This document shows, in pieces, positions 1-64,000 of a DNA stretch of 64,000 nt. Numbering within the stretch: position 1 is the first letter of the stretch; each line of letters begins with the position of its first letter. Origin of the DNA: Anaerohalosphaeraceae bacterium. Its GTDB lineage: Bacteria; Planctomycetota; Phycisphaerae; Sedimentisphaerales; UBA12454. The position numbers were made by a program, and so were the translations under genes. The notes under the pieces were generated by a model. It had not been told where the DNA came from, ran no database searches, and saw only the letters and a program-made list of their open reading frames with translations. The stretch is taken from NCBI GenBank assembly GCA_021108375.1, contig JAIORA010000048.1, positions 62,001 to 126,000 on the forward strand. The letters run 5' to 3'.

Positions 1-2728
1 TCATAATATTGAACCAGCCGGACATTTCCGGATAGGTAATTACAGCATCGGTTATCTTGTATGAATCGTCCAGTGCTGAAACCACATTGGGAGCGGCAGC
101 GGTTCCGAATCTACTGGTAGCCCAACTCAACAGAAAGTCATTGGAATCAAAGCTACACGGGTCCCAGGCAATTCTGTTGCCAGCCAGCCGAGATGGTTCA
201 TAAAGCACATCGGAGGCATCCGGCCCTCTCGTATTTGCCTGCCCGCTGACTCCTTCGTTGGCCATAGCCATCGCACGACTGCAAAATTTCGGGCCGGTAT
301 AACACAATTGAGCCGGACAAGGCTGGTTCAAACTGGGATGATAATTATGCCATCCGAAAGTCTCCATACGCGGCATATCGACATACTGTGTAAAATCGTT
401 TTTCCAGGCATAATCGTTTGCCGGCGGAACAGTCAGCTTTGCCCGGAACCGAACATCTGTCGGCAAATCACCGGACAAGCTCTCAAATAAGTTGGGATTA
501 CCGCCCAAACCATGATTGATTATTCCCCACGGACGCAGATATACCTTGGGGGCATCGAAGTCATCTGGATAAGAATAATTAGGGTCATAACCTCTGGCCT
601 CAAGCATCGCTTTCCTTATCAGATTAACATACTCAATGAGCCTGTTCCGGTACAATGTAGTGTCGTATTCATTGCCGCAATCGCCACAGCCACAGGAATA
701 AATACTTTGACAATGCTCTCCGATATTGAGCAAAATGCCGCCTATATCATTAACATCTTCAAAAAGGTTTCTGATTTTATTATAGAGCAAATCCTTGCTG
801 GCCTGTTTGCTCGGACAGATAAAGGGGTGATAGTACTCGGTTCGACGATACGGCTCTGTCTCAGGATGAACAGCAATAAAATTATCAATCATCCATTCCG
901 GCATCGAGGGTAAATAGCTGAATACATACACCTTAGCACCGTAGGCCTTTGCTGTGGCAATAGAGCTTCTCATACCATTGCGACTGGCCTCTACCCTGAC
1001 TGTATAAGCTTCACGCTGCGCTTCGTCATCAAACAGATTAGCATCATAATGGTAAATTGGTGTGCTGTCGGCATACTCATTCATATAATAACTGGCAAAA
1101 TTGGCACGTTTGTATGTATCACTGGTACGGGTCTCAAATGTTGGCCGGCTGGCAATATCAAAATCCTGCTCCAATACAACAATTCCCTCAATGTCAATTC
1201 TGTCGCGAAGCTCAATCAAACCATACAGAACACCGGTTAGTGTTTTGCCGGTAACGAGTATTTTACTATCATCAAAGCTCTTGACATAAAAACCCTGCTC
1301 GCCAACCCAGTTCACATCTACCGTAAGATTAGCATCTGCAACCAAAGGAGCTATGCAGGGGTCATCATATTTCCCGGCATATATGACAGTTTGCTGGTTG
1401 CAATCGACGGCAATTTTTATATCATCCCAATAGCCGGAATCCCCATCCTTCCAGAAACGGCATTTTATTCTGTCGAAAGAATCAGCATCGCTGTTCTCAA
1501 ACGGACGATTAATATCCTCTGCTTCCCAAGCACCTGCACCTGCCTGTTTTACTCTTAAGTCAAATGTTTTGGCTGAAAAGTCTGTTGTCAGTTCAAACTT
1601 ATACCAGGTATCCAGCGAAAAATCGCTCAACAGTATTACATCGGAAAAGTTGCTTCTGCAAACAATCCTTTTTATTGCACCTCCGCTTAAACATTCCATC
1701 CTTACCGTTGTAGCCAGCCTGTCGAAATCGTCAGTGAAGTAGGTATAATGCGTGCGGTATCCATTCCCGCCCCACACATATTTTCCGTACCAGGTTGCAA
1801 CATACTTATCGGTATTAAAACCACTGCCAAAATCAAGGGCTGTACTTCCCTCGCCACTGGAGCCTTGTACCCTGCCACACTGGCTTCCTACATAAGCGCC
1901 GCTGGTCGCAATGGTAGTTGAGCCTGCTGTCGGAACCCAGTTCAGATTGGAAATAATATCCGGCTCATCCCATATATTACTAACAGAAGTATCCCATGTT
2001 CCCGTCCCTGCGCTGTCAAGCTCAAAATTGGTATTTACAATGTCGGATGACACTGGCGGCGAACCGAGGGACGACACTTTGCCGATGACTTCCGCTGTTT
2101 CCGCTATCCCCTCAAGCGTATCATCAACAAATAACTGTATAGGCCTTGTAAGAGCCTCCGGAGAGGCCTTATAACCGTCCCACCTCAGAGAAACTTCCTG
2201 GCCAGGCCTGCTCTCATGGCTTCGCAAACGAAATTGCAGTTTGGAAACATATTTGGGGTTAAAATCCGGATCTATAGAATGATTGTCAGCAGTTCCTGCC
2301 TGACCCTGTTGCAAACTGAACTGAGTCCATTCGTCTTCGGTCATACTCGACCACCATCGCCAGTACTCATAATTGCCGCTCGTATCGTACAAATAAATAT
2401 AGACAGAATTAATCGTATCTCTGGTTACCGGACAAACCGAAAAGACCATCCCGACATCAGTCATATCCACCGGAGTACCCAGCTTCTTTGAGATGTAGGC
2501 AATTTCATAGCTGGCAGCACCAGCACTTACAGTAAATGTGAGTTTGATGCTGGCTGAACCCTCAATCTTATCATTTGAGTCCACCACCATCACAGCATTG
2601 GGGTCAGCGGCACTAATAGAGAGGCCGTTAGTATCATCAAAATTCTCATAATAGACCGAGGCATTCGCAATCGAAGCCAACAGGACAACGCCAATCACGA
2701 CAATTAAATTTATCATCCACCTTTTCAT
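1..2728 (-). CDS. giant secreted glycosidase-like protein, C-terminus cut by window edge
   Basis: An open frame of 909 codons runs from ATG at 2728 (SD AGAGAGG about 6 nt upstream) to the window start without a stop. Seen in order: a signal peptide (about residues 1-23), a beta-rich N-terminal domain, a segment matching the N-terminus of the protein at 4507-7275 (QLFVDD..EGIAETAEVIG), an inserted ~200-residue domain (about 1412-2042 nt), then again the paralogue's sequence (WVGEQGFYVKS.., NDIGGILLNIGEH, CGCGDCG, DMPRMETFGW). The architecture resembles families with a GH20/GH67-type N-terminal domain followed by a TIM barrel (DUF4838-like, with a Cys cluster). The substrate is unknown; the pectate-lyase-like neighbour suggests a uronate-rich polysaccharide. 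By comparison with the paralogue, about 390 C-terminal residues lie outside the window. Expression under the LacI-type regulator is inferred from gene order. Confidence 0.72.
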   Translation of the reverse strand, partial: MKRWMINLIVVIGVVLLASIANASVYYENFDDTNGLSISAADPNAVMVVDSNDKIEGSASIKLTFTVSAGAASYEIAYISKKLGTPVDMTDVGMVFSVCPVTRDTINSVYIYLYDTSGNYEYWRWWSSMTEDEWTQFSLQQGQAGTADNHSIDPDFNPKYVSKLQFRLRSHESRPGQEVSLRWDGYKASPEALTRPIQLFVDDTLEGIAETAEVIGKVSSLGSPPVSSDIVNTNFELDSAGTGTWDTSVSNIWDEPDIISNLNWVPTAGSTTIATSGAYVGSQCGRVQGSSGEGSTALDFGSGFNTDKYVATWYGKYVWGGNGYRTHYTYFTDDFDRLATTVRMECLSGGAIKRIVCRSNFSDVILLSDFSLDTWYKFELTTDFSAKTFDLRVKQAGAGAWEAEDINRPFENSDADSFDRIKCRFWKDGDSGYWDDIKIAVDCNQQTVIYAGKYDDPCIAPLVADANLTVDVNWVGEQGFYVKSFDDSKILVTGKTLTGVLYGLIELRDRIDIEGIVVLEQDFDIASRPTFETRTSDTYKRANFASYYMNEYADSTPIYHYDANLFDDEAQREAYTVRVEASRNGMRSSIATAKAYGAKVYVFSYLPSMPEWMIDNFIAVHPETEPYRRTEYYHPFICPSKQASKDLLYNKIRNLFEDVNDIGGILLNIGEHCQSIYSCGCGDCGNEYDTTLYRNRLIEYVNLIRKAMLEARGYDPNYSYPDDFDAPKVYLRPWGIINHGLGGNPNLFESLSGDLPTDVRFRAKLTVPPANDYAWKNDFTQYVDMPRMETFGWHNYHPSLNQPCPAQLCYTGPKFCSRAMAMANEGVSGQANTRGPDASDVLYEPSRLAGNRIAWDPCSFDSNDFLLSWATSRFGTAAAPNVVSALDDSYKITDAVITYPEMSGWFNIM
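1412..2042 (-). other. copy 1 of the repeated NTxFE...FDDIKV domain, nested in the glycosidase-like gene
   Basis: These nucleotides encode about 210 residues that start IVNTNFELDSAGTGTWD, contain LDTWYKFELT..FSAKTFDLRVKQAG and FDRIKCRF, and end YWDDIKIAV. The same pattern makes up most of the proteins at 8310-9086, 9173-10078 and (twice) 10125-11681. In the paralogous protein at 4507-7275 the flanking sequence is continuous without this block, so it is an insertion within a domain. Confidence 0.7.
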
Positions 2729-2781
2729 AACAACCTCTCTTTAATACTCACAACCACATAACGCTGGATTTAACTTTCAGC

Positions 2782-2808
2782 TATGCCCCCGGCAAAGCCG
2801 AGGGCATA
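2782..2808. repeat. GC-rich hairpin between two genes of the polysaccharide locus
   Basis: The sequence TATGCCCC-CGGC-AAA-GCCG-AGGGCATA folds into a strong stem with one mismatch. It lies in the 124-bp gap between the pectate-lyase-like gene and the gene at 1-2728. No U-run follows on the transcribed strand, so it is more likely an mRNA-processing or stability hairpin, or one of the dispersed hairpin repeats, than a strong terminator. Confidence 0.5.
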
Positions 2809-2852
2809 ACATTCAATTCTAACAACAAAAACTATTATGGTCCATCTCCTCT

Positions 2853-4223
2853 TTATCTGGGCCCGTCTCCTTCATTAACCCGCCAAGAGAGGTACTCTTC
2901 AAGGTTGGTATAGCCGTCTCCGTCTGGGTCGTAATTCCTGTCGGCGGCATTATTAGGGTTCAGCCCATAACAATTTTCCCAGAAATTCGGCATGCCGTCT
3001 CCATCACTGTCAGGGTAAGGTGTGTAGGACTGAAGGTATGGCCAGCCGCCGACATCTGCCTCATCATTGATAAAATAACCGGTGCCGTTCTCCACATCGC
3101 TTACGATACGATCATCAACTGAATCACGGTCGGGATATGTCGCACCAGCATAATCCAGAACACGATTGTAGGCTGTAGTAGCGTTATGCGTTGTTACCGG
3201 CTGCACAGAATAAGGACTGCTCTGCTTGTAAGCGGCTTTTTGCGATGTGGTAAAATCGTAAAATTTAACAATACTCCATGGATCAGATGGGTACGAGCCA
3301 TCAAACCAATTACCGCTGAAATAACCTCTTGCCGTAGTTGTATATTCCCCAAAAGCATGATAGGTGCTATTGGCGTTATTACCTTTTATGTAACAATTGT
3401 TTATAAAATTTGATTTGGTGATACTATCTACATCGTTATCACCATCCGCGTTATATCCTGCATGTTTTCCGCCACAATTGTACATAACATTGTTGCGGAA
3501 ATCAAAGGTCCAACCTTGTGTGTCCGCATCGTAGTAATTTCCAGGACGAGGACATCGGCCTGAATGAGCAAAAAGATTATGGTGAAAACTAATTTTTATA
3601 CCATAACAACCTCTAATTAATGAAGCGTATGGATGGCCGGCGTAATTCAGAGCTTCACTAATTATACACCACTGATAAGTAACATTATCGGAATACTGAG
3701 AACTACTATAACCACCGACTGAAGCTATTTCATCATTTCCCCAACTAAGCGAGCAATGGTCAATCATTACATTTTTTCCATTAGCAACAGTCAGACAATC
3801 CTCTTCGTCAAGACGATTGCCATTATTTCCGCAACGGCTTCGCAAATGACGAATAATAATGTGGTTAGCGTTATTGACACGAAGCTCGTTATTTGCAATG
3901 CAGATACCATCGCCCGGAGCCGTTTGACCGGCAATAGTAAGGTAAGATGTATCAACTAACAACCGACTTGACAAATATATAGTACCCGATACATCAAAAA
4001 CAATGGTGCGAGGGCCGGAAGCATTATCAATACCGTAGCGTAGTGAGCCGTAACCGGAATTATTAAGATTTGTTACATGATAGACATCTCCACCACGACC
4101 ACCCCGTGCCCACCTGCCCTCACCCTCAGCAGTCGGAAAAGCGCGAGGAGAGGCACCACTGGCTCCCTGAATTGCCCAGAAGAGCATAAACATTACTGTT
4201 AATAACAATGATCTCTTTTCCAT
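2853..4223 (-). CDS. secreted pectate-lyase-like protein with calcium-binding tail
   Basis: This 456-residue protein has a signal peptide (residues 1-23) and a single-stranded beta-helix domain opening AFPTAEGEGRWARGGRGGDV, then TIVFDVSGTIYL and LTIAGQTAPGDGI, the signature of PL1-type polysaccharide lyases of planctomycetes and Bacteroidetes. HIIIRHLRSRCG and NVMIDHCSLSWGND are parallel-coil rungs that usually carry the catalytic cleft. The C-terminus (DSDGDGMPNFWE, then DPDGDGYTNLEEYL) is a thrombospondin-3/EF-hand-like calcium-binding segment common in exported enzymes. The probable reaction is beta-elimination of pectate or a related uronan outside the cytoplasm. The start at 4223 has an AAAGGA SD. 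It sits between the two giant glycosidase-like genes, suggesting a shared substrate. Confidence 0.82.
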   Translation of the reverse strand: MEKRSLLLTVMFMLFWAIQGASGASPRAFPTAEGEGRWARGGRGGDVYHVTNLNNSGYGSLRYGIDNASGPRTIVFDVSGTIYLSSRLLVDTSYLTIAGQTAPGDGICIANNELRVNNANHIIIRHLRSRCGNNGNRLDEEDCLTVANGKNVMIDHCSLSWGNDEIASVGGYSSSQYSDNVTYQWCIISEALNYAGHPYASLIRGCYGIKISFHHNLFAHSGRCPRPGNYYDADTQGWTFDFRNNVMYNCGGKHAGYNADGDNDVDSITKSNFINNCYIKGNNANSTYHAFGEYTTTARGYFSGNWFDGSYPSDPWSIVKFYDFTTSQKAAYKQSSPYSVQPVTTHNATTAYNRVLDYAGATYPDRDSVDDRIVSDVENGTGYFINDEADVGGWPYLQSYTPYPDSDGDGMPNFWENCYGLNPNNAADRNYDPDGDGYTNLEEYLSWRVNEGDGPR

Positions 4224-4506
4224 TTTAGTTATCCTTTCTCAATAATTGTTTTTGCAACAAACATTACCACTCAAGTTAATCCGTCAAGGAGAAAACAAAG
4301 TCAACTTACTTAACCTCCGCCTGAACCGCTAATCGGCCAGACAAAAGTTGCTGCGTTTTTTGACTGTCGCTTCACCACCTTTCTCCTCCCTCTGTAAAGT
4401 AAATTTCAATTTGCTTTTCATTTACTCAACTTTCCCTCTTCCGACCACTATTTCCAATTGCCAATTGTCAGCCAAAAATGTAACAACAAACCTTGTCCTT
4501 TTACTA

Positions 4507-7275
4507 TCAATAACCGCCATCCCGTTGCTCAGTACGGCTATGCGGCAAAATCTTCGTTCCCCACAATGGTGGTATTAGTTTTTCCTTAAATGGGTTAAGA
4601 CTCGTATGCGGCTTGAGCTTGTAAAGTTTTTGCTCCGTTGGCGTATATAGCCTTGCAAAGAAAAACTCCGTGCCGATACAGTCCGACATTGAGGTAAATG
4701 TCAACTCGTGGCTGTTTCGGTTTTCAATCGCGGGCAGTTTTATATATCGGACAAATTCATTATCCTCCATTGAATCGCCGGTCGCAATATCCGTCAAAGT
4801 TGAAACATTTTTGCCGTCCAGTTCGATTTTCAAAATAGACTTACGGCATAATCTTCGAGTATTCGAACCTAATGGAACAAACCTCAAAACAAGCATTGCC
4901 CCATCACTTAAATCGCCATTGAATTTCACCCTCATTTTCGGCAATATCCAAGGCGATACTACTGCCGCAAGTTTATTTTCGCCATTGGCATCATTAACAT
5001 CAACAATATATTCCTCGCCTTTCCACCGCTTGAGCAGCCTCGGATAAACATTGCTCCATTTCAAATTGTCCGGAAAAGGTGCATATCTCCTGTAGCCTGT
5101 GTACTCATCGTTTTCGCACTCCCACAGCAAATAAGGATATCTCTTCGCCCTGAAGGGTTCCATTACGAGCCGGTTGTACGCATTTTGGCACTGCTGGCGC
5201 GTAGAAGCCACCTGGCCAAATATCGGATAAATCCGCGGTTTCAGTGTTTTGAGTTCACTCGGCTGTCGGCTGAAGTAATCACTGCCAATTTGAGGATGGG
5301 CCTTATGTATCCACCGCCCGTACTTTTCCATTTGCGGCACAGCCAATTTGATATGCTCAACGGCAAGCTTGTGATATTTTTCGCTAAGCTGCCTCTCGGT
5401 TGTTTCGCTCATATTATTGTAGATAAGAGCAAAGTGGTAGTGGTGATAGAATCTGGTCAGGCCGGCAGTAGCTTTGCCGAGCATCCAGAACCGCTCAAGA
5501 GTTTTATTTTTCGGACAAACGGCCATAGCTTTGGTTAGTTTCGCTTCGGCGTTGTCGGCTATTTTAATTGCTTCGGTAAGTTTGAACTTCGACAATACCT
5601 GCTCAAGAGTTTTTTCGTTCACAGACAAAACATCGTTGGTCTGAGCAGTGGTATTGGTAGCGGTATAGCAATGTGTCCTTTTGTCTTTTACAAAATTAAA
5701 CATATGAAACCAATTGGTATTTTTCGACAAAATTATGAATGCATCGGTTAATTTGTATGTGTCTTTCAATGCATCAGCCACATAAGGAGCAGCCTCATTA
5801 CCAAACCTTTTTTGTGCCCATTTCAGCAAAAATTCGTAAGAGTCAAAATTGTATGGGTCCCAGGATATTTTATGTGATGCCAGCCTACTCGGCTCGTAAA
5901 GAACATCATCCTCAGCTTTCATTACCCTGATAGTAGGCTGACCTTTCATTCCCATCGCAGCGAGTTTCTCAAGCCGAGCTTTCAATTTCGGAGCTGTATA
6001 ACAAAGTTGCGTTCTGCACGGCTGGTTAAGTTCCGGATGATGTGTATCCCAGCCAAAAGTCTCCATTCGAGGCATATTTACAAACGGATTAAAATGGTCA
6101 TTCCAGAGATAATCACTCCCCGGCGGAACGGTTACCTTTGACCAAAAACGAATGTCTTTGGGAAGTTTCTCTGCCAAGGCAAAAAACTTGTTAGTGTCCG
6201 CTTCCAGACCGTGCTTAAAAATGCCCCACGGACGAAGATAAATAACAGCGTCAGGAGTGCTTTCGTGCATCGCTTTACGAATCAACATAAGATACTCGTA
6301 AAGCCTGTCCTCGTAAGACTGAGCTTCGCACTTTTCACAGCCGCAGGAAAAAATGCTTTGAGTGTGTTCGCCGATATTGAGAAGTATTCCGCCAATATCA
6401 TTAACATCAGCAAAAAGATTCTTGATTTTGTTGTACAACGCATCTTTGCTTGCCTGTTGAGACGGACATATAAAAGGATGCCACCACTCGGTTTTGCGAT
6501 AAGGTTTCACTTCCGGACGGGCGGCGATAAACGAATCCCTGCCCCACCACGGCAGTGTTGGCTGATACATAAACAGATAAACTTTGGCACCATAGGTTTT
6601 CGCTTCGGCAATTTTGTTTTTTAATCTTTCTCTGCGAACCATAACCTTGCGGATATGTTCGCTGCGGGTCTTCTCATCGGGAAATATCTCAGGGGAGCTT
6701 TCATACAAAAACAAACTGCTGTCTCTACCATCTGGATTCTGCTGTTCGGGAGACCAGAAATTGACGAAATTGGCACGCTTTTTAAGGTCGCCCTTACGAG
6801 TATCAAAGACAGGCCTGTCCCTGACATCAAATTTTTGTTTTTTTGATACCTCCCGCCCATCATCTTTAATTCGGTCGCGTAGTTCCATCAGGCCGTAAAG
6901 CAAGCCGACCTGAGTATTAGCTGTAATAAGAATTCGGCCATCTTCAAGGCTCTTGATATAAAAACCCTGCTCACCGAGCCATTGCGTTTCAAGTTTGGTT
7001 AATGATTTGAGAAGTGGAATAATATATTTATTATTCAGTCTTGCCGCAATAATAGAATTATTCACATCCTTGCTGCCAGGCATATCCGCAAGACTGCAAA
7101 CACTGCCTATCTGCGATGCTGTTTCAGCTATACCGCCGATAGCATCAGTTTCTACAAAAACCTGTGTTTCAAGTGATGCCGTAATTGCACCTAAAGCTGT
7201 CGCAATTCCGCCGAAAACAGTAATGCTCAAAAAAAAGACAGATAGACGAAACAGAACATTCCTACGCATTGTCAT
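4507..7275 (-). CDS. giant secreted glycosidase-like protein (paralogue of gene at 1-2728)
   Basis: About 922 residues. ATG at 7275 is preferred because GGGAG lies 5 nt upstream; the TTG at 7287 would overlap this SD. A signal peptide (MRRNVLFRLSVFFLSITVFG) is followed by an N-terminal alpha/beta domain of GH20/GH67-N type (LETQWLGEQGFYIKS, ITANTQVGLLYGLMELRDRI), a probable TIM barrel (TYGAKVYLFMYQP; NDIGGILLNIGEH; FSCGCEKCEAQ; IYLRPWGIF; MPRMETFGWDTHHP) and a helical/beta C-terminal region. It aligns end to end with the partial neighbour except for that gene's inserted domain. A catalytic acid pair cannot be assigned from sequence alone. It is probably exported and acts on a plant- or algal-type polysaccharide; exact family and activity are unknown. 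Confidence 0.75.
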   Translation of the reverse strand: MTMRRNVLFRLSVFFLSITVFGGIATALGAITASLETQVFVETDAIGGIAETASQIGSVCSLADMPGSKDVNNSIIAARLNNKYIIPLLKSLTKLETQWLGEQGFYIKSLEDGRILITANTQVGLLYGLMELRDRIKDDGREVSKKQKFDVRDRPVFDTRKGDLKKRANFVNFWSPEQQNPDGRDSSLFLYESSPEIFPDEKTRSEHIRKVMVRRERLKNKIAEAKTYGAKVYLFMYQPTLPWWGRDSFIAARPEVKPYRKTEWWHPFICPSQQASKDALYNKIKNLFADVNDIGGILLNIGEHTQSIFSCGCEKCEAQSYEDRLYEYLMLIRKAMHESTPDAVIYLRPWGIFKHGLEADTNKFFALAEKLPKDIRFWSKVTVPPGSDYLWNDHFNPFVNMPRMETFGWDTHHPELNQPCRTQLCYTAPKLKARLEKLAAMGMKGQPTIRVMKAEDDVLYEPSRLASHKISWDPYNFDSYEFLLKWAQKRFGNEAAPYVADALKDTYKLTDAFIILSKNTNWFHMFNFVKDKRTHCYTATNTTAQTNDVLSVNEKTLEQVLSKFKLTEAIKIADNAEAKLTKAMAVCPKNKTLERFWMLGKATAGLTRFYHHYHFALIYNNMSETTERQLSEKYHKLAVEHIKLAVPQMEKYGRWIHKAHPQIGSDYFSRQPSELKTLKPRIYPIFGQVASTRQQCQNAYNRLVMEPFRAKRYPYLLWECENDEYTGYRRYAPFPDNLKWSNVYPRLLKRWKGEEYIVDVNDANGENKLAAVVSPWILPKMRVKFNGDLSDGAMLVLRFVPLGSNTRRLCRKSILKIELDGKNVSTLTDIATGDSMEDNEFVRYIKLPAIENRNSHELTFTSMSDCIGTEFFFARLYTPTEQKLYKLKPHTSLNPFKEKLIPPLWGTKILPHSRTEQRDGGY

Positions 7276-7346
7276 AAAAACTCCCAATGAAAATTATTAT
7301 CGAACTTTGTGTGCGGCTCTCAATTTTGAAGGGTACAAAACCGATT

Positions 7347-8093
7347 TTACCAGAAATGGCGAGTTTTACCGCCATCATAATGACGATCCGGGCTATCTGC
7401 CGTATCATTAAGCCGTTTCCAGAAAACATTGCCGCCGTTATGCAGCATAAGAGCTCCCTCGCGTTTTCTCATAGTATGACTCCACGACCACCAAGGATAA
7501 ATAGTTCTGGTCCAGTCGCTGGCCCAGTCTGACATCAGTGGAAAGTCTGACTTATCAACACTCCTTTTCGGCATTCGCTCTTTTTCTTTACGGTCGCGCC
7601 AATCTCCACCATCAGTGCCTGTAAAATTACCGAAGTAATTGTAGCCGATTGTGCCAACCTGACCCCAATCCGCCGTTGTGTTCTCCATTGTATGCACATT
7701 CGAGCAATACAGTGCTTTGTGATTTTTGATATATGATGAATAAAATGGGCTTACCCACTCTGAACCACCAGACAATGCATTAATTTTGGACAGATGATAA
7801 GCGTGATGGGGATGTTTTTGTGCGGAACCTGTAATACTTTTCTCTGTTGTTCCCCCTATTTCGACTTCAACTATATCGTGCGACGGATATTTCGTGTTAT
7901 AATCACCTGCATATACCGTTAGAGCTAAGTGGCACTGATGCAGATTATTGCTGCAAATAACTCTTTTAGCCAACTCCCTTGCTCTTTGCAGTGAAGGCAT
8001 CAAAATTGCCAAGAGCATAGCAATAATGGAAATAACAACCAAAAGCTCTACCAAAGTAAATGCCTTATACCCCCTTTTTTCGTGACTCAACAT
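7347..8093 (-). CDS. pseudopilin-leader secreted protein (DUF1559-like, H-X9-DG type)
   Basis: The 248-residue product begins with a type IV prepilin leader: basic residues, then [20 protein letters not shown], where cleavage would fall before F with Glu at +5. The rest is a globular export domain ([21 protein letters not shown] is the typical continuation). Near the C-terminus HNGGNVFW...HYDGG resembles the H-X9-DG tail motif of planctomycete DUF1559 proteins. ATG at 8093 has AAGGAG 8 nt upstream; the upstream TTG at 8099 is too close to that SD. Lying in the polysaccharide locus, it may be a surface or pseudopilus-attached component, but its role is unknown. A related protein is at 44852-45664. 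Confidence 0.75.
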
Positions 8094-8309
8094 ATCCAAA
8101 ACTCCTTAATCGTCTTTAATTCCACTACGCCGTTAAGCATTAACCATTACGACTATATAAACCAAAAGGTCTGTCCTTTTTTTATATCAATAATAGCGAA
8201 TTATAAATTTCCAAATACCGCTCCAGCCAAGGCGACCTGCTCATACAACTGATGAACCGGACGCCCTGACCAAAAACAGCAATAACTTTACTCTTGCGCA
8301 AACTTCAAT

Positions 8310-9086
8310 TTAGCTGCGTCGGCGTTTCAAAACAAGCAAACTACCTAAACTAAGCAGTACCATTGTTGCAGGCTCAGGAACTATCTTAATATCATCGAAG
8401 TAGCCATAAATACTGTCGCTTCGGCCATAACCATAGACCCTGTCGAGTGAAGCACTGTCAGCATCATAGAAATCCTGATTCAGTGCAGTACTCCAGTCAT
8501 CTGTTGAACCAGCTTCTCTGGCCTTGATGTCAAACTTTTTGGTTGAGTAGTCCAATGTCATCTCGAACTCATACCAGGTATCAGCCACAGCAGCCATTAT
8601 CGTGGTGAAACCACTACCATCGTATATCTCGATGTTACCATTACCAGGATTTACCTGAATCCTGGCGGCCTTCTTGGCACTGTCGTCCATAATCATAAAG
8701 TAAGAATACCGGTTGCCGCTGTCGACTCGTATCGCGGTTTTCTGATACCAGGTTACTAAGTATTCACCTGTGTTGCCACCGTCAGCGAAGTCCAGCTTGG
8801 CATACTTTTCACTGGTGCCGGAACCGGTTAATCTGCCACACGCCGTGCCGCTGTAGGCCTCACCGCCGCCAACAACTTGCTGGTAACTGGTATTATTCAG
8901 CCACTTGACCATTGAGGCCGGGTCGGGGTCGTTGTTACCGGCACCCGCATCAGCATCGCCCCATTCATGGCCTGTGTCCCAGGTACCTTCACCAGCACTG
9001 TTTGGCTCGAAGGTCGTATTGACCAACGCAGCACCTGCCGGTAATGCTACGCACATTACCACCATTAAAACAATTAACTTTTTCAT
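8310..9086 (-). CDS. secreted single-domain protein with PEP-CTERM tail
   Basis: A signal peptide (MKKLIVLMVVMCVALPAGA) leads into one copy of the repeated domain (VNTTFEPNSAGEGTWD; WYEFEMTLDYSTKKFDIKA; LDRVYGYG; YGYFDDIKI). It ends in a PEP-CTERM anchor: VPEPATMVLL, hydrophobic stretch, then KRRRS. PEP-CTERM proteins are sorted to the outer surface in exosortase-containing bacteria. ATG at 9086 is chosen because GGAGG lies just upstream and the ATG at 9101 sits on that SD. Function unknown; the domain could bind carbohydrate, as it has the beta-sandwich-like pattern and occurs inside a glycosidase-like protein. Confidence 0.8.
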   Translation of the reverse strand: MKKLIVLMVVMCVALPAGAALVNTTFEPNSAGEGTWDTGHEWGDADAGAGNNDPDPASMVKWLNNTSYQQVVGGGEAYSGTACGRLTGSGTSEKYAKLDFADGGNTGEYLVTWYQKTAIRVDSGNRYSYFMIMDDSAKKAARIQVNPGNGNIEIYDGSGFTTIMAAVADTWYEFEMTLDYSTKKFDIKAREAGSTDDWSTALNQDFYDADSASLDRVYGYGRSDSIYGYFDDIKIVPEPATMVLLSLGSLLVLKRRRS

Positions 9087-9172
9087 TTTCTTCGCCTCCA
9101 AAACTAAAAACTTTCAGACATTTTCTTCATCGCAACGCACGATGAATCTTAATGCTCAAGTAATTTAATAAA

Positions 9173-10078
9173 TTAAAAACATTCGTTATTGTAAGGGTCA
9201 GTGCAGGCCAGCCAGTTTTCAGCTAAAATAGCCATATCCTCGAAATCCACATAGCAGTCCTCGTTCAGGTCTCCTTTGGCATAGCCCCAATCGCCGCACT
9301 CGTATGTCGGCAAACCCTCTACCACTTTAATATCGTCAAAGTAGCCGTAAACCGTGTCCTTCGAAGCCTCACAATATATACGGTCAAACGATACGCAGTT
9401 TGCATCGACAAAATCTAGGTCATCTAATGTACCCTGCCAAAATGAATTGCCTGCCTCTTTGACCCTGACATCAAATTCCTTGGCCTGAAAATCAAGAACC
9501 ATCTCGAATTCATACCAGACACGGTCAAGCATACCAGACATCAATGTTGCTGTTCCGCCGCCATAGGAAACCACAATAGCATGCAGATCTTCACTCATAA
9601 TCACTTTTACTGCCTCGTTGTAGGGGTCTGATTTATCTATAATCCACACGAAAGAGCTTCGGGAACCAGAAACCTCACTTTGAGAGGCATTATACTGAAG
9701 CCAGGTCATTGTATAGACATCGTTGTAATCCCCCAATGTACCGAATTCCAGTTTGGAATACTTCGCGCCGCTACTCCTGCCTCTGAGCCAACCGCATTGG
9801 TCCCCTGAAATGGTAGTATCACTCGGACCAAACTGAGGATAGGTTGCATTTCTAATCCACTCTACTCCCGAACAGGGGTCAACTGCTCCACTGTATGGTT
9901 CGCTGGTTTGACGACCCCAACGAACACCATATTCATCATTGTCCCATGTCATTGGCCCGGCACTATCCACCTCAAAAGTCGTGTTGACCAGCACATCCCC
10001 ATCGGCAGCATTTGCCACGCCGACAGCCAAAACAAGCATTCCTATTGTTACGCTAAATAATATAGCAAACTTTTTCAT
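9173..10078 (-). CDS. secreted single-domain protein with dockerin-like tail
   Basis: 301 residues: signal peptide (MKKFAILFSVTIGMLVLAVG), one copy of the repeated domain (VNTTFEVDSAGPMTWD; VWYEFEMVLDFQAKEFDVRV; SFDRIYCEA; YGYFDDIKVV), then a dockerin-like half EF-hand (GDLNEDCYVDFEDMAILAEN, followed by W-L-A-C-T-D-P). Such tails are abundant in Phycisphaerae secreted proteins. The AAGGAGG SD before ATG 10078 is strong. Compared with the gene downstream, the domain is the same but the anchor differs (dockerin-like here, PEP-CTERM there). Function unknown. Confidence 0.8.
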   Translation of the reverse strand: MKKFAILFSVTIGMLVLAVGVANAADGDVLVNTTFEVDSAGPMTWDNDEYGVRWGRQTSEPYSGAVDPCSGVEWIRNATYPQFGPSDTTISGDQCGWLRGRSSGAKYSKLEFGTLGDYNDVYTMTWLQYNASQSEVSGSRSSFVWIIDKSDPYNEAVKVIMSEDLHAIVVSYGGGTATLMSGMLDRVWYEFEMVLDFQAKEFDVRVKEAGNSFWQGTLDDLDFVDANCVSFDRIYCEASKDTVYGYFDDIKVVEGLPTYECGDWGYAKGDLNEDCYVDFEDMAILAENWLACTDPYNNECF

Positions 10079-10124
10079 TTTTACCTCCTTACGAAATTAT
10101 AAAGAATATCTGTCTCATTTTTTT

Positions 10125-11681
10125 TTAGAACCTAACACAGTTTGCGTCATTGGGGTCGGAACATTCTACCCAATCCTGCGAGAAAGCCGCAAAATCTTTG
10201 AAGTCAACATAGCAGTCTTGGTTGAAGTCGCCTTCTTTGTAGCCATAACCACCGCAGCCATACAGCGAGACCTCAAAATCATCCCAATACCCATTGGCAC
10301 CGGTCTGGTCAACTTTGCATTGTATCCAGTCGAAAGAATCAGAGATGTCAGCATTTCGCAAATACCCATCGACCATACCTTCCCATTTGGATTCGCCTAA
10401 TTCCCTTACTTTGACATCAAATGTCTTATTTACGAAATTCAACTCTGCTTCAAAACCATACCAGGAGCCTGCGTTATAATTGCTTAGCAGCGTTTTTGCT
10501 ATCTTGCTTCCACCGATAGTGCCACAATTAACTGATATTTCCGTTGCCGCTCCGGTGTTATCGCTCCCCATAGTTATCGCCAAGGCGATATTCGCCCAAG
10601 TCCCTGTATTCGGGCCAATGTCGCTACCAATAATCGTGCGTACATAGTTGTTCTTGGTTGAACCGGCATATTCGTATTTCTGCCACCATTTCATAGTGTA
10701 AATACCGACATTGTTGCCATCGTCAAAGTTCAGCGCAACTACCGTTCCATAAGGAGAGGTGGCCGTACGCCAAATTTTACCTGCCGCTGAGGCATCGTGG
10801 GATGCGCCGGAAGCAGTTACAATACCATTTGCATCACCCTGAAAATCATACCATTGGTCGGTGCTGATTGGGTCGGGGTCGTTGCCATCGCCCCACAAGT
10901 CATCTGCAGGCCAGGTTCCAGCTCCGCCGCTGTTCACCTCAAAAGTCGTACCAACAAGGTCAATAACTCCGCCCGACGGCAGTACCTGTACGGTAATATC
11001 ATCAAAGAAACCGAAAATCTTATTTGATGCAGCCCGACAGTAGATACGGTCAAAAGAATCGCTGTCGGACGAAACAAAGTTTGCATCGTTTAACGTGCCT
11101 ACCCAACTTACATCGTTTGCTTCCTTAGCTTTAATATCAAACTTCTTTGTCTGATAGTTCAATGTCAACTCAAACTCATACCAGGAATCATTTTTCATAT
11201 TGCTCAATACTGTCGTAACTCCATCAGCAGTGTGAACCGAAATAGTATTGCCATCGGCATTCATAGTAACCTGTGTAGCCTCGTCGACATCATCATCGAT
11301 AATCCACACATTGGAATGCCTATCTCCCGTATTCGAGTCTTGTATCTGATTGAGCTGATACCACTTTACTACATAAGTACCAGTTTTAGAGCCGTTACCG
11401 AATTCCAGCTTGGCATACTTGTTGCCGGTAACTCTTCCAGCCTGACCACCTTTCCAGACACGGCTTGTCGCAATGATAGCCTTAGAGTTGTCATTTGCTA
11501 CCCAGTTAATACCACTGGCAATATCCAGCTCGTCCCACACATCGCTTACAGATGTGTCCCATGTCTGGTAGCCGGCACTTTCCTTTTCAAAGGTTGTTTT
11601 GACCAGATAGCCCCCCATAACAGGAACCACTGTCAAGCCCAGCAAGCACACAACAATAAATAAAATACCTGACTTTTTCAT
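10125..11681 (-). CDS. secreted protein with two copies of the repeated domain and dockerin-like tail
   Basis: 518 residues from ATG 11681 (GAAGGAGG SD; the upstream in-frame start at 11702 lacks one). After the signal peptide come two tandem copies of the repeated domain: copy A (VKTTFEKESAGYQTWDTSVS ... SWYEFELTLNYQTKKFDIKA ... FFDDITV) and copy B (VGTTFEVNSGGAGTW ... SWYGFEAELNFVNKTFDVKV ... GYWDDFEV), then GDFNQDCYVDFKDFAAFSQD as a dockerin-like end. Copy A is clearly closest to the copy nested in the gene at 1-2728 (both read TWDTSVS followed by WDE). It is the first structural gene after the regulator, 73 bp away, so it is probably read through from that promoter. Confidence 0.8.
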   Translation of the reverse strand: MKKSGILFIVVCLLGLTVVPVMGGYLVKTTFEKESAGYQTWDTSVSDVWDELDIASGINWVANDNSKAIIATSRVWKGGQAGRVTGNKYAKLEFGNGSKTGTYVVKWYQLNQIQDSNTGDRHSNVWIIDDDVDEATQVTMNADGNTISVHTADGVTTVLSNMKNDSWYEFELTLNYQTKKFDIKAKEANDVSWVGTLNDANFVSSDSDSFDRIYCRAASNKIFGFFDDITVQVLPSGGVIDLVGTTFEVNSGGAGTWPADDLWGDGNDPDPISTDQWYDFQGDANGIVTASGASHDASAAGKIWRTATSPYGTVVALNFDDGNNVGIYTMKWWQKYEYAGSTKNNYVRTIIGSDIGPNTGTWANIALAITMGSDNTGAATEISVNCGTIGGSKIAKTLLSNYNAGSWYGFEAELNFVNKTFDVKVRELGESKWEGMVDGYLRNADISDSFDWIQCKVDQTGANGYWDDFEVSLYGCGGYGYKEGDFNQDCYVDFKDFAAFSQDWVECSDPNDANCVRF

Positions 11682-11754
11682 TTCAACCTCCTTCTGAATC
11701 AAAATAATTATTTAATAAAACACACAAATTCTTTTTGTACCGATTTTTTGCTAA

Positions 11755-12840
11755 TTACTTTTCTGTTATACTTATTTTCTTCTCTGACCGCACCTCGCCG
11801 GCTGATTGACGAATGATAAATTTGCTGGGGATTGCTATCTGCTTAGGCTCATCAATATCACGCTCTATTCCTTCCATAAGCAGTTCAAAGGCAGAATTAA
11901 CCATTTCCTCTACCGGCTGAGCAATTGTGCTAAGCGGCGGCTGGGAATATGCCATCGTACTTACATCATCAAAACCTACAATTGATATATCCTGCGGTAC
12001 TCTTATGCCCATACGAGCCAGGGCCGAAGTCAAAAACAAGGCAAATTCACTTTGAATACATATAATCGCGGTACATTCAGGATGGGACTTCAGGAATTTC
12101 TTTGTTTGCAAAAAAGCCAAATCAACATCAATGATGTGGCGAGTACCTTTATTGGCATAACTTTCATCGGTGCTATACAACCTATCCTGGCCTTTGCCGA
12201 AACCGTGCGATTCGATACTTTTATAGAATTCTATAAAACGCATATCTTTCTCCCAGCCTGGCCAACACATAGAAAACATATAAATCTGACTGTGCCCAAG
12301 TCGATAAAGATGGTTTATCGCCTTTCTTATGCCAATGCTTACATCCTGGCATACCAACCTGTGGGAGGAATAGGCCGATTTGCCAAACAATGTCCCACTA
12401 AACAACACTGTCGGTACGGAAAATTTGAGCTTCGTTTGTATCTCTTTGACAGTCGCTTCCGGAAAAGCTCCCTTAACAATGAGGCCATCCACGCCGCGTC
12501 CAATTAACTTATGTGCCCGCTTTACCGTTATATCAAGATTACCTTTGGTATGAGCAACATACACTTCATAGCCGGCATTGTTGGCAAGCTCGTCCAGCTT
12601 CGCTTCCATAGTTGATGTTATCTCAAGAGATGGAGACCCCGCCAAAAAACCTATTGTCTGCGTCTTACCAAGAGACAGACCTCTGGCTACTAAATTAGGC
12701 TTGTAATTCATTTCTTTTGCCAGTGATTTGATACGGTTACGTGTACTAATGGATATTTGGGAATCGTCCCGCAGTGCCCTGCTGACGGTACCACGTGAGA
12801 TGCTTAGCTTTTCAGCGATAGAACTAAGAGTTGTTGCCAT
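11755..12840 (-). CDS. LacI-family transcriptional regulator
   Basis: 361 residues with the N-terminal LacI helix-turn-helix (TLSSIAEKLSISRGTVSRAL, then RNRIKSLAKEMNYKPN, residues about 4-55) and a periplasmic-binding-protein-like sugar-sensing core (IGFLAGSPS; GVDGLIVKG; ISIVGFDDVSTMAYSQPPLS). It should repress or activate the downstream enzyme genes in response to a saccharide. Its own promoter overlaps a pair of near-palindromes (12882-12915), so autoregulation is likely. Which sugar it senses cannot be read from the sequence. Confidence 0.92.
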   Translation of the reverse strand: MATTLSSIAEKLSISRGTVSRALRDDSQISISTRNRIKSLAKEMNYKPNLVARGLSLGKTQTIGFLAGSPSLEITSTMEAKLDELANNAGYEVYVAHTKGNLDITVKRAHKLIGRGVDGLIVKGAFPEATVKEIQTKLKFSVPTVLFSGTLFGKSAYSSHRLVCQDVSIGIRKAINHLYRLGHSQIYMFSMCWPGWEKDMRFIEFYKSIESHGFGKGQDRLYSTDESYANKGTRHIIDVDLAFLQTKKFLKSHPECTAIICIQSEFALFLTSALARMGIRVPQDISIVGFDDVSTMAYSQPPLSTIAQPVEEMVNSAFELLMEGIERDIDEPKQIAIPSKFIIRQSAGEVRSEKKISITEK

Positions 12841-12881
12841 TCTCCAATCCTTCCTTCACTTAAATAACCTGTTTGTCTATT

Positions 12882-12915
12882 GCAACTGGTTGCGTATAGC
12901 ATCGTAACCGGTTGC
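12882..12915 (-). promoter_or_regulatory. paired operator candidates for the LacI-type regulator
   Basis: Two near-palindromes lie at 12882-12893 (GCAACTGGTTGC) and 12904-12915 (GTAACCGGTTGC). They share the form G-Y-AAC-Y-GGTTGC with a central pyrimidine-G step typical of LacI-family operators. Their centres are 22 bp apart, two helical turns, so two dimers would bind on one face of the DNA. The distal site covers the -10 box of the regulator's promoter. Confidence 0.72.
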
Positions 12916-12929
12916 GCTAACAATGTCAA
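12901..12929 (-). promoter_or_regulatory. sigma70-type promoter of the LacI-family gene
   Basis: Read on the minus strand: TTGACA (12929-12924), a 17-bp spacer, then TACGAT (12906-12901). Initiation would fall near 12894, inside or beside the proximal operator. Confidence 0.7.
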
Positions 12930-13665
12930 GTGAAATAAACCGCAAATTTTAGAAAAATGTTTAAATCACCAAGAAATGTCGCCCAACTCCTTTGTTTACA
13001 AGATGTTAAGAGATACCAAGAGATGCTAAGAGATGTTAAATGTCAAAGCAACCACTCTTCGGAAGGGTCAACAGTCCTTCAAAACAAGTGGGGAATTGTT
13101 TTTTTTCTGGAAAGGGGCGGCTTACAACCACCCCGTAGCCTTAGCCAGCAATGTAAGCCTTCACAGAAATTTTAAAAAGTTTAAAAAATCCAAAGAAAAA
13201 AGTAGCACGCCGATTTAGCTTCTGTTACAAACAAACGATTAATCGTGATTCACAATTCTCTTGTCAAATTCGGAGATTTGCCGGAAGTCGATTTCGACAA
13301 AGCTTCTAAAAACGATATTACCAAGGCCTGGAATATAATCTTTTCCTCTGAGTAGCTCACCATCTAACTTAGATTTCTGCTTTCGCAAGAATGACAAATC
13401 TGCGTAATTTGTGAAATCTGTGTCTAAAAAAACAGACTTCAAAACTCCAGACATGTTGCAGAATACGCAAAAAAATGGCCAAGATAGAGTAGTTTGCGCA
13501 AAATTTGCGCTATACATAGAGCTACCCTTAATTTCATCTTAAATTTTCTTGCAATACTGGCCGGTTTTATGTAGGGTGGGTGAAAATTTGCCGGAGCGAG
13601 TTTGCTGGCTTTTTTTGTTATTGCTCTTTGGCATAATTGGTGTAATTCATTGTAAATAAACAATT
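12930..13665. other. gene-poor stretch upstream of the LacI-type regulator and tRNA-Ser
   Basis: No convincing full gene. It holds a 10-bp tandem repeat (13001-13040) and, around 13242-13357 on the plus strand, an open run of about 35 codons ending in TAG (LVKFGDLPEVDFDKASKND) that looks like the tail of a lost gene. The longer open frames on the minus strand have no SD and no recognisable domain. Confidence 0.5.
13001..13040. repeat. 10-bp tandem repeat, four units
   Basis: Four consecutive 10-mers: AGATGTTAAG, AGATACCAAG, AGATGCTAAG, AGATGTTAAA. The period is close to one helical turn. Confidence 0.75.
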
Positions 13666-13755
13666 GGAGAGGTGCCCGAGTGGCTTAAGGGAACGGTTTG
13701 CTAAACCGTCGTATGGATACAATCCGTACCGGGGGTTCGAATCCCCCCCTCTCCG
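13666..13755 (+). tRNA. tRNA-Ser(GCT)
   Basis: A 90-nt class II tRNA: acceptor GGAGAGG/CCTCTCC, D-arm with CCCGAGTGG, anticodon arm ACGGT-TTGCTAA-ACCGT with anticodon GCT, a long variable arm, and T-arm GGGGG-TTCGAAT-CCCCC, discriminator G. CCA is not encoded. Its 3' end abuts a decayed tyrosine recombinase gene, as is usual for tRNA attachment sites. Confidence 0.95.
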
Positions 13756-14457
13756 TTTCTTTTTTATTCGCCAAAATCACGTCTATAAGCTCTTGTAGTT
13801 CAGGCACTTGCGAATTGTTTACTATTTTAGACTGCCCTGTTGCCCTTAAGTTGCCCTTATTTGGAGCAGGTACAATTTCAACTTCATGGCTTTTAGCCAG
13901 TTCCATCATAGCGTTCTGGCTGTCCTCATCATGCAAATAATAGTAAAGGTCAAGGATGTCTGAGGAACTATGTCCAAGCCAAGCCAGTGCTTTGCGGTAA
14001 GCAACACGGTGGTTGGCACACAGACTTGCAAAGTAAAGTGATGTCTGAATGAATGCAACTTGTATTGGGTTGGATTTTCGAATTTACATTCTGCACATAA
14101 AATTTTAATGTGTTTTAACAGTTTCCTTTCGTTAATAGCAGGGAGAAGAACTCCTTTATTCTCTCTATATGATTTCAACAATTCAGCGATTTGAGGATGT
14201 ACAGGCACAAATCTATCCTCTTTATCCTTGGTTGTACCGTTTGAGCCGCCTCTTCGGATATGAATCATAGTGAATTGTTTTTCATCTTTCACAATATCTT
14301 CCCTCCGAAGCTGCTCAACTTCACCTACACGCAAGCCGGCATATCCCATCAAGGCAAATGCGATTTTTTCCTGCCCATCTGCTAATTGAATTAAAGATTC
14401 AATCTGGCTGATGGTAAAGCAAGGTTGAGGCTTGGCCTTTGCCTTTGGGAATGACAC
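13685..14457 (-). pseudogene. tyrosine recombinase (phage-type integrase), frameshifted and 5'-truncated
   Basis: The catalytic domain is recognisable: GLRVGEVEQL carries the first Arg and LHSFRHHF the H-x-x-R. Just after HHF a tandem AAAGT duplication (14030-14039, plus strand) shifts the frame. In the other frame the protein continues ASLCANHRV, ALAWLGHSSSD and DLYYYLHDED, supplying the last catalytic His and the Tyr nucleophile. The core-binding N-terminal domain is missing; upstream sequence switches to an IS3-type transposase start. The downstream frame runs through the antisense of the tRNA-Ser gene and stops at 13685. The enzyme once integrated an element at this tRNA but cannot be functional now. 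Confidence 0.85.
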
Positions 14458-14522
14458 TGCTCTGTGACGAGTTTTGCTGCCTGTAACTTGAACTCCTTGC
14501 TGTACTTTCGATACTTTGCCAT
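14457..14522 (-). pseudogene. 5' end of an IS3-family OrfA transposase
   Basis: ATG at 14522 with an AAGGAG SD encodes MAKYRKYSKEFKLQAAKLV, then T-E-Q. This is the helix-turn-helix start typical of IS3/IS911 OrfA. After 22 codons the sequence becomes integrase sequence, so only a fragment remains. Confidence 0.6.
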
Positions 14523-14573
14523 TTTAGGACACTCCTTAATTAATTGGGACATTATAACCTCTGATCAAGTGTC

Positions 14574-14776
14574 CGTAAATCGTTCAGCACCTCAGTTGGA
14601 CAAAATTGTCTGATTGGCTTGATGACGCTCCTGATATCGACATAAAAGAGGACGTTGTAGGGTTAGGGAGTTATGACAAAACTCTGACTGTACTTTTTAC
14701 AACAGAAGCAATTGACTATGAGTCAACGCGGAAGGTAAAAATAATTGTCGCTGATCAAGAATCAAATTTAATATAG
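14574..14776 (+). pseudogene. C-terminal remnant of an unidentified protein
   Basis: An open run without a start codon of its own ends at TAG 14774-14776 and reads KLSDWLDDAPDIDIKEDVVG, then SYDKTLTVLFTTEAIDYEST. It has the look of a real C-terminus (alternating beta pattern) but no family is recognised. Upstream sequence is stop-rich. Confidence 0.3.
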
Positions 14777-14859
14777 GTATAGACTTAATGAAATGATTGC
14801 TGGGAACAAATAGTTCAAAGTTATGCGAACACATATTTTGTTTCTAAATTATTTGCTTC

Positions 14860-14928
14860 TCAGTACGCTTTGATTAATTCGTCAATGAGTTCCTGTTTAC
14901 GTTTTTCCTGCGGTGTTTGTTTGGCCAT
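14860..14928 (-). pseudogene. possible N-terminal scrap of an IS256-type transposase
   Basis: ATG 14928 preceded by AAAGGT encodes 22 residues (MAKQTPQEKRKQELIDELIK, A, Y) then a stop. The ELIDELIKAY segment resembles the start of mutator/IS256 transposases, which continue with PED..; that part is missing. The similarity is short. Confidence 0.3.
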
Positions 14929-15042
14929 AGTAAATACCTTTCAAAAATAGGTTAACAAATCTATGACCATTTACACAGTTTATTTCACACCCTCATGTGG
15001 GTTCCAGCCTTTTTCATACTTGCTACAAACCTTAATGATCTA

Positions 15043-15129
15043 TCCATCTTCTGGAATGGATATTATTTTGATGAGGAGACTAAGAACTATTATTTGCGGA
15101 GCAGATACTACTCCCCACTTGAGAGGAAA
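15043..15129 (+). pseudogene. Rhs/YD-repeat core fragment
   Basis: NGYYFDEETKNYYLRSRYYS in frame matches the Rhs-associated core consensus (GYYYD..TGLYYLRARYYDP). Neither the upstream YD repeats nor a downstream toxin-like domain is present, so this is an isolated remnant. Confidence 0.6.
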
Positions 15130-15158
15130 TGTTCAATTATAAGGGGTACCTACCGTTA

Positions 15159-15701
15159 TCAATTATCCCTTTTAGTAAAAATCAACTGTATCGGATTGGT
15201 CTCTATCATTTTGCTGTTAGGAGGAGCAGCACCCTTGAGCCAAGTGTAGTTAAGCCAATTAGCTTTCCATGCCTTTCCATTTTCGGAAATATTACCAATA
15301 AAACTATCTCTACTATTACCCTCTAAAACACCATTTGGTAGTTTCATATGAAACAAATCTAATATTACCTCCACACAAAGTTTACGTTCAGCAGAATCAT
15401 AGTAGTTTTCCACCGGCCCTAATGCAAAAACAGCAAATGTTCCTTCTTCAGAACCTTCAAGCTCTTTGCTGCCTTCTTCAATTGTCATAGGCCCTCCTAG
15501 TGGATGGATTAGTTTAGAAATTTCACCATCTTCTTCAATCTTAAAAGCCCAGTTATGTTCTTTTGATTGCCAAATACCAACCGGATATTCTAGGTATGAG
15601 CTTGTTCCCACTGAGACATTATGATGGCTACCATAAGGAGTACGACAACCAATTAATTGTAGAAATATAATTATGAATAAGACAACACATGATAATCTCA
15701 T
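15159..15701 (-). CDS. hypothetical lipoprotein
   Basis: 180 residues with a lipoprotein signal (hydrophobic FIIIFLQ then LIGC, lipidated Cys at 19). The mature part is acidic, with YPVGIWQSKEHNWAFKIEED and a C-terminal beta-rich region; no family is recognised. Its start codon directly follows the stop codon of the beta-helix gene at 15702-17099, so the two are probably translated from one mRNA. The region is more AT-rich than its surroundings, consistent with acquisition. Confidence 0.7.
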   Translation of the reverse strand: MRLSCVVLFIIIFLQLIGCRTPYGSHHNVSVGTSSYLEYPVGIWQSKEHNWAFKIEEDGEISKLIHPLGGPMTIEEGSKELEGSEEGTFAVFALGPVENYYDSAERKLCVEVILDLFHMKLPNGVLEGNSRDSFIGNISENGKAWKANWLNYTWLKGAAPPNSKMIETNPIQLIFTKRDN

Positions 15702-17099
15702 TTAATTTGTCCAGAAGTTATAATCATCATCTCCATCCTCAGTAATATCTAGAGGACATTCATCAACAGTCCCTTGATTAAAAAATGTATTGAAAATTTG
15801 AAGGTCAACATTACTAACGCGAAAAGGGCCTTCTTTATGATGATTGAGGTCGGCGCAAATACCATTATTTATTTGCATAAGTTCTTCATCAGTTTTATTA
15901 AAAGCCTGTAGAAACACTTGAAGGTCAACATTACTAACTCTAAACGGGCCGTTTTGGATACCGTCGATATCGCCTCGGCAATTATATCTATAACACCAAC
16001 AGGAAGGCTTATCCCATTCAAGCCAGTCCCAAAAACTTGGATTGCAACTACTCATACAGGTATCAGGATTTAGTACCGTTATTGTTGCATTTGTGTATGC
16101 ATGGTATGGTATATTGCAACATACATTTTCAAGAAAAACATCACCATTAATCACCCATATTGAGTAATTATAATCAGTTTCTTTATCTAATTCAACACTA
16201 AAGGTAGTATTATATATGTATGTTTCAGGTTCTATGGAATCGTTAATATCGGTATCTGATTGTGAAAGACCAATGATAGCATCAGTTGTTTCACTTGGTG
16301 TATTTGAATTAATAATGCTATTATATATTTTTAAAATGGCATCGTTATTAGTAATTGCAATAGTTGCAGAGGCTCCGCCATTCTTATCTCCAAGTTCTGC
16401 AGAAATAACACATGAGGTAACATTTACATCTAAATTACCATCTAATTCCAAGGCAAATGTATCGCACATATAATCATAACCAGAAGTTACAATGTCAGTA
16501 TCTATTATTGTATGAATGGATCTTATTGGGTCATATATTCCATCCTTAATTCCTAAGCCATATTCATTACCATTAATGAGACATTTCGATATATTGGTAT
16601 TATTGGTTTCTTTGAAAAGAACGGTATGACCAAAACCTTCACCGGATTGTTCTCCAGAATTGCCGTTTTTGCCACGTAGAAAACAACAGTTTTCCAAGCT
16701 AATGTCATTGATTTCTGAAGCTAAAACTGAACAGCGATCATCTGGAACAGGCTTTTCGTAACGGTCATGTATGACTGTCAAGTTTTTTAATACACACCCA
16801 TTTCCTAGTTTTATTGTGAAATCATTTGGGCTTTGTTCATTAGGGTCTTGGATGATAACTGACTCTTTGTCACCTATACCTTCCAAAGTTATGTTATTTT
16901 TGACTGACAAGTCAACATATTCTTCATAAGTTCCCGGGTAGATTGCTATAGCATCACCGTTTTGTGCATTTTGAAGGGCCTCATTTATGTCAATATAACT
17001 ATTTGGGACATTCTGGGTTCCGTCAACTATCAATGTATCCCCAAAAAGAAATTGACTACAGAACACTGCAACAGATAAGATTGCAATAATTTTTTTCAT
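15702..17099 (-). CDS. secreted right-handed beta-helix protein with two dockerin-like repeats
   Basis: 465 residues: signal peptide (MKKIIAILSVAVFCSQFLFG), then DINEALQNAQNGDAIAIYPG, T-Y-E-E, the usual opening of parallel beta-helix (Pbl-repeat) proteins, followed by helix rungs rich in N and I/V. A CWC..NC cysteine segment precedes two near-identical dockerin-like half EF-hands (both with GPFRVSNVDLQ). Dockerins bind cohesins in clostridia; in planctomycetes their partner is unclear. The neighbouring lipoprotein might be its surface partner, which is inference. Substrate unknown. Confidence 0.75.
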   Translation of the reverse strand: MKKIIAILSVAVFCSQFLFGDTLIVDGTQNVPNSYIDINEALQNAQNGDAIAIYPGTYEEYVDLSVKNNITLEGIGDKESVIIQDPNEQSPNDFTIKLGNGCVLKNLTVIHDRYEKPVPDDRCSVLASEINDISLENCCFLRGKNGNSGEQSGEGFGHTVLFKETNNTNISKCLINGNEYGLGIKDGIYDPIRSIHTIIDTDIVTSGYDYMCDTFALELDGNLDVNVTSCVISAELGDKNGGASATIAITNNDAILKIYNSIINSNTPSETTDAIIGLSQSDTDINDSIEPETYIYNTTFSVELDKETDYNYSIWVINGDVFLENVCCNIPYHAYTNATITVLNPDTCMSSCNPSFWDWLEWDKPSCWCYRYNCRGDIDGIQNGPFRVSNVDLQVFLQAFNKTDEELMQINNGICADLNHHKEGPFRVSNVDLQIFNTFFNQGTVDECPLDITEDGDDDYNFWTN

Positions 17100-17370
17100 A
17101 ATATTCCTCTTGAAACAAAGTGCGGTTAATATTTTTCAAATACTGTCAAGGTTGTAAACGGTGGAGTAAAAGTGTCCCACCCGGCAGAACAGCCCAAAAA
17201 AACAAGACTAAACAATTCGGGTTCTTAGCCACGAAGACTCAAAAACACAAAAATTTAGACACGGATTTCACTGATTATACAGATAAAAAATAGGTACAAA
17301 GGAGTAAAGGCACCCGAGTTTTTTATTTTTTAGACACGAATTTACACCAATTCCGATTATTAAGTGCGCC

Positions 17371-17457
17371 ATTGTCATTTCGACCGGAACGAGCGAAGCG
17401 AATGGAGCGGAGAAATCTGTCGTTTTTAGATTCCTCGACTACGCTCGGAATGACGTG
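17371..17457. repeat. imperfect palindrome of the CATTTCGACCGGAACGAGCG type
   Basis: GTCATTTCGACCGGAACGAG at the left and CTACGCTCGGAATGAC at the right pair around a central GGAGAAATCTGTCG segment. This is a dispersed element found in many genomes. Confidence 0.6.
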
Positions 17458-17494
17458 TGTGCGCATTTATTATTCGTACTTGGTATACTATGCA

Positions 17495-17600
17495 GGTACC
17501 CGCAGGGCAAGACCTACGGGCTAATGGCGATGGGAAAGATACAAACCATACGCAAGCACGAACCGTCGGGCAGGCCACGACGGCTAAACGGCGATGTGGG
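17495..17600. repeat. two hairpin repeats with the CTAA...GGCGATG flank
   Basis: First: CCCGCAGG-GCAAGA-CCTACGGG then CTAATGGCGATGGGAAA. Second: CGAA-CCGTCG-(GGCAGGCCA)-CGACGG then CTAAACGGCGATG. The stems are unrelated in sequence while the flank is constant. See the corresponding finding. Confidence 0.7.
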
Positions 17601-17640
17601 CGGATTGTTAAAATTCGTAAGCACGAACCCCCTCATAGTG

Positions 17641-18612
17641 AGAGGAAATTGCATCAAAAATCTTTCTGGGCATAATCACGTTTCCAAATCGCATAAAATA
17701 TCAGCTTACTACGAACCCAATTCTCTACCCTGAATAGGCCGCAAACCCAACTTGGTAAAGGCTTCAAGCCAAAACTTAAATTACATAAATGACCAAACAT
17801 ATGCTCTATGCCGACACGGCTGCGAATCAAGCCATCAACGAATTTACTATCTAAACGCTTAAGCATATCAAGGCGATAGGGGCTATGTTTACGATGCCCT
17901 ATTCCCCTGGCTTTTCTGCAATAACGACGAGCGATAAGACGAATCGATTTTGAACCGGCAAGATCGTAAAGAGCATTTTTGTCATAAGCACTATCGCCAA
18001 TCAGATAGCCCTGGGGTTCTATTTCATTTACCAATTCGCGAGCTACTTTGCTCTCGCTAAAGTTCATAGGCCTGATTTTCCAGTTTACAAATCCCTGTCT
18101 GGAATCAGCGATTGCATACAGTTTATAGCCTTTGCCCATTCCACCGCCGGCATATCCATATCCGGCCTGCTTATCACCGCTGGAATTGCTTATCAGCAAT
18201 CCTTTAGCATCTATCCATCTGCAAATGTTTCTTTGGTTAGTATCTTTCAATTTCTCTTCAATGTTCCTGAGTAATTTCTGAACACCGACAGTTCTTAATC
18301 TTCTGCTCATCGTTGAAGCATCTGGCAGGTTTTGTCTTCTGTGGTATACGGGCCAGTTTTTTTTCTTACATGCCCAGCAGGTTGGCCGATCATGTAAGAC
18401 TGCCCACAGATAAACTTTGACAATATCAGCGTCAGTAAATTTGGCTCTTTTCAATTTAGTTTTTCTGTAAAGATCCATGATAATCTGATAGACTTTCCTG
18501 AAGAGTTCGCTTTCCATAATACTCCTTTCATAATAAACGAAATTACCAAGAGTATTATATTGGCGAACTCCTTTTGTCGCAATAGTTTATCTACTTTCGC
18601 GCAATTTCCTCT
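17641..18612 (-). mobile_element. complete IS5/IS4-type insertion sequence
   Basis: A 972-bp element bounded by perfect 12-bp inverted repeats AGAGGAAATTGC (17641-17652) and GCAATTTCCTCT (18601-18612). It carries one full-length DDE transposase gene. The flanks are the two halves of a hairpin repeat (CCCCCTCAT at left; TCATCAGGGGG at right), so TCAT may be a 4-bp target duplication if the left end includes four extra bases. Confidence 0.8.
17654..18517 (-). CDS. IS5/IS4-family DDE transposase
   Basis: 287 residues. Probable catalytic triad D103 (CRWIDAKGLL), D175 (YLIGDSAYDKNALYDL) and E238 (RSRVGIEHMFGHL); the Y-E/R-type signature after the third acid and the SAYD motif fit the IS5/IS4 superfamily with DDE_Tnp_1. 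Length is normal and the frame is intact, so the element may be active. It sits tightly inside the terminal repeats. Confidence 0.88.
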   Translation of the reverse strand: MESELFRKVYQIIMDLYRKTKLKRAKFTDADIVKVYLWAVLHDRPTCWACKKKNWPVYHRRQNLPDASTMSRRLRTVGVQKLLRNIEEKLKDTNQRNICRWIDAKGLLISNSSGDKQAGYGYAGGGMGKGYKLYAIADSRQGFVNWKIRPMNFSESKVARELVNEIEPQGYLIGDSAYDKNALYDLAGSKSIRLIARRYCRKARGIGHRKHSPYRLDMLKRLDSKFVDGLIRSRVGIEHMFGHLCNLSFGLKPLPSWVCGLFRVENWVRSKLIFYAIWKRDYAQKDF

Positions 18613-18630
18613 TCATCAGGGGGTTAAATA

Positions 18631-18672
18631 TTCCGGCGACTTACGTCGCTCGGCTTTTATGCGGTGGGAAAA
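18631..18672. repeat. hairpin repeat (GGCGAC/GTCGC stem)
   Basis: TTCCGGCGACTTACGTCGCT-CGGCTTTTATGCGGTGGGAA; the same stem recurs near 27213 and 32868, each ending in a ...GATGGGAA or GCGATAG-like flank. Confidence 0.6.
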
Positions 18673-18699
18673 TGATAAACCATTCGACAGATAATCACA

Positions 18700-19698
18700 T
18701 CATAAGCGAGTGCGGAACTCGGCAACTATTTTGCCCCGGGCATCGGCGAACGGACCAGGCATATTAACGCCTGCGGCCATCTTGTGGCCGCCACCGCCAA
18801 ACTTTTGTGCAATTTCGCGGACATCAACGCTGCCATCACTCCGCAGTGAACACCGCCAATTGTCGTCAGCCAACTCAACAAAAAGAGCGACCGCTCGAAC
18901 CGAACGTATCCGCTGGCACTCATTGACAAATTCCTCCGTGTCCCTGCCAACAGCACCAGTCTGGTCAAAATCAGCACGGGTCAAATGCTGGAGCGCTATC
19001 TGGCCATCACTGTCAAACTCAAGGCTCTTAATCATTCTGCCGAGCAACTGGAACCGGGCAGGAGTGTAATTCTGGTACATTCGGCGGTAAATTTCCGCAG
19101 GCTTTGCACCACATTCTATAAGGGCAGAGGCGTTGCGGAAGACTCGCGCATCGGAATTTTCGAAGCGGAACCAGCCTGTATCAGTTGACAGGGCAACAAA
19201 GAGAGCCTCGGCGATGTCCTCAGTTACAGGCCATTTAGCATATTTGAGGAGGTCGTAAACTATCTCGCCAGTAGCGGCGGCGGTGGAATCGATAAGCTCG
19301 ACTGTGCCGAAACCGTCGCCTGTTATGTGATGGTCGATTACGAGAATTGGAAGGTGAGTATCCTTGAGCCATTTGTCAAATTCGGGCAACTGCACATAAC
19401 TGTTGGTGTCAACAATTATGACCAAATCAAACTGGCCGAAAGAACCCTCCGCTAATTGCTCCAATGTTATATCATTGCCGAATACCGGAACGGGCGAACT
19501 GAACAGAAATGAATACCAGTCGGCCAACGGGCTGAGCAGGAGCGGCTGTGCCTTTTTGCCGAGAGCCTCAATAGTCTGGCACATCGCTTTCATCGAGCCG
19601 ACCGCGTCGCCGTCCGGCCTGGTGTGAGAAGTTACAAGGCAGCTTGTAGATTTTTTTATGAGCTTAGCAGTTTTTTTAAAGTCGCCGGTAATTACCAT
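18700..19698 (-). CDS. nrnA: DHH/DHHA1 phosphoesterase, NrnA-like
   Basis: 332 residues. Motifs: TRPDGDAVGS (26-35, metal-binding DGD), VDTN (about 96), IDHH (121-124) and the C-terminal DHHA1 GGGGH (301-305). NrnA-type enzymes degrade short oligoribonucleotides and dephosphorylate pAp in the cytoplasm. A 3'-phosphoadenosine phosphatase or c-di-nucleotide/linear pNpN role is equally compatible. It is followed upstream on the same strand by ribF, an arrangement common with the rbfA-truB-ribF cluster. GGAAAC precedes ATG 19698. Confidence 0.9.
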   Translation of the reverse strand: MVITGDFKKTAKLIKKSTSCLVTSHTRPDGDAVGSMKAMCQTIEALGKKAQPLLLSPLADWYSFLFSSPVPVFGNDITLEQLAEGSFGQFDLVIIVDTNSYVQLPEFDKWLKDTHLPILVIDHHITGDGFGTVELIDSTAAATGEIVYDLLKYAKWPVTEDIAEALFVALSTDTGWFRFENSDARVFRNASALIECGAKPAEIYRRMYQNYTPARFQLLGRMIKSLEFDSDGQIALQHLTRADFDQTGAVGRDTEEFVNECQRIRSVRAVALFVELADDNWRCSLRSDGSVDVREIAQKFGGGGHKMAAGVNMPGPFADARGKIVAEFRTRL

Positions 19699-19739
19699 TT
19701 GTTTCCTTTTTTATTCTCTGATTAACGGGAACGCAAAAA

Positions 19740-19835
19740 ACGAGATTGCCACGTTACGCTCGCAATGACAAATGGATTCCCACTTTCGTGGGAATGACAA
19801 AGCAAGATTTCTCCGCATTGGTCGCAATGACAGTC
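19740..19835. repeat. dispersed repeats between nrnA and ribF
   Basis: Contains GAGATTGCCACGTTACGCTC-GCAATGACA and the hairpin GGATTCCCACTTTCGTGGGA-ATGACA. The second recurs at 23352, 55226 and 61262 with changes on both arms of the stem. Confidence 0.6.
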
Positions 19836-19841
19836 CTGTCT

Positions 19842-20813
19842 TTATAAATTAATTTCTTTGGCCAGTATTTTTTTTGCTTTATCACAATCTATTTTTATTT
19901 GTTTTTTCAGCAGCTCTTCGCTTTCGAATCTTTCCTGTCCCCTGATGTGTTCAACGAAATCCATCGACAGGTATTTGCCGTACAAGTCATCAACGCCATT
20001 ATCAAAAATGTGAGCCTCTATGAGCATTGGATGGTCCGAGATAAAAGTCTTTGCCCTGCCGAGACTGAAAATGGCGGAGATGTTGGCAGTGTTTGCGCAG
20101 AGATTTTTTAAATTGTTGTTTATCGCGACATAGCCAGCATAGACACCCTCGGCGGGGATTGTCTGCTCGTAGGGGTCGATGTTGGCGGTAGGAAAGCCAA
20201 GCTCTGCACCTTTGCCTCTGCCGGAAATGACCTGTCCCATCAAACGATAATTTCTGCCGAGCGTGTTGGATGCTGAAGCGACGCTGCCCTTTTGCAGCAG
20301 GCGGCGCACTATTGTACTCGAAACTTTTGAATCGCTTTGGTCAGTTACCGGCGGAACAACAACAATCTCAAAGCCGAACGTTTCGCCAAAAGAAGCCAGC
20401 GTCTCGACCGTGCCGCTTCGACCATAACCAAAATGAAAATCATCACCCTCAACAATGGCCTGAGGGGAGAGATGTTCCATTAAAAACTCTTTTACGAAAT
20501 CGGCGGGTGAAAGGGTCAGCATCTTGTAGCTGTCCTTTACGACAATTAGAAAATCTATGCCGGCCTCTTCAATCAGTTGAGCCTTTAGGAAAAGCGGGGT
20601 CAGTACCTGCGGTTTTTTTTCGGGGTGCAGAATTACGGCCGGGTGCGGCTCGAATGTCATTACCGCTGTTTTGGTGGAGAGCCTTTCGGCTGTTTTCCTG
20701 ACGGTATCAATAATTTTGCGGTGGCCGAGATGGAAACCGTCAAAATTGCCGAGCGTAAGGCAACAATTTTTCATTGAATCATCGATGTCAAAAAGTGAAT
20801 CTATTATCCGCAT
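19842..20813 (-). CDS. ribF: bifunctional riboflavin kinase/FAD synthetase
   Basis: 323 residues with two domains: an N-terminal nucleotidyltransferase (LTLGNFDGFHLGHRKII at about 19-35; FEPHPA; STIVRRLLQKG) that adenylylates FMN, and a C-terminal riboflavin kinase (GRGKGAELGFPTANI; EGVYAGYVAI; IEAHIFD). It makes FMN and then FAD in the cytoplasm. Length matches the family. No FMN-riboswitch sequence is seen upstream. Confidence 0.95.
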   Translation of the reverse strand: MRIIDSLFDIDDSMKNCCLTLGNFDGFHLGHRKIIDTVRKTAERLSTKTAVMTFEPHPAVILHPEKKPQVLTPLFLKAQLIEEAGIDFLIVVKDSYKMLTLSPADFVKEFLMEHLSPQAIVEGDDFHFGYGRSGTVETLASFGETFGFEIVVVPPVTDQSDSKVSSTIVRRLLQKGSVASASNTLGRNYRLMGQVISGRGKGAELGFPTANIDPYEQTIPAEGVYAGYVAINNNLKNLCANTANISAIFSLGRAKTFISDHPMLIEAHIFDNGVDDLYGKYLSMDFVEHIRGQERFESEELLKKQIKIDCDKAKKILAKEINL

Positions 20814-20930
20814 CCGTCGTATCCTGTTAAAAAACGTATTTATAGGGGTATTTTAAGCCTCGATGACAATTTTAGCAAGGTTTTTTGGCTTGAAAAAAAC
20901 ACGTTAAACTGATAGAAAATGTAGTTATGA

Positions 20931-21042
20931 GTTATGAGTCCTTAGTTTTGAGTTGAGGAATCCCGATAAATCGGGATGGATTTCTAATAAAAAGCACGGC
21001 CTCGCAATGACAAACAACCCCCTGATGAATCAGGGGGCTAAC
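20931..21042. repeat. dispersed repeat shared with 32749-32830, followed by a hairpin repeat
   Basis: From GAGTCCTTAG through GAGTTGAGGAATCCCGATAA, ATCGGGATGGATTT and AATAAAAAGCACGGCCTCGC to AATGACA, about 75 bp is nearly identical to 32754-32828 (a few substitutions). A CCCCCTGATGAATCAGGGGG hairpin with GCTAA follows at about 21018-21042. It fills the gap between ribF and the LeuA-domain gene. Confidence 0.8.
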
Positions 21043-21100
21043 TTGGATTTCTCCACATTGGTAGAAATAACAAGGTCTTGGACGAACAGGGGAACCAAAT

Positions 21101-21682
21101 ATGAATTTTTCGCAAAGACAAAAACCAATTTTTACCACTGATAACCCGCCAGTCAGGAGCAGTCTGCACGGACATATAGCAGCGGTGGGACTCGAAACAA
21201 ACACTGAAAAATTCGAGACAATCTACAAACGCATAACAGAACTGTTCGAAATGAAAAACAGTATCTGCTCAGAAGAAATCTCCGCCATCGCTGAAGAAGT
21301 TAATCAACAGCCCCGGCAAACCTGGAAACTACTAAACGTTAAAACATCGTTCGGTACAAATACACTGCCATCAGCAACGGTACTGTTAGAATCCGAATCC
21401 GAAGGCAAAAAGGTGAGCCAGGCGTGCGGCTACAGCAGTACAGACGCGATATGCTCGGCGATTCAGCAGGCAACGGAAATCAGAGTCTTCCTGAAAAATT
21501 TCAGCTTCAAAACGATAGGCAACGGAACGAACGCGATGGGGCAGGCGGAAGTTACCGCTGAGTATCATAATCAGCAGGTGAGAACTAAGGCGTGCTCAGT
21601 CGATATTCTCGAAGCTGTAGGACAGGCCTATCTTACGGCAATAAATACAGTGCTGGACAGAATAATCCAGCAGCTCGATTGA
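21101..21682 (+). CDS. stand-alone 2-isopropylmalate-synthase regulatory domain protein
   Basis: 193 residues. Residues about 18-55 (SSLHGHIAAVGLETNTEKFE, then KRITELFEMK) resemble the linker before the LeuA regulatory domain, and about 65-190 match the LeuA allosteric (LeuA_dimer) fold, with FLKNFSFKTIGNGTNAMGQA and a ...SVDILEAVGQAYLTAIN end. The catalytic TIM barrel is absent: an in-frame TAA and a dispersed repeat precede the gene. An AGGGG SD lies 7 nt before ATG 21101, so translation as a separate protein is plausible. It ends 18 bp before aroDE. It may be a free regulatory subunit, or a truncated leuA remnant. Confidence 0.75.
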   Translation: MNFSQRQKPIFTTDNPPVRSSLHGHIAAVGLETNTEKFETIYKRITELFEMKNSICSEEISAIAEEVNQQPRQTWKLLNVKTSFGTNTLPSATVLLESESEGKKVSQACGYSSTDAICSAIQQATEIRVFLKNFSFKTIGNGTNAMGQAEVTAEYHNQQVRTKACSVDILEAVGQAYLTAINTVLDRIIQQLD

Positions 21683-21700
21683 CAGGATTGAAAAAACGTT

Positions 21701-23251
21701 ATGACTTATCTTACAGTACCAATATCCGCAGAGAAAATTGAAGCAGCCAAAGAACAGATAATCTCGGCGACAAAACGCAAAGCGGAAATGCTTGAGTTGC
21801 GGCTGGACTGCCTGGGGGGGCTGGACATTGAAATGGCCGTTGAGCTTATACGAACAGCTAAAAAGAGCGAACTGCCGATACTGACAACGTGCAGAGACGA
21901 GGCCGAGGGCGGAAAAAACGGCTACGACGAGAACCTGAGAAAAAACGTTTTGGCACAGGCGATTGACGCGGGAGTTGATTTTGTCGATTGCGAATTCGAG
22001 AACTTCTGCAGAAAAGATTTTGCAGAACCTGTCAAAAAAGCACTGGCAGAGAACCCGAAAACCAAGCTGATACTGTCAGCTCATAACTTTAAATCGAAAT
22101 TCCAAAACGCCAGGAAACTCCACTCCGAAATCACCGCCCTTTTCCCAGATTGCATAGCGAAACTGGCATACAAAGCCGAAAATATAAATGACTGCTTTGA
22201 AGCGTTCGACATTCTCAGCGAAAATAAGAACTCCATCGTTATATGTATGGGACAGGCGGGGATTATCAGCAGGGTTATCGCTAAAAAACTTGGGACGGTT
22301 TTGACCTTTGCCAGTCTCGATGAAAACTCGGCAACGGCTGACGGGCAAATCAGTATAGAAAAAATGAAAAAGCTCTGCCGATTCGATTCGATTGACGAAG
22401 CGACAGAACTTTACGGCATTATTGCTGACCCCGTTGGGCATTCCATCGGCCCGGCAGTACATAACCACTGTTTCGCGGCGGAAAAAATGAACCGGCTTTA
22501 TCTGCCTTTACTGGTGGAAGGCGGGCAAAGAAAGTTTGGTGAGTTTTTAGATAACGTTCTGAAACGCCCGTGGCTGGGCTTTAAAGGCTTTAGCGTTACT
22601 CTCCCGCATAAAACGAATGCGCTGGAATATGTAACCAAAAGCGGCAATTATATCGAGCCTTTAGCAGAAAAAATCGGAGCGGTGAACACGCTTGTCATCG
22701 GGTGCAACGACAGAATCAGTGCTTACAATACCGATTATGCGGGCGCTTTAGATGCCCTGACTGGAGCGATGGGAATCGGCAGGAAACATCTTAAAAAAGT
22801 CGGCTGTGCCGTTATCGGGGCAGGTGGTGCGGGACGGGCAATCGTGGCGGGGCTGGCGGATGCGGGGGCAAAAGTTACGATTTATAACCGAACCGAGAAA
22901 AAGGCGCAGAACCTCGCGCTGGAATTCGGGTGCAGACACGCACCAATTGCAGATGTCAAAAATACGGACGCGAAAATTATAATCAACTGCACCAGCATCG
23001 GAATGAGTCCGAATGTCAATGCAAGCCCGGTTCCGAAAGAAACGATAAAGCCTGATATGGTGGTTTTCGATACGGTTTATAATCCTGCCGAGACACTACT
23101 GCTGGCAGAGGCAAAAGAAATCGGCGCTAAAACCGTTGGCGGGAGCGAAATGTTTATCGGCCAGGCGGCGGAACAGTTTAAACACTTTACGCAGAAATCG
23201 TGCGACGAAAGTACGATGCGCTCGGCAGTAGCAAAAGCGATGCGGAGGTAA
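21701..23251 (+). CDS. aroDE: bifunctional 3-dehydroquinate dehydratase / shikimate dehydrogenase
   Basis: 516 residues, a fusion. Residues 1-220 are type I dehydroquinase: ELRLDC, SAHNF (His128) and IAKLAY with the Schiff-base Lys154. Residues about 237-515 are shikimate dehydrogenase: GIIADPVGHSIGPAVHN, GFSVTLPHK with catalytic Lys304, AVNTL, and the NADP-binding GAGGAGRA (373-380). Together they catalyse dehydroquinate to dehydroshikimate to shikimate. Fused AroDE is typical of plants and some bacteria, including planctomycetes and chlamydiae. It lies directly downstream of the LeuA-domain gene, probably cotranscribed. Confidence 0.95.
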   Translation: MTYLTVPISAEKIEAAKEQIISATKRKAEMLELRLDCLGGLDIEMAVELIRTAKKSELPILTTCRDEAEGGKNGYDENLRKNVLAQAIDAGVDFVDCEFENFCRKDFAEPVKKALAENPKTKLILSAHNFKSKFQNARKLHSEITALFPDCIAKLAYKAENINDCFEAFDILSENKNSIVICMGQAGIISRVIAKKLGTVLTFASLDENSATADGQISIEKMKKLCRFDSIDEATELYGIIADPVGHSIGPAVHNHCFAAEKMNRLYLPLLVEGGQRKFGEFLDNVLKRPWLGFKGFSVTLPHKTNALEYVTKSGNYIEPLAEKIGAVNTLVIGCNDRISAYNTDYAGALDALTGAMGIGRKHLKKVGCAVIGAGGAGRAIVAGLADAGAKVTIYNRTEKKAQNLALEFGCRHAPIADVKNTDAKIIINCTSIGMSPNVNASPVPKETIKPDMVVFDTVYNPAETLLLAEAKEIGAKTVGGSEMFIGQAAEQFKHFTQKSCDESTMRSAVAKAMRR

Positions 23252-23604
23252 TTAGCCACGAAAAATTTAGCCACAGATGGACACTGATTTCACAGGCTTG
23301 TCCTGAGCGCAGCCGAAGGATTGCACTGATAAAAAAACAAGATACAGAAAAATGGATACCCGCTTTCGCGGGTATGACAACTCGGCCGTACCGGCCGAGG
23401 CTAAACAGCAATGGGAAAATAAATTCTAATATCTAAATCCTAAACAATTTCAAAACACAAAAATTTAAAATTCAAAACAAAAGAGATTGCCGCGCTGCGC
23501 TCGCAATGACAAAGTCGTATGCGAACGGGATAATCAATATGTGGATACCCGCAGGGCAAGACCTGCGGGCTAATGGTGATGTAAGCAATTATTAGAACTA
23601 CCCT
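23252..23604. other. repeat-filled gap
   Basis: No gene. Dispersed elements seen: a CACAGATGGACACTGATTTC element, CCTGAGCGCAGCCGAAGG, the ACCCGCTTTCGCGGGTATGA hairpin (about 23357), CTCGGCC-GTAC-CGGCCGAG with GCTAAACAGCAATGGGAAAA (about 23380-23420), a CGCGCTGCGCTCGCAATGAC element, and ACCCGCAGGGCAAGACCTGC-GGGCTAATGGTGATG (about 23546-23582). Confidence 0.65.
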
Positions 23605-25635
23605 TTACTCCTGAGTCTCAGATTTTTTTGCATACTGAGCAATAACCTGTTGCTGAACGTTAGAAGGGACAACCTCGTAATGACTCAATGTCATAGAGTA
23701 ACTGCCCTGCCCGCCAGTAACACTCTTTAGCTGGCTATCGTAATTTGAAATCTCCGACAGCGGAACCTGAGCTTTTATTGTTATCATATTGCCCGGAAGC
23801 ATATCCTGGCCCTGTACCCTGCCGCGACGGCCGGATAGGTCGCCCGTAATATCGCCCATATAATCCGCTGGTATCGTTATTTCGATGTTAACTATCGGCT
23901 CAAGCAGGCCCGGCTTTGCCTTTTTGACAGCGTCAGCGAAAGCACCCTTGCCGGCAGCTCTAAAAGCAACTTCCTTTGAATCAACGGCATGGTACTTGCC
24001 GTCATAAATCGAAACCTTTATGTCCTGCATCGGGAAGCCGGCAATGATGCCCGTTTGCATAACATCGTGTATGCCCTTTACAACCGGAGCTTCAAACTGG
24101 CCGGGTATCGAACCGCCGAAAATGTCCCAGGTGTACTGCATTGACGGGTCGGAGCCACGCTCTGCGGGTTCGACGCGAAGATATACCTCTCCAAACTGGC
24201 CTGAACCGCCTGATTGTTTCTTATGGCGATAGTGGCCGTCAGCCTTTGCGGTAATGGTTTCCCGGTATGGAATCTTGGGCTGTTTGGTGTTGACCGAAAT
24301 TTTGAATCTTTTTTCCATCTTTGAAAGCATTACTCTCAAGTGCAAATCGCCCATTCCACTGATGACAAGTTCTTTCGTCTGAACATCGTGGCTGACTTTG
24401 AAACAAGGGTCCTCTTCCATCAGCTTATCGAGAGCGGTGCCGATTTTCTGCTCATCGCCACGGGCGGCAGGCTCCAGAGCCAGGCCGTACATCGGGACGG
24501 GAGTCTCCGGCATTTTGAACCTGCCGGCAACGTTGCCATCGTGGATTAAATCGCCAATCTTCAACTCCTCAATTTTCGCCAGCATAACGATGTCGCCTGC
24601 GATAGCCTCGGGAGTTTCGGCAGTCTCAACGCCCTGAGCTTTTAGCGCGTGTCCGGGACGAATAGGTTTTTTGTCGTGATTGTGCATCATATGGGTATCA
24701 GCTTTTAGTGTTCCGCTGAAAATTCTTATCGCTGAAAACTTCATATTCGACCGCGGGTCAAAACCAACCCTAAAAATCAATCCTGAAAGCGGCGCGGCGG
24801 GGTCAGGCTTAATTCCCGTCTCGTTTTCGCCGTCAATCAATTTGGCAGAGCCGACCTGTGCAGGCGAAGGAAGGCAATTAACAATAAAATCGAGCAGCTC
24901 TGTTATGCCGGCATCACTTTTAGCTTCTGTAAAAATAATTGGTATTATTGTGCCTGTGGTCATAGCTTTTACGAAAACTTCCGCGAGCTTCTCTTTTGAT
25001 ATTTCTTCGCCGCCAAGGTAGCTTTCCATCAACTCGTCATCGGCTTCGATGGCACTTTCGAGCAGGTCGGTATGAGCGGTGGCGACATCCATTACGGGCG
25101 AATCGCCGGAATCATTGTTTACGCAATCGATGACACCGCCTTTGCCGTCAGGAAGGTTTGCACAGCGACACTGCGAACCGAAGGTCTGCTGGATGGCTTC
25201 AATTAATTCCGGAATATCGATATTCTCAGCGTTCATTTTATTTATAACGATGAACCTGACTTTTCCCGCGTCGCCAGCAGCGTTGAATAATCTGCGGGTG
25301 TTGACTTCGATACCGGCAGAAGCACTAATCACAATCGCGCAGGACTCCACGGCGGGAATGGCACAAAGAGCGGCACCGACAAAATCAGGGTAGCCGGGAG
25401 TGTCTATAATATTGATAAGTTTACCATTGTGGGTTGTGTGCATCAGCGAAGAATGTATGGAATTGCCGCGTTCCTTTTCTTCTTCGTCGTAGTCAGAGAC
25501 GGTGTTCTTCTCCTCGACCGTTCCTAATCTGTTTGTTTGACCGGTTTTGTTCAAAATATACTCAACCAAAGTGGTTTTTCCGGCTCCGCCGTGCCCTAAC
25601 AACGCAACGTTGCGAATGTCGTCAATTCCTGCCAC
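23605..25635 (-). CDS. elongation factor G-like GTPase
   Basis: 676 residues with full EF-G architecture: G1 GHGGAGKTT (14-22), G3 DTPGYPDF (79-86), G4 NKMN (132-135), domain II, domain III (LHLRVMLSKMEKRF), domain IV (QSGGSGQFGEVYLRV) and domain V (GRRGRVQGQD). It belongs to the EF-G-like (FusA2/EF-G2) group rather than the main translocase, judged by the sequence of the switch regions. The G4 motif has Asn where canonical EF-G has Asp (NKMD), a position that determines guanine recognition. Ribosome-associated but with unknown precise role. Genes around it are unrelated. Confidence 0.88.
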   Translation of the reverse strand: MAGIDDIRNVALLGHGGAGKTTLVEYILNKTGQTNRLGTVEEKNTVSDYDEEEKERGNSIHSSLMHTTHNGKLINIIDTPGYPDFVGAALCAIPAVESCAIVISASAGIEVNTRRLFNAAGDAGKVRFIVINKMNAENIDIPELIEAIQQTFGSQCRCANLPDGKGGVIDCVNNDSGDSPVMDVATAHTDLLESAIEADDELMESYLGGEEISKEKLAEVFVKAMTTGTIIPIIFTEAKSDAGITELLDFIVNCLPSPAQVGSAKLIDGENETGIKPDPAAPLSGLIFRVGFDPRSNMKFSAIRIFSGTLKADTHMMHNHDKKPIRPGHALKAQGVETAETPEAIAGDIVMLAKIEELKIGDLIHDGNVAGRFKMPETPVPMYGLALEPAARGDEQKIGTALDKLMEEDPCFKVSHDVQTKELVISGMGDLHLRVMLSKMEKRFKISVNTKQPKIPYRETITAKADGHYRHKKQSGGSGQFGEVYLRVEPAERGSDPSMQYTWDIFGGSIPGQFEAPVVKGIHDVMQTGIIAGFPMQDIKVSIYDGKYHAVDSKEVAFRAAGKGAFADAVKKAKPGLLEPIVNIEITIPADYMGDITGDLSGRRGRVQGQDMLPGNMITIKAQVPLSEISNYDSQLKSVTGGQGSYSMTLSHYEVVPSNVQQQVIAQYAKKSETQE

Positions 25636-25805
25636 AGTAAAACTCCTCTCAAAACTCAGGGATAATTGTTACTTAAACAGCGATAGAACAGGGAATGGTA
25701 CAGCAAAAAGTTAGTTCGGGCAACATCTTTTTGAAAAGAATTGCCGAAAAACCGCCCCCAAAAAAGGGAATTTGCCATTTCCGGCTAATTGTGTAAAAAA
25801 AAGTA

Positions 25806-25834
25806 TTGAAAGTTTGTCAATCCGGTTTTATAGT
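25806..25834 (+). promoter_or_regulatory. sigma70-type promoter of the GntR/LacI-type regulator
   Basis: TTGAAA (25806-25811), a 17-bp spacer, and TATAGT (25829-25834). About 10 bp downstream lies ACAG-N12-CTGT (near 25851-25870), a possible self-operator. Start codon at 25908 with GAGGAG upstream. Confidence 0.6.
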
Positions 25835-25907
25835 ATGGGGTTTGTAAAATACAGTTGGTACAAGACCTGTAATTCAGTGAACAGTACTTTAAAGAGGAGA
25901 GACTTTA

Positions 25908-27014
25908 ATGCTTGAGGACAAAAGCCCCAGTAAGCCTGTATATGCCCATATAAAGGACAAGATACAGAAAATGATTCAGGCCGAGGGTCTGGCCAGCGGA
26001 GACTTTTTGCCCCCTGTGAGAGAGTTAGCCAGCAAGTTCGGCACGACAACAGTAACGGTCAGCAGAGCGACCAGAGAACTGGCATACGAGGGAAAACTGC
26101 TGAGACTGCCAAGAAAAGGGGTCATTGTTTCGCCGCACTTCGACAACCGCGTAAACGAAAAATCCTGGGCGCTTGTATTCCCTGGTAATGGGTATTCGTA
26201 TCCTCAATTTGCCAAGGCGATACGGAATGAAGCAGAGAAAAAAGGCATCTCGGCTGACATAATTTTCTCTTTCGGCGAGCCGGAAAAGGAACGAAAATCG
26301 GTAATAGAGGCTATAAAAAACGGTGTATCGGCTGTTTTGCTGATGCCAGTGTACCCAAGCAGCAAAAATATGATAATCCAGAATCTCAACTACCTTGCGG
26401 ACCTGCCGGTACCTGTGGTCGTAATGGATTACTGGGAGCCCGAAAAGCCGATTTCCGGAGTCGATTTTGTGATGAGCGATAACTTCTCCGGAGGATACCA
26501 GGCTACGCTGCACCTGATAAGGCACGGATACAAAAAAATATCGATAGTCAATACGCCTTCAGAAACGAAACAACTGTTTACCGAGAGACAAAAAGGCTAC
26601 GAAACAGCGATGGCAGATTACGGGCTGGAAGTTTTGGATTTGCCCAAAATTACCAGCGAACATCTTGAACACAAAATTTTTGACTCCATAGAAAGACATA
26701 TAACAGCAGGGGTTGAAGCCTTTTTTGTAACAAATGACTACTCGGCGACTATGCTGCTTAGCTCGCTGCGGAAAATGAATGTGCGCGTTCCTGATGACGT
26801 TGCTTTGATTGGGTACGACAATGCTCCTTTTTCTTCCATCTCACAGCCGAGACTTACAACAATCAGGCCTAACGTGCTACAGATAGTCCAAAAAGCCTTT
26901 GAGGTACTCTGCCACCGGATGGAACATAAAACCCGCGGGAATCACCGTATAATACTTATTCGCCCTGAGATAGTTTGCAGAGAGAGTTGCGGCAAAAACT
27001 GCCATATGCGGTAA
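25908..27014 (+). CDS. GntR-type DNA-binding / LacI-type sensor regulator
   Basis: 368 residues: an N-terminal GntR winged helix (PVYAHIKDKIQKMIQ; LPPVRELASKFGTTTVTVSR, residues about 10-70) joined to a periplasmic-binding-protein-like domain (AVLLMPVYPS; FVMSDNFSGGYQATLHLI; VPDDVALIGYDNAPFSSIS). This GntR/LacI combination is as in AraR-type sugar regulators. Its target genes are not evident: the neighbours are an EF-G-like gene and a tRNA. It probably senses a sugar acquired by genes elsewhere. Confidence 0.9.
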   Translation: MLEDKSPSKPVYAHIKDKIQKMIQAEGLASGDFLPPVRELASKFGTTTVTVSRATRELAYEGKLLRLPRKGVIVSPHFDNRVNEKSWALVFPGNGYSYPQFAKAIRNEAEKKGISADIIFSFGEPEKERKSVIEAIKNGVSAVLLMPVYPSSKNMIIQNLNYLADLPVPVVVMDYWEPEKPISGVDFVMSDNFSGGYQATLHLIRHGYKKISIVNTPSETKQLFTERQKGYETAMADYGLEVLDLPKITSEHLEHKIFDSIERHITAGVEAFFVTNDYSATMLLSSLRKMNVRVPDDVALIGYDNAPFSSISQPRLTTIRPNVLQIVQKAFEVLCHRMEHKTRGNHRIILIRPEIVCRESCGKNCHMR

Positions 27015-27039
27015 ATCAGGGCGAACAAACACAAATTAT

Positions 27040-27300
27040 TAACCGCGGATTTCACAGATTACGCGGATTTAATCAAGAAGGTAGAAGGCAGAATCGCCTC
27101 GCAATGACAACAACATTGTCCGGCCGCTTCCGCGGCTCGGCTACTAAGCGATGGGAAAAATTGAAATAATTCGCAAATACGAACCCCTGCCATAGTAATG
27201 GCAGGGCTAACCATTCCGGCGACTTACGTCGCTCGGCTTCTAACAGAAAACACGAACCCCGGCAAACAAGTTGCCGAGGTTAAATAGATTTCTCTCCCGA
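27040..27300. repeat. cluster of dispersed hairpin repeats
   Basis: In order: an AACCGCGGATTTCACAGATT element; GTCCGGCCGC-TTC-CGCGGCTCGGC with TACTAAGCGATGGGAAAAA; CGAACCCCTGCCATAGTAAT-GGCAGGGCTAAC; ATTCCGGCGACTTACGTCGC-TCGGCTTCTAAC; ACGAACCCCGGCAAACAAGT-TGCCGAGGTTAAATAG. No gene is supported here. Confidence 0.7.
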
Positions 27301-27319
27301 TAAATCGGGACCAACTTAA

Positions 27320-27390
27320 CTGGGGAACCAGGATTCGAACCTGGAGTAAGTGATTCAGAGTCACTCGTGCTACCGTTACACTATTCCCCA
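27320..27390 (-). tRNA. tRNA-Gln(CTG)
   Basis: On the minus strand: acceptor TGGGGAA/TTCCCCA, anticodon stem-loop GTGACTCTGAATCAC with anticodon CTG, T-arm CCAGG-TTCGAAT-CCTGG; discriminator G at 27320. CCA is not encoded. Confidence 0.93.
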
Positions 27391-27459
27391 AATCGGCTCG
27401 TACTTTACAACCAATCAGCAATAATTTCAAGGAAATTAAAGTAATAAAATATTTGGCGG

Positions 27460-27488
27460 TTGACATGGCATAAATTTTATAATAATCT
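27460..27488 (+). promoter_or_regulatory. candidate promoter of the sensor-kinase operon
   Basis: TTGACA (27460-27465), 17-bp spacer, TAATCT (27483-27488). It lies about 160 bp before the kinase gene; the leader between them contains a CCCGCAATCGCGGG hairpin. Confidence 0.5.
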
Positions 27489-27647
27489 TCACAGTCTATC
27501 GGTTCGGCACTGGCAACACCGACCGACAGGCCCGCAATCGCGGGCAAAGCCAAGAACACCGGCGAAGGAACATCCTATATTTTGTACATCTGCAACTTTG
27601 TTATTCATCTTAAAATGCTCTAAAAAATACTGAGCCAAAAATAGTTT

Positions 27648-30014
27648 TTGTGTGCGCTGGCTATGGTTAGAAAGAGAAAAAAACTATTGGGGAGCGAAAA
27701 GGGAACGGGCAAAGTTTCGTTGCTGTTTGCCTATGTAATCGTCCTGGTTGCGATTCTGTACATTTTCACAATTATCAACCAATTAGCGAACCATCCTGAG
27801 AAGCCGAAATTATTCAGTGAATTAATTTTTACAATTGCCATAGTATCTACCGCTATGGCGATATTTTTGATATCAAAATGGTACGAGCTGAACAACACAC
27901 AAAAAGAACTTAAAGCCCAGAACGAAAAACTTAAACTTCAGGCAATGCTGCTCAATGAAATAGGCGACGGAATTACCGCGACCGATCTGGATGGCAATAT
28001 CACATACGTCAATAAAGCTTCGGCAAGACATATCGGAAGAACGCCGGAAGAAATCATCGGTAAAACGGTCGATTTTTACGACGATAATCCTGCCTTGGGA
28101 GCAACACAGCAGGAAATAAAAAATACAACTCTTTTCAAGGGCGAGTGGAAAGGCGAAGTAGTCAACAGAACCAAAGACGGCCACGAAGTGATACTGGAAT
28201 GCCATACGTGGCTGATAACAGACGAGCAGGACAGGCCGAGCGGAATGTGCGGTATTTCCAGAAATATAATGGAACGAAAAATTCAGCAAATGGAACTGCT
28301 GAAACGCAAACGGTACCTTGAAGCACTGGATGAATTATCCACCCTTTTGCTGCCCTCGACAGAGGAGGCCCGTTTTGAAGATTTTCTGTCAATTGTCGGC
28401 CCTGTATCGGGCGCTTCCTGTGTGAGTATTATATTAAGGCCGCTCGGAAATAATGGGGATGATACATTAATTCATCTTTTGGCAAGATGGACAAAAAATG
28501 GGATGGTAAAAAACTTTTCGAGCAATCCAAAACGGCACAACTTTTTCATTAATACGATATGGCCCAAAGTATATAAAGAGTTTTTGCGGGAAAAATCCTG
28601 TTATATTGCCATCAATAAAACACTCCCCAAAGAAGAGTTGGAATTCTGGCGGGAAGGCAATATCAAAAGCGTAATAGCTATACCGATAATAATCGATGGT
28701 GAGATATTCGGCTTTGTCGCTTTTGACAACTGTGAAGAAATCAAAAAGTGGCCCAAACTCGAAATGGATTTTCTGAACTCCGCCGTTTCCAATTTGTCCC
28801 ACACTATAAAACGCAGGCAAATCAAAGAACAGCTCGTAACACAGAGAGATTTTGCCAAAAAAATCATTGAATCGGCACAGGCGATAGTTTTGGTACTCGA
28901 TAAAGATGCCAATATAGTGCAATTTAACCCCTATTTCGAGAAAATTTCCGGATACAAACTCGAAGAGGTCAAGGGCAAATGCTGGTTCGACACGCTCCTT
29001 CTGCCCGAAGACCGACAAAGGATACGAGATGCATTCAACCAGGCTGCTTCGTCGATTGATGTTAAAGGCAAAATTAATCCAATTGTTACCAAAAACGGTC
29101 ATATCAGGCATATCGAGTGGCGAAGCAGAACTCTTAAAGACTCAAACGGCAAGGTGATAAGCATTCTTTCGACTGGACAGGATGTGACAGAGAGAATGCA
29201 AAATGAGCAGAAATTAAGAGATGGCCATCTGGAACTCGAAAGACAGGTCAATTCACGAACAGCAGAGCTTCGCAATACTAATCTTGAACTCCTGGAAGCT
29301 ATCCAGGCAAGAAATCATATCGAAAAAATCCTAAAGGAAACAGAGAAGCTGGCCGCCGCCGGCAAACTGGCAGCTCAGATCGCACACGAAATCAACAACC
29401 CTCTCGCGGGAATAAAAAATTCCTTTCTGCTTATAAAAGACGCTATACCTGCTGAGCACAAATATTTTGAATATGTAGGTATGATAGACAGGGAAATAAC
29501 GAGAGTTTCTCAAATTGTAAGACATATGTTCGACCTGTATCGACCCGACACTCAGTCTGCTGAAAGGTTTCGGGTTGGAGATACTATCAGGGAAGTTGTA
29601 ACGCTGCTGAAAGCAGCTATGAATGAGAAAAATATCAAACTGGACGTTATCTGTGATGAGAATATGAAGGTCGTGCTTTCAGAAGCCCTTTTCAGACAGG
29701 TGATTTATAACCTGCTTCAAAATGCCGTGGAGGCTTCGCCTGAGAACGCGACGGTGAGCATTGAGGCAGGGACAAACAATGGGCATTTAAAACTTGCCAT
29801 AGCCGACAATGGACGCGGTATTGATGACAGTATAAAAGAAAAGATATTCGACTCATTTTTTACCACCGGCCAGGGCGGCCCCAGAAGCGGACTGGGGCTT
29901 GGGCTTGCGATTACAAAAGATATTGTAAGTGCTATGCGGGGTAAGATTGATTTTGTAAGCAAAGTAAACAAGGGGACAACCTTTAATATAGAAATACCGG
30001 CAAAATATGATTGA
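27648..30014 (+). CDS. membrane PAS-GAF-PAS sensor histidine kinase
   Basis: Up to 788 residues. Two N-terminal membrane helices (about 24-46, 58-80), a coiled coil, PAS1 (about 95-215, NEIGDGITATDLDGNITYVN), a GAF domain (about 235-400), PAS2 (about 415-530, FAKKIIESAQAIVLVLDKDA), then HisKA with phospho-acceptor His580 (AAQIAHEINNPLAGI) and HATPase (NLLQNAVEASP; DNGRGID; GLGLGLAITKDIV). NtrB-like kinase core. Start uncertain: TTG 27648 or ATG 27663, neither with a clear SD. The gene overlaps the first response regulator by 8 bp, so the two proteins are made together. Signal unknown. Confidence 0.92.
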   Translation: MCALAMVRKRKKLLGSEKGTGKVSLLFAYVIVLVAILYIFTIINQLANHPEKPKLFSELIFTIAIVSTAMAIFLISKWYELNNTQKELKAQNEKLKLQAMLLNEIGDGITATDLDGNITYVNKASARHIGRTPEEIIGKTVDFYDDNPALGATQQEIKNTTLFKGEWKGEVVNRTKDGHEVILECHTWLITDEQDRPSGMCGISRNIMERKIQQMELLKRKRYLEALDELSTLLLPSTEEARFEDFLSIVGPVSGASCVSIILRPLGNNGDDTLIHLLARWTKNGMVKNFSSNPKRHNFFINTIWPKVYKEFLREKSCYIAINKTLPKEELEFWREGNIKSVIAIPIIIDGEIFGFVAFDNCEEIKKWPKLEMDFLNSAVSNLSHTIKRRQIKEQLVTQRDFAKKIIESAQAIVLVLDKDANIVQFNPYFEKISGYKLEEVKGKCWFDTLLLPEDRQRIRDAFNQAASSIDVKGKINPIVTKNGHIRHIEWRSRTLKDSNGKVISILSTGQDVTERMQNEQKLRDGHLELERQVNSRTAELRNTNLELLEAIQARNHIEKILKETEKLAAAGKLAAQIAHEINNPLAGIKNSFLLIKDAIPAEHKYFEYVGMIDREITRVSQIVRHMFDLYRPDTQSAERFRVGDTIREVVTLLKAAMNEKNIKLDVICDENMKVVLSEALFRQVIYNLLQNAVEASPENATVSIEAGTNNGHLKLAIADNGRGIDDSIKEKIFDSFFTTGQGGPRSGLGLGLAITKDIVSAMRGKIDFVSKVNKGTTFNIEIPAKYD

Positions 30015-30771
30015 TGATAAATTAAAAAAAGGCAATTTCGGCAGGATACTACTCGCGGATGATGAGGATACTTTTCTCAAAGCAACCGCGGAGCTTATCC
30101 GTAAAGAAAACTACTCGTGCGATTGTGCAAATACCGGCAAAGAAGCTATCGAGAAGATGGCTGCTGAAGATTATGATGTTCTTGTCGCTGATATAAAAAT
30201 GCCCGGCAATACGAATCTGGAAATGATACGGGAAATTGCCAGAATCAGGCCTGGTATAGAAATGATACTGATAACCGGCTACCCCACGCAGCAAAGTGCT
30301 ATCGATGCCATTCATATGCCCGTCTCTGTGTATATGATTAAGCCGATAGATTTTGACGAACTTTTGAATAACATATCAAAGGCGATGAAAAACCGCATCC
30401 TTCACAGGACTGTTGTGCAGACAAAACAGAACCTTACTCAGTGGCTGGCAGAAATACAACGCATTGAAGGCAGCCTGGCAGGAGCCAACCCTGAGATATT
30501 CAAAACAGCCTTGAAAAGTTATCTTGAAATAACGACCGCTCGAATAAATACAACCTTTTCAGAAATTCGCAGGATTACCGGGATATTCGACACGTTTAAC
30601 AACACCCCCGTTTGCAATATGATGCAATGTCCCAATCTGAATGAACTGAGCGATGCAATCAGGCAGGCAATTGAAAGTATCAAAACAACAAAAGATGCCC
30701 ACCGGTCAAAACAGTTGGGACAATTGCGAACAAAATTGGAGAAACTGGAAAAAAACATAACAAAAATTTAA
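30007..30771 (+). CDS. response regulator with unrecognised C-terminal module (RR1)
   Basis: 254 residues. The receiver domain (about 12-130) has the acidic pocket D18/D19/E20, phospho-acceptor D62 (VADIKMPGN), T90 and K112. The C-terminal ~120 residues are mostly helical and contain PVCNMMQCPNLNELSDAI and SKQLGQLRTKLEKLEKN; no DNA-binding or enzymatic domain is recognised. Its start overlaps the kinase gene by 8 bp. Its closest visible relative is the next gene (RR2). Confidence 0.88.
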   Translation: MIDDKLKKGNFGRILLADDEDTFLKATAELIRKENYSCDCANTGKEAIEKMAAEDYDVLVADIKMPGNTNLEMIREIARIRPGIEMILITGYPTQQSAIDAIHMPVSVYMIKPIDFDELLNNISKAMKNRILHRTVVQTKQNLTQWLAEIQRIEGSLAGANPEIFKTALKSYLEITTARINTTFSEIRRITGIFDTFNNTPVCNMMQCPNLNELSDAIRQAIESIKTTKDAHRSKQLGQLRTKLEKLEKNITKI

Positions 30772-31062
30772 GACTTCTTGGCCTTTTATGCCGATAATAT
30801 CCGTATAACAAGGAGCAATTTCACCGCTGCCCTTTAGGGCAATAAAATGCGTACTGTGTTATGACAACGAAAAACTTTTTGTAAAACAATGCAGGTGCGT
30901 GTATTATTTTCGACAGGGAGAAACGAGCATTGTAATCTGAAATATCTCTGTGTGCAAAACCCGAAATAAATTTTACGGCATAACGAATTTCCATAGGATG
31001 TTGTTTATCCGGGACAAGAACACAACGATATTAATAGTAAGCATCTACTGAAAGGAACTGCT

Positions 31063-31809
31063 ATGCCAACTTTGGGAAAGATATTGCTCGCGGACGATGA
31101 ACAAATTTTCCGCGACTCCACAGCCGAACTCCTCAGGCGAGAAGGTTATCACTGCGATTGTGTGCCGGATGCGCACGCAGCAGCGGAGAAATTAACGAAA
31201 GAATCCTACGACTTGCTGATAGCCGATATTAAAATGCCGGGCAATCCTGACCTCGAACTCATTAAAAAACTCTCCGAGTTGGCCAAGGGTACCCCTGCTA
31301 TACTGGTAACAGCTTTTCCAACACAATCGTCAGCGATAGAATCAGTAAGATTGCCAGTCTCGGCATATATGGTAAAACCCATAGATTTCGAAGAACTCAA
31401 AAATAATGTTGAAGCGGCAATAAGAAAAAAACAACTGTTCAATACCGTCCTGAATACCAGAACAAGACTTGAGCAATGGCATAGCGACATCGAGCAAATG
31501 GAAAAATTTTCGCGGGAAAACGAGGATAAAGAGTTTACGGCATCAGTAAAGAACTTTCTTGACCTGACGCTGTGTAATATCAGTGCTGCTTTTTCGGATG
31601 TCAAAAACCTCACTGCAATACTAACCGATGAAACTTCGACTCCGCCAATATGCAATCTGATGAGCTGTCCTAAACTGTCAAAAATGAGCGACGGGATTCT
31701 TGAAACAGTAAGAACGCTTGAAAAAACAAAAAGCTCGTTTAAGTCCAAAGAATTGGGACTGTTACGAGAAAAACTGGAAGAAATCCTCAGAAAAAACAAA
31801 AAAGTTTAA
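31063..31809 (+). CDS. response regulator paralogue with the same C-terminal module (RR2)
   Basis: 248 residues. Receiver: D11/D12/E13, phospho-acceptor D55 (IADIKMPGN), Thr in LVTAFPT and Lys in MVKPIDF. The C-terminal half matches RR1 in pattern: PICNLMSCPKLSKMSDGI and SKELGLLREKLEEILRKN. The start has an AAAGGA SD. The gene is separated from RR1 by 291 bp containing CAATAAAATGCG, also found at about 32008, so it may have its own promoter. Two output proteins for one kinase suggest branching. Confidence 0.88.
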   Translation: MPTLGKILLADDEQIFRDSTAELLRREGYHCDCVPDAHAAAEKLTKESYDLLIADIKMPGNPDLELIKKLSELAKGTPAILVTAFPTQSSAIESVRLPVSAYMVKPIDFEELKNNVEAAIRKKQLFNTVLNTRTRLEQWHSDIEQMEKFSRENEDKEFTASVKNFLDLTLCNISAAFSDVKNLTAILTDETSTPPICNLMSCPKLSKMSDGILETVRTLEKTKSSFKSKELGLLREKLEEILRKNKKV

Positions 31810-31859
31810 ACTATATCGGCGGTTTACCCGATATCTATTCGTATAGAGATATATAAACA

Positions 31860-31985
31860 ACGAGCTGGCCATATAAAAGGCTGTCTCGCCTTTGCGTGCA
31901 GGTAATAGACTGGTAAGCAGAAGGCACAATCAATATGAGGGTTGGAAATTTTCCGACTCCCCTGTTGGCTGTGCCTTTTTTTTTG
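31860..31985 (+). ncRNA. candidate structured RNA ending in an intrinsic terminator
   Basis: After RR2 the sequence contains several pairing segments, then AAGGCACA (31921-31928) pairing with TGTGCCTT (31970-31977) around an inner GAGGGTTGG/CCGACTCCCC arm, followed by a run of nine T. At minimum it is a terminator for RR2. The extra arms (for example GGCTGTCTCGCC at about 31883) could make it a small RNA. No known riboswitch consensus is recognised. Confidence 0.45.
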
Positions 31986-32111
31986 CACTATTAAGTATCC
32001 ATAAAGGGTAATAAAATGCGGGTTGCGGGCGCATAGTTTAAAAATGAACCAAAGGTTATTAAAAAGATAGCGAATTTATTGATTCAGAATTGGTATAAGA
32101 GGAAATTTTAA

Positions 32112-32519
32112 GTGTTTGAAGAAAACAACGAAAATAAAATTTTTATCCAGCCTGAATATCTAAGGACAAATGAGCCTGCCTCAGCAGAGATAGACCTTTA
32201 TACGTCATTGTCCATTTTCGTCAGTAAGATGCCGAAAATAATTTCCTCTATGCACGATGCCCTCGATAGCGAAAATACCGAACTGCTGAGCGAATTAACA
32301 GAACAATTTGAAACGCAGTGCGAAAATGTGTTTCTGAGCAAACTGGCGGAAAAGGCACAAGGACTTCAAAACACGATAGAAAATTGCAATTTGCGTAAAA
32401 TAAGAAAGATGCTCGAAGAACTTAGCCATATGTGCGAATGTATGGCTCTTTCCAAGCCTGAAACTGTTTCGATGCTTGTGAGAATAAATAAAAAACATAA
32501 AGGCGCAAAAGTCGGCTGA
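32112..32519 (+). CDS. Hpt-like helical protein without the phospho-histidine
   Basis: 135 residues, all helical. The pattern LSIFVSKMPKIISSMHDAL, ELTEQFETQCENVFLSKLAE and NLRKIRKMLEELSHMCEC matches the four-helix Hpt (histidine phosphotransfer) fold, where the active site normally reads AHxLKG. Here that place reads T-E-Q-F-E-T, with Glu at the His position. It could be a dead or phospho-mimicking Hpt that binds RR1/RR2, or a spurious resemblance. Cotranscription with RR2 is doubtful because a terminator lies between. Confidence 0.6.
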   Translation: MFEENNENKIFIQPEYLRTNEPASAEIDLYTSLSIFVSKMPKIISSMHDALDSENTELLSELTEQFETQCENVFLSKLAEKAQGLQNTIENCNLRKIRKMLEELSHMCECMALSKPETVSMLVRINKKHKGAKVG

Positions 32520-32966
32520 TAAGTTACAGCTATTTTTGCCAGAAAATATTTTTTGGCTCCCTTTTCAACTCGGTTGGCGGGCGGATGTCGCAAGGCAGGC
32601 CGCCCGTCGAATCATTAGGCGTCTACCATACCAAATACGAATAATAAATGCGCATATACGTCATTATGAGCGAAGTAACAACGGCCCCTCATAGTGATGA
32701 GGGGGCTAAACGAAAAAAATAGATTGCCACGGCAAAGGGTAGTTTTGAGTTTTGAGTCCTTAGCTTTGAGTTGAGGAATCCCGATAAATCGGGATGGATT
32801 TTTAATAAAAAGCACGGCCTCGCAATGACAACAACCTTATCCGGCAGCTTCCGCTGCTCGGCTGCTATTCCGGCGACCTACGTCGCTCGGCTTTTAAGCG
32901 ATAGAATCGGTATTGATATTAGAGCCTTCTTGATTTCCAGGCAGATTTCGGCTATATAATCATATT
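32520..32966. other. repeat-filled gap
   Basis: No gene other than the small ORF starting at 32967. It holds CCCCTCATAGTGATGAGGGG with GCTAAACG (about 32690), the second copy of the 75-bp dispersed repeat (32754-32828), then TCCGGCAGCTTCCGCTGCTC-GGCTGCTA and TTCCGGCGACCTACGTCGCT-CGGCTTTTAAGCGATAG. Confidence 0.65.
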
Positions 32967-33119
32967 ATGGAAACTGATATGATAATTGGAATCGTTGCTT
33001 TGCTCGTCTCTGTAACACTGCTGGTGGGGTTGGGTGTGTGGGCACGGAGAATAATAAACAGAATGGCACGCGAAAAGTTCAGCTCAGCCAGGCACGCTAT
33101 AAAGGAACTTAATGGCTGA
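32967..33119 (+). CDS. 50-residue single-span membrane protein overlapping the permease gene
   Basis: ATG at 32967 begins METDM, a hydrophobic segment IIGIVALLVSVTLLVGLGVW, then a basic tail ARRIINRMAREKFSSARHAI, KELNG, stop at 33119. It overlaps the permease start by 8 nt (ATGGCTGA), which favours translational coupling. No strong SD of its own is seen. It is too short for routine gene calling. It might be an accessory subunit of the transporter; this is inference from position. Confidence 0.55.
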   Translation: METDMIIGIVALLVSVTLLVGLGVWARRIINRMAREKFSSARHAIKELNG

Positions 33120-35418
33120 AAAACCCAAAATTACTTCCGAGCTTTCCCGCGAACTTAATCTTTTCCACGTTACGATGATGGGTATGGGAATGATGATTGG
33201 GGCGGGTGTTTTTCTCGGTATGGGAATATCCATCGGCAATGCCGGTCCCGGCGGAGTGGTATTGACATTTAGCCTCAATGGACTTTTAGCAGTACTGACA
33301 GCGATGTCGTTTGCAGAACTCAGCTCGGCAATTCCGCGGGCAGGCGGCGTTTATAATTTCGCCAGGGTAGGTTTCGGCAGAGGGACAAGTTTTCTGGCGG
33401 GCTGGATGGAATGGTTCGCCTCAAGTGTTGCCGGGGCGATGTACGCTCTTACGTTTGCAATCTACACCGTTCGATACGTCAAAGCACTTGGTGGATTCGG
33501 CTGGCTGTTTAGTCTTCTCAACATCGAATCAGGCTCAGCAGCAGAGAGCAGTTTTATATATATGGCAGTGAAAATCACCGCGGTTATAACTGCCGGACTT
33601 TTCATATATATAAATTTTCGCGGAGCTAGCGAGACTGGTAAAATCGGCGCGATAATTACGATGGGGCAAACCATATTCGTCGTTGTCATTGGTATCACCG
33701 GAATACTCGTCGCTATAAAGGAACCTTCCCGGCTGGCGAATTTTACACCTTTTATGCCGGCAGGCTGGTCGAAGCTGCTCATAACGATGGGCTTCACCTA
33801 TGTCGCGTTTGAAGGTTATGAAGTTATCGCCCAGGCTGGCGATGAGACCATCAATCCCCGGCAGAACCTTCCCAAGGCGATGATATATTCGGTGCTGATA
33901 GTAACGCTGATATATGTACTCGTGGCTTTTGCTACGGTGGTTTCTGTTAAGGCTGTGCAGGTACCGGACGGGACGGCCCCGTGGCAGTGGATTGGCTCGT
34001 TCGGCGAAAAAGGATTCGGAGAGGCCGTCGCGAAGCTGATGCCGATGGGGAATTTCATTCTCACAATCGCGGTAATCTTCTCGTCAACAAGCGCTCTAAA
34101 CGCAACAGTATTTTCGGCGACACGCGCATCGTACGCTCTCGGCAGGGATAAGATGCTGCCAGGGGTTTTTTCCGCTATTCACAAAAAACGAAAGACCCCA
34201 TACGGGGCGCTGATAATTACCGGAATAATAGTTCTGATTGTGGCCACTGTTCTGCCTACAAAAGACGTTGCCTCCAGCGCGAGCATAATGTTTTTGTTCT
34301 TGTTTTTTCTCGTCAACCTGTGCGTTATAAAAATCCGACTGAATATGGCCGACGAACTGACTTATGGTTTTCTGATGCCGCTGTTTCCGCTGTTTCCGGT
34401 TCTGGCACTCATCGCTCAGGCCGTTCTTGCGGTATGGCTGATTCATATGTCGCTGATAGCCTGGATTATTGCACCGTTATGGATTCTATCCGGATTGGCG
34501 GTTTACTTCGTCTATTCAAAATCTCGTGCCGAAGTTACTGATGATGAGATTCTCGTACTCGACGAAAAACTTCCCGCCACAGATGACAGTCGTTACAGCG
34601 TGATGGTTTCGGTGGCTAACCCCGCAAATGCGGTGTCCCTTGTACAGAGTACCTATAAAATTTGCGGCGCGAAAAATGCCAAGGTCGAACTGCTGCATAT
34701 GGCACCGGTGCCAAGCCAGGTTTCGCTGCACGATGCTGAAAAATATATAACACAAGGCAAAGAAAGTCTTGCCGAGGCGATGCTTTATCTTGCGATGCAC
34801 TTTCCCATCAGTTTTACGATACGCTACTGCAGAAATATCGCTCGTGGAATCGTTTCGGCATTGCGTCAGAAAAAAATTAACCTGCTCGTTATGGGCTGGC
34901 ACGGAAAACCGAAAAGCAGATTGTTCAGTCTCGGCTCGACCATCGACCCTGTTATAGAACGCTCGCCCTGCGATATAGTTATCCTGAAGGATTGCGGCAG
35001 GAATCAGGAGTTTAAGAATTCGCTGGTACTGGCCGGCGGCGGAGCAAATTCCGCGTTGGCACTGGAAATCGCATCGATACTCACCTCGCCGGAAGATGGT
35101 CAAATAACCGTACTCACAGTTGATACCGGCAGAAGAGATTTCGATGTCGAGCAATGGTTCGAAGAAAACCGCCCGCGCCTGCAGCCGGAAAGTGCGAAGG
35201 TGATTACTAAAACCATTAAATCGCGTTCGGTCAGACGGGCAGTATTGGGCGTTTCAAAACACTACGACCTCGTTCTGCTGGGTACGACTAATCGTCCGCT
35301 GCTGGCAAATTTCGGTAAGGCTTCTTTGCCGGATACGATTGCCTGTAGATGTAACAGGCCGGTAGTAATAACTAAATCAGGGGGGACAATTTCCTCCTGG
35401 ATAAAACGATGGATATAA
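33112..35418 (+). CDS. APC-family amino acid permease with two C-terminal UspA domains
   Basis: 768 residues. Residues about 1-440 are a 12-helix APC (AA_permease) domain: GMGMMIGAGVFLGMGI is the helix-1 substrate motif, then SFAELSSAIPRAGGVYNFAR. Residues about 475-620 and 635-765 are two universal-stress-protein folds (SRYSVMVSVANPANAVSLV; NLLVMGWHGKPKS; DLVLLGTTNR), the kind that binds ATP or AMP. Substrate is probably an amino acid or polyamine. The UspA domains would sense the cell's nucleotide status. Overlaps a small membrane ORF upstream. Confidence 0.9.
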   Translation: MAEKPKITSELSRELNLFHVTMMGMGMMIGAGVFLGMGISIGNAGPGGVVLTFSLNGLLAVLTAMSFAELSSAIPRAGGVYNFARVGFGRGTSFLAGWMEWFASSVAGAMYALTFAIYTVRYVKALGGFGWLFSLLNIESGSAAESSFIYMAVKITAVITAGLFIYINFRGASETGKIGAIITMGQTIFVVVIGITGILVAIKEPSRLANFTPFMPAGWSKLLITMGFTYVAFEGYEVIAQAGDETINPRQNLPKAMIYSVLIVTLIYVLVAFATVVSVKAVQVPDGTAPWQWIGSFGEKGFGEAVAKLMPMGNFILTIAVIFSSTSALNATVFSATRASYALGRDKMLPGVFSAIHKKRKTPYGALIITGIIVLIVATVLPTKDVASSASIMFLFLFFLVNLCVIKIRLNMADELTYGFLMPLFPLFPVLALIAQAVLAVWLIHMSLIAWIIAPLWILSGLAVYFVYSKSRAEVTDDEILVLDEKLPATDDSRYSVMVSVANPANAVSLVQSTYKICGAKNAKVELLHMAPVPSQVSLHDAEKYITQGKESLAEAMLYLAMHFPISFTIRYCRNIARGIVSALRQKKINLLVMGWHGKPKSRLFSLGSTIDPVIERSPCDIVILKDCGRNQEFKNSLVLAGGGANSALALEIASILTSPEDGQITVLTVDTGRRDFDVEQWFEENRPRLQPESAKVITKTIKSRSVRRAVLGVSKHYDLVLLGTTNRPLLANFGKASLPDTIACRCNRPVVITKSGGTISSWIKRWI

Positions 35419-35476
35419 CCACAAATTCAAAAAAAGAGTGATTTTAAGACTCGGAATTAAGGGGGGGTACGGAAAA

Positions 35477-35547
35477 AGCGGGTGATGAGAATCGAACTCA
35501 CATGGCTAGCTTGGAAGGCTAGAGCTTTACCATTAAGCTACACCCGC
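35477..35547 (-). tRNA. tRNA-Gly(TCC)
   Basis: On the minus strand: acceptor GCGGGTG/CACCCGC, anticodon arm CTAGCCTTCCAAGCTAG with anticodon TCC, T-arm GTGAG-TTCGATT-CTCAT; discriminator U at 35477. CCA not encoded. Confidence 0.93.
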
Positions 35548-35616
35548 AAAAAACTGCTGAAATCATCGGGGGATTCTAACGAAAGTAGGGATATTTTACA
35601 AGGATAAATTTGGATT

Positions 35617-36723
35617 TTAGTCTCGCCGGCAAAACCCTTTGATTCGTATATCCGGACCGATAGTCTCCGATGAGCCGTTTTTTTTGATTGCTTCTAAAAA
35701 ATCTCGCATTTTTTCAGAAATTTTTACACTGCCGTTACTGTCCAGTTTTTCAGGCGAAATGTAAACGATTCCTTCATCAGCAAAGTCAGAGCCTATAAAC
35801 GAATCTAAAACCGCCCTGCCGCCTTCTATGAGAACCTGCTGGATACCAACTTTGCCCAGATGGTTAAGCACCTGTCGAATATCACACCTGCCATCATCGC
35901 TTTGGACCACAAAAATTTCAGCGCCGCATTTTTTTATCGCCTTTGCTTTTTCGGTCATCTCCACAAGAGTTTCTTTGGCCGTAACTATCAATACCGGAGA
36001 CTGAGAAATCGTTTGCAGAAGTTTGCTTTGAATGCTTATTCGCAATTTGCTGTCCAGGACAACTCTCAAAAGCGGTTTCTGCTCTGGCGACCGAAGAGTT
36101 AAAAGCGGGTCGTCATCTATAACCGTATTTATGCCAACAAGTATCGCCTGAACCCGTACTCTTATTCGCTGGACATCCTGCCTGCTCTGCGAAGAAGTTA
36201 TCCATCTATCGCCATCCGTTCTGGAGAGAAAACCATCATCGCTTTGAGCCCATTTGACAATGACCCAGGGCATTTTTGTACGAGCGTATTTGAAAAAAGC
36301 AGCGTTCAACTGCCTCGCCTGTTCCTGACAGAGACCCACGTCAACCACTATTGCGGCACGGGTCAGAATTTCAAAGCCTTTGCCTGCCACCTTTTCAGTG
36401 GCATCTGTGGTAGAAGCGACAACACGGGATATTTTCGCAGCGATAATCGCTTCGGTACAAGGCGGTGTTTTACCCGTATAACAGCAAGGCTCAAGAGTAA
36501 CATACATCGTAGCACCTTTTGGCGAAAAACCGTTTTCGCGACAATCGGCCAGCGCGTTTATCTCAGCGTGGGGGCCGCCAAAAATTTCGTGGAAACCCCT
36601 GCCTAAAATCTCCCCATCCCTTACAATCACACAGCCAACGGCTGGATTAGGCTCTACACAGCCTATACCCTTTTCGGCCAGGGCAAGAGCTATCTGCATA
36701 TGTTTTTCATCGGCAGAACCCAT
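35617..36723 (-). CDS. ribD: bifunctional riboflavin deaminase/reductase
   Basis: 368 residues. N-terminal cytidine-deaminase-type domain with zinc ligands HAEINAL (52-58) and PCCYTGKTPPC (79-89), and a C-terminal reductase (WVIVKWAQSDDGFL; AILVGINTVIDDDP; LIEGGRAVLDSF). It performs two early steps of riboflavin synthesis (deamination, then ribose reduction) in the cytoplasm. It follows ligA directly: the ligA stop is immediately before its start, so they are cotranscribed. The rest of the rib genes are not in the window except ribF. Confidence 0.95.
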   Translation of the reverse strand: MGSADEKHMQIALALAEKGIGCVEPNPAVGCVIVRDGEILGRGFHEIFGGPHAEINALADCRENGFSPKGATMYVTLEPCCYTGKTPPCTEAIIAAKISRVVASTTDATEKVAGKGFEILTRAAIVVDVGLCQEQARQLNAAFFKYARTKMPWVIVKWAQSDDGFLSRTDGDRWITSSQSRQDVQRIRVRVQAILVGINTVIDDDPLLTLRSPEQKPLLRVVLDSKLRISIQSKLLQTISQSPVLIVTAKETLVEMTEKAKAIKKCGAEIFVVQSDDGRCDIRQVLNHLGKVGIQQVLIEGGRAVLDSFIGSDFADEGIVYISPEKLDSNGSVKISEKMRDFLEAIKKNGSSETIGPDIRIKGFCRRD

Positions 36724-38727
<2,004 letters not shown>

Positions 38728-38787
38728 TTAGTTTAAGGCCAATAGCGAAAATTTGCAACAGCATTTGAAAGCTGCTCTTCGGATTTG

Positions 38788-39234
38788 TTAAAGCCATTTT
38801 CGAGCACAAAGCTCATAATCCAGGATTTCTTCCGGCTTAAAATAAAGAGCTATCTCCCTTTGAGCAGCCTCTGGAGAATCCGAAGCGTGGACGAGGTTGA
38901 ATCTTTTGGAAGCACTGTAATCGCCCCTTATCGTACCAGGAGCAGCTTCGTAACTGAAAGTAGCACCTGTCAGTTTGCGACAAACCTCGATAGCATTGCT
39001 TCCTTCGAGAACAATAAGGAGGACAGGAGCGCTGGAAATATATTCTACCGCTCTGTCGAAGAAGTATTTGTCGGCGTGGGCCTCGTAATGCTCTTGCGCC
39101 AGTTCAACGCTTATCCGCATAAGCCTGGCGGCAGCAATTCTAAGCCCTTTACTCTCAAACCTGCTTATTATACTGCCAGCCAAAGCACGTTGAATGCCAT
39201 CAGGCTTAATAATTATGAGACTGCGTTCAGACAT
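38788..39234 (-). CDS. ndk: nucleoside diphosphate kinase
   Basis: 148 residues: ERSLIIIKPDG at the N-terminus, KLTGATFSYEAAPGTIRGD and the active-site NLVHASDS with phospho-His116. It equilibrates nucleoside di- and triphosphates. The C-terminus (LYFKPEEILDYE) is typical. Normal length; 65 bp upstream of ligA on the same strand. Confidence 0.96.
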   Translation of the reverse strand: MSERSLIIIKPDGIQRALAGSIISRFESKGLRIAAARLMRISVELAQEHYEAHADKYFFDRAVEYISSAPVLLIVLEGSNAIEVCRKLTGATFSYEAAPGTIRGDYSASKRFNLVHASDSPEAAQREIALYFKPEEILDYELCARKWL

Positions 39235-39271
39235 CTTTGATGAATTGTTCCAAATCTAAAGGTTTATAACT

Positions 39272-40048
39272 TTAAGCTCCTGCCGGAACCAGATAAATCT
39301 CCACTCGTCTGTTTTTGGAGTTACCCCTACGGCCGGGGGCGTTGTCCTCGACAGGCCTGTACTGGCCAAAACCTTTGACGCTGATACGTTTAGGAGCTAT
39401 GCCGTTCTTCTCCATCACAGCCCCAACCGAGATGGCTCTGTGTGCGGAAAGATGCCAATTAGTCGGATGCAAAGCTCTGGTATCAGGCTTGCGAATTGGT
39501 ACATCATCAGTGTGGCCTGCGACGACAACATCAAAACCTGAAGCTGCTTTTGAATTTACTATTGTGCAAAATTTACCCAATGCAGACACGGCATCTGAGG
39601 CAACAACATCACTGCCCTTCTTAAACAACAAATCGCTTTTGAATTTTACCATTCCGCTCGATTCGTCAAACGTTATCATATCGCTTTGAGCGGCAAACTT
39701 TTCAAGCTCGCTGGCCAGTTCCGGAGGCAGTGCTGAACCGCCGCGAATAAGCTCTGCCTGCATCTTACCTATGAGCAATGTCTTTGCCTGAATGTCAGCT
39801 TCCATTGCCTCTGCTTTTTTCTTCATCGCCTCAGTATCAACGTCATAAACCTCTTCGGCTTCTGCGAGCTGTTTCTTTGTCTGGGCAAGCTGGAGTTTAG
39901 CTACGTTATACTGACTTTCCAGGTCATCTATACGCTGAAGCTGGCTTCGATTTCTCAGCTTGGCATCCTTGTATTTATTCTCAGAGCTACAACCACTGAA
40001 CAAAATCGCAGAAAACGCTAAAATAAATGTGATTTTTATGGCACGCAT
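39272..40048 (-). CDS. OmpA-family peptidoglycan-binding lipoprotein
   Basis: 258 residues from ATG 40048 (AAAGGA 7 nt upstream; the in-frame TTG at 40069 overlaps the SD). Lipoprotein signal with SGC, a coiled coil (LRNRSQLQRIDDLESQYNVA to the A/E-rich part), then an OmpA/MotB domain (VVVAGHTDDVPI; ISVKGFGQYRPV; NRRVEIYL) that binds the peptide stem of peptidoglycan. It probably tethers the envelope to the wall. MotB-like proteins have the same domain but would show an N-terminal Asp-bearing membrane helix, absent here. Confidence 0.88.
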   Translation of the reverse strand: MRAIKITFILAFSAILFSGCSSENKYKDAKLRNRSQLQRIDDLESQYNVAKLQLAQTKKQLAEAEEVYDVDTEAMKKKAEAMEADIQAKTLLIGKMQAELIRGGSALPPELASELEKFAAQSDMITFDESSGMVKFKSDLLFKKGSDVVASDAVSALGKFCTIVNSKAASGFDVVVAGHTDDVPIRKPDTRALHPTNWHLSAHRAISVGAVMEKNGIAPKRISVKGFGQYRPVEDNAPGRRGNSKNRRVEIYLVPAGA

Positions 40049-40175
40049 TGTAATGTCCTTTCCTGACAAACCTAAAATCCCTTTATGAAGGCACCGAGAG
40101 CCTGTGAGAAGAATTTAACTCTAAAAAGTTACAAAAGCCAGAGAAAAATATGCAAAAATCGCACCGCCGATGAGA

Positions 40176-41492
40176 CTATTGATAATCGTCAGCGGCTTTT
40201 TTACCCTTTTTAACTTTTTTGGACTTTTTTGCGTTTGTTTTTTTCTCTTTTTTAGCTTTGGGGGCTCTGGCTTTCTTTGGCTTTGCTTTGGCATTACCGC
40301 CGGACGCTGTAACAGAGGCAATGATAGCCATCAAAAAGACTGCTCCGGCGGTACCGGCAATGATGTACCATATTATGTCCTGAACCGAGGAAAGTATTTT
40401 GAGCTCAGCTATCGGCATTAAAGTGGACAGCACAACTATTGAAGCGTAAACCGATGCTATCAAAGGCAAAAAGAGCATTACGCCGAACACATTGCTTGAT
40501 GTATCCGGAACATCCTGTGCGTAAATTGCTTTGGCCATCGGCATCGACGAAACGGACTCCGTTTCATCAATAGTTTCAACCGACCCTGGCTCGACAGCCT
40601 GGGCCATCATTTCGTCGGCCTCGACCTCAAAACCCATTCCTGCCGCGGGGCTTTGGCCCTGGTCATTGGCTCCGGGCTGGCCACTTTCGGGATAAATGTC
40701 ATCAAGCACAGCACCCAGAGATGTGTCATCGGCCTGCAAAGAAAGGTCCAGCAGGCCTGAACCACTGCCGCCAAAGCTGTCGAGATTAACATCATCGTCG
40801 AGCCTTGCAACCGACAACTCTTCTTCGTTGCCAAAACCACCATCGTCAAGTGAGCCGCCTTCTGATGATATAATCTTCGTCTCTCCGATAGTGTCATCAC
40901 TCAAACGAAACTCAGGGTCGGTATCACCAAGTATGTTTATCGATGAGCCGGTAGTGGCCGAAAGCTTTGTATCCTCGCTGATAAGAGCGTCATCGTCTTC
41001 CTGCGGCACCTCTAATATATCCTGCCCACCCGAGGCAAGGCTGACTTCATCAGGCTCATCATCAGAACTGCTCACACTTGCTTCTGTTTTGGTATCGCCT
41101 TGAGGAGCATCCAATTTCGACTGGGTGTCTTCAAGAGAAAAATTCCCAAGCTCCTCATCCGCAACAAGCGCGCCGGTTTCATCAAGCTTCAGCAAACCCG
41201 AATCCAAACCGCTGCTGTCATCAGCTGGTTCAGCAGAGAGAGCCTGAAGCTCCTCCGGAGCAAGCGTAATCTCGCCCGTCTCATCTATCGACACCTCAAG
41301 TGAATCATCCAGAATGGAAACATCGCCTGCGCTCTGGGCACCGATGGCATCGACATCCTCAACTTTGTAAAGCTGTTTTGCGCCATCGCGAAATTCTCTG
41401 AGCTTGCCCTGCCGTACAAAATCTCTGACCTGGTCTTCGCTTTTGCCAAGCTTTTCCATTACCTCTTCAAGTGTGTAGAACATTCCGGGCAT
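40176..41492 (-). CDS. MerR/excisionase-type HTH protein with acidic linker, two membrane helices and a Lys-rich tail
   Basis: About 438 residues from ATG 41492; an ATG at 41483 and one at 41531 are alternatives. The N-terminus (MFYTLEEVMEKLGKSEDQVR, then LREFRDGAKQLYKVEDVDAI) is an HTH_17-type DNA-binding helix pair. A ~250-residue acidic, Ser/Asp/Glu-rich stretch with repeated LDDSLEVS/LLKLDETG units follows, then two membrane segments (FGVMLFLPLIASVYASIVVL; WYIIAGTAGAVFLMAIIA) and a tail of KKARAPKAKKEKKTNAKKSK type. Function unknown. The layout suggests membrane-tethered DNA or nucleoid contact. Confidence 0.75.
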   Translation of the reverse strand: MPGMFYTLEEVMEKLGKSEDQVRDFVRQGKLREFRDGAKQLYKVEDVDAIGAQSAGDVSILDDSLEVSIDETGEITLAPEELQALSAEPADDSSGLDSGLLKLDETGALVADEELGNFSLEDTQSKLDAPQGDTKTEASVSSSDDEPDEVSLASGGQDILEVPQEDDDALISEDTKLSATTGSSINILGDTDPEFRLSDDTIGETKIISSEGGSLDDGGFGNEEELSVARLDDDVNLDSFGGSGSGLLDLSLQADDTSLGAVLDDIYPESGQPGANDQGQSPAAGMGFEVEADEMMAQAVEPGSVETIDETESVSSMPMAKAIYAQDVPDTSSNVFGVMLFLPLIASVYASIVVLSTLMPIAELKILSSVQDIIWYIIAGTAGAVFLMAIIASVTASGGNAKAKPKKARAPKAKKEKKTNAKKSKKVKKGKKAADDYQ

Positions 41493-41647
41493 ATTAACCG
41501 CTTTCAAAAAAATGTTTGTCGTTTGGTTCAAATCCGGATATCTAAACTCACCCAGACTAATCTGATTATACTGTTTAACATCAGCGTTTCAAGTCAATTC
41601 TGCTGGAGACAAAAACTTTCAACCCCTTTGAGAGCAAAAGCTTATCG

Positions 41648-42262
41648 CTACGAGTTGTTTATCTCAACTGAAACTGCCGTAATCATCTTCTCAAAAAGCT
41701 CCATTGACAGCCCCATAACGTTGGTTCTACTGCCCTTAATCCGCTTGATGAATGCATCTTTGTCGGCCTGAATCGAATAAGCACCGGCCTTGCCTTTCCA
41801 CGTTCCGGAGTCTATATGTTCTGAAATTTGTGCCGCGGTCATCGCAACCGGAAAGACTGTCGTGCTGGCAAAATCGGTTAACTCAAGACCTATGTCGAGC
41901 TTAACCATTGAGATTGCGGTTATAATTTTGTGGGGCGTGCTGAATAACTTTTCTATAATTTCGCGAGCGTGAGTCGGGGTTTCGGCTTTGCCTATAATCT
42001 CGCCATCAAAATCAGCTACCGTATCTGCGCCAACGACAAGTTTGTCTGGAAAATTTTTCGCGACCGCCCCGGCTTTTGCCATCGCAAGCATAGACGAATA
42101 ATCGCAGGCATTTAAATTCGATTGATGGTCCTCGAATTTGCTTTCGTCAACATCCGAAACTACCACATCAAAATCATAACCTGCCCGGCTGAGAAGCTGC
42201 TTTCGCTGAGAAGAGGCTGAGGCGAGAATAAATTTTATCTTCTGATTTTGTATCGCTGTCAT
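41648..42262 (-). CDS. maf: Maf-like nucleotide pyrophosphatase
   Basis: 204 residues: FILASASSQRKQLLSRAG (11-28), VVSDVDES, VVGADTVADF with the catalytic Asp, and the C-terminal YSIQADKDAFIKRIKGSRTN. Maf proteins hydrolyse non-canonical nucleoside triphosphates to monophosphates (dTTPase/UTPase type). Overlaps the preceding metallopeptidase gene by 4 nt (ATGA). Confidence 0.93.
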   Translation of the reverse strand: MTAIQNQKIKFILASASSQRKQLLSRAGYDFDVVVSDVDESKFEDHQSNLNACDYSSMLAMAKAGAVAKNFPDKLVVGADTVADFDGEIIGKAETPTHAREIIEKLFSTPHKIITAISMVKLDIGLELTDFASTTVFPVAMTAAQISEHIDSGTWKGKAGAYSIQADKDAFIKRIKGSRTNVMGLSMELFEKMITAVSVEINNS

Positions 42263-43359
42263 TTTACTCTGATGTTATAAACAATTTTTTTGCAGAACCT
42301 CAAATATGCCGGCTCGATTTTTTCGATATCCTGACCAATATAAACAGCAAATAATTTCTGAGCTATATAACTGTTCCACCTCGCTGTCAACTTAATGCTG
42401 CGGTCAGAAGCTATCACAGCCTCGGATGCATCCAAAGGCCAACTGCCGTTAAAAGCACCTAAAAGCATCTGCTGGTACTGGGCGAACCTTCTGCCGTAAT
42501 CGTCTTCCCGCAGGAACCTCACCAGCGCATAAGACTGAGCGTAAAACGCCATAGTTGCCCTGCTGGATTTTTCCCACATCACAACCTCGCCGGGATTGAG
42601 CGATATGAGCCGGCTAAGCGGTATCATCCTGTTATTCTGCAAGGTGAGACGCAGCGAACCAAGCTTGTTGTAGTTTTTGGTCTGCGTGAAAACAAAATCA
42701 CGGCCATCATATTCGCTTGTCTCAAAAAGCTGGGCAATGCCTTCGTCAAGCCAACTCGGCAGTCGGTATTTGAAAGTCGAATCACAAAACTGGTGCCACC
42801 CTTCGTGACCAATCACGCTGAATGTTCTGCTGCGACCAATATTGTAGGCAACACAGGCGCCATCAAGATAATAAGCTCCCCTTTTGATTTTCTGATATAT
42901 CGGCCACTGCTGGCCGGTGTAACCCTTTGTAAAACTTTCCCACTGCCTGCGGCCATCAAAAAGATATATGACCAGTTTGCCGGGAGTCTGCGCGGGAGAC
43001 GGCAACTGGCTTTGGTAGGCACTATATGCGGCCTCGACAAAGGCCGGGACCTGCCTGAGCATTAACGGCTCCATAAGCGTTGTATAGATCTTGTAGTGAA
43101 CCGTTTCAATCATAAGCCCTTTTTCACTGTATGGATTTTTCCAGGGCTTTATGTCCCATACCGCAGGCATTGGGGCGATGTAATTTATTAAACCTTCAAT
43201 GCTCGAAAGAGGTGCCGTTGAACAGTTGCAGCCTTTATCTACCTGCTTTTCGGTCGGCTCAATACTACTGGCGTTACGCTCAAATCTGGTTTCCTGACAG
43301 CCTGCCACAAAGATGAGCGAGAGAATTATTAGTAATACATTTTTTTTTAATCTACACAT
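42259..43359 (-). CDS. lipoprotein gluzincin metallopeptidase (DUF1570-like)
   Basis: 366 residues. Lipoprotein signal with VAGC (Cys21), then a globular domain with HEGWH (185-189) and DEGIAQ about 20 residues later: the HExxH + Glu layout of gluzincin zinc peptidases. The surrounding FSVIGHEGWHQFCDSTFKY and LPSWLDEGIAQLFE resemble the DUF1570 family common in planctomycetes. It is probably an envelope peptidase; its substrate is unknown. It shares 4 nt with maf. Confidence 0.82.
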   Translation of the reverse strand: MCRLKKNVLLIILSLIFVAGCQETRFERNASSIEPTEKQVDKGCNCSTAPLSSIEGLINYIAPMPAVWDIKPWKNPYSEKGLMIETVHYKIYTTLMEPLMLRQVPAFVEAAYSAYQSQLPSPAQTPGKLVIYLFDGRRQWESFTKGYTGQQWPIYQKIKRGAYYLDGACVAYNIGRSRTFSVIGHEGWHQFCDSTFKYRLPSWLDEGIAQLFETSEYDGRDFVFTQTKNYNKLGSLRLTLQNNRMIPLSRLISLNPGEVVMWEKSSRATMAFYAQSYALVRFLREDDYGRRFAQYQQMLLGAFNGSWPLDASEAVIASDRSIKLTARWNSYIAQKLFAVYIGQDIEKIEPAYLRFCKKIVYNIRVK

Positions 43360-43393
43360 ATTCTAAGGGCTTTCTAAATTTCGCACTCTCTGA

Positions 43394-43954
43394 TTACTCT
43401 TCTATAATCTCAGCGGTAAAGAGATAAACGTCCGTATCCTTATCTTTCCAGGCCGTCGCATTTAGCCCTGCCTTGCCTGAGCAGCAGTGAGACAAAAACT
43501 CTTCTTTGCTCCAGCCGGTTTCAGTGGCGACCTGAGGCAAAAAACAGCCCGAAGCCGCCCCCTGCGTTATATATATGCCATCAATACCGAGCCGCAGGCT
43601 AAGCGGAGCATCTGTTTTCTTCAAAGGCGAAAGGACCGAAATTTCGATGTCGAGTTGCGAAACCTCCTCTGCTGTTATAGGGTCGGAAAAAAACCGCGAA
43701 TCGTTTGTCGCCGCCGCTACCGCCATTTGCGATACCGTTTCAATCAGTGGCCTGTTGGACGTAAACATACCAATACAGCCACGAAGCTGGCCTTTATTTT
43801 TCAATGTAACAAAACAGCCGCAGTGCAAATTCAACTGCGTATCATCGCTACGGGATTTTTGGACTTTGCCTCCGGCAACAGCAGAGGCTACAGCCTCTCT
43901 GGCAACTTTCAGCAAAACTGTTTTTTGCTCATCGGTCATCATATCACGATTCAC
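43394..43954 (-). CDS. AMMECR1-family protein
   Basis: 186 residues with CGCFVTLKNKGQLRGCIGMF, the conserved AMMECR1 core, and IDIEISVLSPLKK. AMMECR1 proteins are often encoded with a Memo-like protein and a radical SAM enzyme (AmmeMemoRadiSam), but neither partner is within the window. Biochemical function is unsettled. No signal peptide; cytoplasmic. Confidence 0.92.
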   Translation of the reverse strand: MNRDMMTDEQKTVLLKVAREAVASAVAGGKVQKSRSDDTQLNLHCGCFVTLKNKGQLRGCIGMFTSNRPLIETVSQMAVAAATNDSRFFSDPITAEEVSQLDIEISVLSPLKKTDAPLSLRLGIDGIYITQGAASGCFLPQVATETGWSKEEFLSHCCSGKAGLNATAWKDKDTDVYLFTAEIIEE

Positions 43955-43974
43955 TCATATAAAAAAATTGAAAT

Positions 43975-44628
43975 TTAATGCAACATTTTCAAAACCGCAA
44001 ACCCGCCCACCAACAGCAACACAAACAGCAGGCTGAGCCAGTTAAAATATTTTTCCACAAAAGGCCTGATTGTTTCACCCTTCCACCTGAACAGCCCTGC
44101 CACAATAAAAAATCTTGCAGACCTGCTGACTGTTGAGGCAACGATAAAACCCAAAAATGAAATTTTCGCAACTCCGGCTGTTATTGTGCAGACCTTGTAA
44201 GGCAAAGGCGTGAACCCGCAAGTAAAAACAATCCCAAAGTCATACTTGTTATATTTAGCCTGAAACCACGCAAAATTATCCTCGGTGAAACCAATACGAC
44301 CAAGATGCTCAAAAACCCACACGCCAATCTGGTCCCACAAAAACACGCCAATCATATACCCCAAAATTCCGCCCAGCACCGAAGCCAGGGAGCAAGCCAA
44401 AGCAAATCGCAACCACTTTTTAGGTGCGCCAAGTGTAAGCGGAGCGAGAAGCACATCAGGCGGAATCGGGAAAAAACTCGACTCCGCAAAACTTAAACAA
44501 AAAAGCGCCGTCGCACCGTGTCTGGTATCGGCAAAATGAATTACCCAATCGTACATCCGCCTGTGCAAGTGCCACCACGCGACCTTTTGCGGCGAATCAG
44601 ATAATTTCGCATTATCAACTTCTGCCAT
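43975..44628 (-). CDS. DedA/YqaA-family membrane protein
   Basis: 217 residues with about five membrane segments. The segment FAESSFFPIPPDVLLAPLTL and the later GFTPLPYKVCTITAGV are hallmarks of the DedA/VTT fold (YqaA branch), whose members are half-transporters of lipids or ions. Cells probably use it for membrane-lipid handling. Confidence 0.88.
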   Translation of the reverse strand: MAEVDNAKLSDSPQKVAWWHLHRRMYDWVIHFADTRHGATALFCLSFAESSFFPIPPDVLLAPLTLGAPKKWLRFALACSLASVLGGILGYMIGVFLWDQIGVWVFEHLGRIGFTEDNFAWFQAKYNKYDFGIVFTCGFTPLPYKVCTITAGVAKISFLGFIVASTVSRSARFFIVAGLFRWKGETIRPFVEKYFNWLSLLFVLLLVGGFAVLKMLH

Positions 44629-44857
44629 AGCGTAAGCCCTGAACTAACATAAAATTATTGCAGACGGAGTATTATATATAAAACCCATCGGAGCTACAAG
44701 CAACTTAATCTTGCGGCAAAGATGACGCAAGCAGCAATTTTTCTGATAAATTTGGATATTAGGTAAATATATATTATGTTTTACTCGTTAGAGTTGTAAT
44801 TCTATATTAAAGACAAGTACTGCTGCCACAAAATGGGAATTATCAGGGGGCGTGCCT

Positions 44858-45664
44858 GTGGGAAAAGAACATAGCGCCAAAGCTTTTACTCTAATAGAAC
44901 TGCTTGTTGTAATTTCCATAATTTCAGTGCTGCTGGCCTTGCTGATGCCGGTGCTTTCGTCTGCCAGAAGCCGAGCCAGGCTTGTTGTCTGCGCATCTAA
45001 TCTGCATCAGAATTATATCTCTCTCGATACCTACGCAAAAGAGAATAACGACTGCTGGCCGAGAACCGATTACGGCTCACACACAAATCAGTTTTACCGA
45101 ATCAATTCACCCGATGTACACGGGCCTTTATATTATCTGTGGCTGGCCGGATTTGTCGAAGAGCCAAAGACCTGGTATTGTCCTGGGAGCAGCGAAAAAC
45201 CTGAACAAACCTGGCAGCAAAACGGCAACGGTAATTACAAACCTGTAAGCTCAATGCACGGGGCCGGCTATCAGTTCCGAATGAGGCTCGCCTTTTACAA
45301 CTCTTCCGGCCGAAAAACGGTTTATAAATCCGCGAGAAAAAAGAATTGCTACGGACAATTGCGGCCGGACAATTTCAGAAAACTTGTCCTCTGGAGCGAT
45401 GCCTTCGGACATTCCGAAAACAGAATCATAAACCACAAAACCGGCCAATGGAATGTGCTGTTTAACGACTCCTCCGTAAAAACCAGAGACGATAAAAGAA
45501 ACATCATACCACAACTTAATCTTTCGTGGTCACAGGCCGGCGATTGGCGGCTGCTCCTGCCAAACGGCAAGAAAGATTCATACCGCCATATGGCGTTTTT
45601 GTGGCATTTTTTCGATAAAAACAGTTGGGAAATAGAAAATAAAAGCCCGCGTTACAAGCCTTAA
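44858..45664 (+). CDS. pseudopilin-leader secreted protein (DUF1559-like)
   Basis: 268 residues if GTG 44858 is the start (AGGGGG 7 nt upstream; the GTG at 44852 is too near). A prepilin-type leader ([20 protein letters not shown]) is followed by LSSARSRARLVVCASNLHQN, a secreted domain. The same leader family is at 7347-8093. It is alone between oppositely oriented genes. Role unknown; it could be a substrate or cofactor of the pilus-type machine further right. Confidence 0.75.
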   Translation: MGKEHSAKAFTLIELLVVISIISVLLALLMPVLSSARSRARLVVCASNLHQNYISLDTYAKENNDCWPRTDYGSHTNQFYRINSPDVHGPLYYLWLAGFVEEPKTWYCPGSSEKPEQTWQQNGNGNYKPVSSMHGAGYQFRMRLAFYNSSGRKTVYKSARKKNCYGQLRPDNFRKLVLWSDAFGHSENRIINHKTGQWNVLFNDSSVKTRDDKRNIIPQLNLSWSQAGDWRLLLPNGKKDSYRHMAFLWHFFDKNSWEIENKSPRYKP

Positions 45665-45667
45665 CGA

Positions 45668-46810
45668 CTAAGTTTGGAGTTCAAACTTCCGCTCGATATT
45701 TTCGGTGAGTCTCCCCTGCCAGCTATCCCCTTGTGCAGCAGCCCACACTCCCGGCGAATTAGAACGGTAAAGGTAGAAACCAGCCAGATTGAACATATCG
45801 ACAGTTGCCCGAGATGCGGTTTTTCGCTTGCGCTGTTTCGCTTTTTGAATGAGCTTGAAAATCTTCGGCAAATCCTCAATCAAAAAATCCCCGAAATCCT
45901 TAACGCCATTTGCGTCTATCAAAAACGCGGCGTAAGTCTGGGCCATTTTTCTTTTGCCGGGCAGCTTGATTTTTCCGGATTTGTCAATATGAACAATTGC
46001 AAGCGAATCGATTTGGCGTATCCATTGATAATCTCTGTTCCCAAAAATCGCAAGGTTTTCCATTCTGCCTTTAATTACCTGAGCCTTTTCAAATTCCCGG
46101 GCCGCGGCACAACGTACCATCTGCTCTTTGAACTCTTGCTGAGCCTGACTAACGTTTTTCATTGCTTCAAGGCAGGCCATAATTTTGGCAAGATACCCGG
46201 AATCGGAAATTTTGCCCGAACATACCCCGCAACAGGTATCCATCTGCAAATATGGACAGGACGCAAACCTTCTGCCATTGCCCAGAAGCTCCGGTTTTTT
46301 GCACATACCAAATGCATCTTCGGCGGCATTCTGGAATCTGGCAGCACTTTTTCTGGTAACAAACGGGCCGAAAACCCGCAGCTTGTTTCCGTAATCTGGT
46401 TTTTGCGAGATGGAAAAACACGGCCATTTCGCTGAAAGGTCTATTCTTAAATACCACATTTTGCCAAGCGAAACGTAGTCTTTATAATCAGCGGGGTAAA
46501 TTTTCGCAGCGGCTTTGTAACAAGCTAAAAGCGAACGGAAATCGCAGTAGCAACGGCTGTAATATACCTTTGCTGTTATGCCTTTAATATCCGCCCTGCG
46601 AGCAGGCGGCTGAGAATCACCACTAAGAAGATGCGACTTAGTTGTTCTGCGAATACTGGCAGCGGTGAGCAATTGTATGGGATTGTCTGTCGAATCGGCG
46701 AAAAGTACAACTCCTCGGGATGTTGGAATCTGAGCGAAAAATTCATCTGTCGGACTGCCGGTTAAAATTTCCAGACAAGCCTCAAAATATCCACTCAGAT
46801 TTATGGGCAT
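45668..46810 (-). CDS. UvrC-like protein with degenerate nuclease domain
   Basis: About 380 residues from the ATG near 46810 (a TTG at 46843 gives 391). The N-terminus (PTSRGVVLFADSTDNPIQLL) sits where UvrC/Cho carry GIY-YIG, but the GIY and YIG motifs and the catalytic Tyr, Arg and Glu are not visible. Then come a UvrC middle segment (FGPFVTRKSAARFQNAAEDA), the Cys cluster (CPYLQMDTCCGVC, like UvrC CLxxxIxxCxxPC) and a UvrB-binding motif (EQMVRCAAAREFEKAQVIKG). It lacks the RNase H-type nuclease half of UvrC. Probably a DNA-damage accessory protein with UvrB as partner, or inactive. Confidence 0.72.
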   Translation of the reverse strand: MPINLSGYFEACLEILTGSPTDEFFAQIPTSRGVVLFADSTDNPIQLLTAASIRRTTKSHLLSGDSQPPARRADIKGITAKVYYSRCYCDFRSLLACYKAAAKIYPADYKDYVSLGKMWYLRIDLSAKWPCFSISQKPDYGNKLRVFGPFVTRKSAARFQNAAEDAFGMCKKPELLGNGRRFASCPYLQMDTCCGVCSGKISDSGYLAKIMACLEAMKNVSQAQQEFKEQMVRCAAAREFEKAQVIKGRMENLAIFGNRDYQWIRQIDSLAIVHIDKSGKIKLPGKRKMAQTYAAFLIDANGVKDFGDFLIEDLPKIFKLIQKAKQRKRKTASRATVDMFNLAGFYLYRSNSPGVWAAAQGDSWQGRLTENIERKFELQT

Positions 46811-46909
46811 TGGCTGCTCTGATAACCTCCAACAAAAAAACAACTGTGTTATTTAAAGAGTTTTAAATCACTAAACTTGCTCAGTTTGTCAGAACTATTA
46901 AGGGAACCT

Positions 46910-47401
46910 CTAAACATTCAAGCCTGAAACCACTGTGTCGAATACCATCGTGCCATCGACGATACCCTGCACTACACAGGTATATTTCCTTCGTTTGAAT
47001 TTTGTAATATGGCCGAGCAGCCAGAGTCTGTTGCCGGGCGAGACAGGTTTGCGGAACTTAGCTGAATCAATGCCTGCAAATCCGATGAAGCCCCCAAGCT
47101 CGTAAACCCTTTTAACGAACACGCTCGAAAGCTGCGCTGCCGCTTCTACCATAATAACGCCTGGCATCAGCGGCCGGTCGGGAATATGGCCGCGAACCCA
47201 GAATTCATCTTCGGTTAAATCTTTGTAGCCGAGAATGAGAAACTTTTCTTTGTCATACCAGACCACCGCATCCAGCTGGTCCATTTCATAACGCTGCGGA
47301 TTGACCTCAGCGATTTGCTCTTTATTAAAAATAACCTTATCAAGGTCAATCTCGGACATATCAAATAACAATGTTGGCGGCACTGGCAACCTTTCAATCA
47401 A
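46910..47401 (-). CDS. FabZ-like beta-hydroxyacyl-ACP dehydratase
   Basis: 163 residues, hot-dog fold. The catalytic stretch WVRGHIPDRPLMPGVIMVEA places the active-site His72 and Glu86, as in FabZ (H..P..P..PG....E). N-terminus is longer than usual FabZ. It probably dehydrates hydroxyacyl-ACP in fatty acid or lipid A metabolism; a planctomycete FabZ-like/FabA-like paralogue cannot be told apart. Confidence 0.85.
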   Translation of the reverse strand: MIERLPVPPTLLFDMSEIDLDKVIFNKEQIAEVNPQRYEMDQLDAVVWYDKEKFLILGYKDLTEDEFWVRGHIPDRPLMPGVIMVEAAAQLSSVFVKRVYELGGFIGFAGIDSAKFRKPVSPGNRLWLLGHITKFKRRKYTCVVQGIVDGTMVFDTVVSGLNV

Positions 47402-47687
47402 AAAACTAAAGACAGGGACTACCCTAATCTATATCAATTATATGATAAAATGAGACGACAAAACGACCCAACCAAAGGGCTATGCCGTAGGAATCTTAAC
47501 AATCCAGTTGTGGGCCGAAAATCAGCGACTTAGAGCATTTTAATATTTTCTGTTCGCATTTAGGCCGTCGTCAGGACAAGGTTGACAAGGAAGAAAACGC
47601 AACCCTACTTGTTGTAAGGTGAGTATTTCTGATGCCGACAGCCGAAGCCGCAACAGGCATAAAGCGGACACGAAAAATTAAACTGCT

Positions 47688-47861
47688 CTAGTCGGAACTG
47701 CGAATTTCGAGGACTTTGCTGCGAACGTCCTGAGCGGCCTGCTTAATCTGCTGCATCTGCTTGCGAACTCGCGTCCCGGCAGCCTTGTTTCCGCCTTCGG
47801 CTTTCCTGATGTCTTCGTCAGCTTCCTCTACCAATCTTTTGAGGTCTTCATATTCCTGCAT
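47688..47861 (-). CDS. 57-residue Hc1/histone H1-like protein
   Basis: A gene too short for many callers: ATG 47861 with GGAG 7 nt upstream, ending TAG 47688. Product MQEYEDLKRLVEEADEDIRK..AEGGNKAAGTRVRKQMQQIK..QAAQDVRSKV. It resembles the Hc1 (HctA) N-terminal module of chlamydiae and other PVC bacteria (a GNKAAxxRVR core). It probably binds DNA or packs the nucleoid, though the net charge is near neutral here, unlike strongly basic Hc1. Confidence 0.75.
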   Translation of the reverse strand: MQEYEDLKRLVEEADEDIRKAEGGNKAAGTRVRKQMQQIKQAAQDVRSKVLEIRSSD

Positions 47862-48088
47862 ATTTAGTCTCCATAAATAATGGTATCTACTAAGGGGATT
47901 TTAGCGATGGAAAGGCCTGTTGTCAAAAAAAAAAGCCTTTTTTGAGCAAAAAAACACGTTCAAAATTACACTATTCAAGCGATTTTGCCGTAAGTGCTGT
48001 AACAGGCTGGACTTTACGCTCACACTGTTCGGCAACCCCATCGTCTGGTTTGCCTGTGAAAACTCAGTATATACCTATATACGCCCTG

Positions 48089-51000
48089 CTATTTGATGTC
48101 CGGTATCACCTGATAGGCGATGACTCTGACCTTATCAGATTTGTTTTTTACGCCGCTTCTGTCGAGGATGGCCAGTACCCTTTTCTGCGGGCCTTCGGCA
48201 CCGAGCCTTACCAATATATACGCTGTGAAAATATCACTGCGAACGGTAACAAGGTCGCTGATGCGAGCAAAAATCAGATTCTGTTCCTCCAAATCGTCAA
48301 CATAGCCATCGTAACGCTCCCTGTTTGTGCTGAGGTCGGGGTAGCCGAACTGGTCAACACCATCTATGCCGTAATAATCAATGCGGTAATCGATGTCGCC
48401 AGAGCTATCTGTTATAACAGCGGCCAATTCGCCAATCGAGCTAAAGCCTGGTGCCTCTGATATGTCAGTAATATCAGTTGCGCTGAATCGGTTGGAATAA
48501 TTAATTGGGGCATCTTTCTTATCACGGAAAGCGACAATTGCCTCTGCTAATTCATTGTCGCGATTAAACCTGCTATCGGTTACCCAAGGCAGTTGCTTTA
48601 TAACACTAATCGGTGCGGTATTGATATTGACCCTGCCCTTGATTGCGGTTTTAGTCGCATCATCTATTGCCGGGTCAAAAAGGGTTATGTACTGAAACAT
48701 TTTCTGCATAACGCGGTCGTGCATATCAATTCGTGGAAAGTCATCACTGGCTCTGTTAGCAACTTCTCTGTCTCCAGCTGAAATTTGATAATCCACATTC
48801 CCCTCAAGATAATTTGTCTTGCGGAACAGTTGGGCTATCTCGCCAACATTATCAAACCCACCGTGATAAGGCCTAACGGCATACAGATGATTGCCTCTGT
48901 AAGTTAGACCAACAGTGTGGTTATATTCAAAATCATTCTCGTGGCCAAGAGTAGGGCTGATTGGGACTGGAAGGCCTAAGAGAGTAGCATTCGTTTCGCC
49001 CCAGAGACGTTTGAGAATCAATTCCCATCTGATGTCCCGCTGGTAACTGGCAAAGCTGTCGAAACCGGCAACAGCAGTAGCTGTGTCACAAAAATTAAAT
49101 GCCAAACCATCCATCTCATCGACGAGAATAGGGACTCCGTCAACATCACGATACAGCCTGAATGTTGTACCAGCATTAAATACCATCGGAGCAATTAGAA
49201 CTTCTACCGTTTCAGGCGAAGAATTCCAAGTTTCAAAACTCCAGACGCTTCCCTTACTGTAATGAGCAGGGTTTGCCGGATTAAGTCGTCCGTCAACTCT
49301 CCAGAAATATTCTGTATCTATAGGTAACCCACCTGGATCATAGGATTGAGCAGCTTGGCCAGTAACAGGAGGACTGACCAGTACGCCGAGTGGAACCGTC
49401 GTTGTAGCGTTCTCGACATCACTTGGATTTTGGCCAAAATAAACATCATAGCTATCCGAGACAACCGGGGTGCCGACCGCATTATAACCGAGGAATATCT
49501 CGCCCCATCTGAGAACAATATCCGGGTCAACGCCAGTAGCGCCATCTTCCGGCGAATCGGAAAAATCAACTTGATTGGCCAGCGGCGCAAGCGGGTCTTC
49601 AAAAATATGCACATAATATTCGCCGCCGCCATCGTTAAAATGAGCCGCATTTATAGGAATAATCTTATCAGCTACAGGCCCACCCAAATTATCTTTAATA
49701 TCCGAAATTTCCAATGTCCAATCACCATCTGGGAAATCATCATTAGCCCGGAAATTTTTGCGTAGCTCAATCGCATACGATTTATGAATAACGAGTGGTG
49801 GGTTTACGGGGTCTTCTGTAAAATTACGGGTAATTTCAGAGAGATAAATGAACGGCCTTTCAAACCCGTAATACTTGTCCGAGCCGTCGGCTATCGTAGT
49901 AACCTCTGCGTCACCATCTGTGCCATCAATAAGGTTAGCAACAATCTGAGCGAGCCAGGCTTTTCTATCGGCCTTTTCAGCGGGAGTTAAATAGGTTAAA
50001 CCATCTATATCTATGCCGAGCAGCATCTTGTCGTAAAGGTCCTGTGCGGCAGTGGCCCCGCGGGTTGCTTCTATACTAAACATCTTATCGCCATCCGGGT
50101 CGATAACACGGTCGAGATTTATCGTTGTAAAAAGATGCCGTCTGTCCCAATTCGTATCGGTATTATCAGTGATTCTGCGTCCCCAATCGCCAAGTCCCCA
50201 GTTGGTACTCCCTTTGTAATACCCGCCGGGGTTGCCGTAATGGTCAAAGGTCTCATCGAAAATCGGTTCGGATTCAATTCTCGCTACCGCCAGATTGTCG
50301 AGACAGTACCTGTACCGCAGTTCAAGCTCATCGGTAATATCATACGGGTCGTAAAGGCCGTTAGGCAAGCCACTATTCCAAACCATTTCCTGGTTATATG
50401 TCGGCCAATCAACATCATCATCAAAAACACCCCCATAACGTGCGACTTGGAAACTTTCAAGTTCATTGTCAACATTGCCATCAGCATCTTCATCTTTAAA
50501 TAGCCCCGCCAGATTAATCTGCATCTGCGTTGAGCCGTCAATCTTATTTTCCTCAAGACTGCTTGCATCAAACTGATATGCGGTATTGATATTCAGCAGG
50601 CCGGAATTGTCGATAATCCGGATAGCGGCGTATAAAGGCTTGCCCTTTTCCGAACGGATATTATCCAGCAGAATCCACTTGGCATCAGCTATGCCATCAC
50701 CATCAGCATCAGCGTATATGTTAATAGGCGCACCACTCGCATCCAAGTCAGAAGGATAAAATTCCGGATACTGACGAATAACTTGAGATACTCCCGGCGG
50801 GTCAACATCAACGTTTTGCCAGGCATAACTATTGTCCTTCAAAAAGCCCGTAACATCGGAAATCTGCCGCCAGTAATAACTCCCGCTATCCTCGTAAGGC
50901 TCAATCGAAGCGAGAAACGCGTTGTTAACATCGGGATAATCATAATAATCGAGATTAGTAACATCATCTGCTACGCCGGGACTGTCGAGAACCAACTGCT

Positions 51001-51199
51001 CGCTGATAAGCTCAATAACGGAATCAATGGCGCAATCGAGCGTTTTGGTATCGGCAACAGCAGAAGTCGAGAGATTGTCCATTCGCGAGGTCATAATGAA
51101 CATAACGCCCACAATCGAAAGAAGAACCGTCAGCACGACCGTCAATATCAGAGCCGAGCCTTTTACATTGCCTTTGGCTTTTATCTTGTAAGGTTCCAT
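48089..51199 (-). CDS. gspK: GspK-like minor pseudopilin, unusually large
   Basis: 1036 residues from ATG 51199 (AAAGGGG SD; upstream TTG at 51217 discarded). N-terminus KGSALILTVVLTVLLSIVGV is a GspK leader without the +5 Glu usual for major pseudopilins, as in GspK. GspK features: LLNINTA and VNINTAPISVIKQLPW (SAM-like helical modules). Residues about 545-660 (DSPEDGATGVDPDIVLRWGE and SYDVYFGQNPSDVENATTTV) look like a fibronectin-III-like sandwich. Typical GspK is 300-350 residues, so this tip subunit is tripled. Last gene of the operon. Confidence 0.85.
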   Translation of the reverse strand: MEPYKIKAKGNVKGSALILTVVLTVLLSIVGVMFIMTSRMDNLSTSAVADTKTLDCAIDSVIELISEQLVLDSPGVADDVTNLDYYDYPDVNNAFLASIEPYEDSGSYYWRQISDVTGFLKDNSYAWQNVDVDPPGVSQVIRQYPEFYPSDLDASGAPINIYADADGDGIADAKWILLDNIRSEKGKPLYAAIRIIDNSGLLNINTAYQFDASSLEENKIDGSTQMQINLAGLFKDEDADGNVDNELESFQVARYGGVFDDDVDWPTYNQEMVWNSGLPNGLYDPYDITDELELRYRYCLDNLAVARIESEPIFDETFDHYGNPGGYYKGSTNWGLGDWGRRITDNTDTNWDRRHLFTTINLDRVIDPDGDKMFSIEATRGATAAQDLYDKMLLGIDIDGLTYLTPAEKADRKAWLAQIVANLIDGTDGDAEVTTIADGSDKYYGFERPFIYLSEITRNFTEDPVNPPLVIHKSYAIELRKNFRANDDFPDGDWTLEISDIKDNLGGPVADKIIPINAAHFNDGGGEYYVHIFEDPLAPLANQVDFSDSPEDGATGVDPDIVLRWGEIFLGYNAVGTPVVSDSYDVYFGQNPSDVENATTTVPLGVLVSPPVTGQAAQSYDPGGLPIDTEYFWRVDGRLNPANPAHYSKGSVWSFETWNSSPETVEVLIAPMVFNAGTTFRLYRDVDGVPILVDEMDGLAFNFCDTATAVAGFDSFASYQRDIRWELILKRLWGETNATLLGLPVPISPTLGHENDFEYNHTVGLTYRGNHLYAVRPYHGGFDNVGEIAQLFRKTNYLEGNVDYQISAGDREVANRASDDFPRIDMHDRVMQKMFQYITLFDPAIDDATKTAIKGRVNINTAPISVIKQLPWVTDSRFNRDNELAEAIVAFRDKKDAPINYSNRFSATDITDISEAPGFSSIGELAAVITDSSGDIDYRIDYYGIDGVDQFGYPDLSTNRERYDGYVDDLEEQNLIFARISDLVTVRSDIFTAYILVRLGAEGPQKRVLAILDRSGVKNKSDKVRVIAYQVIPDIK

Positions 51200-51248
51200 T
51201 TTTCTATCCCCTTTCAAATCTCAACCTACTGTCTTCTGTCTTCTGTAT

Positions 51249-52124
51249 TTATTTTTTTATATAAACAATATGCTCAAAACGCCTGCCATTTTTGAAGATT
51301 CCCTGCGAATCGTAAATCGTGAATGAAAACTTTATCGCATCAATGTTAGCGGTGTCAGTCGGAAAAGTTACTATCGGAAAGACAGCAAACGGCGGCAATA
51401 TCTCACCCCACCAATACGTTATATTGCTGCTTACTTCCGCATCGTCCGGCCACCAGATGATTTCACCGGTAATACCATCTATGCCATCTTCTATCTCAAT
51501 CGTAAAATCATCGACACCAGCCGCAAAATACATCGGGTATTCGTTATTAATACTGGGGTCAACAGCAGGCCGGGTAAGCCATTTTCCCGTCGTGACAGTC
51601 TTGCCGCCTCTAAACTCTTTCTGCTGGTCAAGCAATGAACCTGAATCGTATTCTGCCTCTGTCACAAGCTGAATCGGCAATAATGGGTCAGCACCGAGTA
51701 TAGTCTGCCGCCTTGCCAAAATCTTTATTTCCCTGTCATCCTGGACTGTGGAATCAAAAGTCGGAACCTGAGCCTGCCCGTAATATATTCTCGCAAAATT
51801 TCCATTAACGATATTGCCGCTGTAACTATTGGTCGTCTCAAATTGCCCGGCAGAGAAAAACGCTATACTGTCAGCCCGAACTTCGTCGCTGCCATTTGTG
51901 GCTTTGTAAAATTCTACAACAATAGGGCTGTCCTCGTACCAGCCGGCGAAATCAGAATTGAGCTGGTCAACTATCGCCCGCAGAGTCCGCATAACCTCAG
52001 CGGTGGCCATCGCCTGTCGCTGGGCCTGGAGCGAATAGCTGAATATCGTGCCAGAGGCAAGTAATACTGCCGCTAACAGCCCCATCGCCACCAACAACTC
52101 AGTTATAGTAAACGCCTTTCTCAT
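51249..52124 (-). CDS. gspJ: GspJ-like pseudopilin
   Basis: 291 residues from ATG 52124 (AAGGAAAG SD). Leader RKAFTITELLVAMGLLAAVL with Glu at +5, then the J-type helix (RTLRAIVDQLNSDFAGWYED). GspJ normally pairs with GspI and GspK at the pseudopilus tip; the order H-I-J-K here supports this. Exact subclass is by gene order. Confidence 0.8.
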   Translation of the reverse strand: MRKAFTITELLVAMGLLAAVLLASGTIFSYSLQAQRQAMATAEVMRTLRAIVDQLNSDFAGWYEDSPIVVEFYKATNGSDEVRADSIAFFSAGQFETTNSYSGNIVNGNFARIYYGQAQVPTFDSTVQDDREIKILARRQTILGADPLLPIQLVTEAEYDSGSLLDQQKEFRGGKTVTTGKWLTRPAVDPSINNEYPMYFAAGVDDFTIEIEDGIDGITGEIIWWPDDAEVSSNITYWWGEILPPFAVFPIVTFPTDTANIDAIKFSFTIYDSQGIFKNGRRFEHIVYIKK

Positions 52125-52174
52125 CTCTATACTTTCCTTAGCCCGGCACAAAAGCCGGCGACTGTGTCCTTATT

Positions 52175-52921
52175 TTAAAACTTTATTATCCTCTGAAAAA
52201 CCCCAACATCCGGATTAGCTCCGGTCGCGGTCGTAACACCCCCAACCCCATCAGGCGGACGCAAAAACCTTATATCCGTAGAAGTCGGCATATCTGTTTC
52301 CCAATCTCTGTCAAGAGTGAGAACCGTACCATCTCGTTTAACAACACGATAGAGCCTGCCGGTAGTGGCCTCTATAATCGTGGTTGGTGGATTTATAAAC
52401 GGCCCCAAACTGCCGGTCGTAATCTCATTAAAACCAGCCACAGCGGTAGTAACATTTGTCGTGTAAAAAATGGGATAATTACCACTGCCGTAAGTATTTG
52501 CGACCGCTTTTTTCCTGCCAACAAAAATTGTAACCTGAACACTTGTTTCATCAATATCATTTACAAGTTTTCTGCAGATTCCGCTCCAGTAATACTGCGA
52601 ATTTCCACTGGCCAGGTCAACAGAGGGATAAGCAAACTCGCTATCATCAAATGGCAGGTTCAGATATAACCTCAGATATTGACATCCCATACCAGGAGCA
52701 CTGTCGCTCTGCAATCTCACGATATCAAGGCCGCGAAGCTGAACTTTCGCAAACGCCTCATCGGCGACAATAGCCGCCATCGTCCGCTCGACAGAAATGG
52801 TCGTAAAATGAATACCAAGCGGAAACATCGTCGCTACCAGCAGCAACCCGACCGTCAAAATCCCGACAGCCATCAGCACCTCGGTAAGCGAAAAACCGTT
52901 ATGTCTCAATTTTCGTTTCAT
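52175..52921 (-). CDS. gspI: GspI-like pseudopilin
   Basis: 248 residues. Leader NGFSLTEVLMAVGILTVGLL with Glu +5; longer than a usual GspI (about 120). Contains the I-type start (EVLMAVGILTVGLLLVATMF, then TTISVERTMAAIVADEAFAK). Predicted tip subunit. In an operon with 4-25 bp gaps. Confidence 0.75.
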   Translation of the reverse strand: MKRKLRHNGFSLTEVLMAVGILTVGLLLVATMFPLGIHFTTISVERTMAAIVADEAFAKVQLRGLDIVRLQSDSAPGMGCQYLRLYLNLPFDDSEFAYPSVDLASGNSQYYWSGICRKLVNDIDETSVQVTIFVGRKKAVANTYGSGNYPIFYTTNVTTAVAGFNEITTGSLGPFINPPTTIIEATTGRLYRVVKRDGTVLTLDRDWETDMPTSTDIRFLRPPDGVGGVTTATGANPDVGVFQRIIKF

Positions 52922-52925
52922 ATTT

Positions 52926-53786
52926 TTACTTTTTATCTATTATTGTGCCAGTGTAAGGATTTACACGGCGAGTTTTCAGATTTATTAGATACGAAGAATA
53001 CGCTGTGCCGCTATTGTAAAATTTCGCAAATTCTTTCCGTGAATAAATCATAAGTTCGCGTCTACTCAGCTCTTCGGAATCATCCTGAACAAACATCCCT
53101 ACCGGTGGATTTGAGCTAATATTATCTCTGGTGTTAAAAATAGTATCGTTACTCCCATTGGTCGTCTTGCCATCTTTATTACGCATCTGAGCGGTTGTCA
53201 TTACAAGCTTTCCCGATGGCGAAAAAACTATTGAAAAACTCGTCTCAGCGGTCATATCATTATTAGCACTTATATCGGCATCAGACGATATATTATTGAC
53301 ATCCATAATACCAATATTGGCTGGCAGCTTTATTGGCTTTTTACCTTCGATAGCTCGAAAGCAATCCTTATCATTACCCATAGTTTTTTCATCCTCATGA
53401 ATTATATAAATCATATATTGGTCACGATTCAGCGGGTCATTTTCTACGCCATTAGCGTCAGCAGCTTTTTGAAACCGTATGCCTGCATACCTGCGGCTGC
53501 TGATTGCCATCGCACGCGCGCTGGACAATGCCGATTCGACCATACTTAGCGTGCCGGTAGAGTCGTAAGACCTCTGCACCGCGTTAATAGCAGGGATAGC
53601 AATGCCGATAAGCGATGCGACAATAACGGTAACAACCAGCATCTCGACCAGCGTAAAACCGCCCTTTTGTTTAACGCAAAAATGGTCAGTCCCCACCCCC
53701 TGAGCAGGGACTAACCTATCACTGCTTCGGCTATCAGGCCGGAAGGTTTTTTCTGATTCAACAAATTGTTTCTGTTCAGTTTCCAT
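52926..53786 (-). CDS. gspH: GspH-like pseudopilin
   Basis: 286 residues. The first 40 residues (METEQKQFVESEKTFRPDSR...) precede a canonical leader KGGFTLVEMLVVTVIVASLI. The following SMVESALSSARAMAISSRRY, AGIRFQ is typical of GspH. The long hydrophilic leader extension is unusual and may reflect a start that lies further in, but no SD-preceded ATG is visible near KGG. Confidence 0.8.
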   Translation of the reverse strand: METEQKQFVESEKTFRPDSRSSDRLVPAQGVGTDHFCVKQKGGFTLVEMLVVTVIVASLIGIAIPAINAVQRSYDSTGTLSMVESALSSARAMAISSRRYAGIRFQKAADANGVENDPLNRDQYMIYIIHEDEKTMGNDKDCFRAIEGKKPIKLPANIGIMDVNNISSDADISANNDMTAETSFSIVFSPSGKLVMTTAQMRNKDGKTTNGSNDTIFNTRDNISSNPPVGMFVQDDSEELSRRELMIYSRKEFAKFYNSGTAYSSYLINLKTRRVNPYTGTIIDKK

Positions 53787-53801
53787 TCTATCTTCTGTCT
53801 T

Positions 53802-54290
53802 CTACCTGTTCGTTATATCGTCTTGCTTTTGTTCAGCAGTACTGGAATTCGCATCCGGCCCGCTCGACCAGACCAGCGGAAAGTTATCTTCATTTGCCTT
53901 GGAATAGCTGTAATACAGTTCTTGGCCCCACGGGTCAATAATTTCAAGGATACCATCACCATCTACATTGATAACCAATGTCGAATCTAATTCATCAATG
54001 GCTTTTTTCGCCTGCGGTACGAGCGAGAGTCGGTAATATATTTCTTCAATATCCGAATCGCAATTGGGAGAATAGCCACCAGCCAAATCATAAAACTTTC
54101 CGTGAAAATCATAGTACTGCTCAAGGGCGGTATCTATAATTACTAATTGGGCTTTTGCCATATCAAGTTTTGCACGCTTATCTACGGACTGACTGAGAGA
54201 AAAAATCCCTGCCGCAAGGATAGCGATTACCACTACCGTTACCAGAATTTCCACTATCGTAAAACCGAATTGGCTGTGTAAGTTTCTCAT
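53802..54290 (-). CDS. GspG-like pseudopilin
   Basis: 162 residues from ATG 54290 (GGAAAG SD). Leader SQFGFTIVEILVTVVVIAIL; the C-terminal part with DPWGQELYYSYSK and SSGPD is the GspG calcium-loop region. This has the length of ordinary GspG, while the two upstream paralogues are twice as long; it may be the true major pseudopilin. Confidence 0.8.
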   Translation of the reverse strand: MRNLHSQFGFTIVEILVTVVVIAILAAGIFSLSQSVDKRAKLDMAKAQLVIIDTALEQYYDFHGKFYDLAGGYSPNCDSDIEEIYYRLSLVPQAKKAIDELDSTLVINVDGDGILEIIDPWGQELYYSYSKANEDNFPLVWSSGPDANSSTAEQKQDDITNR

Positions 54291-54308
54291 TTTACTTTCC
54301 ATCAACAC

Positions 54309-55151
54309 TTATAGATTAGGAGTAAAATTGCATATATCGTCAGTCGTGCCGTAATAGCCATCGGCCCCGGCTGAAATCAGCAGAAAACTATCCGGCCGAA
54401 CAGGCCTTACGGGTGTTGTAACTATCGGGTCTGTTATAAAGGGATAAAAATTAACCGCCATTTTGGACGCGTAAGTTACCGTATCATCCTTAAGAGTACG
54501 GTCATTGAGGATATTCCGATTATCATTATAGTTATAAATACTACCTGTCGGGCCGCTTGCAATATCAGTTTTACTGGTATCGGCCTTGTAATACAGTATC
54601 GGCGTACCAACCTTTGTATTGACTATGCCGTTAGCCGTAGTAATGTCCCTTTTAGCAACCTTGAAAACATCGCAAATGAGATACCTCGCAGTAATTACCG
54701 AACTACCATCGATGAATATCTCAGTGCCTTGAAAAACGTCGATATTTGTACGCTCAAGATAAGGCCCACGTCTGGCCAAAATGTTATTATTGTCACTGGA
54801 GTCATACACACCAAGAGGGTCCCCATCTTTGAATTCCGTATCGGGATGTACGCCGAGCAGGTCATAACCAAACATCGCCTCGGCAAGCGTTTGTGCGCCG
54901 GTATAGATATAATCACTGTTAAAACCGTGCGAAGGCGGGTAATCGCCGAAATCGTTTTTGAAAAGGTCAAGGCCAACTCCGATACTCTGAATCTGAGCTT
55001 TTTGCTTCGTGTTGTTTGCCATTTTTTTCACCTGTATAAGCGCAGGAAGCAGTACGCCAACCAATATCGCTATCACCGAAATGACTGTTATCAGCTCAAC
55101 AACCGTGAATGCCTTTTTGTTTCTGTTCTTATTTTTGGCTTCAGTTTTCAT
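54309..55151 (-). CDS. long GspG-type pseudopilin A
   Basis: 280 residues. Leader NKKAFTVVELITVISVIAIL, helix continuing KMANNTKQKAQIQSIGVGLD. Then a domain ending LLISAGADGYYGTTDDICNF, the GspG Ca2+ loop (G-x-DG-x-x-G..D-I-x-N). Its C-terminal domain and length match the next gene, so the two are tandem duplicates. Confidence 0.82.
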   Translation of the reverse strand: MKTEAKNKNRNKKAFTVVELITVISVIAILVGVLLPALIQVKKMANNTKQKAQIQSIGVGLDLFKNDFGDYPPSHGFNSDYIYTGAQTLAEAMFGYDLLGVHPDTEFKDGDPLGVYDSSDNNNILARRGPYLERTNIDVFQGTEIFIDGSSVITARYLICDVFKVAKRDITTANGIVNTKVGTPILYYKADTSKTDIASGPTGSIYNYNDNRNILNDRTLKDDTVTYASKMAVNFYPFITDPIVTTPVRPVRPDSFLLISAGADGYYGTTDDICNFTPNL

Positions 55152-55225
55152 ATTTTTACGCCTTTTATTTCTAACACCTTAAAAAACTTTTAAGACTTGA
55201 GCCAGGCATCACAAATGACTCTGTC

Positions 55226-55256
55226 ATTCCCACGAAAGCGGGAATCCATTTTTAAA
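55226..55256. repeat. dispersed CATTCCCACGAAAGCGGGAA hairpin
   Basis: CATTCCCACGAAAGCGGGAA-TCCATTTTT in the 110-bp gap between two pseudopilin genes of one operon. It can form a hairpin followed by a T-rich run on the plus strand. Related copies at 19774, 23352 and 61262. Confidence 0.6.
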
Positions 55257-55261
55257 TCTGC

Positions 55262-56155
55262 CTATTCACTGAAATTATAAATATCATCACTATTGCCATA
55301 TACACCATCGTGCCCGGCAGATATAAGCAAATAAGATGTCTGATTGCAAGGTCGGTCTACACCTGTAATCTTCAAATTTCTAATTGCATCATAAAACTCT
55401 GCTCTATCATAAGCCCCGCCAGTATCTTGATAGTGCAAAACAGCCGGATCTTTAACTGTTCCACAAGCCAGCAAATCCTCATTATCAAGGACGTTATAGA
55501 TAAAGTCCGCCGGGCCATAGGAACCAGCCGTTGCATTACCTGCTGCGGGATAAATTGTCGAACTGGTATTAGCCTTAAAGTACAATATCGGCGAGCCAGC
55601 CTTTAGCACCTTACTGCCAATACTGACCCTTTTAACGCGATAAGCATCAGTAAGAACCGGAGCAGGCCTATTTCCGTCATAGACGGTTTTTGTATCTGCG
55701 TAAAGCTGATACATCTGATAAGCCTCGGTATTTTCTGCGTTCAGGTAAGGCCCTTTCCTGCGGTCAATACTATCGGCGATCTCTTCGTCAGAGGACTGGT
55801 CATCAGCATATATTATATTGTCATTTTCTTCACCTTTAGCATCTCCTACGCTCAGCGGGTCGTATCCCTGATAATCCCTGCCGATTAAAGCCGCCGCCAA
55901 ATGCTGAGCACCTACAGTCACGCCATTGTTACCACTGCCTATCGCCGTCGAATCCGGATACTCTTCCATTTCGCTGTTGAACATATCCAGCGATATGGAA
56001 ATACTGTGGAACTGAGCCTTTTGCTTTGTGTCGGTGGCTATAATGCGAACCTTTTGCAGAGCTGGCGCGAGCAGGCCGATAAGAATCGCAATTACACCCA
56101 TAACCGTTAGAAGTTCTACAATTGTAAATCCAAATTTTCTGTTTTTCATTTTCAT
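55262..56155 (-). CDS. long GspG-type pseudopilin B
   Basis: 297 residues. Leader RKFGFTIVELLTVMGVIAIL, helix RIIATDTKQKAQFHSISISL; end LLISAGHDGVYGNSDDIYNF with the same Ca2+ loop. Clear paralogue of pseudopilin A (identical DTKQKAQ/NTKQKAQ core). First pseudopilin after gspF. Confidence 0.82.
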   Translation of the reverse strand: MKMKNRKFGFTIVELLTVMGVIAILIGLLAPALQKVRIIATDTKQKAQFHSISISLDMFNSEMEEYPDSTAIGSGNNGVTVGAQHLAAALIGRDYQGYDPLSVGDAKGEENDNIIYADDQSSDEEIADSIDRRKGPYLNAENTEAYQMYQLYADTKTVYDGNRPAPVLTDAYRVKRVSIGSKVLKAGSPILYFKANTSSTIYPAAGNATAGSYGPADFIYNVLDNEDLLACGTVKDPAVLHYQDTGGAYDRAEFYDAIRNLKITGVDRPCNQTSYLLISAGHDGVYGNSDDIYNFSE

Positions 56156-56204
56156 TTTTTATTGCCTTTCAAAATTCCAGGTTCTATTTTCTATCTTCTG
56201 TCCG

Positions 56205-57452
56205 TTACATTAAGGACGTAATAATCTTTACAATCGGCAGGAATATAGCCAGAACGATTGTTCCGACAATAGCACCGAGTACGAGAATCATAATCGGCTC
56301 AAGCAGACTCATCAGCGAAGCGACCAAAACATCGACATCTTCATCGAAATTGTTAGCGATTTTTATAAGCATTTTGTCGATATCGCCAGTCTCTTCGCCA
56401 ACATCAATCATATTCACGATAAGGCCATCAACGGTTTTGCTCTGCTTAAGAGGATTGGCAAAGGTATCGCCCTGCCGAATCGAGCTGTGTACTTTGCGGA
56501 GCATATTCGAATAAACCTCGTTGCCTGCCGTCTCTGCGGTAATGTTAATTGCTTCGAGAATCGGAACACCCGCACTGATAAGTGTACCCAGCGTTCTTGT
56601 CCAGCGGGCAACGGAAGTTTTGTAAACAAGGGTCCCGACTGCGGGCATCTTGAGATTTATCGTATCCAGTACGAGCCTGCCCGTTGTAAACTGCCTTATC
56701 CCTCTTATCATAAATACATACCCAAATGGAACTGCCAGCATCACAGCCCAGCCCCACTGAAAAGCTATCCAGTTACTGGCAGCAACCAGCCCTCTTGTAA
56801 GGCCGGGCAAATCTCCGCCGGTCATCTCAGCCAGAATGGTACTGAATTTCGGAATAACCACAATCATCAGGCCCATAACGATTGCAAAAGCCGCAAAAAG
56901 AACAACGACAGGATAAACCATTGCGCCTTTGATTTTAGCTCTAAGACGCTGTGCCTTCTCCATAAAGTCCGCCAGGCGAGCGAGAATTACATCCAGCACG
57001 CCGCCAACTTCGCCGGCAGCAACCATATTAACGAACAGCCTGTTAAATGTTCTGGGATATTTGCCCAGTGCCTCCGAAAGCGTTGAGCCGCTTTCAATAT
57101 CATCAGAGACGTAGCCGATAACGCGTTTGAATGTGCCGGGCTTTTGCTGCTCTTCGAGAATACGCAGCGACCGAAGGATCGGCAAACCTGCATCCTGCAA
57201 CGTCGAAAGCTGGCGGGCAAACTGTGTCAACAGCTTGATTCTCACCTTGCCTCCAGAGCCTCGACGAGAACGAACACGCGTAGCGGTTGCGCCTTTCTTC
57301 TGTCGGATGCCGCCTTTAGCCTTGGGGGGCTTGGTCGGATAATAGCCCATATTACGAATCTTGCTCAGGGCCTCTTCACCGCTTAAGGCCTCTACATTAC
57401 CTTTTACTTCCTGGCCGTTTGAATCCAGAGCTTCGTATTGAAAAACCGGCAT
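56205..57452 (-). CDS. gspF: GspF/PilC-type inner-membrane platform protein
   Basis: 415 residues. N-terminal PVFQYEALDSNGQEVKGNVE, basic linker (QKKGATATRVRSRRGSGGKV), then two GspF domains (IKLLTQFARQLSTLQDAGLP; RWTRTLGTLISAGVPILEAI) separated by membrane helices, and the last helix SLLEPIMILVLGAIVGTIVL. It anchors the ATPase to the membrane in T2SS and type IV pili. Length and order match. Confidence 0.95.
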   Translation of the reverse strand: MPVFQYEALDSNGQEVKGNVEALSGEEALSKIRNMGYYPTKPPKAKGGIRQKKGATATRVRSRRGSGGKVRIKLLTQFARQLSTLQDAGLPILRSLRILEEQQKPGTFKRVIGYVSDDIESGSTLSEALGKYPRTFNRLFVNMVAAGEVGGVLDVILARLADFMEKAQRLRAKIKGAMVYPVVVLFAAFAIVMGLMIVVIPKFSTILAEMTGGDLPGLTRGLVAASNWIAFQWGWAVMLAVPFGYVFMIRGIRQFTTGRLVLDTINLKMPAVGTLVYKTSVARWTRTLGTLISAGVPILEAINITAETAGNEVYSNMLRKVHSSIRQGDTFANPLKQSKTVDGLIVNMIDVGEETGDIDKMLIKIANNFDEDVDVLVASLMSLLEPIMILVLGAIVGTIVLAIFLPIVKIITSLM

Positions 57453-57534
57453 CTTATTACCCTTTCAACTACTTCCTGTATCAATTAGTCTCAGCCCAAA
57501 GGCCGAATCCTAAACTCATAACTCATAACTATTT

Positions 57535-59292
57535 CTACTGTTCCTCAGCGATTGTTTCTTTAACCACTTCCTCTATCGTTGTGATTCCGTCATATATCGC
57601 GTGCAGCCCCTTTTCGCGGAGAAGTCTCATTCCGGTCTTTTTCGCTGCCGACCGAAGCACATTAGTCGAGGCGTGGTTCATAACCAATTCTCGCATCTCA
57701 TCGTTAAAACTCATTATCTCATAAATGCCAAGCCTGCCGCGATAACCGGTATTATTGCACTGGTCGCAGCCCTTGCCGTAATAAAACGACTTGCCCTTAA
57801 CATCATCGAGGGTAAGGCCTAACTCCATCAACTGCTCTTCGCCAGGCTCGTAAGGCTCTTTGCAATTTGCACATATCTTTCTCACTAAACGCTGAGCAAC
57901 AACACCTTCCACCGTTGCGGTTATAAGGAACGGCTCAAGTCCCAAATCCAAAAGCCTCGCGACAACACTGGGAGCATCGTTTGTATGCAGCGTTGTGAAA
58001 ACCAGATGGCCCGTAAGCGATGCCTGCGCAGCAATCTCAGCGGTTTCAAGGTCTCGAATTTCACCAACTAAGATAACATCCGGGTCCTGACGCAAAATCG
58101 ACCTGAGACACTTGGCAAAGGTCAGCCCAATCTCCGGCTGCATCTGCACCTGGATAAGGCCGTCAATATCATATTCGACCGGGTCTTCGGTCGTAATCAG
58201 CTTCCTGTCAATAGTGTTTAGCTCTTTCAGTGCCGAGTACAGCGTTGTGGTTTTGCCGCTGCCGGTAGGCCCGGTTACAATAACGACACCGTTTGGCCTG
58301 CGAATAAGCTGGCTAACGATACCGATATCTTCCGCGTCAAGCCCAAGGTTTTCGAGCTTTAAATCGACCTGGCTTCTGTCAAGAACACGAAGCACAACGC
58401 TTTCGCCGAACATTGTCGGCAATATACTCACACGCAAATCAACCTGATGCCCCTGCACCGTCAATGGGATACGACCATCCTGCGGCAGACGACGCTCAGC
58501 AATATCGAGGTTGGCCATAACTTTGATTCGAGAGCTAAGCGCCACCGAAATATGCCTTGGCGGAGGAACCATCTCGTACAAAACACCATCTATCCGATAA
58601 CGCATTTTGAATTCTTCCTCGAAAGGCTCAAAATGAATATCGGATGCCTTATCACGAATCGCCTGAAGCAAAACAAGATTGAGAAGTTTCCTTACAGGAT
58701 TGGAATCGGCAAGCTCCTGAAGCTCATCAAGGTCGATACTCTGGTCTCTGCCCTGAAATTCTGAAAGAAAATCATCCCCTTCAAGCGCGCCGATAAGGTC
58801 GTTAATACTCTCGTCGTCTTCCGAATAATATCTTTCAAGCAATTCACTGATATCGCTCGGCATCGCAACCTTGGCATTAACAGTAAAGCCCATCAAGGTA
58901 GTCAAATCATCGGTTGCCTTAAAATTATCAGGGCTGTCAATAGCAATCGTCATAGTCTTTTTATCTTTGTCATACTCAATCGGAACTGCGCGATAAGTGG
59001 TTGCCATCTGCGATGAAACCTGCTCGATTATCTCTTTTGAAATTTCCGCACCAGCCAAATCCACAAATTCCATCCCCCTCTGAGCGGCAAGAGCTACCCT
59101 GAGCTGCTTTTCGTCTATGAAGCCAAGCTCAACCATTATCTCGCCTATCAGTTTTTTCTCTGCGCTTTTGCCCTGAACAGAAAGACACTGATGAACTTTT
59201 TCTCTGGTAAGAATCCCCATCTTAATAAGGATTCTTCCGAGATGCCTGCCCCGCAACTGCTCAATCGGAACATTTCTTTTAGCCATTTTCAA
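57535..59292 (-). CDS. gspE: GspE/PilB-type secretion ATPase (1)
   Basis: 585 residues. An N-terminal MshEN-like domain (GRHLGRILIKMGILTREKV, then LIGEIMVELGFIDEKQLRVA) precedes T2SSE: Walker A GPTGSGKTTT (341-350), Asp box, Walker B ILVGEIRDLE (408-417), His box TGHLVFTTLHTNDAPS, and a Zn site CANC..CDQC. It powers pseudopilus assembly. MshEN domains of this type often bind c-di-GMP. Directly upstream of gspF. Confidence 0.95.
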   Translation of the reverse strand: MKMAKRNVPIEQLRGRHLGRILIKMGILTREKVHQCLSVQGKSAEKKLIGEIMVELGFIDEKQLRVALAAQRGMEFVDLAGAEISKEIIEQVSSQMATTYRAVPIEYDKDKKTMTIAIDSPDNFKATDDLTTLMGFTVNAKVAMPSDISELLERYYSEDDESINDLIGALEGDDFLSEFQGRDQSIDLDELQELADSNPVRKLLNLVLLQAIRDKASDIHFEPFEEEFKMRYRIDGVLYEMVPPPRHISVALSSRIKVMANLDIAERRLPQDGRIPLTVQGHQVDLRVSILPTMFGESVVLRVLDRSQVDLKLENLGLDAEDIGIVSQLIRRPNGVVIVTGPTGSGKTTTLYSALKELNTIDRKLITTEDPVEYDIDGLIQVQMQPEIGLTFAKCLRSILRQDPDVILVGEIRDLETAEIAAQASLTGHLVFTTLHTNDAPSVVARLLDLGLEPFLITATVEGVVAQRLVRKICANCKEPYEPGEEQLMELGLTLDDVKGKSFYYGKGCDQCNNTGYRGRLGIYEIMSFNDEMRELVMNHASTNVLRSAAKKTGMRLLREKGLHAIYDGITTIEEVVKETIAEEQ

Positions 59293-59713
59293 ACTCCATC
59301 TCTAAATTAGAAATCATACACCTTGTAACTTAGATTTCTCTCTCTAATATACTATACGCACATAAACTCATATAAAAAAGGAAATTATGCGTAAGACATC
59401 TGGTTTTTGCACTTTCTCAGACAAATTAAGTCCTTAATTGTTCTGTTGATATATACTAAATCGGCAAAATAAGTATGCTGCTGAAGGTATTTAAGGACTT
59501 AAGGAACAACAACTAAAGGTCTTTGTTGCGAATGACCGGGAAACAATCAAATAACAGGACAAAAAGAAGCGGAATATCAACGATTCTCATTTGACTTTCA
59601 GAGCATTTTTATAAGACATTGCCATTTAGCCCTGCCTTTCCAAAGGCCGGGTCATTTCGATGTTGAATGTTAAACGTTCGATTGTTCGATGTTTTCGTTT
59701 TTCGTCATTCCCC
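59293..59713. other. gap between pilT and gspE, regulatory candidate
   Basis: No gene. It has a perfect 12-bp inverted repeat TTAAGTCCTTAA (59426-59437) and TTAAGGACTTAA (59491-59502) 53 bp apart, and a hairpin repeat CATTTAGCCCTGCC..AAGGCCGGGTCATTTC near 59625. These lie where the promoter for the gspE-gspK operon would be. Confidence 0.55.
59426..59502 (-). promoter_or_regulatory. 12-bp inverted repeat upstream of the gspE operon
   Basis: TTAAGTCCTTAA and TTAAGGACTTAA face each other with a 53-bp spacer containing AT-rich ATATATACTAAATC. Either a regulator-binding pair or an mRNA stem in the leader of the gspE operon. Confidence 0.5.
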
Positions 59714-60853
59714 TTACTGGTCCGAATCCCCCAGTACCGGCCCTAAGTTGTCAAGCTGCCTGCGCATATCCTCGTTTCTTCCTCCCAATTTCTCCTCGGC
59801 TTTTTCAAGACACGCAGCCGGCTGTCTTGCCTTGTCGAGCATTTCTTCCAGCGATATCTTGTCAGCGTCATACAATTTCCAGAGATGGTCATCAAGTAGC
59901 TGCATACCAAGGCTTTTACCCGTCTGAATACTTGATTCTATACGATACGTCTTGTTTTCCCGTATAAGGTTAGCAATTGCCGGCGTAACAACCATAAATT
60001 CATAGGCCGCCACACGGCCTTTACCGGTTTTAAGCGGACAAAGCGCCTGGCTGAGAACCGCTATCAGATTAGTACTGAGCTGTACACGAATCTGCTCCTG
60101 CTGGTCAACGGGAAAGGCATCTATTATTCGGCTTATCGTCCCCTGGCAACCTGTGGTATGCAGAGTTCCGAAGACAAGGTGTCCGGTTTCAGCAGCACTT
60201 ACCGCATTTTCCATTGTCTCAAGGTCGCGAAGCTCACCGACCAAAATTACATCAGGGTCCTGACGCAGCGCCCTTCTCAAAGCCTCAGCAAATGTCGGCA
60301 CATCAAGCCCGACTTCCCTCTGATTTATAATGGATTTTTTGTGCTGATGATAATACTCAATAGGCTCTTCAACGGTAATGATATGCCTATCAAGATTTTC
60401 ATTGATATAATTAATCATACTGGCCAGCGTAGTGGTCTTGCCGCTGCCGGTAGGGCCGGTAACAAGAAAAAGTCCTCTCGGTCGCCTGCACAATGCGGCG
60501 CAAACTTTCGGCAAACCAATCTTCTGAAACGAAAGCAGTTCAGTGGGTATCAGCCTTAATACCATCGTGATATTACTTTTTTGCCGGAAAATTGCTGTAC
60601 GAAACCTGCCCGCATCACCGAACGCGAAACCAAAGTCCGTTCCGCCGTGCTCCTGCAATTCCTGCTGATTCTTTTCGGGCGTAATACTCTTCATCAGGCT
60701 CGTTGTATCTTCCGGGCCGAGAATTTTAGTCTCAAGCGCCCTCAATCTGCCGTGTATCCTGAGTATCGGCGGCCTGCCAACGGTCAAATGAAGGTCCGAA
60801 CCGCCCATCTTGATACAAGCCTCTAACAGTCTGTCAATATGTACCGTAGCCAT
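59714..60853 (-). CDS. pilT: PilT-type retraction ATPase
   Basis: 379 residues. N-terminal MGGSDLHLTVGRPPILRIHG, Walker A GPTGSGKTTT (133-142), Walker B ILVGELRDLE, His box TGHLVFGTLHTTGCQGT; the Glu in IITVEEPIEY. No zinc site, as usual for PilT. PilT depolymerises type IV pili, so this machine is pilus-like as well as T2SS-like. PilT-like residues AIRE/Asp box are present. Confidence 0.93.
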   Translation of the reverse strand: MATVHIDRLLEACIKMGGSDLHLTVGRPPILRIHGRLRALETKILGPEDTTSLMKSITPEKNQQELQEHGGTDFGFAFGDAGRFRTAIFRQKSNITMVLRLIPTELLSFQKIGLPKVCAALCRRPRGLFLVTGPTGSGKTTTLASMINYINENLDRHIITVEEPIEYYHQHKKSIINQREVGLDVPTFAEALRRALRQDPDVILVGELRDLETMENAVSAAETGHLVFGTLHTTGCQGTISRIIDAFPVDQQEQIRVQLSTNLIAVLSQALCPLKTGKGRVAAYEFMVVTPAIANLIRENKTYRIESSIQTGKSLGMQLLDDHLWKLYDADKISLEEMLDKARQPAACLEKAEEKLGGRNEDMRRQLDNLGPVLGDSDQ

Positions 60854-61360
60854 CTGCGTTTTCCATTAACTATAATAACAATTTTAAATTAACCGCCTTC
60901 GACGGGTTTTCTGCCTCCACATTTCCTATCTCACCCGCACCGCCATTAGCCCGTAGGTCTTGCCCTGCGGGTTGTTGCATATTTCCTATCTCGCTCGCAT
61001 CGCCGTTTAGCCCCGGTATCACTATGCCGGGGTTGCTTTTCATTTAGCCCTGCCATTACTACGGCAGGGTTTCTTCGCAAGGGTTACCGCATTCCCACCG
61101 ACCTTGTCATTGCGAGGCCGATAGGCCGGGCAATCTCAACCCGCACACACATAACCCCTTCGGGGTTAAATATAATAGCCCCGTGTGAGCGAAGCGAAAC
61201 TCGGGGTAAAAGAAACATTCCTAAACCCACCAACCCCATAGGGGTTGAATAACCATATTTTTGTCATACCCGCGAAAGCGGGTATCTATTTTTTATACTT
61301 TTTTAAATCAGTGCAATCTGCGTAATCAGTGTTTAAATAATCCGTATCTGAAATTTTCTG
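60854..61360. other. densest dispersed-repeat segment of the window
   Basis: No gene. In order (reverse orientation relative to others): CATTAGCCCGTAGGTCTTGC-CCTGCGGG; ATCGCCGTTTAGCCCCGGTA-TCACTATGCCGGGG; ATTTAGCCCTGCCATTACTA-CGGCAGGG; GTCATTGCGAGGCCGATAGG-CCGGGCAATCTC; ACCCCTTCGGGGTTAAATAT; GCCCCGTGTGAGCGAAGCGA-AACTCGGGG; CCAACCCCATAGGGGTTGAA; CATACCCGCGAAAGCGGGTA-TCTATTTTT; CAGTGCAATCTGCGTAATCA. Eight or more independent hairpins in 400 bp. Confidence 0.75.
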
Positions 61361-63073
61361 CTATTCAAGCATAAGTCCTTCTGCCTGCGAATGCCTTGAA
61401 ACCTCCTCAGGCGTTGTAATGCCCTTGAAAACTTTATCTCTGCCATCCATCAAAAGCGTTTTCATTCCGCCGGCGACAGCAACTTTACGCAACTCCGATG
61501 CCGGTGCTCTGGCAAAAGCAAGCTCGCGAATTTCATTATTCATCTCAAGTATTTCAAAAATACCCAATCGGCCTTTATAGCCGCTGCCTCCGCACTTAGT
61601 ACAGCCGGCACCTTTATAAAGCGGATACTTTCTTATATCATCCGGATTTATATTAAGCAGCCTCAGATAATGCGGGTCGGGGTGTTCGTCAAGCACTTTG
61701 CACGCCGGGCATATTTTCCTTATAAGTCGCTGCGCAAGAATCGCCTGAATGGAACTTGCCACAAGAAACGGCTTTACGCCCATATCAATTAAACGTGTAA
61801 TAGCACTTGGTGCGTCGTTGGTGTGAAGAGTGCTAAAAACCAAATGGCCTGTAAGAGCCGCCTGAATAGCAATATCGGCAACCTGCGAATCTCGAATTTC
61901 ACCAACGAGTATAATATTCGGAGCCTGACGCAGCATAGAACGCAGGATTTTTTCGAAGGACAACCCGATGTCGTGCCTGACCTGGCACTGGTTTATGCCG
62001 GTAACATTATACTCAACAGGGTCTTCTGCTGTAATAATTTTCTTGTCCGGCTGGTTCAACTCCTTAAGAGCCGAGTAAAGCGTCGTACTTTTACCACTAC
62101 CCGTCGGGCCGGTAACGAGAAAAATGCCGTTAGGCCTTTTAATTATCTTCAAAAACTTCTGGTGGTCTTCGTCGCCCAATCCGAGTGCCTGAATGCCGAT
62201 ATTAATTGATTCGGGTTCAAGAATACGAAGCACGATACTTTCGCCGTGATAGCCCGGCAGTGCCGAAACTCGAAAATCTATTTTGCTTTTATCGATTTCA
62301 CGCTGAATTCTGCCATCCTGCGGCAGTCTGCGCTCGGATATATCCATACCCGACATAATTTTGAGCCTGGCCATTACAGATGCCTGCATATTCTTAGGAA
62401 TGCTGTCCCTTTGAGAACAAACGCCGTCAACACGATAACGAATCCGGATTCGGTCGGACATCGGCTCGATATGAATATCACTGGCCCCAATGTGGACAGC
62501 TTCGTCTATCATAAGGTTCACCAGCCTGATAATCGGGCCTTCGTCATCCTCGCTGGCAGATTCGGCCTTGCGAATTTCAGCTTCTAAGGAATGACCTTCT
62601 TCTTCAAGCTCAGCCGCGGTGGCATCGATACTGCTTCGCACATCATCGAGATTGCGGTCGATGAAGGCACGGATTTTCGTCTTACTCCCAACGCTGCAAT
62701 CAATTTCGCTGTTAAGCCGAAACCGCAGAACATCAAGCATATCCAAATCCAGAGGTTCGTTGGTCAAAAGCTGTATTCTGCCATTTTTCTCACCGAGCGG
62801 AACAACACAGTACTTTTGAATAACATCTTCCGGCACAAGAGCCATCGTACTCTTGGAAATCGGGTGTTTATCGAGGTTAACATAGGGCATACCCAACTGG
62901 TGAGCAAGAGCCTTACAGATATTATCTTCAGAAACCAGACCAAGCTCCACGAGAGTCTCGCCGAGCCTTCTGTGGCTTTCTTGGGCAGTTTTCAGCGTCT
63001 CGATGAGCGATTGCTTATCGATAAGTCCGCTTTTATACAGTATTTCGCCTAATTTTCGTCGTTTTTTTGACAT
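61361..63073 (-). CDS. GspE/PilB-type secretion ATPase (2)
   Basis: 570 residues. MshEN motifs seen twice: RRKLGEILYKSGLIDKQSLI and RRLGETLVELGLVSEDNICK. T2SSE: Walker A GPTGSGKSTT (322-331), Walker B ILVGEIRDSQ, His box TGHLVFSTLHTNDAPS, zinc CPACK..CTKCG. It is a second assembly ATPase alongside gspE, perhaps a PilB for a distinct pilus. It is separated from pilT by the 507-bp repeat-rich gap. Confidence 0.93.
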   Translation of the reverse strand: MSKKRRKLGEILYKSGLIDKQSLIETLKTAQESHRRLGETLVELGLVSEDNICKALAHQLGMPYVNLDKHPISKSTMALVPEDVIQKYCVVPLGEKNGRIQLLTNEPLDLDMLDVLRFRLNSEIDCSVGSKTKIRAFIDRNLDDVRSSIDATAAELEEEGHSLEAEIRKAESASEDDEGPIIRLVNLMIDEAVHIGASDIHIEPMSDRIRIRYRVDGVCSQRDSIPKNMQASVMARLKIMSGMDISERRLPQDGRIQREIDKSKIDFRVSALPGYHGESIVLRILEPESINIGIQALGLGDEDHQKFLKIIKRPNGIFLVTGPTGSGKSTTLYSALKELNQPDKKIITAEDPVEYNVTGINQCQVRHDIGLSFEKILRSMLRQAPNIILVGEIRDSQVADIAIQAALTGHLVFSTLHTNDAPSAITRLIDMGVKPFLVASSIQAILAQRLIRKICPACKVLDEHPDPHYLRLLNINPDDIRKYPLYKGAGCTKCGGSGYKGRLGIFEILEMNNEIRELAFARAPASELRKVAVAGGMKTLLMDGRDKVFKGITTPEEVSRHSQAEGLMLE

Positions 63074-63202
63074 AACTCCCTAAACTATCTAAATTAACAC
63101 TGAGCATTATAGCAATATCGGCTAAAATATCAAACTGCCCAAGCGCAATTTTAACAAAATAATTGCAATTTAGCCAGTTATAGTACGAGTGAAATCGCAC
63201 TC

Positions 63203-64000
63203 TCAGCCTGATGAAGCACTCAAACGCAATCTTAGTAAGTTAAGCGAAGTTTGTGCGGTTCTGGTCCGAATAAAATCGCGATTATTTCTACGAAAATTGA
63301 ATTCCTTTGTTTCGGTACCATTTTTCGAAGCGATGGATATATACACGAGTCCCACCGGTTTTTGCTCGTTCCCACCGCCTGGCCCGGCAATTCCGGTAAC
63401 AGCTATCGCCCAATCGGCACCTGATACAGCCCTTGCCCCATCTGCCATAGTCGAGGCAACTTCGGCGCTGACCGCTCCATATTTTTCTATTATCTCTTTA
63501 TTCACCTTGAGTTGAGTAATCTTGGCTTCGTCAGCATATGTTACCCAGCCGTAATTAAAAAACCTGCTCGCTCCCGAAACATCCGTAATCATTTTCGCGA
63601 TAAGTCCGCCGCTGCACGACTCCGCAATCGCCAGCGTCTGATTGGTACTGATAAGTTTTTCCGCCACAACGTCAGCAAGATTTTGCTCGCCGGTGCCAAA
63701 GGCAAGCTCGCCGAGAATTTCGATAAGTTTTTCTTCGTCCCGCCCCGCCATTTCCACTGCCTTTTCTCTGGATTTGCCCTTCGAGACGATATGCAGCGTT
63801 ATTACTCCCGCATCAACGGTGCAATTTATCAGCGGGTTCCTGTTTCGCTCCATCAGGTCGCCGAGCATCTCAGCAACAGTCGATTCACCAATACCAGTAC
63901 ATCGGATTTTTTTTATCACAATATATTCATCAGAGGATATTTTTTTTATCTCACCTGAGACCGTTTCCGAAAACATCCTCTTCATTTCGGAAGGAACGCC
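63203..64000 (-). CDS. cinA: CinA-family nicotinamide-nucleotide amidase, N-terminus cut by window edge
   Basis: The frame is open to the right edge: GVPSEMKRMF (63,971-64,000) is the end of the CinA MocF/MPTase-like domain (LPGVPSEMKxMF), so the ATG at 63985 is internal, not a start. The C-terminal amidase (LAIAESCSGGLIAKMITDVS; VTGIAGPGGGNEQKPVGLVY) deamidates NMN in NAD salvage. Reading to the end gives 265 residues plus the missing N-terminal domain. Confidence 0.9.
   Translation of the reverse strand, partial: GVPSEMKRMFSETVSGEIKKISSDEYIVIKKIRCTGIGESTVAEMLGDLMERNRNPLINCTVDAGVITLHIVSKGKSREKAVEMAGRDEEKLIEILGELAFGTGEQNLADVVAEKLISTNQTLAIAESCSGGLIAKMITDVSGASRFFNYGWVTYADEAKITQLKVNKEIIEKYGAVSAEVASTMADGARAVSGADWAIAVTGIAGPGGGNEQKPVGLVYISIASKNGTETKEFNFRRNNRDFIRTRTAQTSLNLLRLRLSASSG

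Follow-up and report, generated by a model that had tools for sequence, protein, structure and literature searches.

A lectin-like domain nested within the N-terminal domain of predicted glycoside hydrolases from a Phycisphaerae bacterium

The window analysed here is a stretch of 64,000 nucleotides from the genome of an Anaerohalosphaeraceae bacterium (G000:C5:62001-126000), and it begins with a gene cluster whose features are listed in Table 1. GH1 to GH8, STDa and STDb are labels used in this analysis, and TWD denotes the lectin-like domain. GH1 (2-2728) and GH6 are both encoded on the minus strand, and the full GH1 open reading frame (C5:60022-64740, 1573 codons) continues beyond the window; the complete protein also includes a beta-sandwich-like module at its N-terminus, with a TWD domain at the C-terminus and a dockerin-like tail. 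This C-terminal domain (C5:60231-60887, outside the window) is a sixth TWD copy and is 70% identical to the stand-alone protein at 8310-9101, whose PEP-CTERM motif scores above the cut-off with both PF07589 (22.5 bits vs 20.7) and TIGR02595 (22.6 vs 16). We note that the TWD/PEP-CTERM protein has 32 matches across the genome, some of them to the C-terminal anchor only. The LacI-family regulator at 11755-12840 is the probable controller of the cluster.

Table 1. Features of the cluster in the window, with the evidence for each.
Feature	Position	Strand	Evidence
Start of the predicted catalytic barrel region of GH1, continuing beyond the window to C5:60022	2..1183	-	Best fold match is to GH67 alpha-glucuronidase
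Second part of the GH67-N-like domain of GH1, restarting at strand TVIYAG	1184..1405	-	Collinear 51% match to GH6; weak Pfam Glyco_hydro_67N
Nested lectin-like (TWD-type) domain, GH1 residues ~230-441	1406..2041	-	HMM match to stand-alone copies; alignment; all-beta fold in model
First part of the interrupted GH67-N-like domain of GH1 (strand, helix, strand)	2042..2149	-	51% identity to GH6 residues 42-78; model strand 8-12, helix 19-26, strand 28-31
N-terminal beta-sandwich-like module, common to GH1, GH2, GH3 and GH4, not in GH6	2159..2656	-	Alignment
Pectate-lyase-like gene with no lectin-like domain (its C6 homologue has one)	2853..4223	-	Weak PF00544; 72% DNA match to C6:36555-37342
GH6, paralogue without the insert	4507..7287	-	BLASTP, alignment
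Prepilin-like/DUF1559 protein, found in each related cluster	7347..8099	-	PF07963, PF07596
Stand-alone TWD domain with PEP-CTERM anchor	8310..9101	-	PF07589
Stand-alone TWD domain with dockerin-like tail	9173..10078	-	HMM match; tail identified by eye
Two TWD domains (copies A and B) with dockerin-like tail	10125..11702	-	HMM match, alignment
LacI-family regulator	11755..12840	-	PF00356, PF13377

A sequence-only reading of this DNA had described GH1 and GH6 as tandem paralogues that match, part at a block found in the first alone, and then resume, and BLASTP recovers exactly this pattern as two collinear matches broken precisely at the block. GH1 residues 198-233 align with GH6 residues 42-78 (51% identity, E=3e-5) and GH1 residues 449-909 with GH6 residues 79-530 (51% identity, 479 bits, E=4e-159), and the interruption of ~210 residues is in GH1 alone of the pair. 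Its boundaries differ by only a few bases from the 1412-2042 first proposed. HMM scores and alignment place the block far above chance as a homologue of the four TWD copies in three neighbouring genes, in agreement with the earlier proposal that these genes encode the same domain, and the nearest copy within the window is, as also proposed, copy A of the gene at 10125-11702 (39% identity, E=2e-36, vs 30% and E=9e-24 for copy B).

The point of insertion was located in an AlphaFold model of GH1 (720 residues, mean pLDDT 69, pTM 0.46), which is adequate for the local insertion point but not for the orientation of the insert relative to the active site. Among the proteins of this genome, structure modelling covered those of the window. 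The elements modelled before the insert (Table 1) are followed after it by a strand (258-264), a helix (271-276), two strands (291-297 and 300-305) and a further helix (308-325). In the model the insert thus sits, as had been anticipated, in one loop of the N-domain, between predicted strands two and three of the GH67-N-like fold, which resumes normally; within the insert, most blocks between model residues 140 and 230 have a pLDDT near 90. Alignment, model and BLASTP agree on an independent domain within a continuous host domain, the architecture of a nested carbohydrate-binding module (CBM).

The same slot holds a TWD domain in GH2 (C6:43486-48207) and GH3 (C6:38998-43155) of the same genome, and in STDb, the nested enzyme of the MAG STD1_70 (L056:8546-13282). 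It is uninterrupted in alignments of GH5 (C1:69972-73529), GH6, GH7 (C6:48204-51032), GH8 (C1:67352-70078), STDa (the plain enzyme of STD1_70) and the proteins of the MAG SMBSF08. SMBSF08 (G198) was the one further near-family carrier from homologue searches of 118 relatives, 397 class genomes and 392 phylum genomes, and STD1_70, another Phycisphaerae MAG, is an extra carrier added by a scan of genome contigs. Because these searches returned so few carriers, the near family is rare and the polarity of gain rests on three genomes, for which reason the date of the insertion is also poorly bounded. There are 14 GH paralogues in this 2.4-Mb genome and no close GH homologue in the 118 relatives; a tblastn search of plasmids gave no match.

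A catalytic-region tree recovers GH1, GH2, GH3 and STDb as monophyletic (100/99) and sister to GH4 (C1:77890-82212) plus GH5, the six forming a group at 100/100; GH6, GH7, GH8, STDa, the SMBSF08 proteins and the distant paralogues fall outside the nested clade, all without the block. The block has been gained rather than lost, and one gain in the ancestor of the nested clade accounts for its distribution. This is preferred to ancestral presence, which would require several losses. A block ancestral to the whole family and lost by GH6 and its relatives is very unlikely: losses are possible in principle, although nothing speaks directly for them, and separate events would be needed in GH5, in the group of GH6, GH7, GH8, STDa and SMBSF08, and in the distant clade. 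The sequence-only reading had named routine carriage of the block by GH6 homologues as the observation that would count against a gain, and the homologues at C6:48204 and C1:67352, in SMBSF08 (L057) and in STD1_70 (G771:C6:19100) are without it. That an assembly artefact fused two genes is scarcely credible, even for a MAG assembly with many related repeats, as the same architecture occurs at three places in the genome and in an independent MAG, and the copies have diverged, keep their reading frame and evolve under purifying selection. Domain capture, as first suggested, therefore stands to the extent that a domain was gained, every outgroup paralogue lacking it; capture that was recent and came from this locus does not, since the slot is filled elsewhere, in two other paralogues and a second MAG. 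The expected grouping of the nested copy with copy A failed to appear: in the TWD tree the nested domain of GH1 pairs with that of GH2 (99/98), the STDb copy joins them at 90/88, and forcing the GH1 domain together with copy A is 58 log-likelihood units worse (AU p=0.00108). Late copying of copy A into GH1 would fit the standing of copy A as the nearest relative within the window and the TWDTSVS motif present in both, but an identity of ~40% with saturated synonymous sites is not recent, and with the rejected grouping and the occupied slots elsewhere we consider such copying highly improbable. A wider clade that unites copy A with the three nested copies survives the test (p=0.081), and the nested domain may accordingly have arisen long ago from a copy-A-like ancestor. 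Between GH1 and GH2 the nested domains are 53% identical and the catalytic regions 60%, a similarity that co-inheritance predicts, and the nested pair has a dN/dS of 0.16 with dS near saturation at 2.6.

The old insertion with its single gain is joined by an exchange of the occupant in GH3. The GH2 and GH3 enzymes are sisters (100/99) with 66.6% identity, whereas their nested domains share only 39.6%. Far closer to the GH3 nested domain is the TWD domain of the neighbouring pectate-lyase gene (C6:36274-38748), at 84% identity, with 88% DNA identity over 620 bp, a dS of 0.48 and a dN/dS of 0.16, and from these comparisons the GH3 slot was probably overwritten at some time. A separate block of 233 bp, comprising the upstream region and signal peptide, is 97% identical between GH3 and this lyase; we note that 590 bp lie between this block and the TWD block in GH3, and 8 bp in the lyase. 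The homologous lyase in the window lacks a TWD domain, and for this reason the C6 lyase probably gained its own. A clade of the GH2, GH3 and lyase copies is rejected (p=8e-6), so that simple donation by GH3 to the lyase is not the full account; a clade of the four nested copies is also rejected (p=0.0001), and one of all nested copies with the lyase copy is not favoured but not rejected (p=0.17). Independent insertions at one hot-spot loop, in GH1, GH2 and STDb on one side and GH3 on the other, would be in keeping with the rejection of the two clades, with a GH3 domain that is unlike the other three and with a second insertion site nearby in GH4. We nevertheless regard them as unlikely, since GH2 and GH3 are sisters within the nested clade, and replacement is simpler than loss or absence followed by reinsertion at the same point.

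Alignment places a further lectin-like domain in GH4 after strand three, where it replaces the helix that normally follows; by profile comparison this domain is distantly related to TWD (hhalign probability 97%). We rejected a displaced remnant of the older slot as its origin, because the GH4 sequence runs across that slot without a break. The GH4 insert (C1:78709-79248) and the protein's own C-terminal domain (C1:81670-82209) are identical at 539 of 540 bases and in frame, with no identity past either end and unrelated flanks, and further copies of the domain in the same C1 cluster have ~77-85% DNA identity. By sequence comparison, the pair would represent either a very recent insertion by self-copying, a very recent homogenisation by conversion, or an assembly error. 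The N-domain of the enzyme seems to have taken up and exchanged lectin-like domains more than once. We tentatively suggest, as a possibility somewhat short of an even chance, that the GH67-N-like domain is a docking slot, with at least two insertions at two loops, a replacement in GH3 and a recent self-copy in GH4; if true, the process of domain insertion would be visible in a wild bacterium as it happens.

The identity of the host enzyme is approached through remote similarities. Glyco_hydro_67N scores 12.5-20.2 bits, below the Pfam cut-off of 24.3, and is weakly positive in eight of nine members; the NF049878 alpha-d-galacturonidase profile shows a weak likeness over the N-domain (E=7e-5) at 21.1 bits against a cut-off of 1300, so that the enzyme is not a member. 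The best whole-length fold matches are GH67 alpha-glucuronidases (1mqq, 1h41) and the RG-II-active GH138 enzyme BP0997 (6hzg), at 13-17% identity and TM-scores of ~0.2 on a low-confidence model, with no family match above cut-off; the top match, to GH67 with its N-domain plus (beta/alpha)8 barrel, extends over ~534 columns with a TM of 0.21 for a model with pTM 0.46, and this low whole-model confidence makes domain orientation and enzyme class uncertain. A PDB sequence search with one protein gave no match, and a PDB search with the profile gave weak GH84/GH20-type matches only, over the N-domain. Nested and plain enzymes share many invariant residues in the catalytic region, suggesting that the insertion probably did not abolish the predicted activity. 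For TWD, in a model with mean pLDDT 71 and a poor first 64 residues, the fold matches are a BT_1020 domain (5mqr, E=1.4e-7, 16% identity), PL7 lyases and legume lectins. The closest fold is that of BT_1020, and the weak profile match to PF22585 (Sialidase-like_CBM, 19.8 and 15 bits) falls below the Pfam gathering cut-off of 27. A role in carbohydrate binding is likely from the modelled fold. The pectate-lyase-like genes, the weak alpha-galacturonidase profile and the GH67 and GH138 folds together suggest a uronic-acid-rich polysaccharide, such as pectin, as the substrate.

The explanation that we favour, and consider likely overall, is an old single insertion of a putative CBM in the ancestor of a GH clade, inherited since then and with an exchangeable occupant. 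GH1 would be one of a few related Phycisphaerae glycoside hydrolases that are secreted and probably cleave uronic acids. In the ancestor of this clade a single insertion would have placed a lectin-like beta-sandwich domain in the loop that links strands two and three of the GH67-N-like domain. The nested layout would then have been inherited through divergence of genes, clusters and species, with the occupant of the slot open to exchange, as in GH3. The nested domain would most likely serve as a CBM held beside the barrel on two tethers, keeping the enzyme on a pectin-type polysaccharide, and the two short tethers presumably anchor it more firmly relative to the barrel than linkage at one end would; stand-alone homologous copies carry PEP-CTERM or dockerin-like tails.

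Nested CBMs as such are already known. The SusG alpha-amylase has a CBM58 inserted in its GH13 B domain (PMC7848910), and resembles GH1 in having a carbohydrate-binding domain nested in a glycoside hydrolase, but host family and insert are unrelated, and the part of that source at hand describes no slot exchange for SusG. The Bacteroidetes GH10 xylanases Xyn10C and Pm25, whose CBM4 modules lie in the barrel between beta3 and alpha3 (PMC7848910), likewise have binding modules inserted into the enzyme chain, although there the catalytic barrel is interrupted, here an accessory N-domain, and the families differ. For the GH10 enzymes and SusG, the inserted CBMs are argued to work for the most part without dependence on the catalytic domain (PMC7848910). 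What is new here is the host domain, the fact that two loops have been used repeatedly, the replacement of a slot's occupant and the apparent near-identical self-copy. The window alone offers an old nested, putative CBM of moderate interest, which the related genes raise: with one enzyme family containing old, replaced and nearly unaltered copies, the source, boundaries and cost of insertion become measurable, and the bacterium may be able to diversify its polysaccharide binding without change to the catalytic part.

The C5, C6, C1 and STD1_70 loci share a common template. It combines a LacI-type regulator and a prepilin-like DUF1559 protein with stand-alone lectin-like proteins that end in PEP-CTERM or dockerin-like tails, and includes two GHs, one uninterrupted and one multi-domain, the regulator and tails outside the window having been read by eye from the sequence in the related clusters. 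This common template points to repeated duplication of a polysaccharide-use cluster. Adjoining the cluster in the window is a stretch with a tRNA-Ser gene near a short ORF that resembles tyrosine recombinases and another that resembles IS-type transposases (13665-13756, 13906-14457 and 17654-18517; ORFs by eye), and immediately outside the cluster lies a protein that has a dockerin-like tail and a weak pectinesterase match (15702-17099). In STD1_70, L056:58-5119 is repeated exactly in tandem at a 5,054-bp offset, through either a real duplication or an assembly error. This repeat creates a chimeric gene (L056:3492-7463) in which the nested half of STDb runs into the catalytic half of STDa, with ~9 bp common at the join.

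Follow-up and report, generated by a model that had tools for sequence, protein, structure and literature searches.

A repeated secreted module with a predicted lectin-type fold in LacI-headed gene clusters of an Anaerohalosphaeraceae bacterium

The stretch of DNA analysed here (the window, 64,000 nucleotides) begins with a minus-strand gene cluster in which a secreted module recurs on proteins with different C-terminal tails, raising the question of what this module is and what it may do for the cell. The features of the cluster are listed below; the module types are described in the following paragraphs.

1..2728 (open reading frame 2-2740), minus strand: GH67-like enzyme with two type I modules, continuing past the window start (genome coordinates C5:60019-64728, 1569 aa)
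1406..2044, minus strand: type I module, the fifth copy, within the N-terminal alpha/beta domain of the 1569-aa GH67-like enzyme
2853..4223, minus strand: PelZ-like pectate lyase, module-free (NF041900 match)
4507..7275, minus strand: GH67-like enzyme, module-free (Foldseek neighbours GH115, GH138 and GH67)
7347..8099, minus strand: pseudopilin with N_methyl and DUF1559 (SBP_bac_10) motifs (Pfam)
8310..9086, minus strand: gene A, with a signal-peptide-like start, one type I module and PEP-CTERM
8316..8381, minus strand: PEP-CTERM sorting motif of gene A (Pfam PF07589)
8376..9029, minus strand: type I module of gene A (structure predicted)
9173..10078, minus strand: gene B, with one type I module and a single dockerin-like repeat
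9176..9298, minus strand: single dockerin-like repeat at the C-terminus of gene B, without a Pfam dockerin match
9317..9994, minus strand: type I module of gene B
10125..11681, minus strand: gene C, with a tandem pair of type I modules and a single dockerin-like repeat
10128..10256, minus strand: single dockerin-like repeat at the C-terminus of gene C
10263..10961, minus strand: second type I module of gene C
10983..11609, minus strand: first type I module of gene C
11755..12840, minus strand: LacI-family regulator heading the locus

Genes A and C are each preceded by a GGAGG-type site read from the sequence, and the ATG codons at 9086 and 11681 are their likely starts. A sequence-only reading had counted five copies of the domain in four adjacent genes; the repeat itself is real, but the region 8310-11681 holds four copies in three adjacent minus-strand genes, with 29–41% pairwise identity. 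The described opening (NTxFExxSAGxxTWD), middle (WYEFExxLDYxxKxFDxxxKEAG) and end (YGxFDDIKV) are borne out in the module copies. A profile built from these four copies recovers them at 298–352 bits and finds the fifth at 157 bits in frame 2-2740, the runner-up frame in the window reaching only 7 bits. The gene of the fifth copy, separated from gene A by the pseudopilin, GH67-like and PelZ-like genes, encodes the 1569-aa GH67-like protein, which agrees with the earlier statement that one domain lies within an enzyme; a sixth copy is located in the same protein outside the window. A BLASTP alignment places the insertion point of the enzyme copy precisely between residues 74 and 75 of the paralogue that lacks the module (4507-7275), inside the N-terminal domain. 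Residues E8, D36 and D212 do not vary among the 26 type I/II copies of the genome, while W94/Y95 are conserved in type I and absent from type II.

The C-terminal tails had been regarded as interchangeable surface anchors, and this description is only partly retained. The PEP-CTERM motif of gene A exceeds the PF07589 cut-off (22.5 against 20.7 bits), as had been read from its sequence, and an exosortase present in the genome (E 6.5e-57) provides its partner. The other two proteins, encoded by genes B and C, do end in a calcium-loop-like repeat (GDxNxDCYVDFxD) resembling cellulosome dockerins. Unlike those, however, each carries a single repeat instead of the two expected, below the Pfam model (no Dockerin_1 match up to E 10), and cohesin PF00963 has no match in the genome, which is 93% complete. 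With no cohesin partner detected, the dockerin-like tail cannot be called a surface anchor; a cellulosome-like scaffold is likewise rejected.

The AlphaFold (AF2) model of the gene A module is all-beta, with a mean pLDDT of 90.7, and forms a confidently predicted beta-sandwich of the concanavalin-A/lectin kind, which agrees with the fold part of the check on carbohydrate binding named in advance, a beta-sandwich with an aromatic face. Among solved structures it is closest to the middle domain of BT_1020 (PDB 5mqr, residues 414-612; Z 19.4, rmsd 2.2 A over 169 residues), with the second-ranked chain at Z 15.4. BT_1020 is a GH142 beta-L-arabinofuranosidase (PMC7263609). The rows that follow are mostly lectins or beta-sandwich domains of glycan enzymes, and GH131 also appears in the list. 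Concanavalin-A-like proteins such as legume/ERGIC-53-type lectins, sialidase lectin domains and CBM66 share the overall fold with the module at Z 14–15, but their identity to it is only 7–11% over these rows. A search of PDB by sequence revealed no link of types I/II to these lectins or CBM66, the sole match being 3see_A (E 0.003).

The sequence-only reading took the domain to be undescribed, which no longer holds once the Pfam family PF22585 (Sialidase-like_CBM, curated cut-off 27 bits) is considered. None of the 26 type I/II copies reaches this or any other Pfam cut-off; four match PF22585 at E <=1 (best E 0.015, 15.6 bits), and gene C as a whole scores 19.9 bits, also under the cut-off. A third subtype encoded in the same genome, type III, exceeds the PF22585 cut-off in four places, and 7 of the 12 type III rows tested match it at E <=0.01, the other five giving no match. 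This subtype bridges both sides: hhalign links it to types I/II (97.3%, E 2.5e-11) and to PF22585 members from other genomes (97.3%, E 2.2e-11), whereas types I/II show only a weak direct profile match to PF22585 members (9%). Of the 14 type III copies, 12 are in the alignment used (A3), the two of C1:77890-82215 being left out; in alignment A5, row L068 is identical to the first row. Controls (LamG, LacI, PelZ and GH67-like) against types I/II all remain at or below 0.5%; for LamG, represented by three sequences only, from this genome and from the distant Phycisphaerae MAG G121, the value is 0.1%, and no similarity was found. PF22585 members match 5mqr 406-612 at E 9.7e-30, and the predicted fold of the module is shared with this BT_1020 domain by a clear margin. 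Because of the BT_1020 structure match and the type III link to PF22585, with the cut-off nevertheless missed, the module is best described, from its predicted structure and profile relationships, as a divergent branch of the PF22585 superfamily and not a new fold; the same match and the hhalign links on both sides rule out a wholly new fold or family. A confident match to a known family, which would have made the domain known, thus exists indirectly, via type III and BT_1020, but for no type I/II copy over a Pfam cut-off. Types I/II further differ from PF22585 in occurring alone and in tandem on PEP-CTERM or dockerin-like proteins.

The pectate-lyase-like gene reported nearby is confirmed (2853-4223; NF041900, E 3.5e-41), but its 141.4 bits lie far below the equivalog cut-off of 840, and its product is a relative of PelZ rather than a true PelZ. 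The GH67-like protein 4507-7275 scores 20.2 bits against PF03648 (cut-off 24.3) and is therefore not assigned to GH67; its model (pLDDT 76.4) has GH115, GH138 (RG-II) and GH67 as top Foldseek neighbours, while VIA places GH84/GH20 hydrolases first. The window's own PelZ-like lyase lacks the module. Elsewhere in the genome some PelZ-like lyases carry N-terminal modules, in GH67-like enzymes the module is either an insertion or an appended domain, and module-only proteins with a dockerin-like tail carry one, two or three modules. The product of 7347-8099 is a DUF1559-type pseudopilin by its N_methyl (29.4 bits, cut-off 21.2) and SBP_bac_10 (28.2 bits, cut-off 23.3) matches in Pfam.

Eight loci of the genome together contain 40 module copies (26 of type I/II and 14 of type III), and in six of them a LacI regulator occurs with a module/PEP-CTERM protein and a pseudopilin. 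Each of the seven LacI genes has a module gene no more than 4 kb away, although such zones amount to 6.5% of genome length (binomial p 4.7e-9). A shared LacI operator was rejected: when canonical palindromes (AANCGNTT core) were sought, just one lay upstream of a LacI HTH region, that of locus C6, and no 12-mer is common to three loci among 20 intergenic stretches. In the module tree, the PEP-CTERM module of the window locus (C5) is sister to the end module of the same locus's enzyme (100/97), and that of C6 is likewise sister to its own enzyme end module (94/83). AU tests, with groups named after the tree was seen, rejected one clade of all PEP-CTERM modules (p 9.6e-7) and one of all enzyme-end modules (p 4.9e-7). 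This within-locus matching could reflect domain copying without a shared ligand.

Types I/II are nearly absent elsewhere, being found in 2 of 297 other genomes of the class (E 1e-8), in none of 12 other genomes of the family (E 1e-5), none of 391 others of the phylum (E 1e-8) and none of 37 others of the order of G121; three of 39 other relatives gave weak partial matches (E 1e-5). A scan of genome contigs, which detects only relatives with conserved peptides, confirmed one type I/II locus, on a contig that equals G121:C57 in length and genes. These scans overlap, and taken together they do not support a wider spread of the module. The GH67-like enzyme occurs in 1 of the 297 class genomes, and G121 is common to both sets. 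This MAG, of another family, encodes the LacI, module/PEP-CTERM and pseudopilin trio with a GH67-like enzyme, on which no module was found at C57; its LacI/PEP-CTERM/pseudopilin loci carry a single type I, a type II or paired type III modules. Searches confined to one open-access collection of papers found none combining Phycisphaerae or Planctomycet with PEP-CTERM and dockerin, none containing any two of BT_1020, DHA-hydrolase and rhamnogalacturonan-II, and none on crateriform, pilin, dextran and Planctopirus.

A carbohydrate-binding role, as first proposed, is likely, because a repeated secreted module with at least two kinds of tail is fused to enzymes and has a predicted concanavalin-A/lectin-type beta-sandwich. 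We consider it moderately probable that it is the carbohydrate-binding module, of the divergent PF22585 branch, of a LacI-controlled pectin-type utilization locus. The many lectin-like copies, some on predicted surface-anchored proteins and others on sugar-cutting enzymes encoded in the same cluster, suggest a toolkit with which plant pectin-like material would be retained and broken down. We infer sugar binding, a pectic or uronic-acid-rich glycan as the ligand, control by LacI, surface display and a role for the pseudopilin. One binding specificity would be placed on enzymes, namely the GH67-like putative uronidases and, in sister loci, pectate lyases, and the identical specificity on module-only proteins. 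One of the latter would reach the cell envelope or matrix through PEP-CTERM/exosortase sorting, and the others, of one to three modules, would bear the dockerin-like tail. The polysaccharide would be held at the cell by the module-only proteins and cut by the module-bearing enzymes, and the co-encoded pseudopilin may aid its presentation.

Alternatively, the module may be a protein-protein or purely structural unit that joins the enzymes and anchored proteins of a locus, homotypically or via another protein, without binding sugar. The close similarity of PEP-CTERM and enzyme modules in two loci is what homotypic contact would need, and it is accompanied by tandem arrays of two and three modules, by a strongest structural match to an internal domain of BT_1020, a multidomain enzyme, and by dockerin-like tails left without a cohesin to explain them. 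This possibility is nonetheless unlikely in view of the lectin-like fold, the mostly sugar-binding neighbours in the structure list and the G121 loci, where the layout persists with different module types and the C57 enzyme lacks one. A role in attachment or biofilm rather than feeding, with the module on a matrix or adhesion protein, would fit the PEP-CTERM motif of gene A and the genomic exosortase, PEP-CTERM/EpsH being described as exopolysaccharide-associated sorting (PMC1569441). It is distinctly improbable for LacI-headed clusters with lyases and GH67-like enzymes, to which the same module is fused. That the module itself is a concanavalin-A-fold lyase or hydrolase is very improbable: enzymes such as GH131 do occur in this fold and E8, D36 and D212 are invariant, but the module is repeatedly appended to other catalytic domains, also in tandem, and E8 at the first strand and D212 in the last may correspond to a structural calcium site of related folds.

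The polysaccharide utilization loci of Bacteroidota (SusC/SusD type) cluster a regulator, surface sugar-handling proteins and enzymes. The clusters described here appear to be composed likewise, by analogy, but with a LacI regulator and with PEP-CTERM and pseudopilin proteins in the slot where SusC/SusD would stand. It is possible, and we propose it tentatively, that they are the Planctomycete counterpart of such a locus: a LacI-controlled cassette made up of a PEP-CTERM protein with an exchangeable lectin module, a pseudopilin and enzymes, in which the polysaccharide is captured by envelope-held lectins and pilin, and the glycan served depends on the module type (I, II, III or LamG-like). Pilin-like proteins were tied to polysaccharide capture in the "fishing rod" hypothesis for Planctomycetes (Boedeker et al., 2017, as recounted in PMC12078418); here the pilin-like gene adjoins the gene of a lectin-like PEP-CTERM protein. 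If true, the SusC/SusD-counterpart reading would supply a named genetic unit for the proposed "fishing rod" uptake. Planctomycetota CAZyme clusters were functionally uncharacterized according to a 2024 survey, with 30–34% of their matches unassigned (PMC11131199), and such genes gain a predicted fold, a superfamily and a testable role. The recurring unit of LacI regulator, lectin-module PEP-CTERM protein, pseudopilin and uronidase-like enzyme would offer a direct handle on the idea of pilus-aided polysaccharide capture.

A search profile made from the four module copies at 8310-11681 matched, in the window, these source copies and one extra copy (157 bits), whose reading frame extends past the window start; the next-best frame in the window scored 7 bits. 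The sequence-only reading had assigned five copies of this lectin-like module to four adjacent genes; the profile search places four of them in three adjacent genes:

8310..9086, minus strand: gene A, module and, as had been proposed, PEP-CTERM C-terminus
9173..10078, minus strand: gene B, module-bearing, dockerin-like end
10125..11681, minus strand: gene C, module-bearing, dockerin-like end

The fifth copy lies within an enzyme, as expected, but its gene is not adjacent, being located past pseudopilin, GH67-like (putative uronidase-type) and PelZ-like (pectate-lyase-like) genes; in full (C5:60019-64728, 1569 aa) it carries a sixth copy beyond the window. The dockerin-like ends of genes B and C were also correctly noted, but each comprises a single repeat, and neither tail matches the Pfam dockerin model. 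The absence of cohesin from this genome (2.36 Mb) is not absolute, the assembly being 93% complete and in 55 contigs. A further protein (window 15702-17099) combines a weak pectinesterase match with two C-terminal dockerin-like repeats.

The stretches of the genome examined contain 40 modules: 26 of full-length types I/II, type I including the window copies, and 14 of the shorter type III. The gene A module is predicted to be an all-beta domain (pLDDT 90.7). The closest PDB structure, well ahead of the runner-up (Z 19.4 against 15.4), is residues 414-612 of BT_1020 (PDB 5mqr), aligned over 169 residues at rmsd 2.2. In profile-profile comparisons types I/II match type III (97.3%, E 2.5e-11), which in turn matches Sialidase-like_CBM (PF22585) members from other genomes (97.3%, E 2.2e-11), while the direct match of types I/II to PF22585 members is weak (9%). 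Type III also detects 5mqr (E 5e-7). LamG, LacI, PelZ and the GH67-like enzyme, used as controls, matched types I/II at no more than 0.2%; type II alone reached 0.5% against LamG. The PF22585 cut-off is exceeded at four type III places. Together, the BT_1020 fold match, the type III profile bridge and the type III scores above this cut-off place the window copies in the Sialidase-like_CBM superfamily, as a divergent branch. The domain had been regarded as undescribed; its superfamily is known, via type III, but no window copy scores above the PF22585 cut-off.

Gene maps of the genome's contigs reveal one recurring arrangement:

C5 (window): LacI, two-module protein with dockerin-like end, one-module protein with dockerin-like end, module with PEP-CTERM, pseudopilin, GH67-like, PelZ-like, GH67-like with two modules
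C6: C5 order, with a three-module protein; LacI on the opposite strand; a second GH67-like enzyme and the PelZ-like enzyme also module-bearing
C1 (62-85 kb): same head; one type I module, otherwise mainly type III; module-bearing phytase-type propeller proteins (Pfam PF02333)
C8: variant, pseudopilin adjoining LacI
C6 (84-101 kb): variant
C1 (217-230 kb): variant, pseudopilin across LacI, on its other side
C1 (279 kb): LacI and module-bearing PelZ-like enzyme, nothing else of the layout
C11: PelZ-like enzyme with module, without LacI

The propeller proteins (C1:73696-77712, L012, E 1.9e-70; C1:82383-84590, L057, E 4.1e-69) are fused to type III modules and share their locus with GH67-like enzymes. 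On C6, the PelZ-like (L010:6274-8748) and GH67-like (L010:8998-13155) fusions are nearly identical in their upstream and signal-peptide regions and carry closely similar modules, which points to recent copying inside this locus.

Each of the genome's seven LacI-type genes has a module gene within 4 kb; regions this close to a module gene cover 6.5% of the total sequence (binomial p 4.7e-9). A pseudopilin gene follows within less than 600 bp in 4 of 6 module-bearing PEP-CTERM genes versus 1 of 22 others (Fisher p 0.003). A palindrome scan and a 12-mer search of 20 intergenic stretches found no operator common to the LacI loci. Similar palindromes, TTGTTACGGCCATAATAA and TTGTTATGGCTGTAACAA, are located upstream of LacI genes in two type II loci (C8:30091 and C1:278592) and could represent an operator. 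Window 51249-63073 contains a series of pseudopilin genes (N_methyl matches), followed by genes resembling, by sequence appearance, GspF, GspE/PilB and PilT, possibly the assembly machinery for pseudopilins.

Of 297 other class genomes, 2 carry types I/II (E 1e-8); none were detected in 391 others drawn from the phylum (E 1e-8) or in 12 others of the family (E 1e-5). In G121, a distant MAG from another family of the class, PEP-CTERM proteins with single types I/II modules are flanked by LacI on one side and pseudopilin on the other; one such contig continues with a GH67-like enzyme that shares 62% identity with that of the window, and G121 is the only one of the 297 genomes with a close homolog. 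Another contig encodes LacI, a PEP-CTERM protein with two type III modules, pseudopilin and three GH67-like enzymes. Given this sparse spread and the G121 cassette containing the GH67-like enzyme, the cassette appears to be passed on in one piece, and we infer that it was probably spread by horizontal transfer. In a second G121 trio of LacI, PEP-CTERM and pseudopilin genes (C57:5719-8611, L064), a domain that by eye is LamG-like replaces the module.

Foldseek finds GH115, GH138 (rhamnogalacturonan-II enzyme) and GH67 closest to the GH67-like enzyme, while the VIA ranking puts GH84/GH20 first. Since the loci contain PelZ-like lyases, the best guess for the module ligand would be a pectic or uronic-acid-rich glycan. 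The pseudopilin adjoining a lectin-like protein would fit, and by itself proves nothing about, the hypothesis outlined in the review PMC12078418 that planctomycete pilin-like proteins are "fishing rods" for polysaccharides.

A tree of 28 modules pairs the C5 PEP-CTERM module, as sister, with the C5 enzyme's end module (100/97, 70% identity), which lies about 10 kb away, although the module of the neighboring gene B is only about 39% identical to the PEP-CTERM one; the corresponding C6 modules are likewise paired (94/83). Topologies uniting the PEP-CTERM modules (p 9.6e-7) or the enzyme-end modules (p 4.9e-7) were rejected, the constrained groups having been chosen once the tree had been seen. 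Other C5 and C6 modules pair between loci by position, as whole-locus duplication would give. Domain copying without a common ligand is an alternative explanation of the matched pairs. We read them as suggesting that, within a locus, surface protein and enzyme may bind one common ligand.
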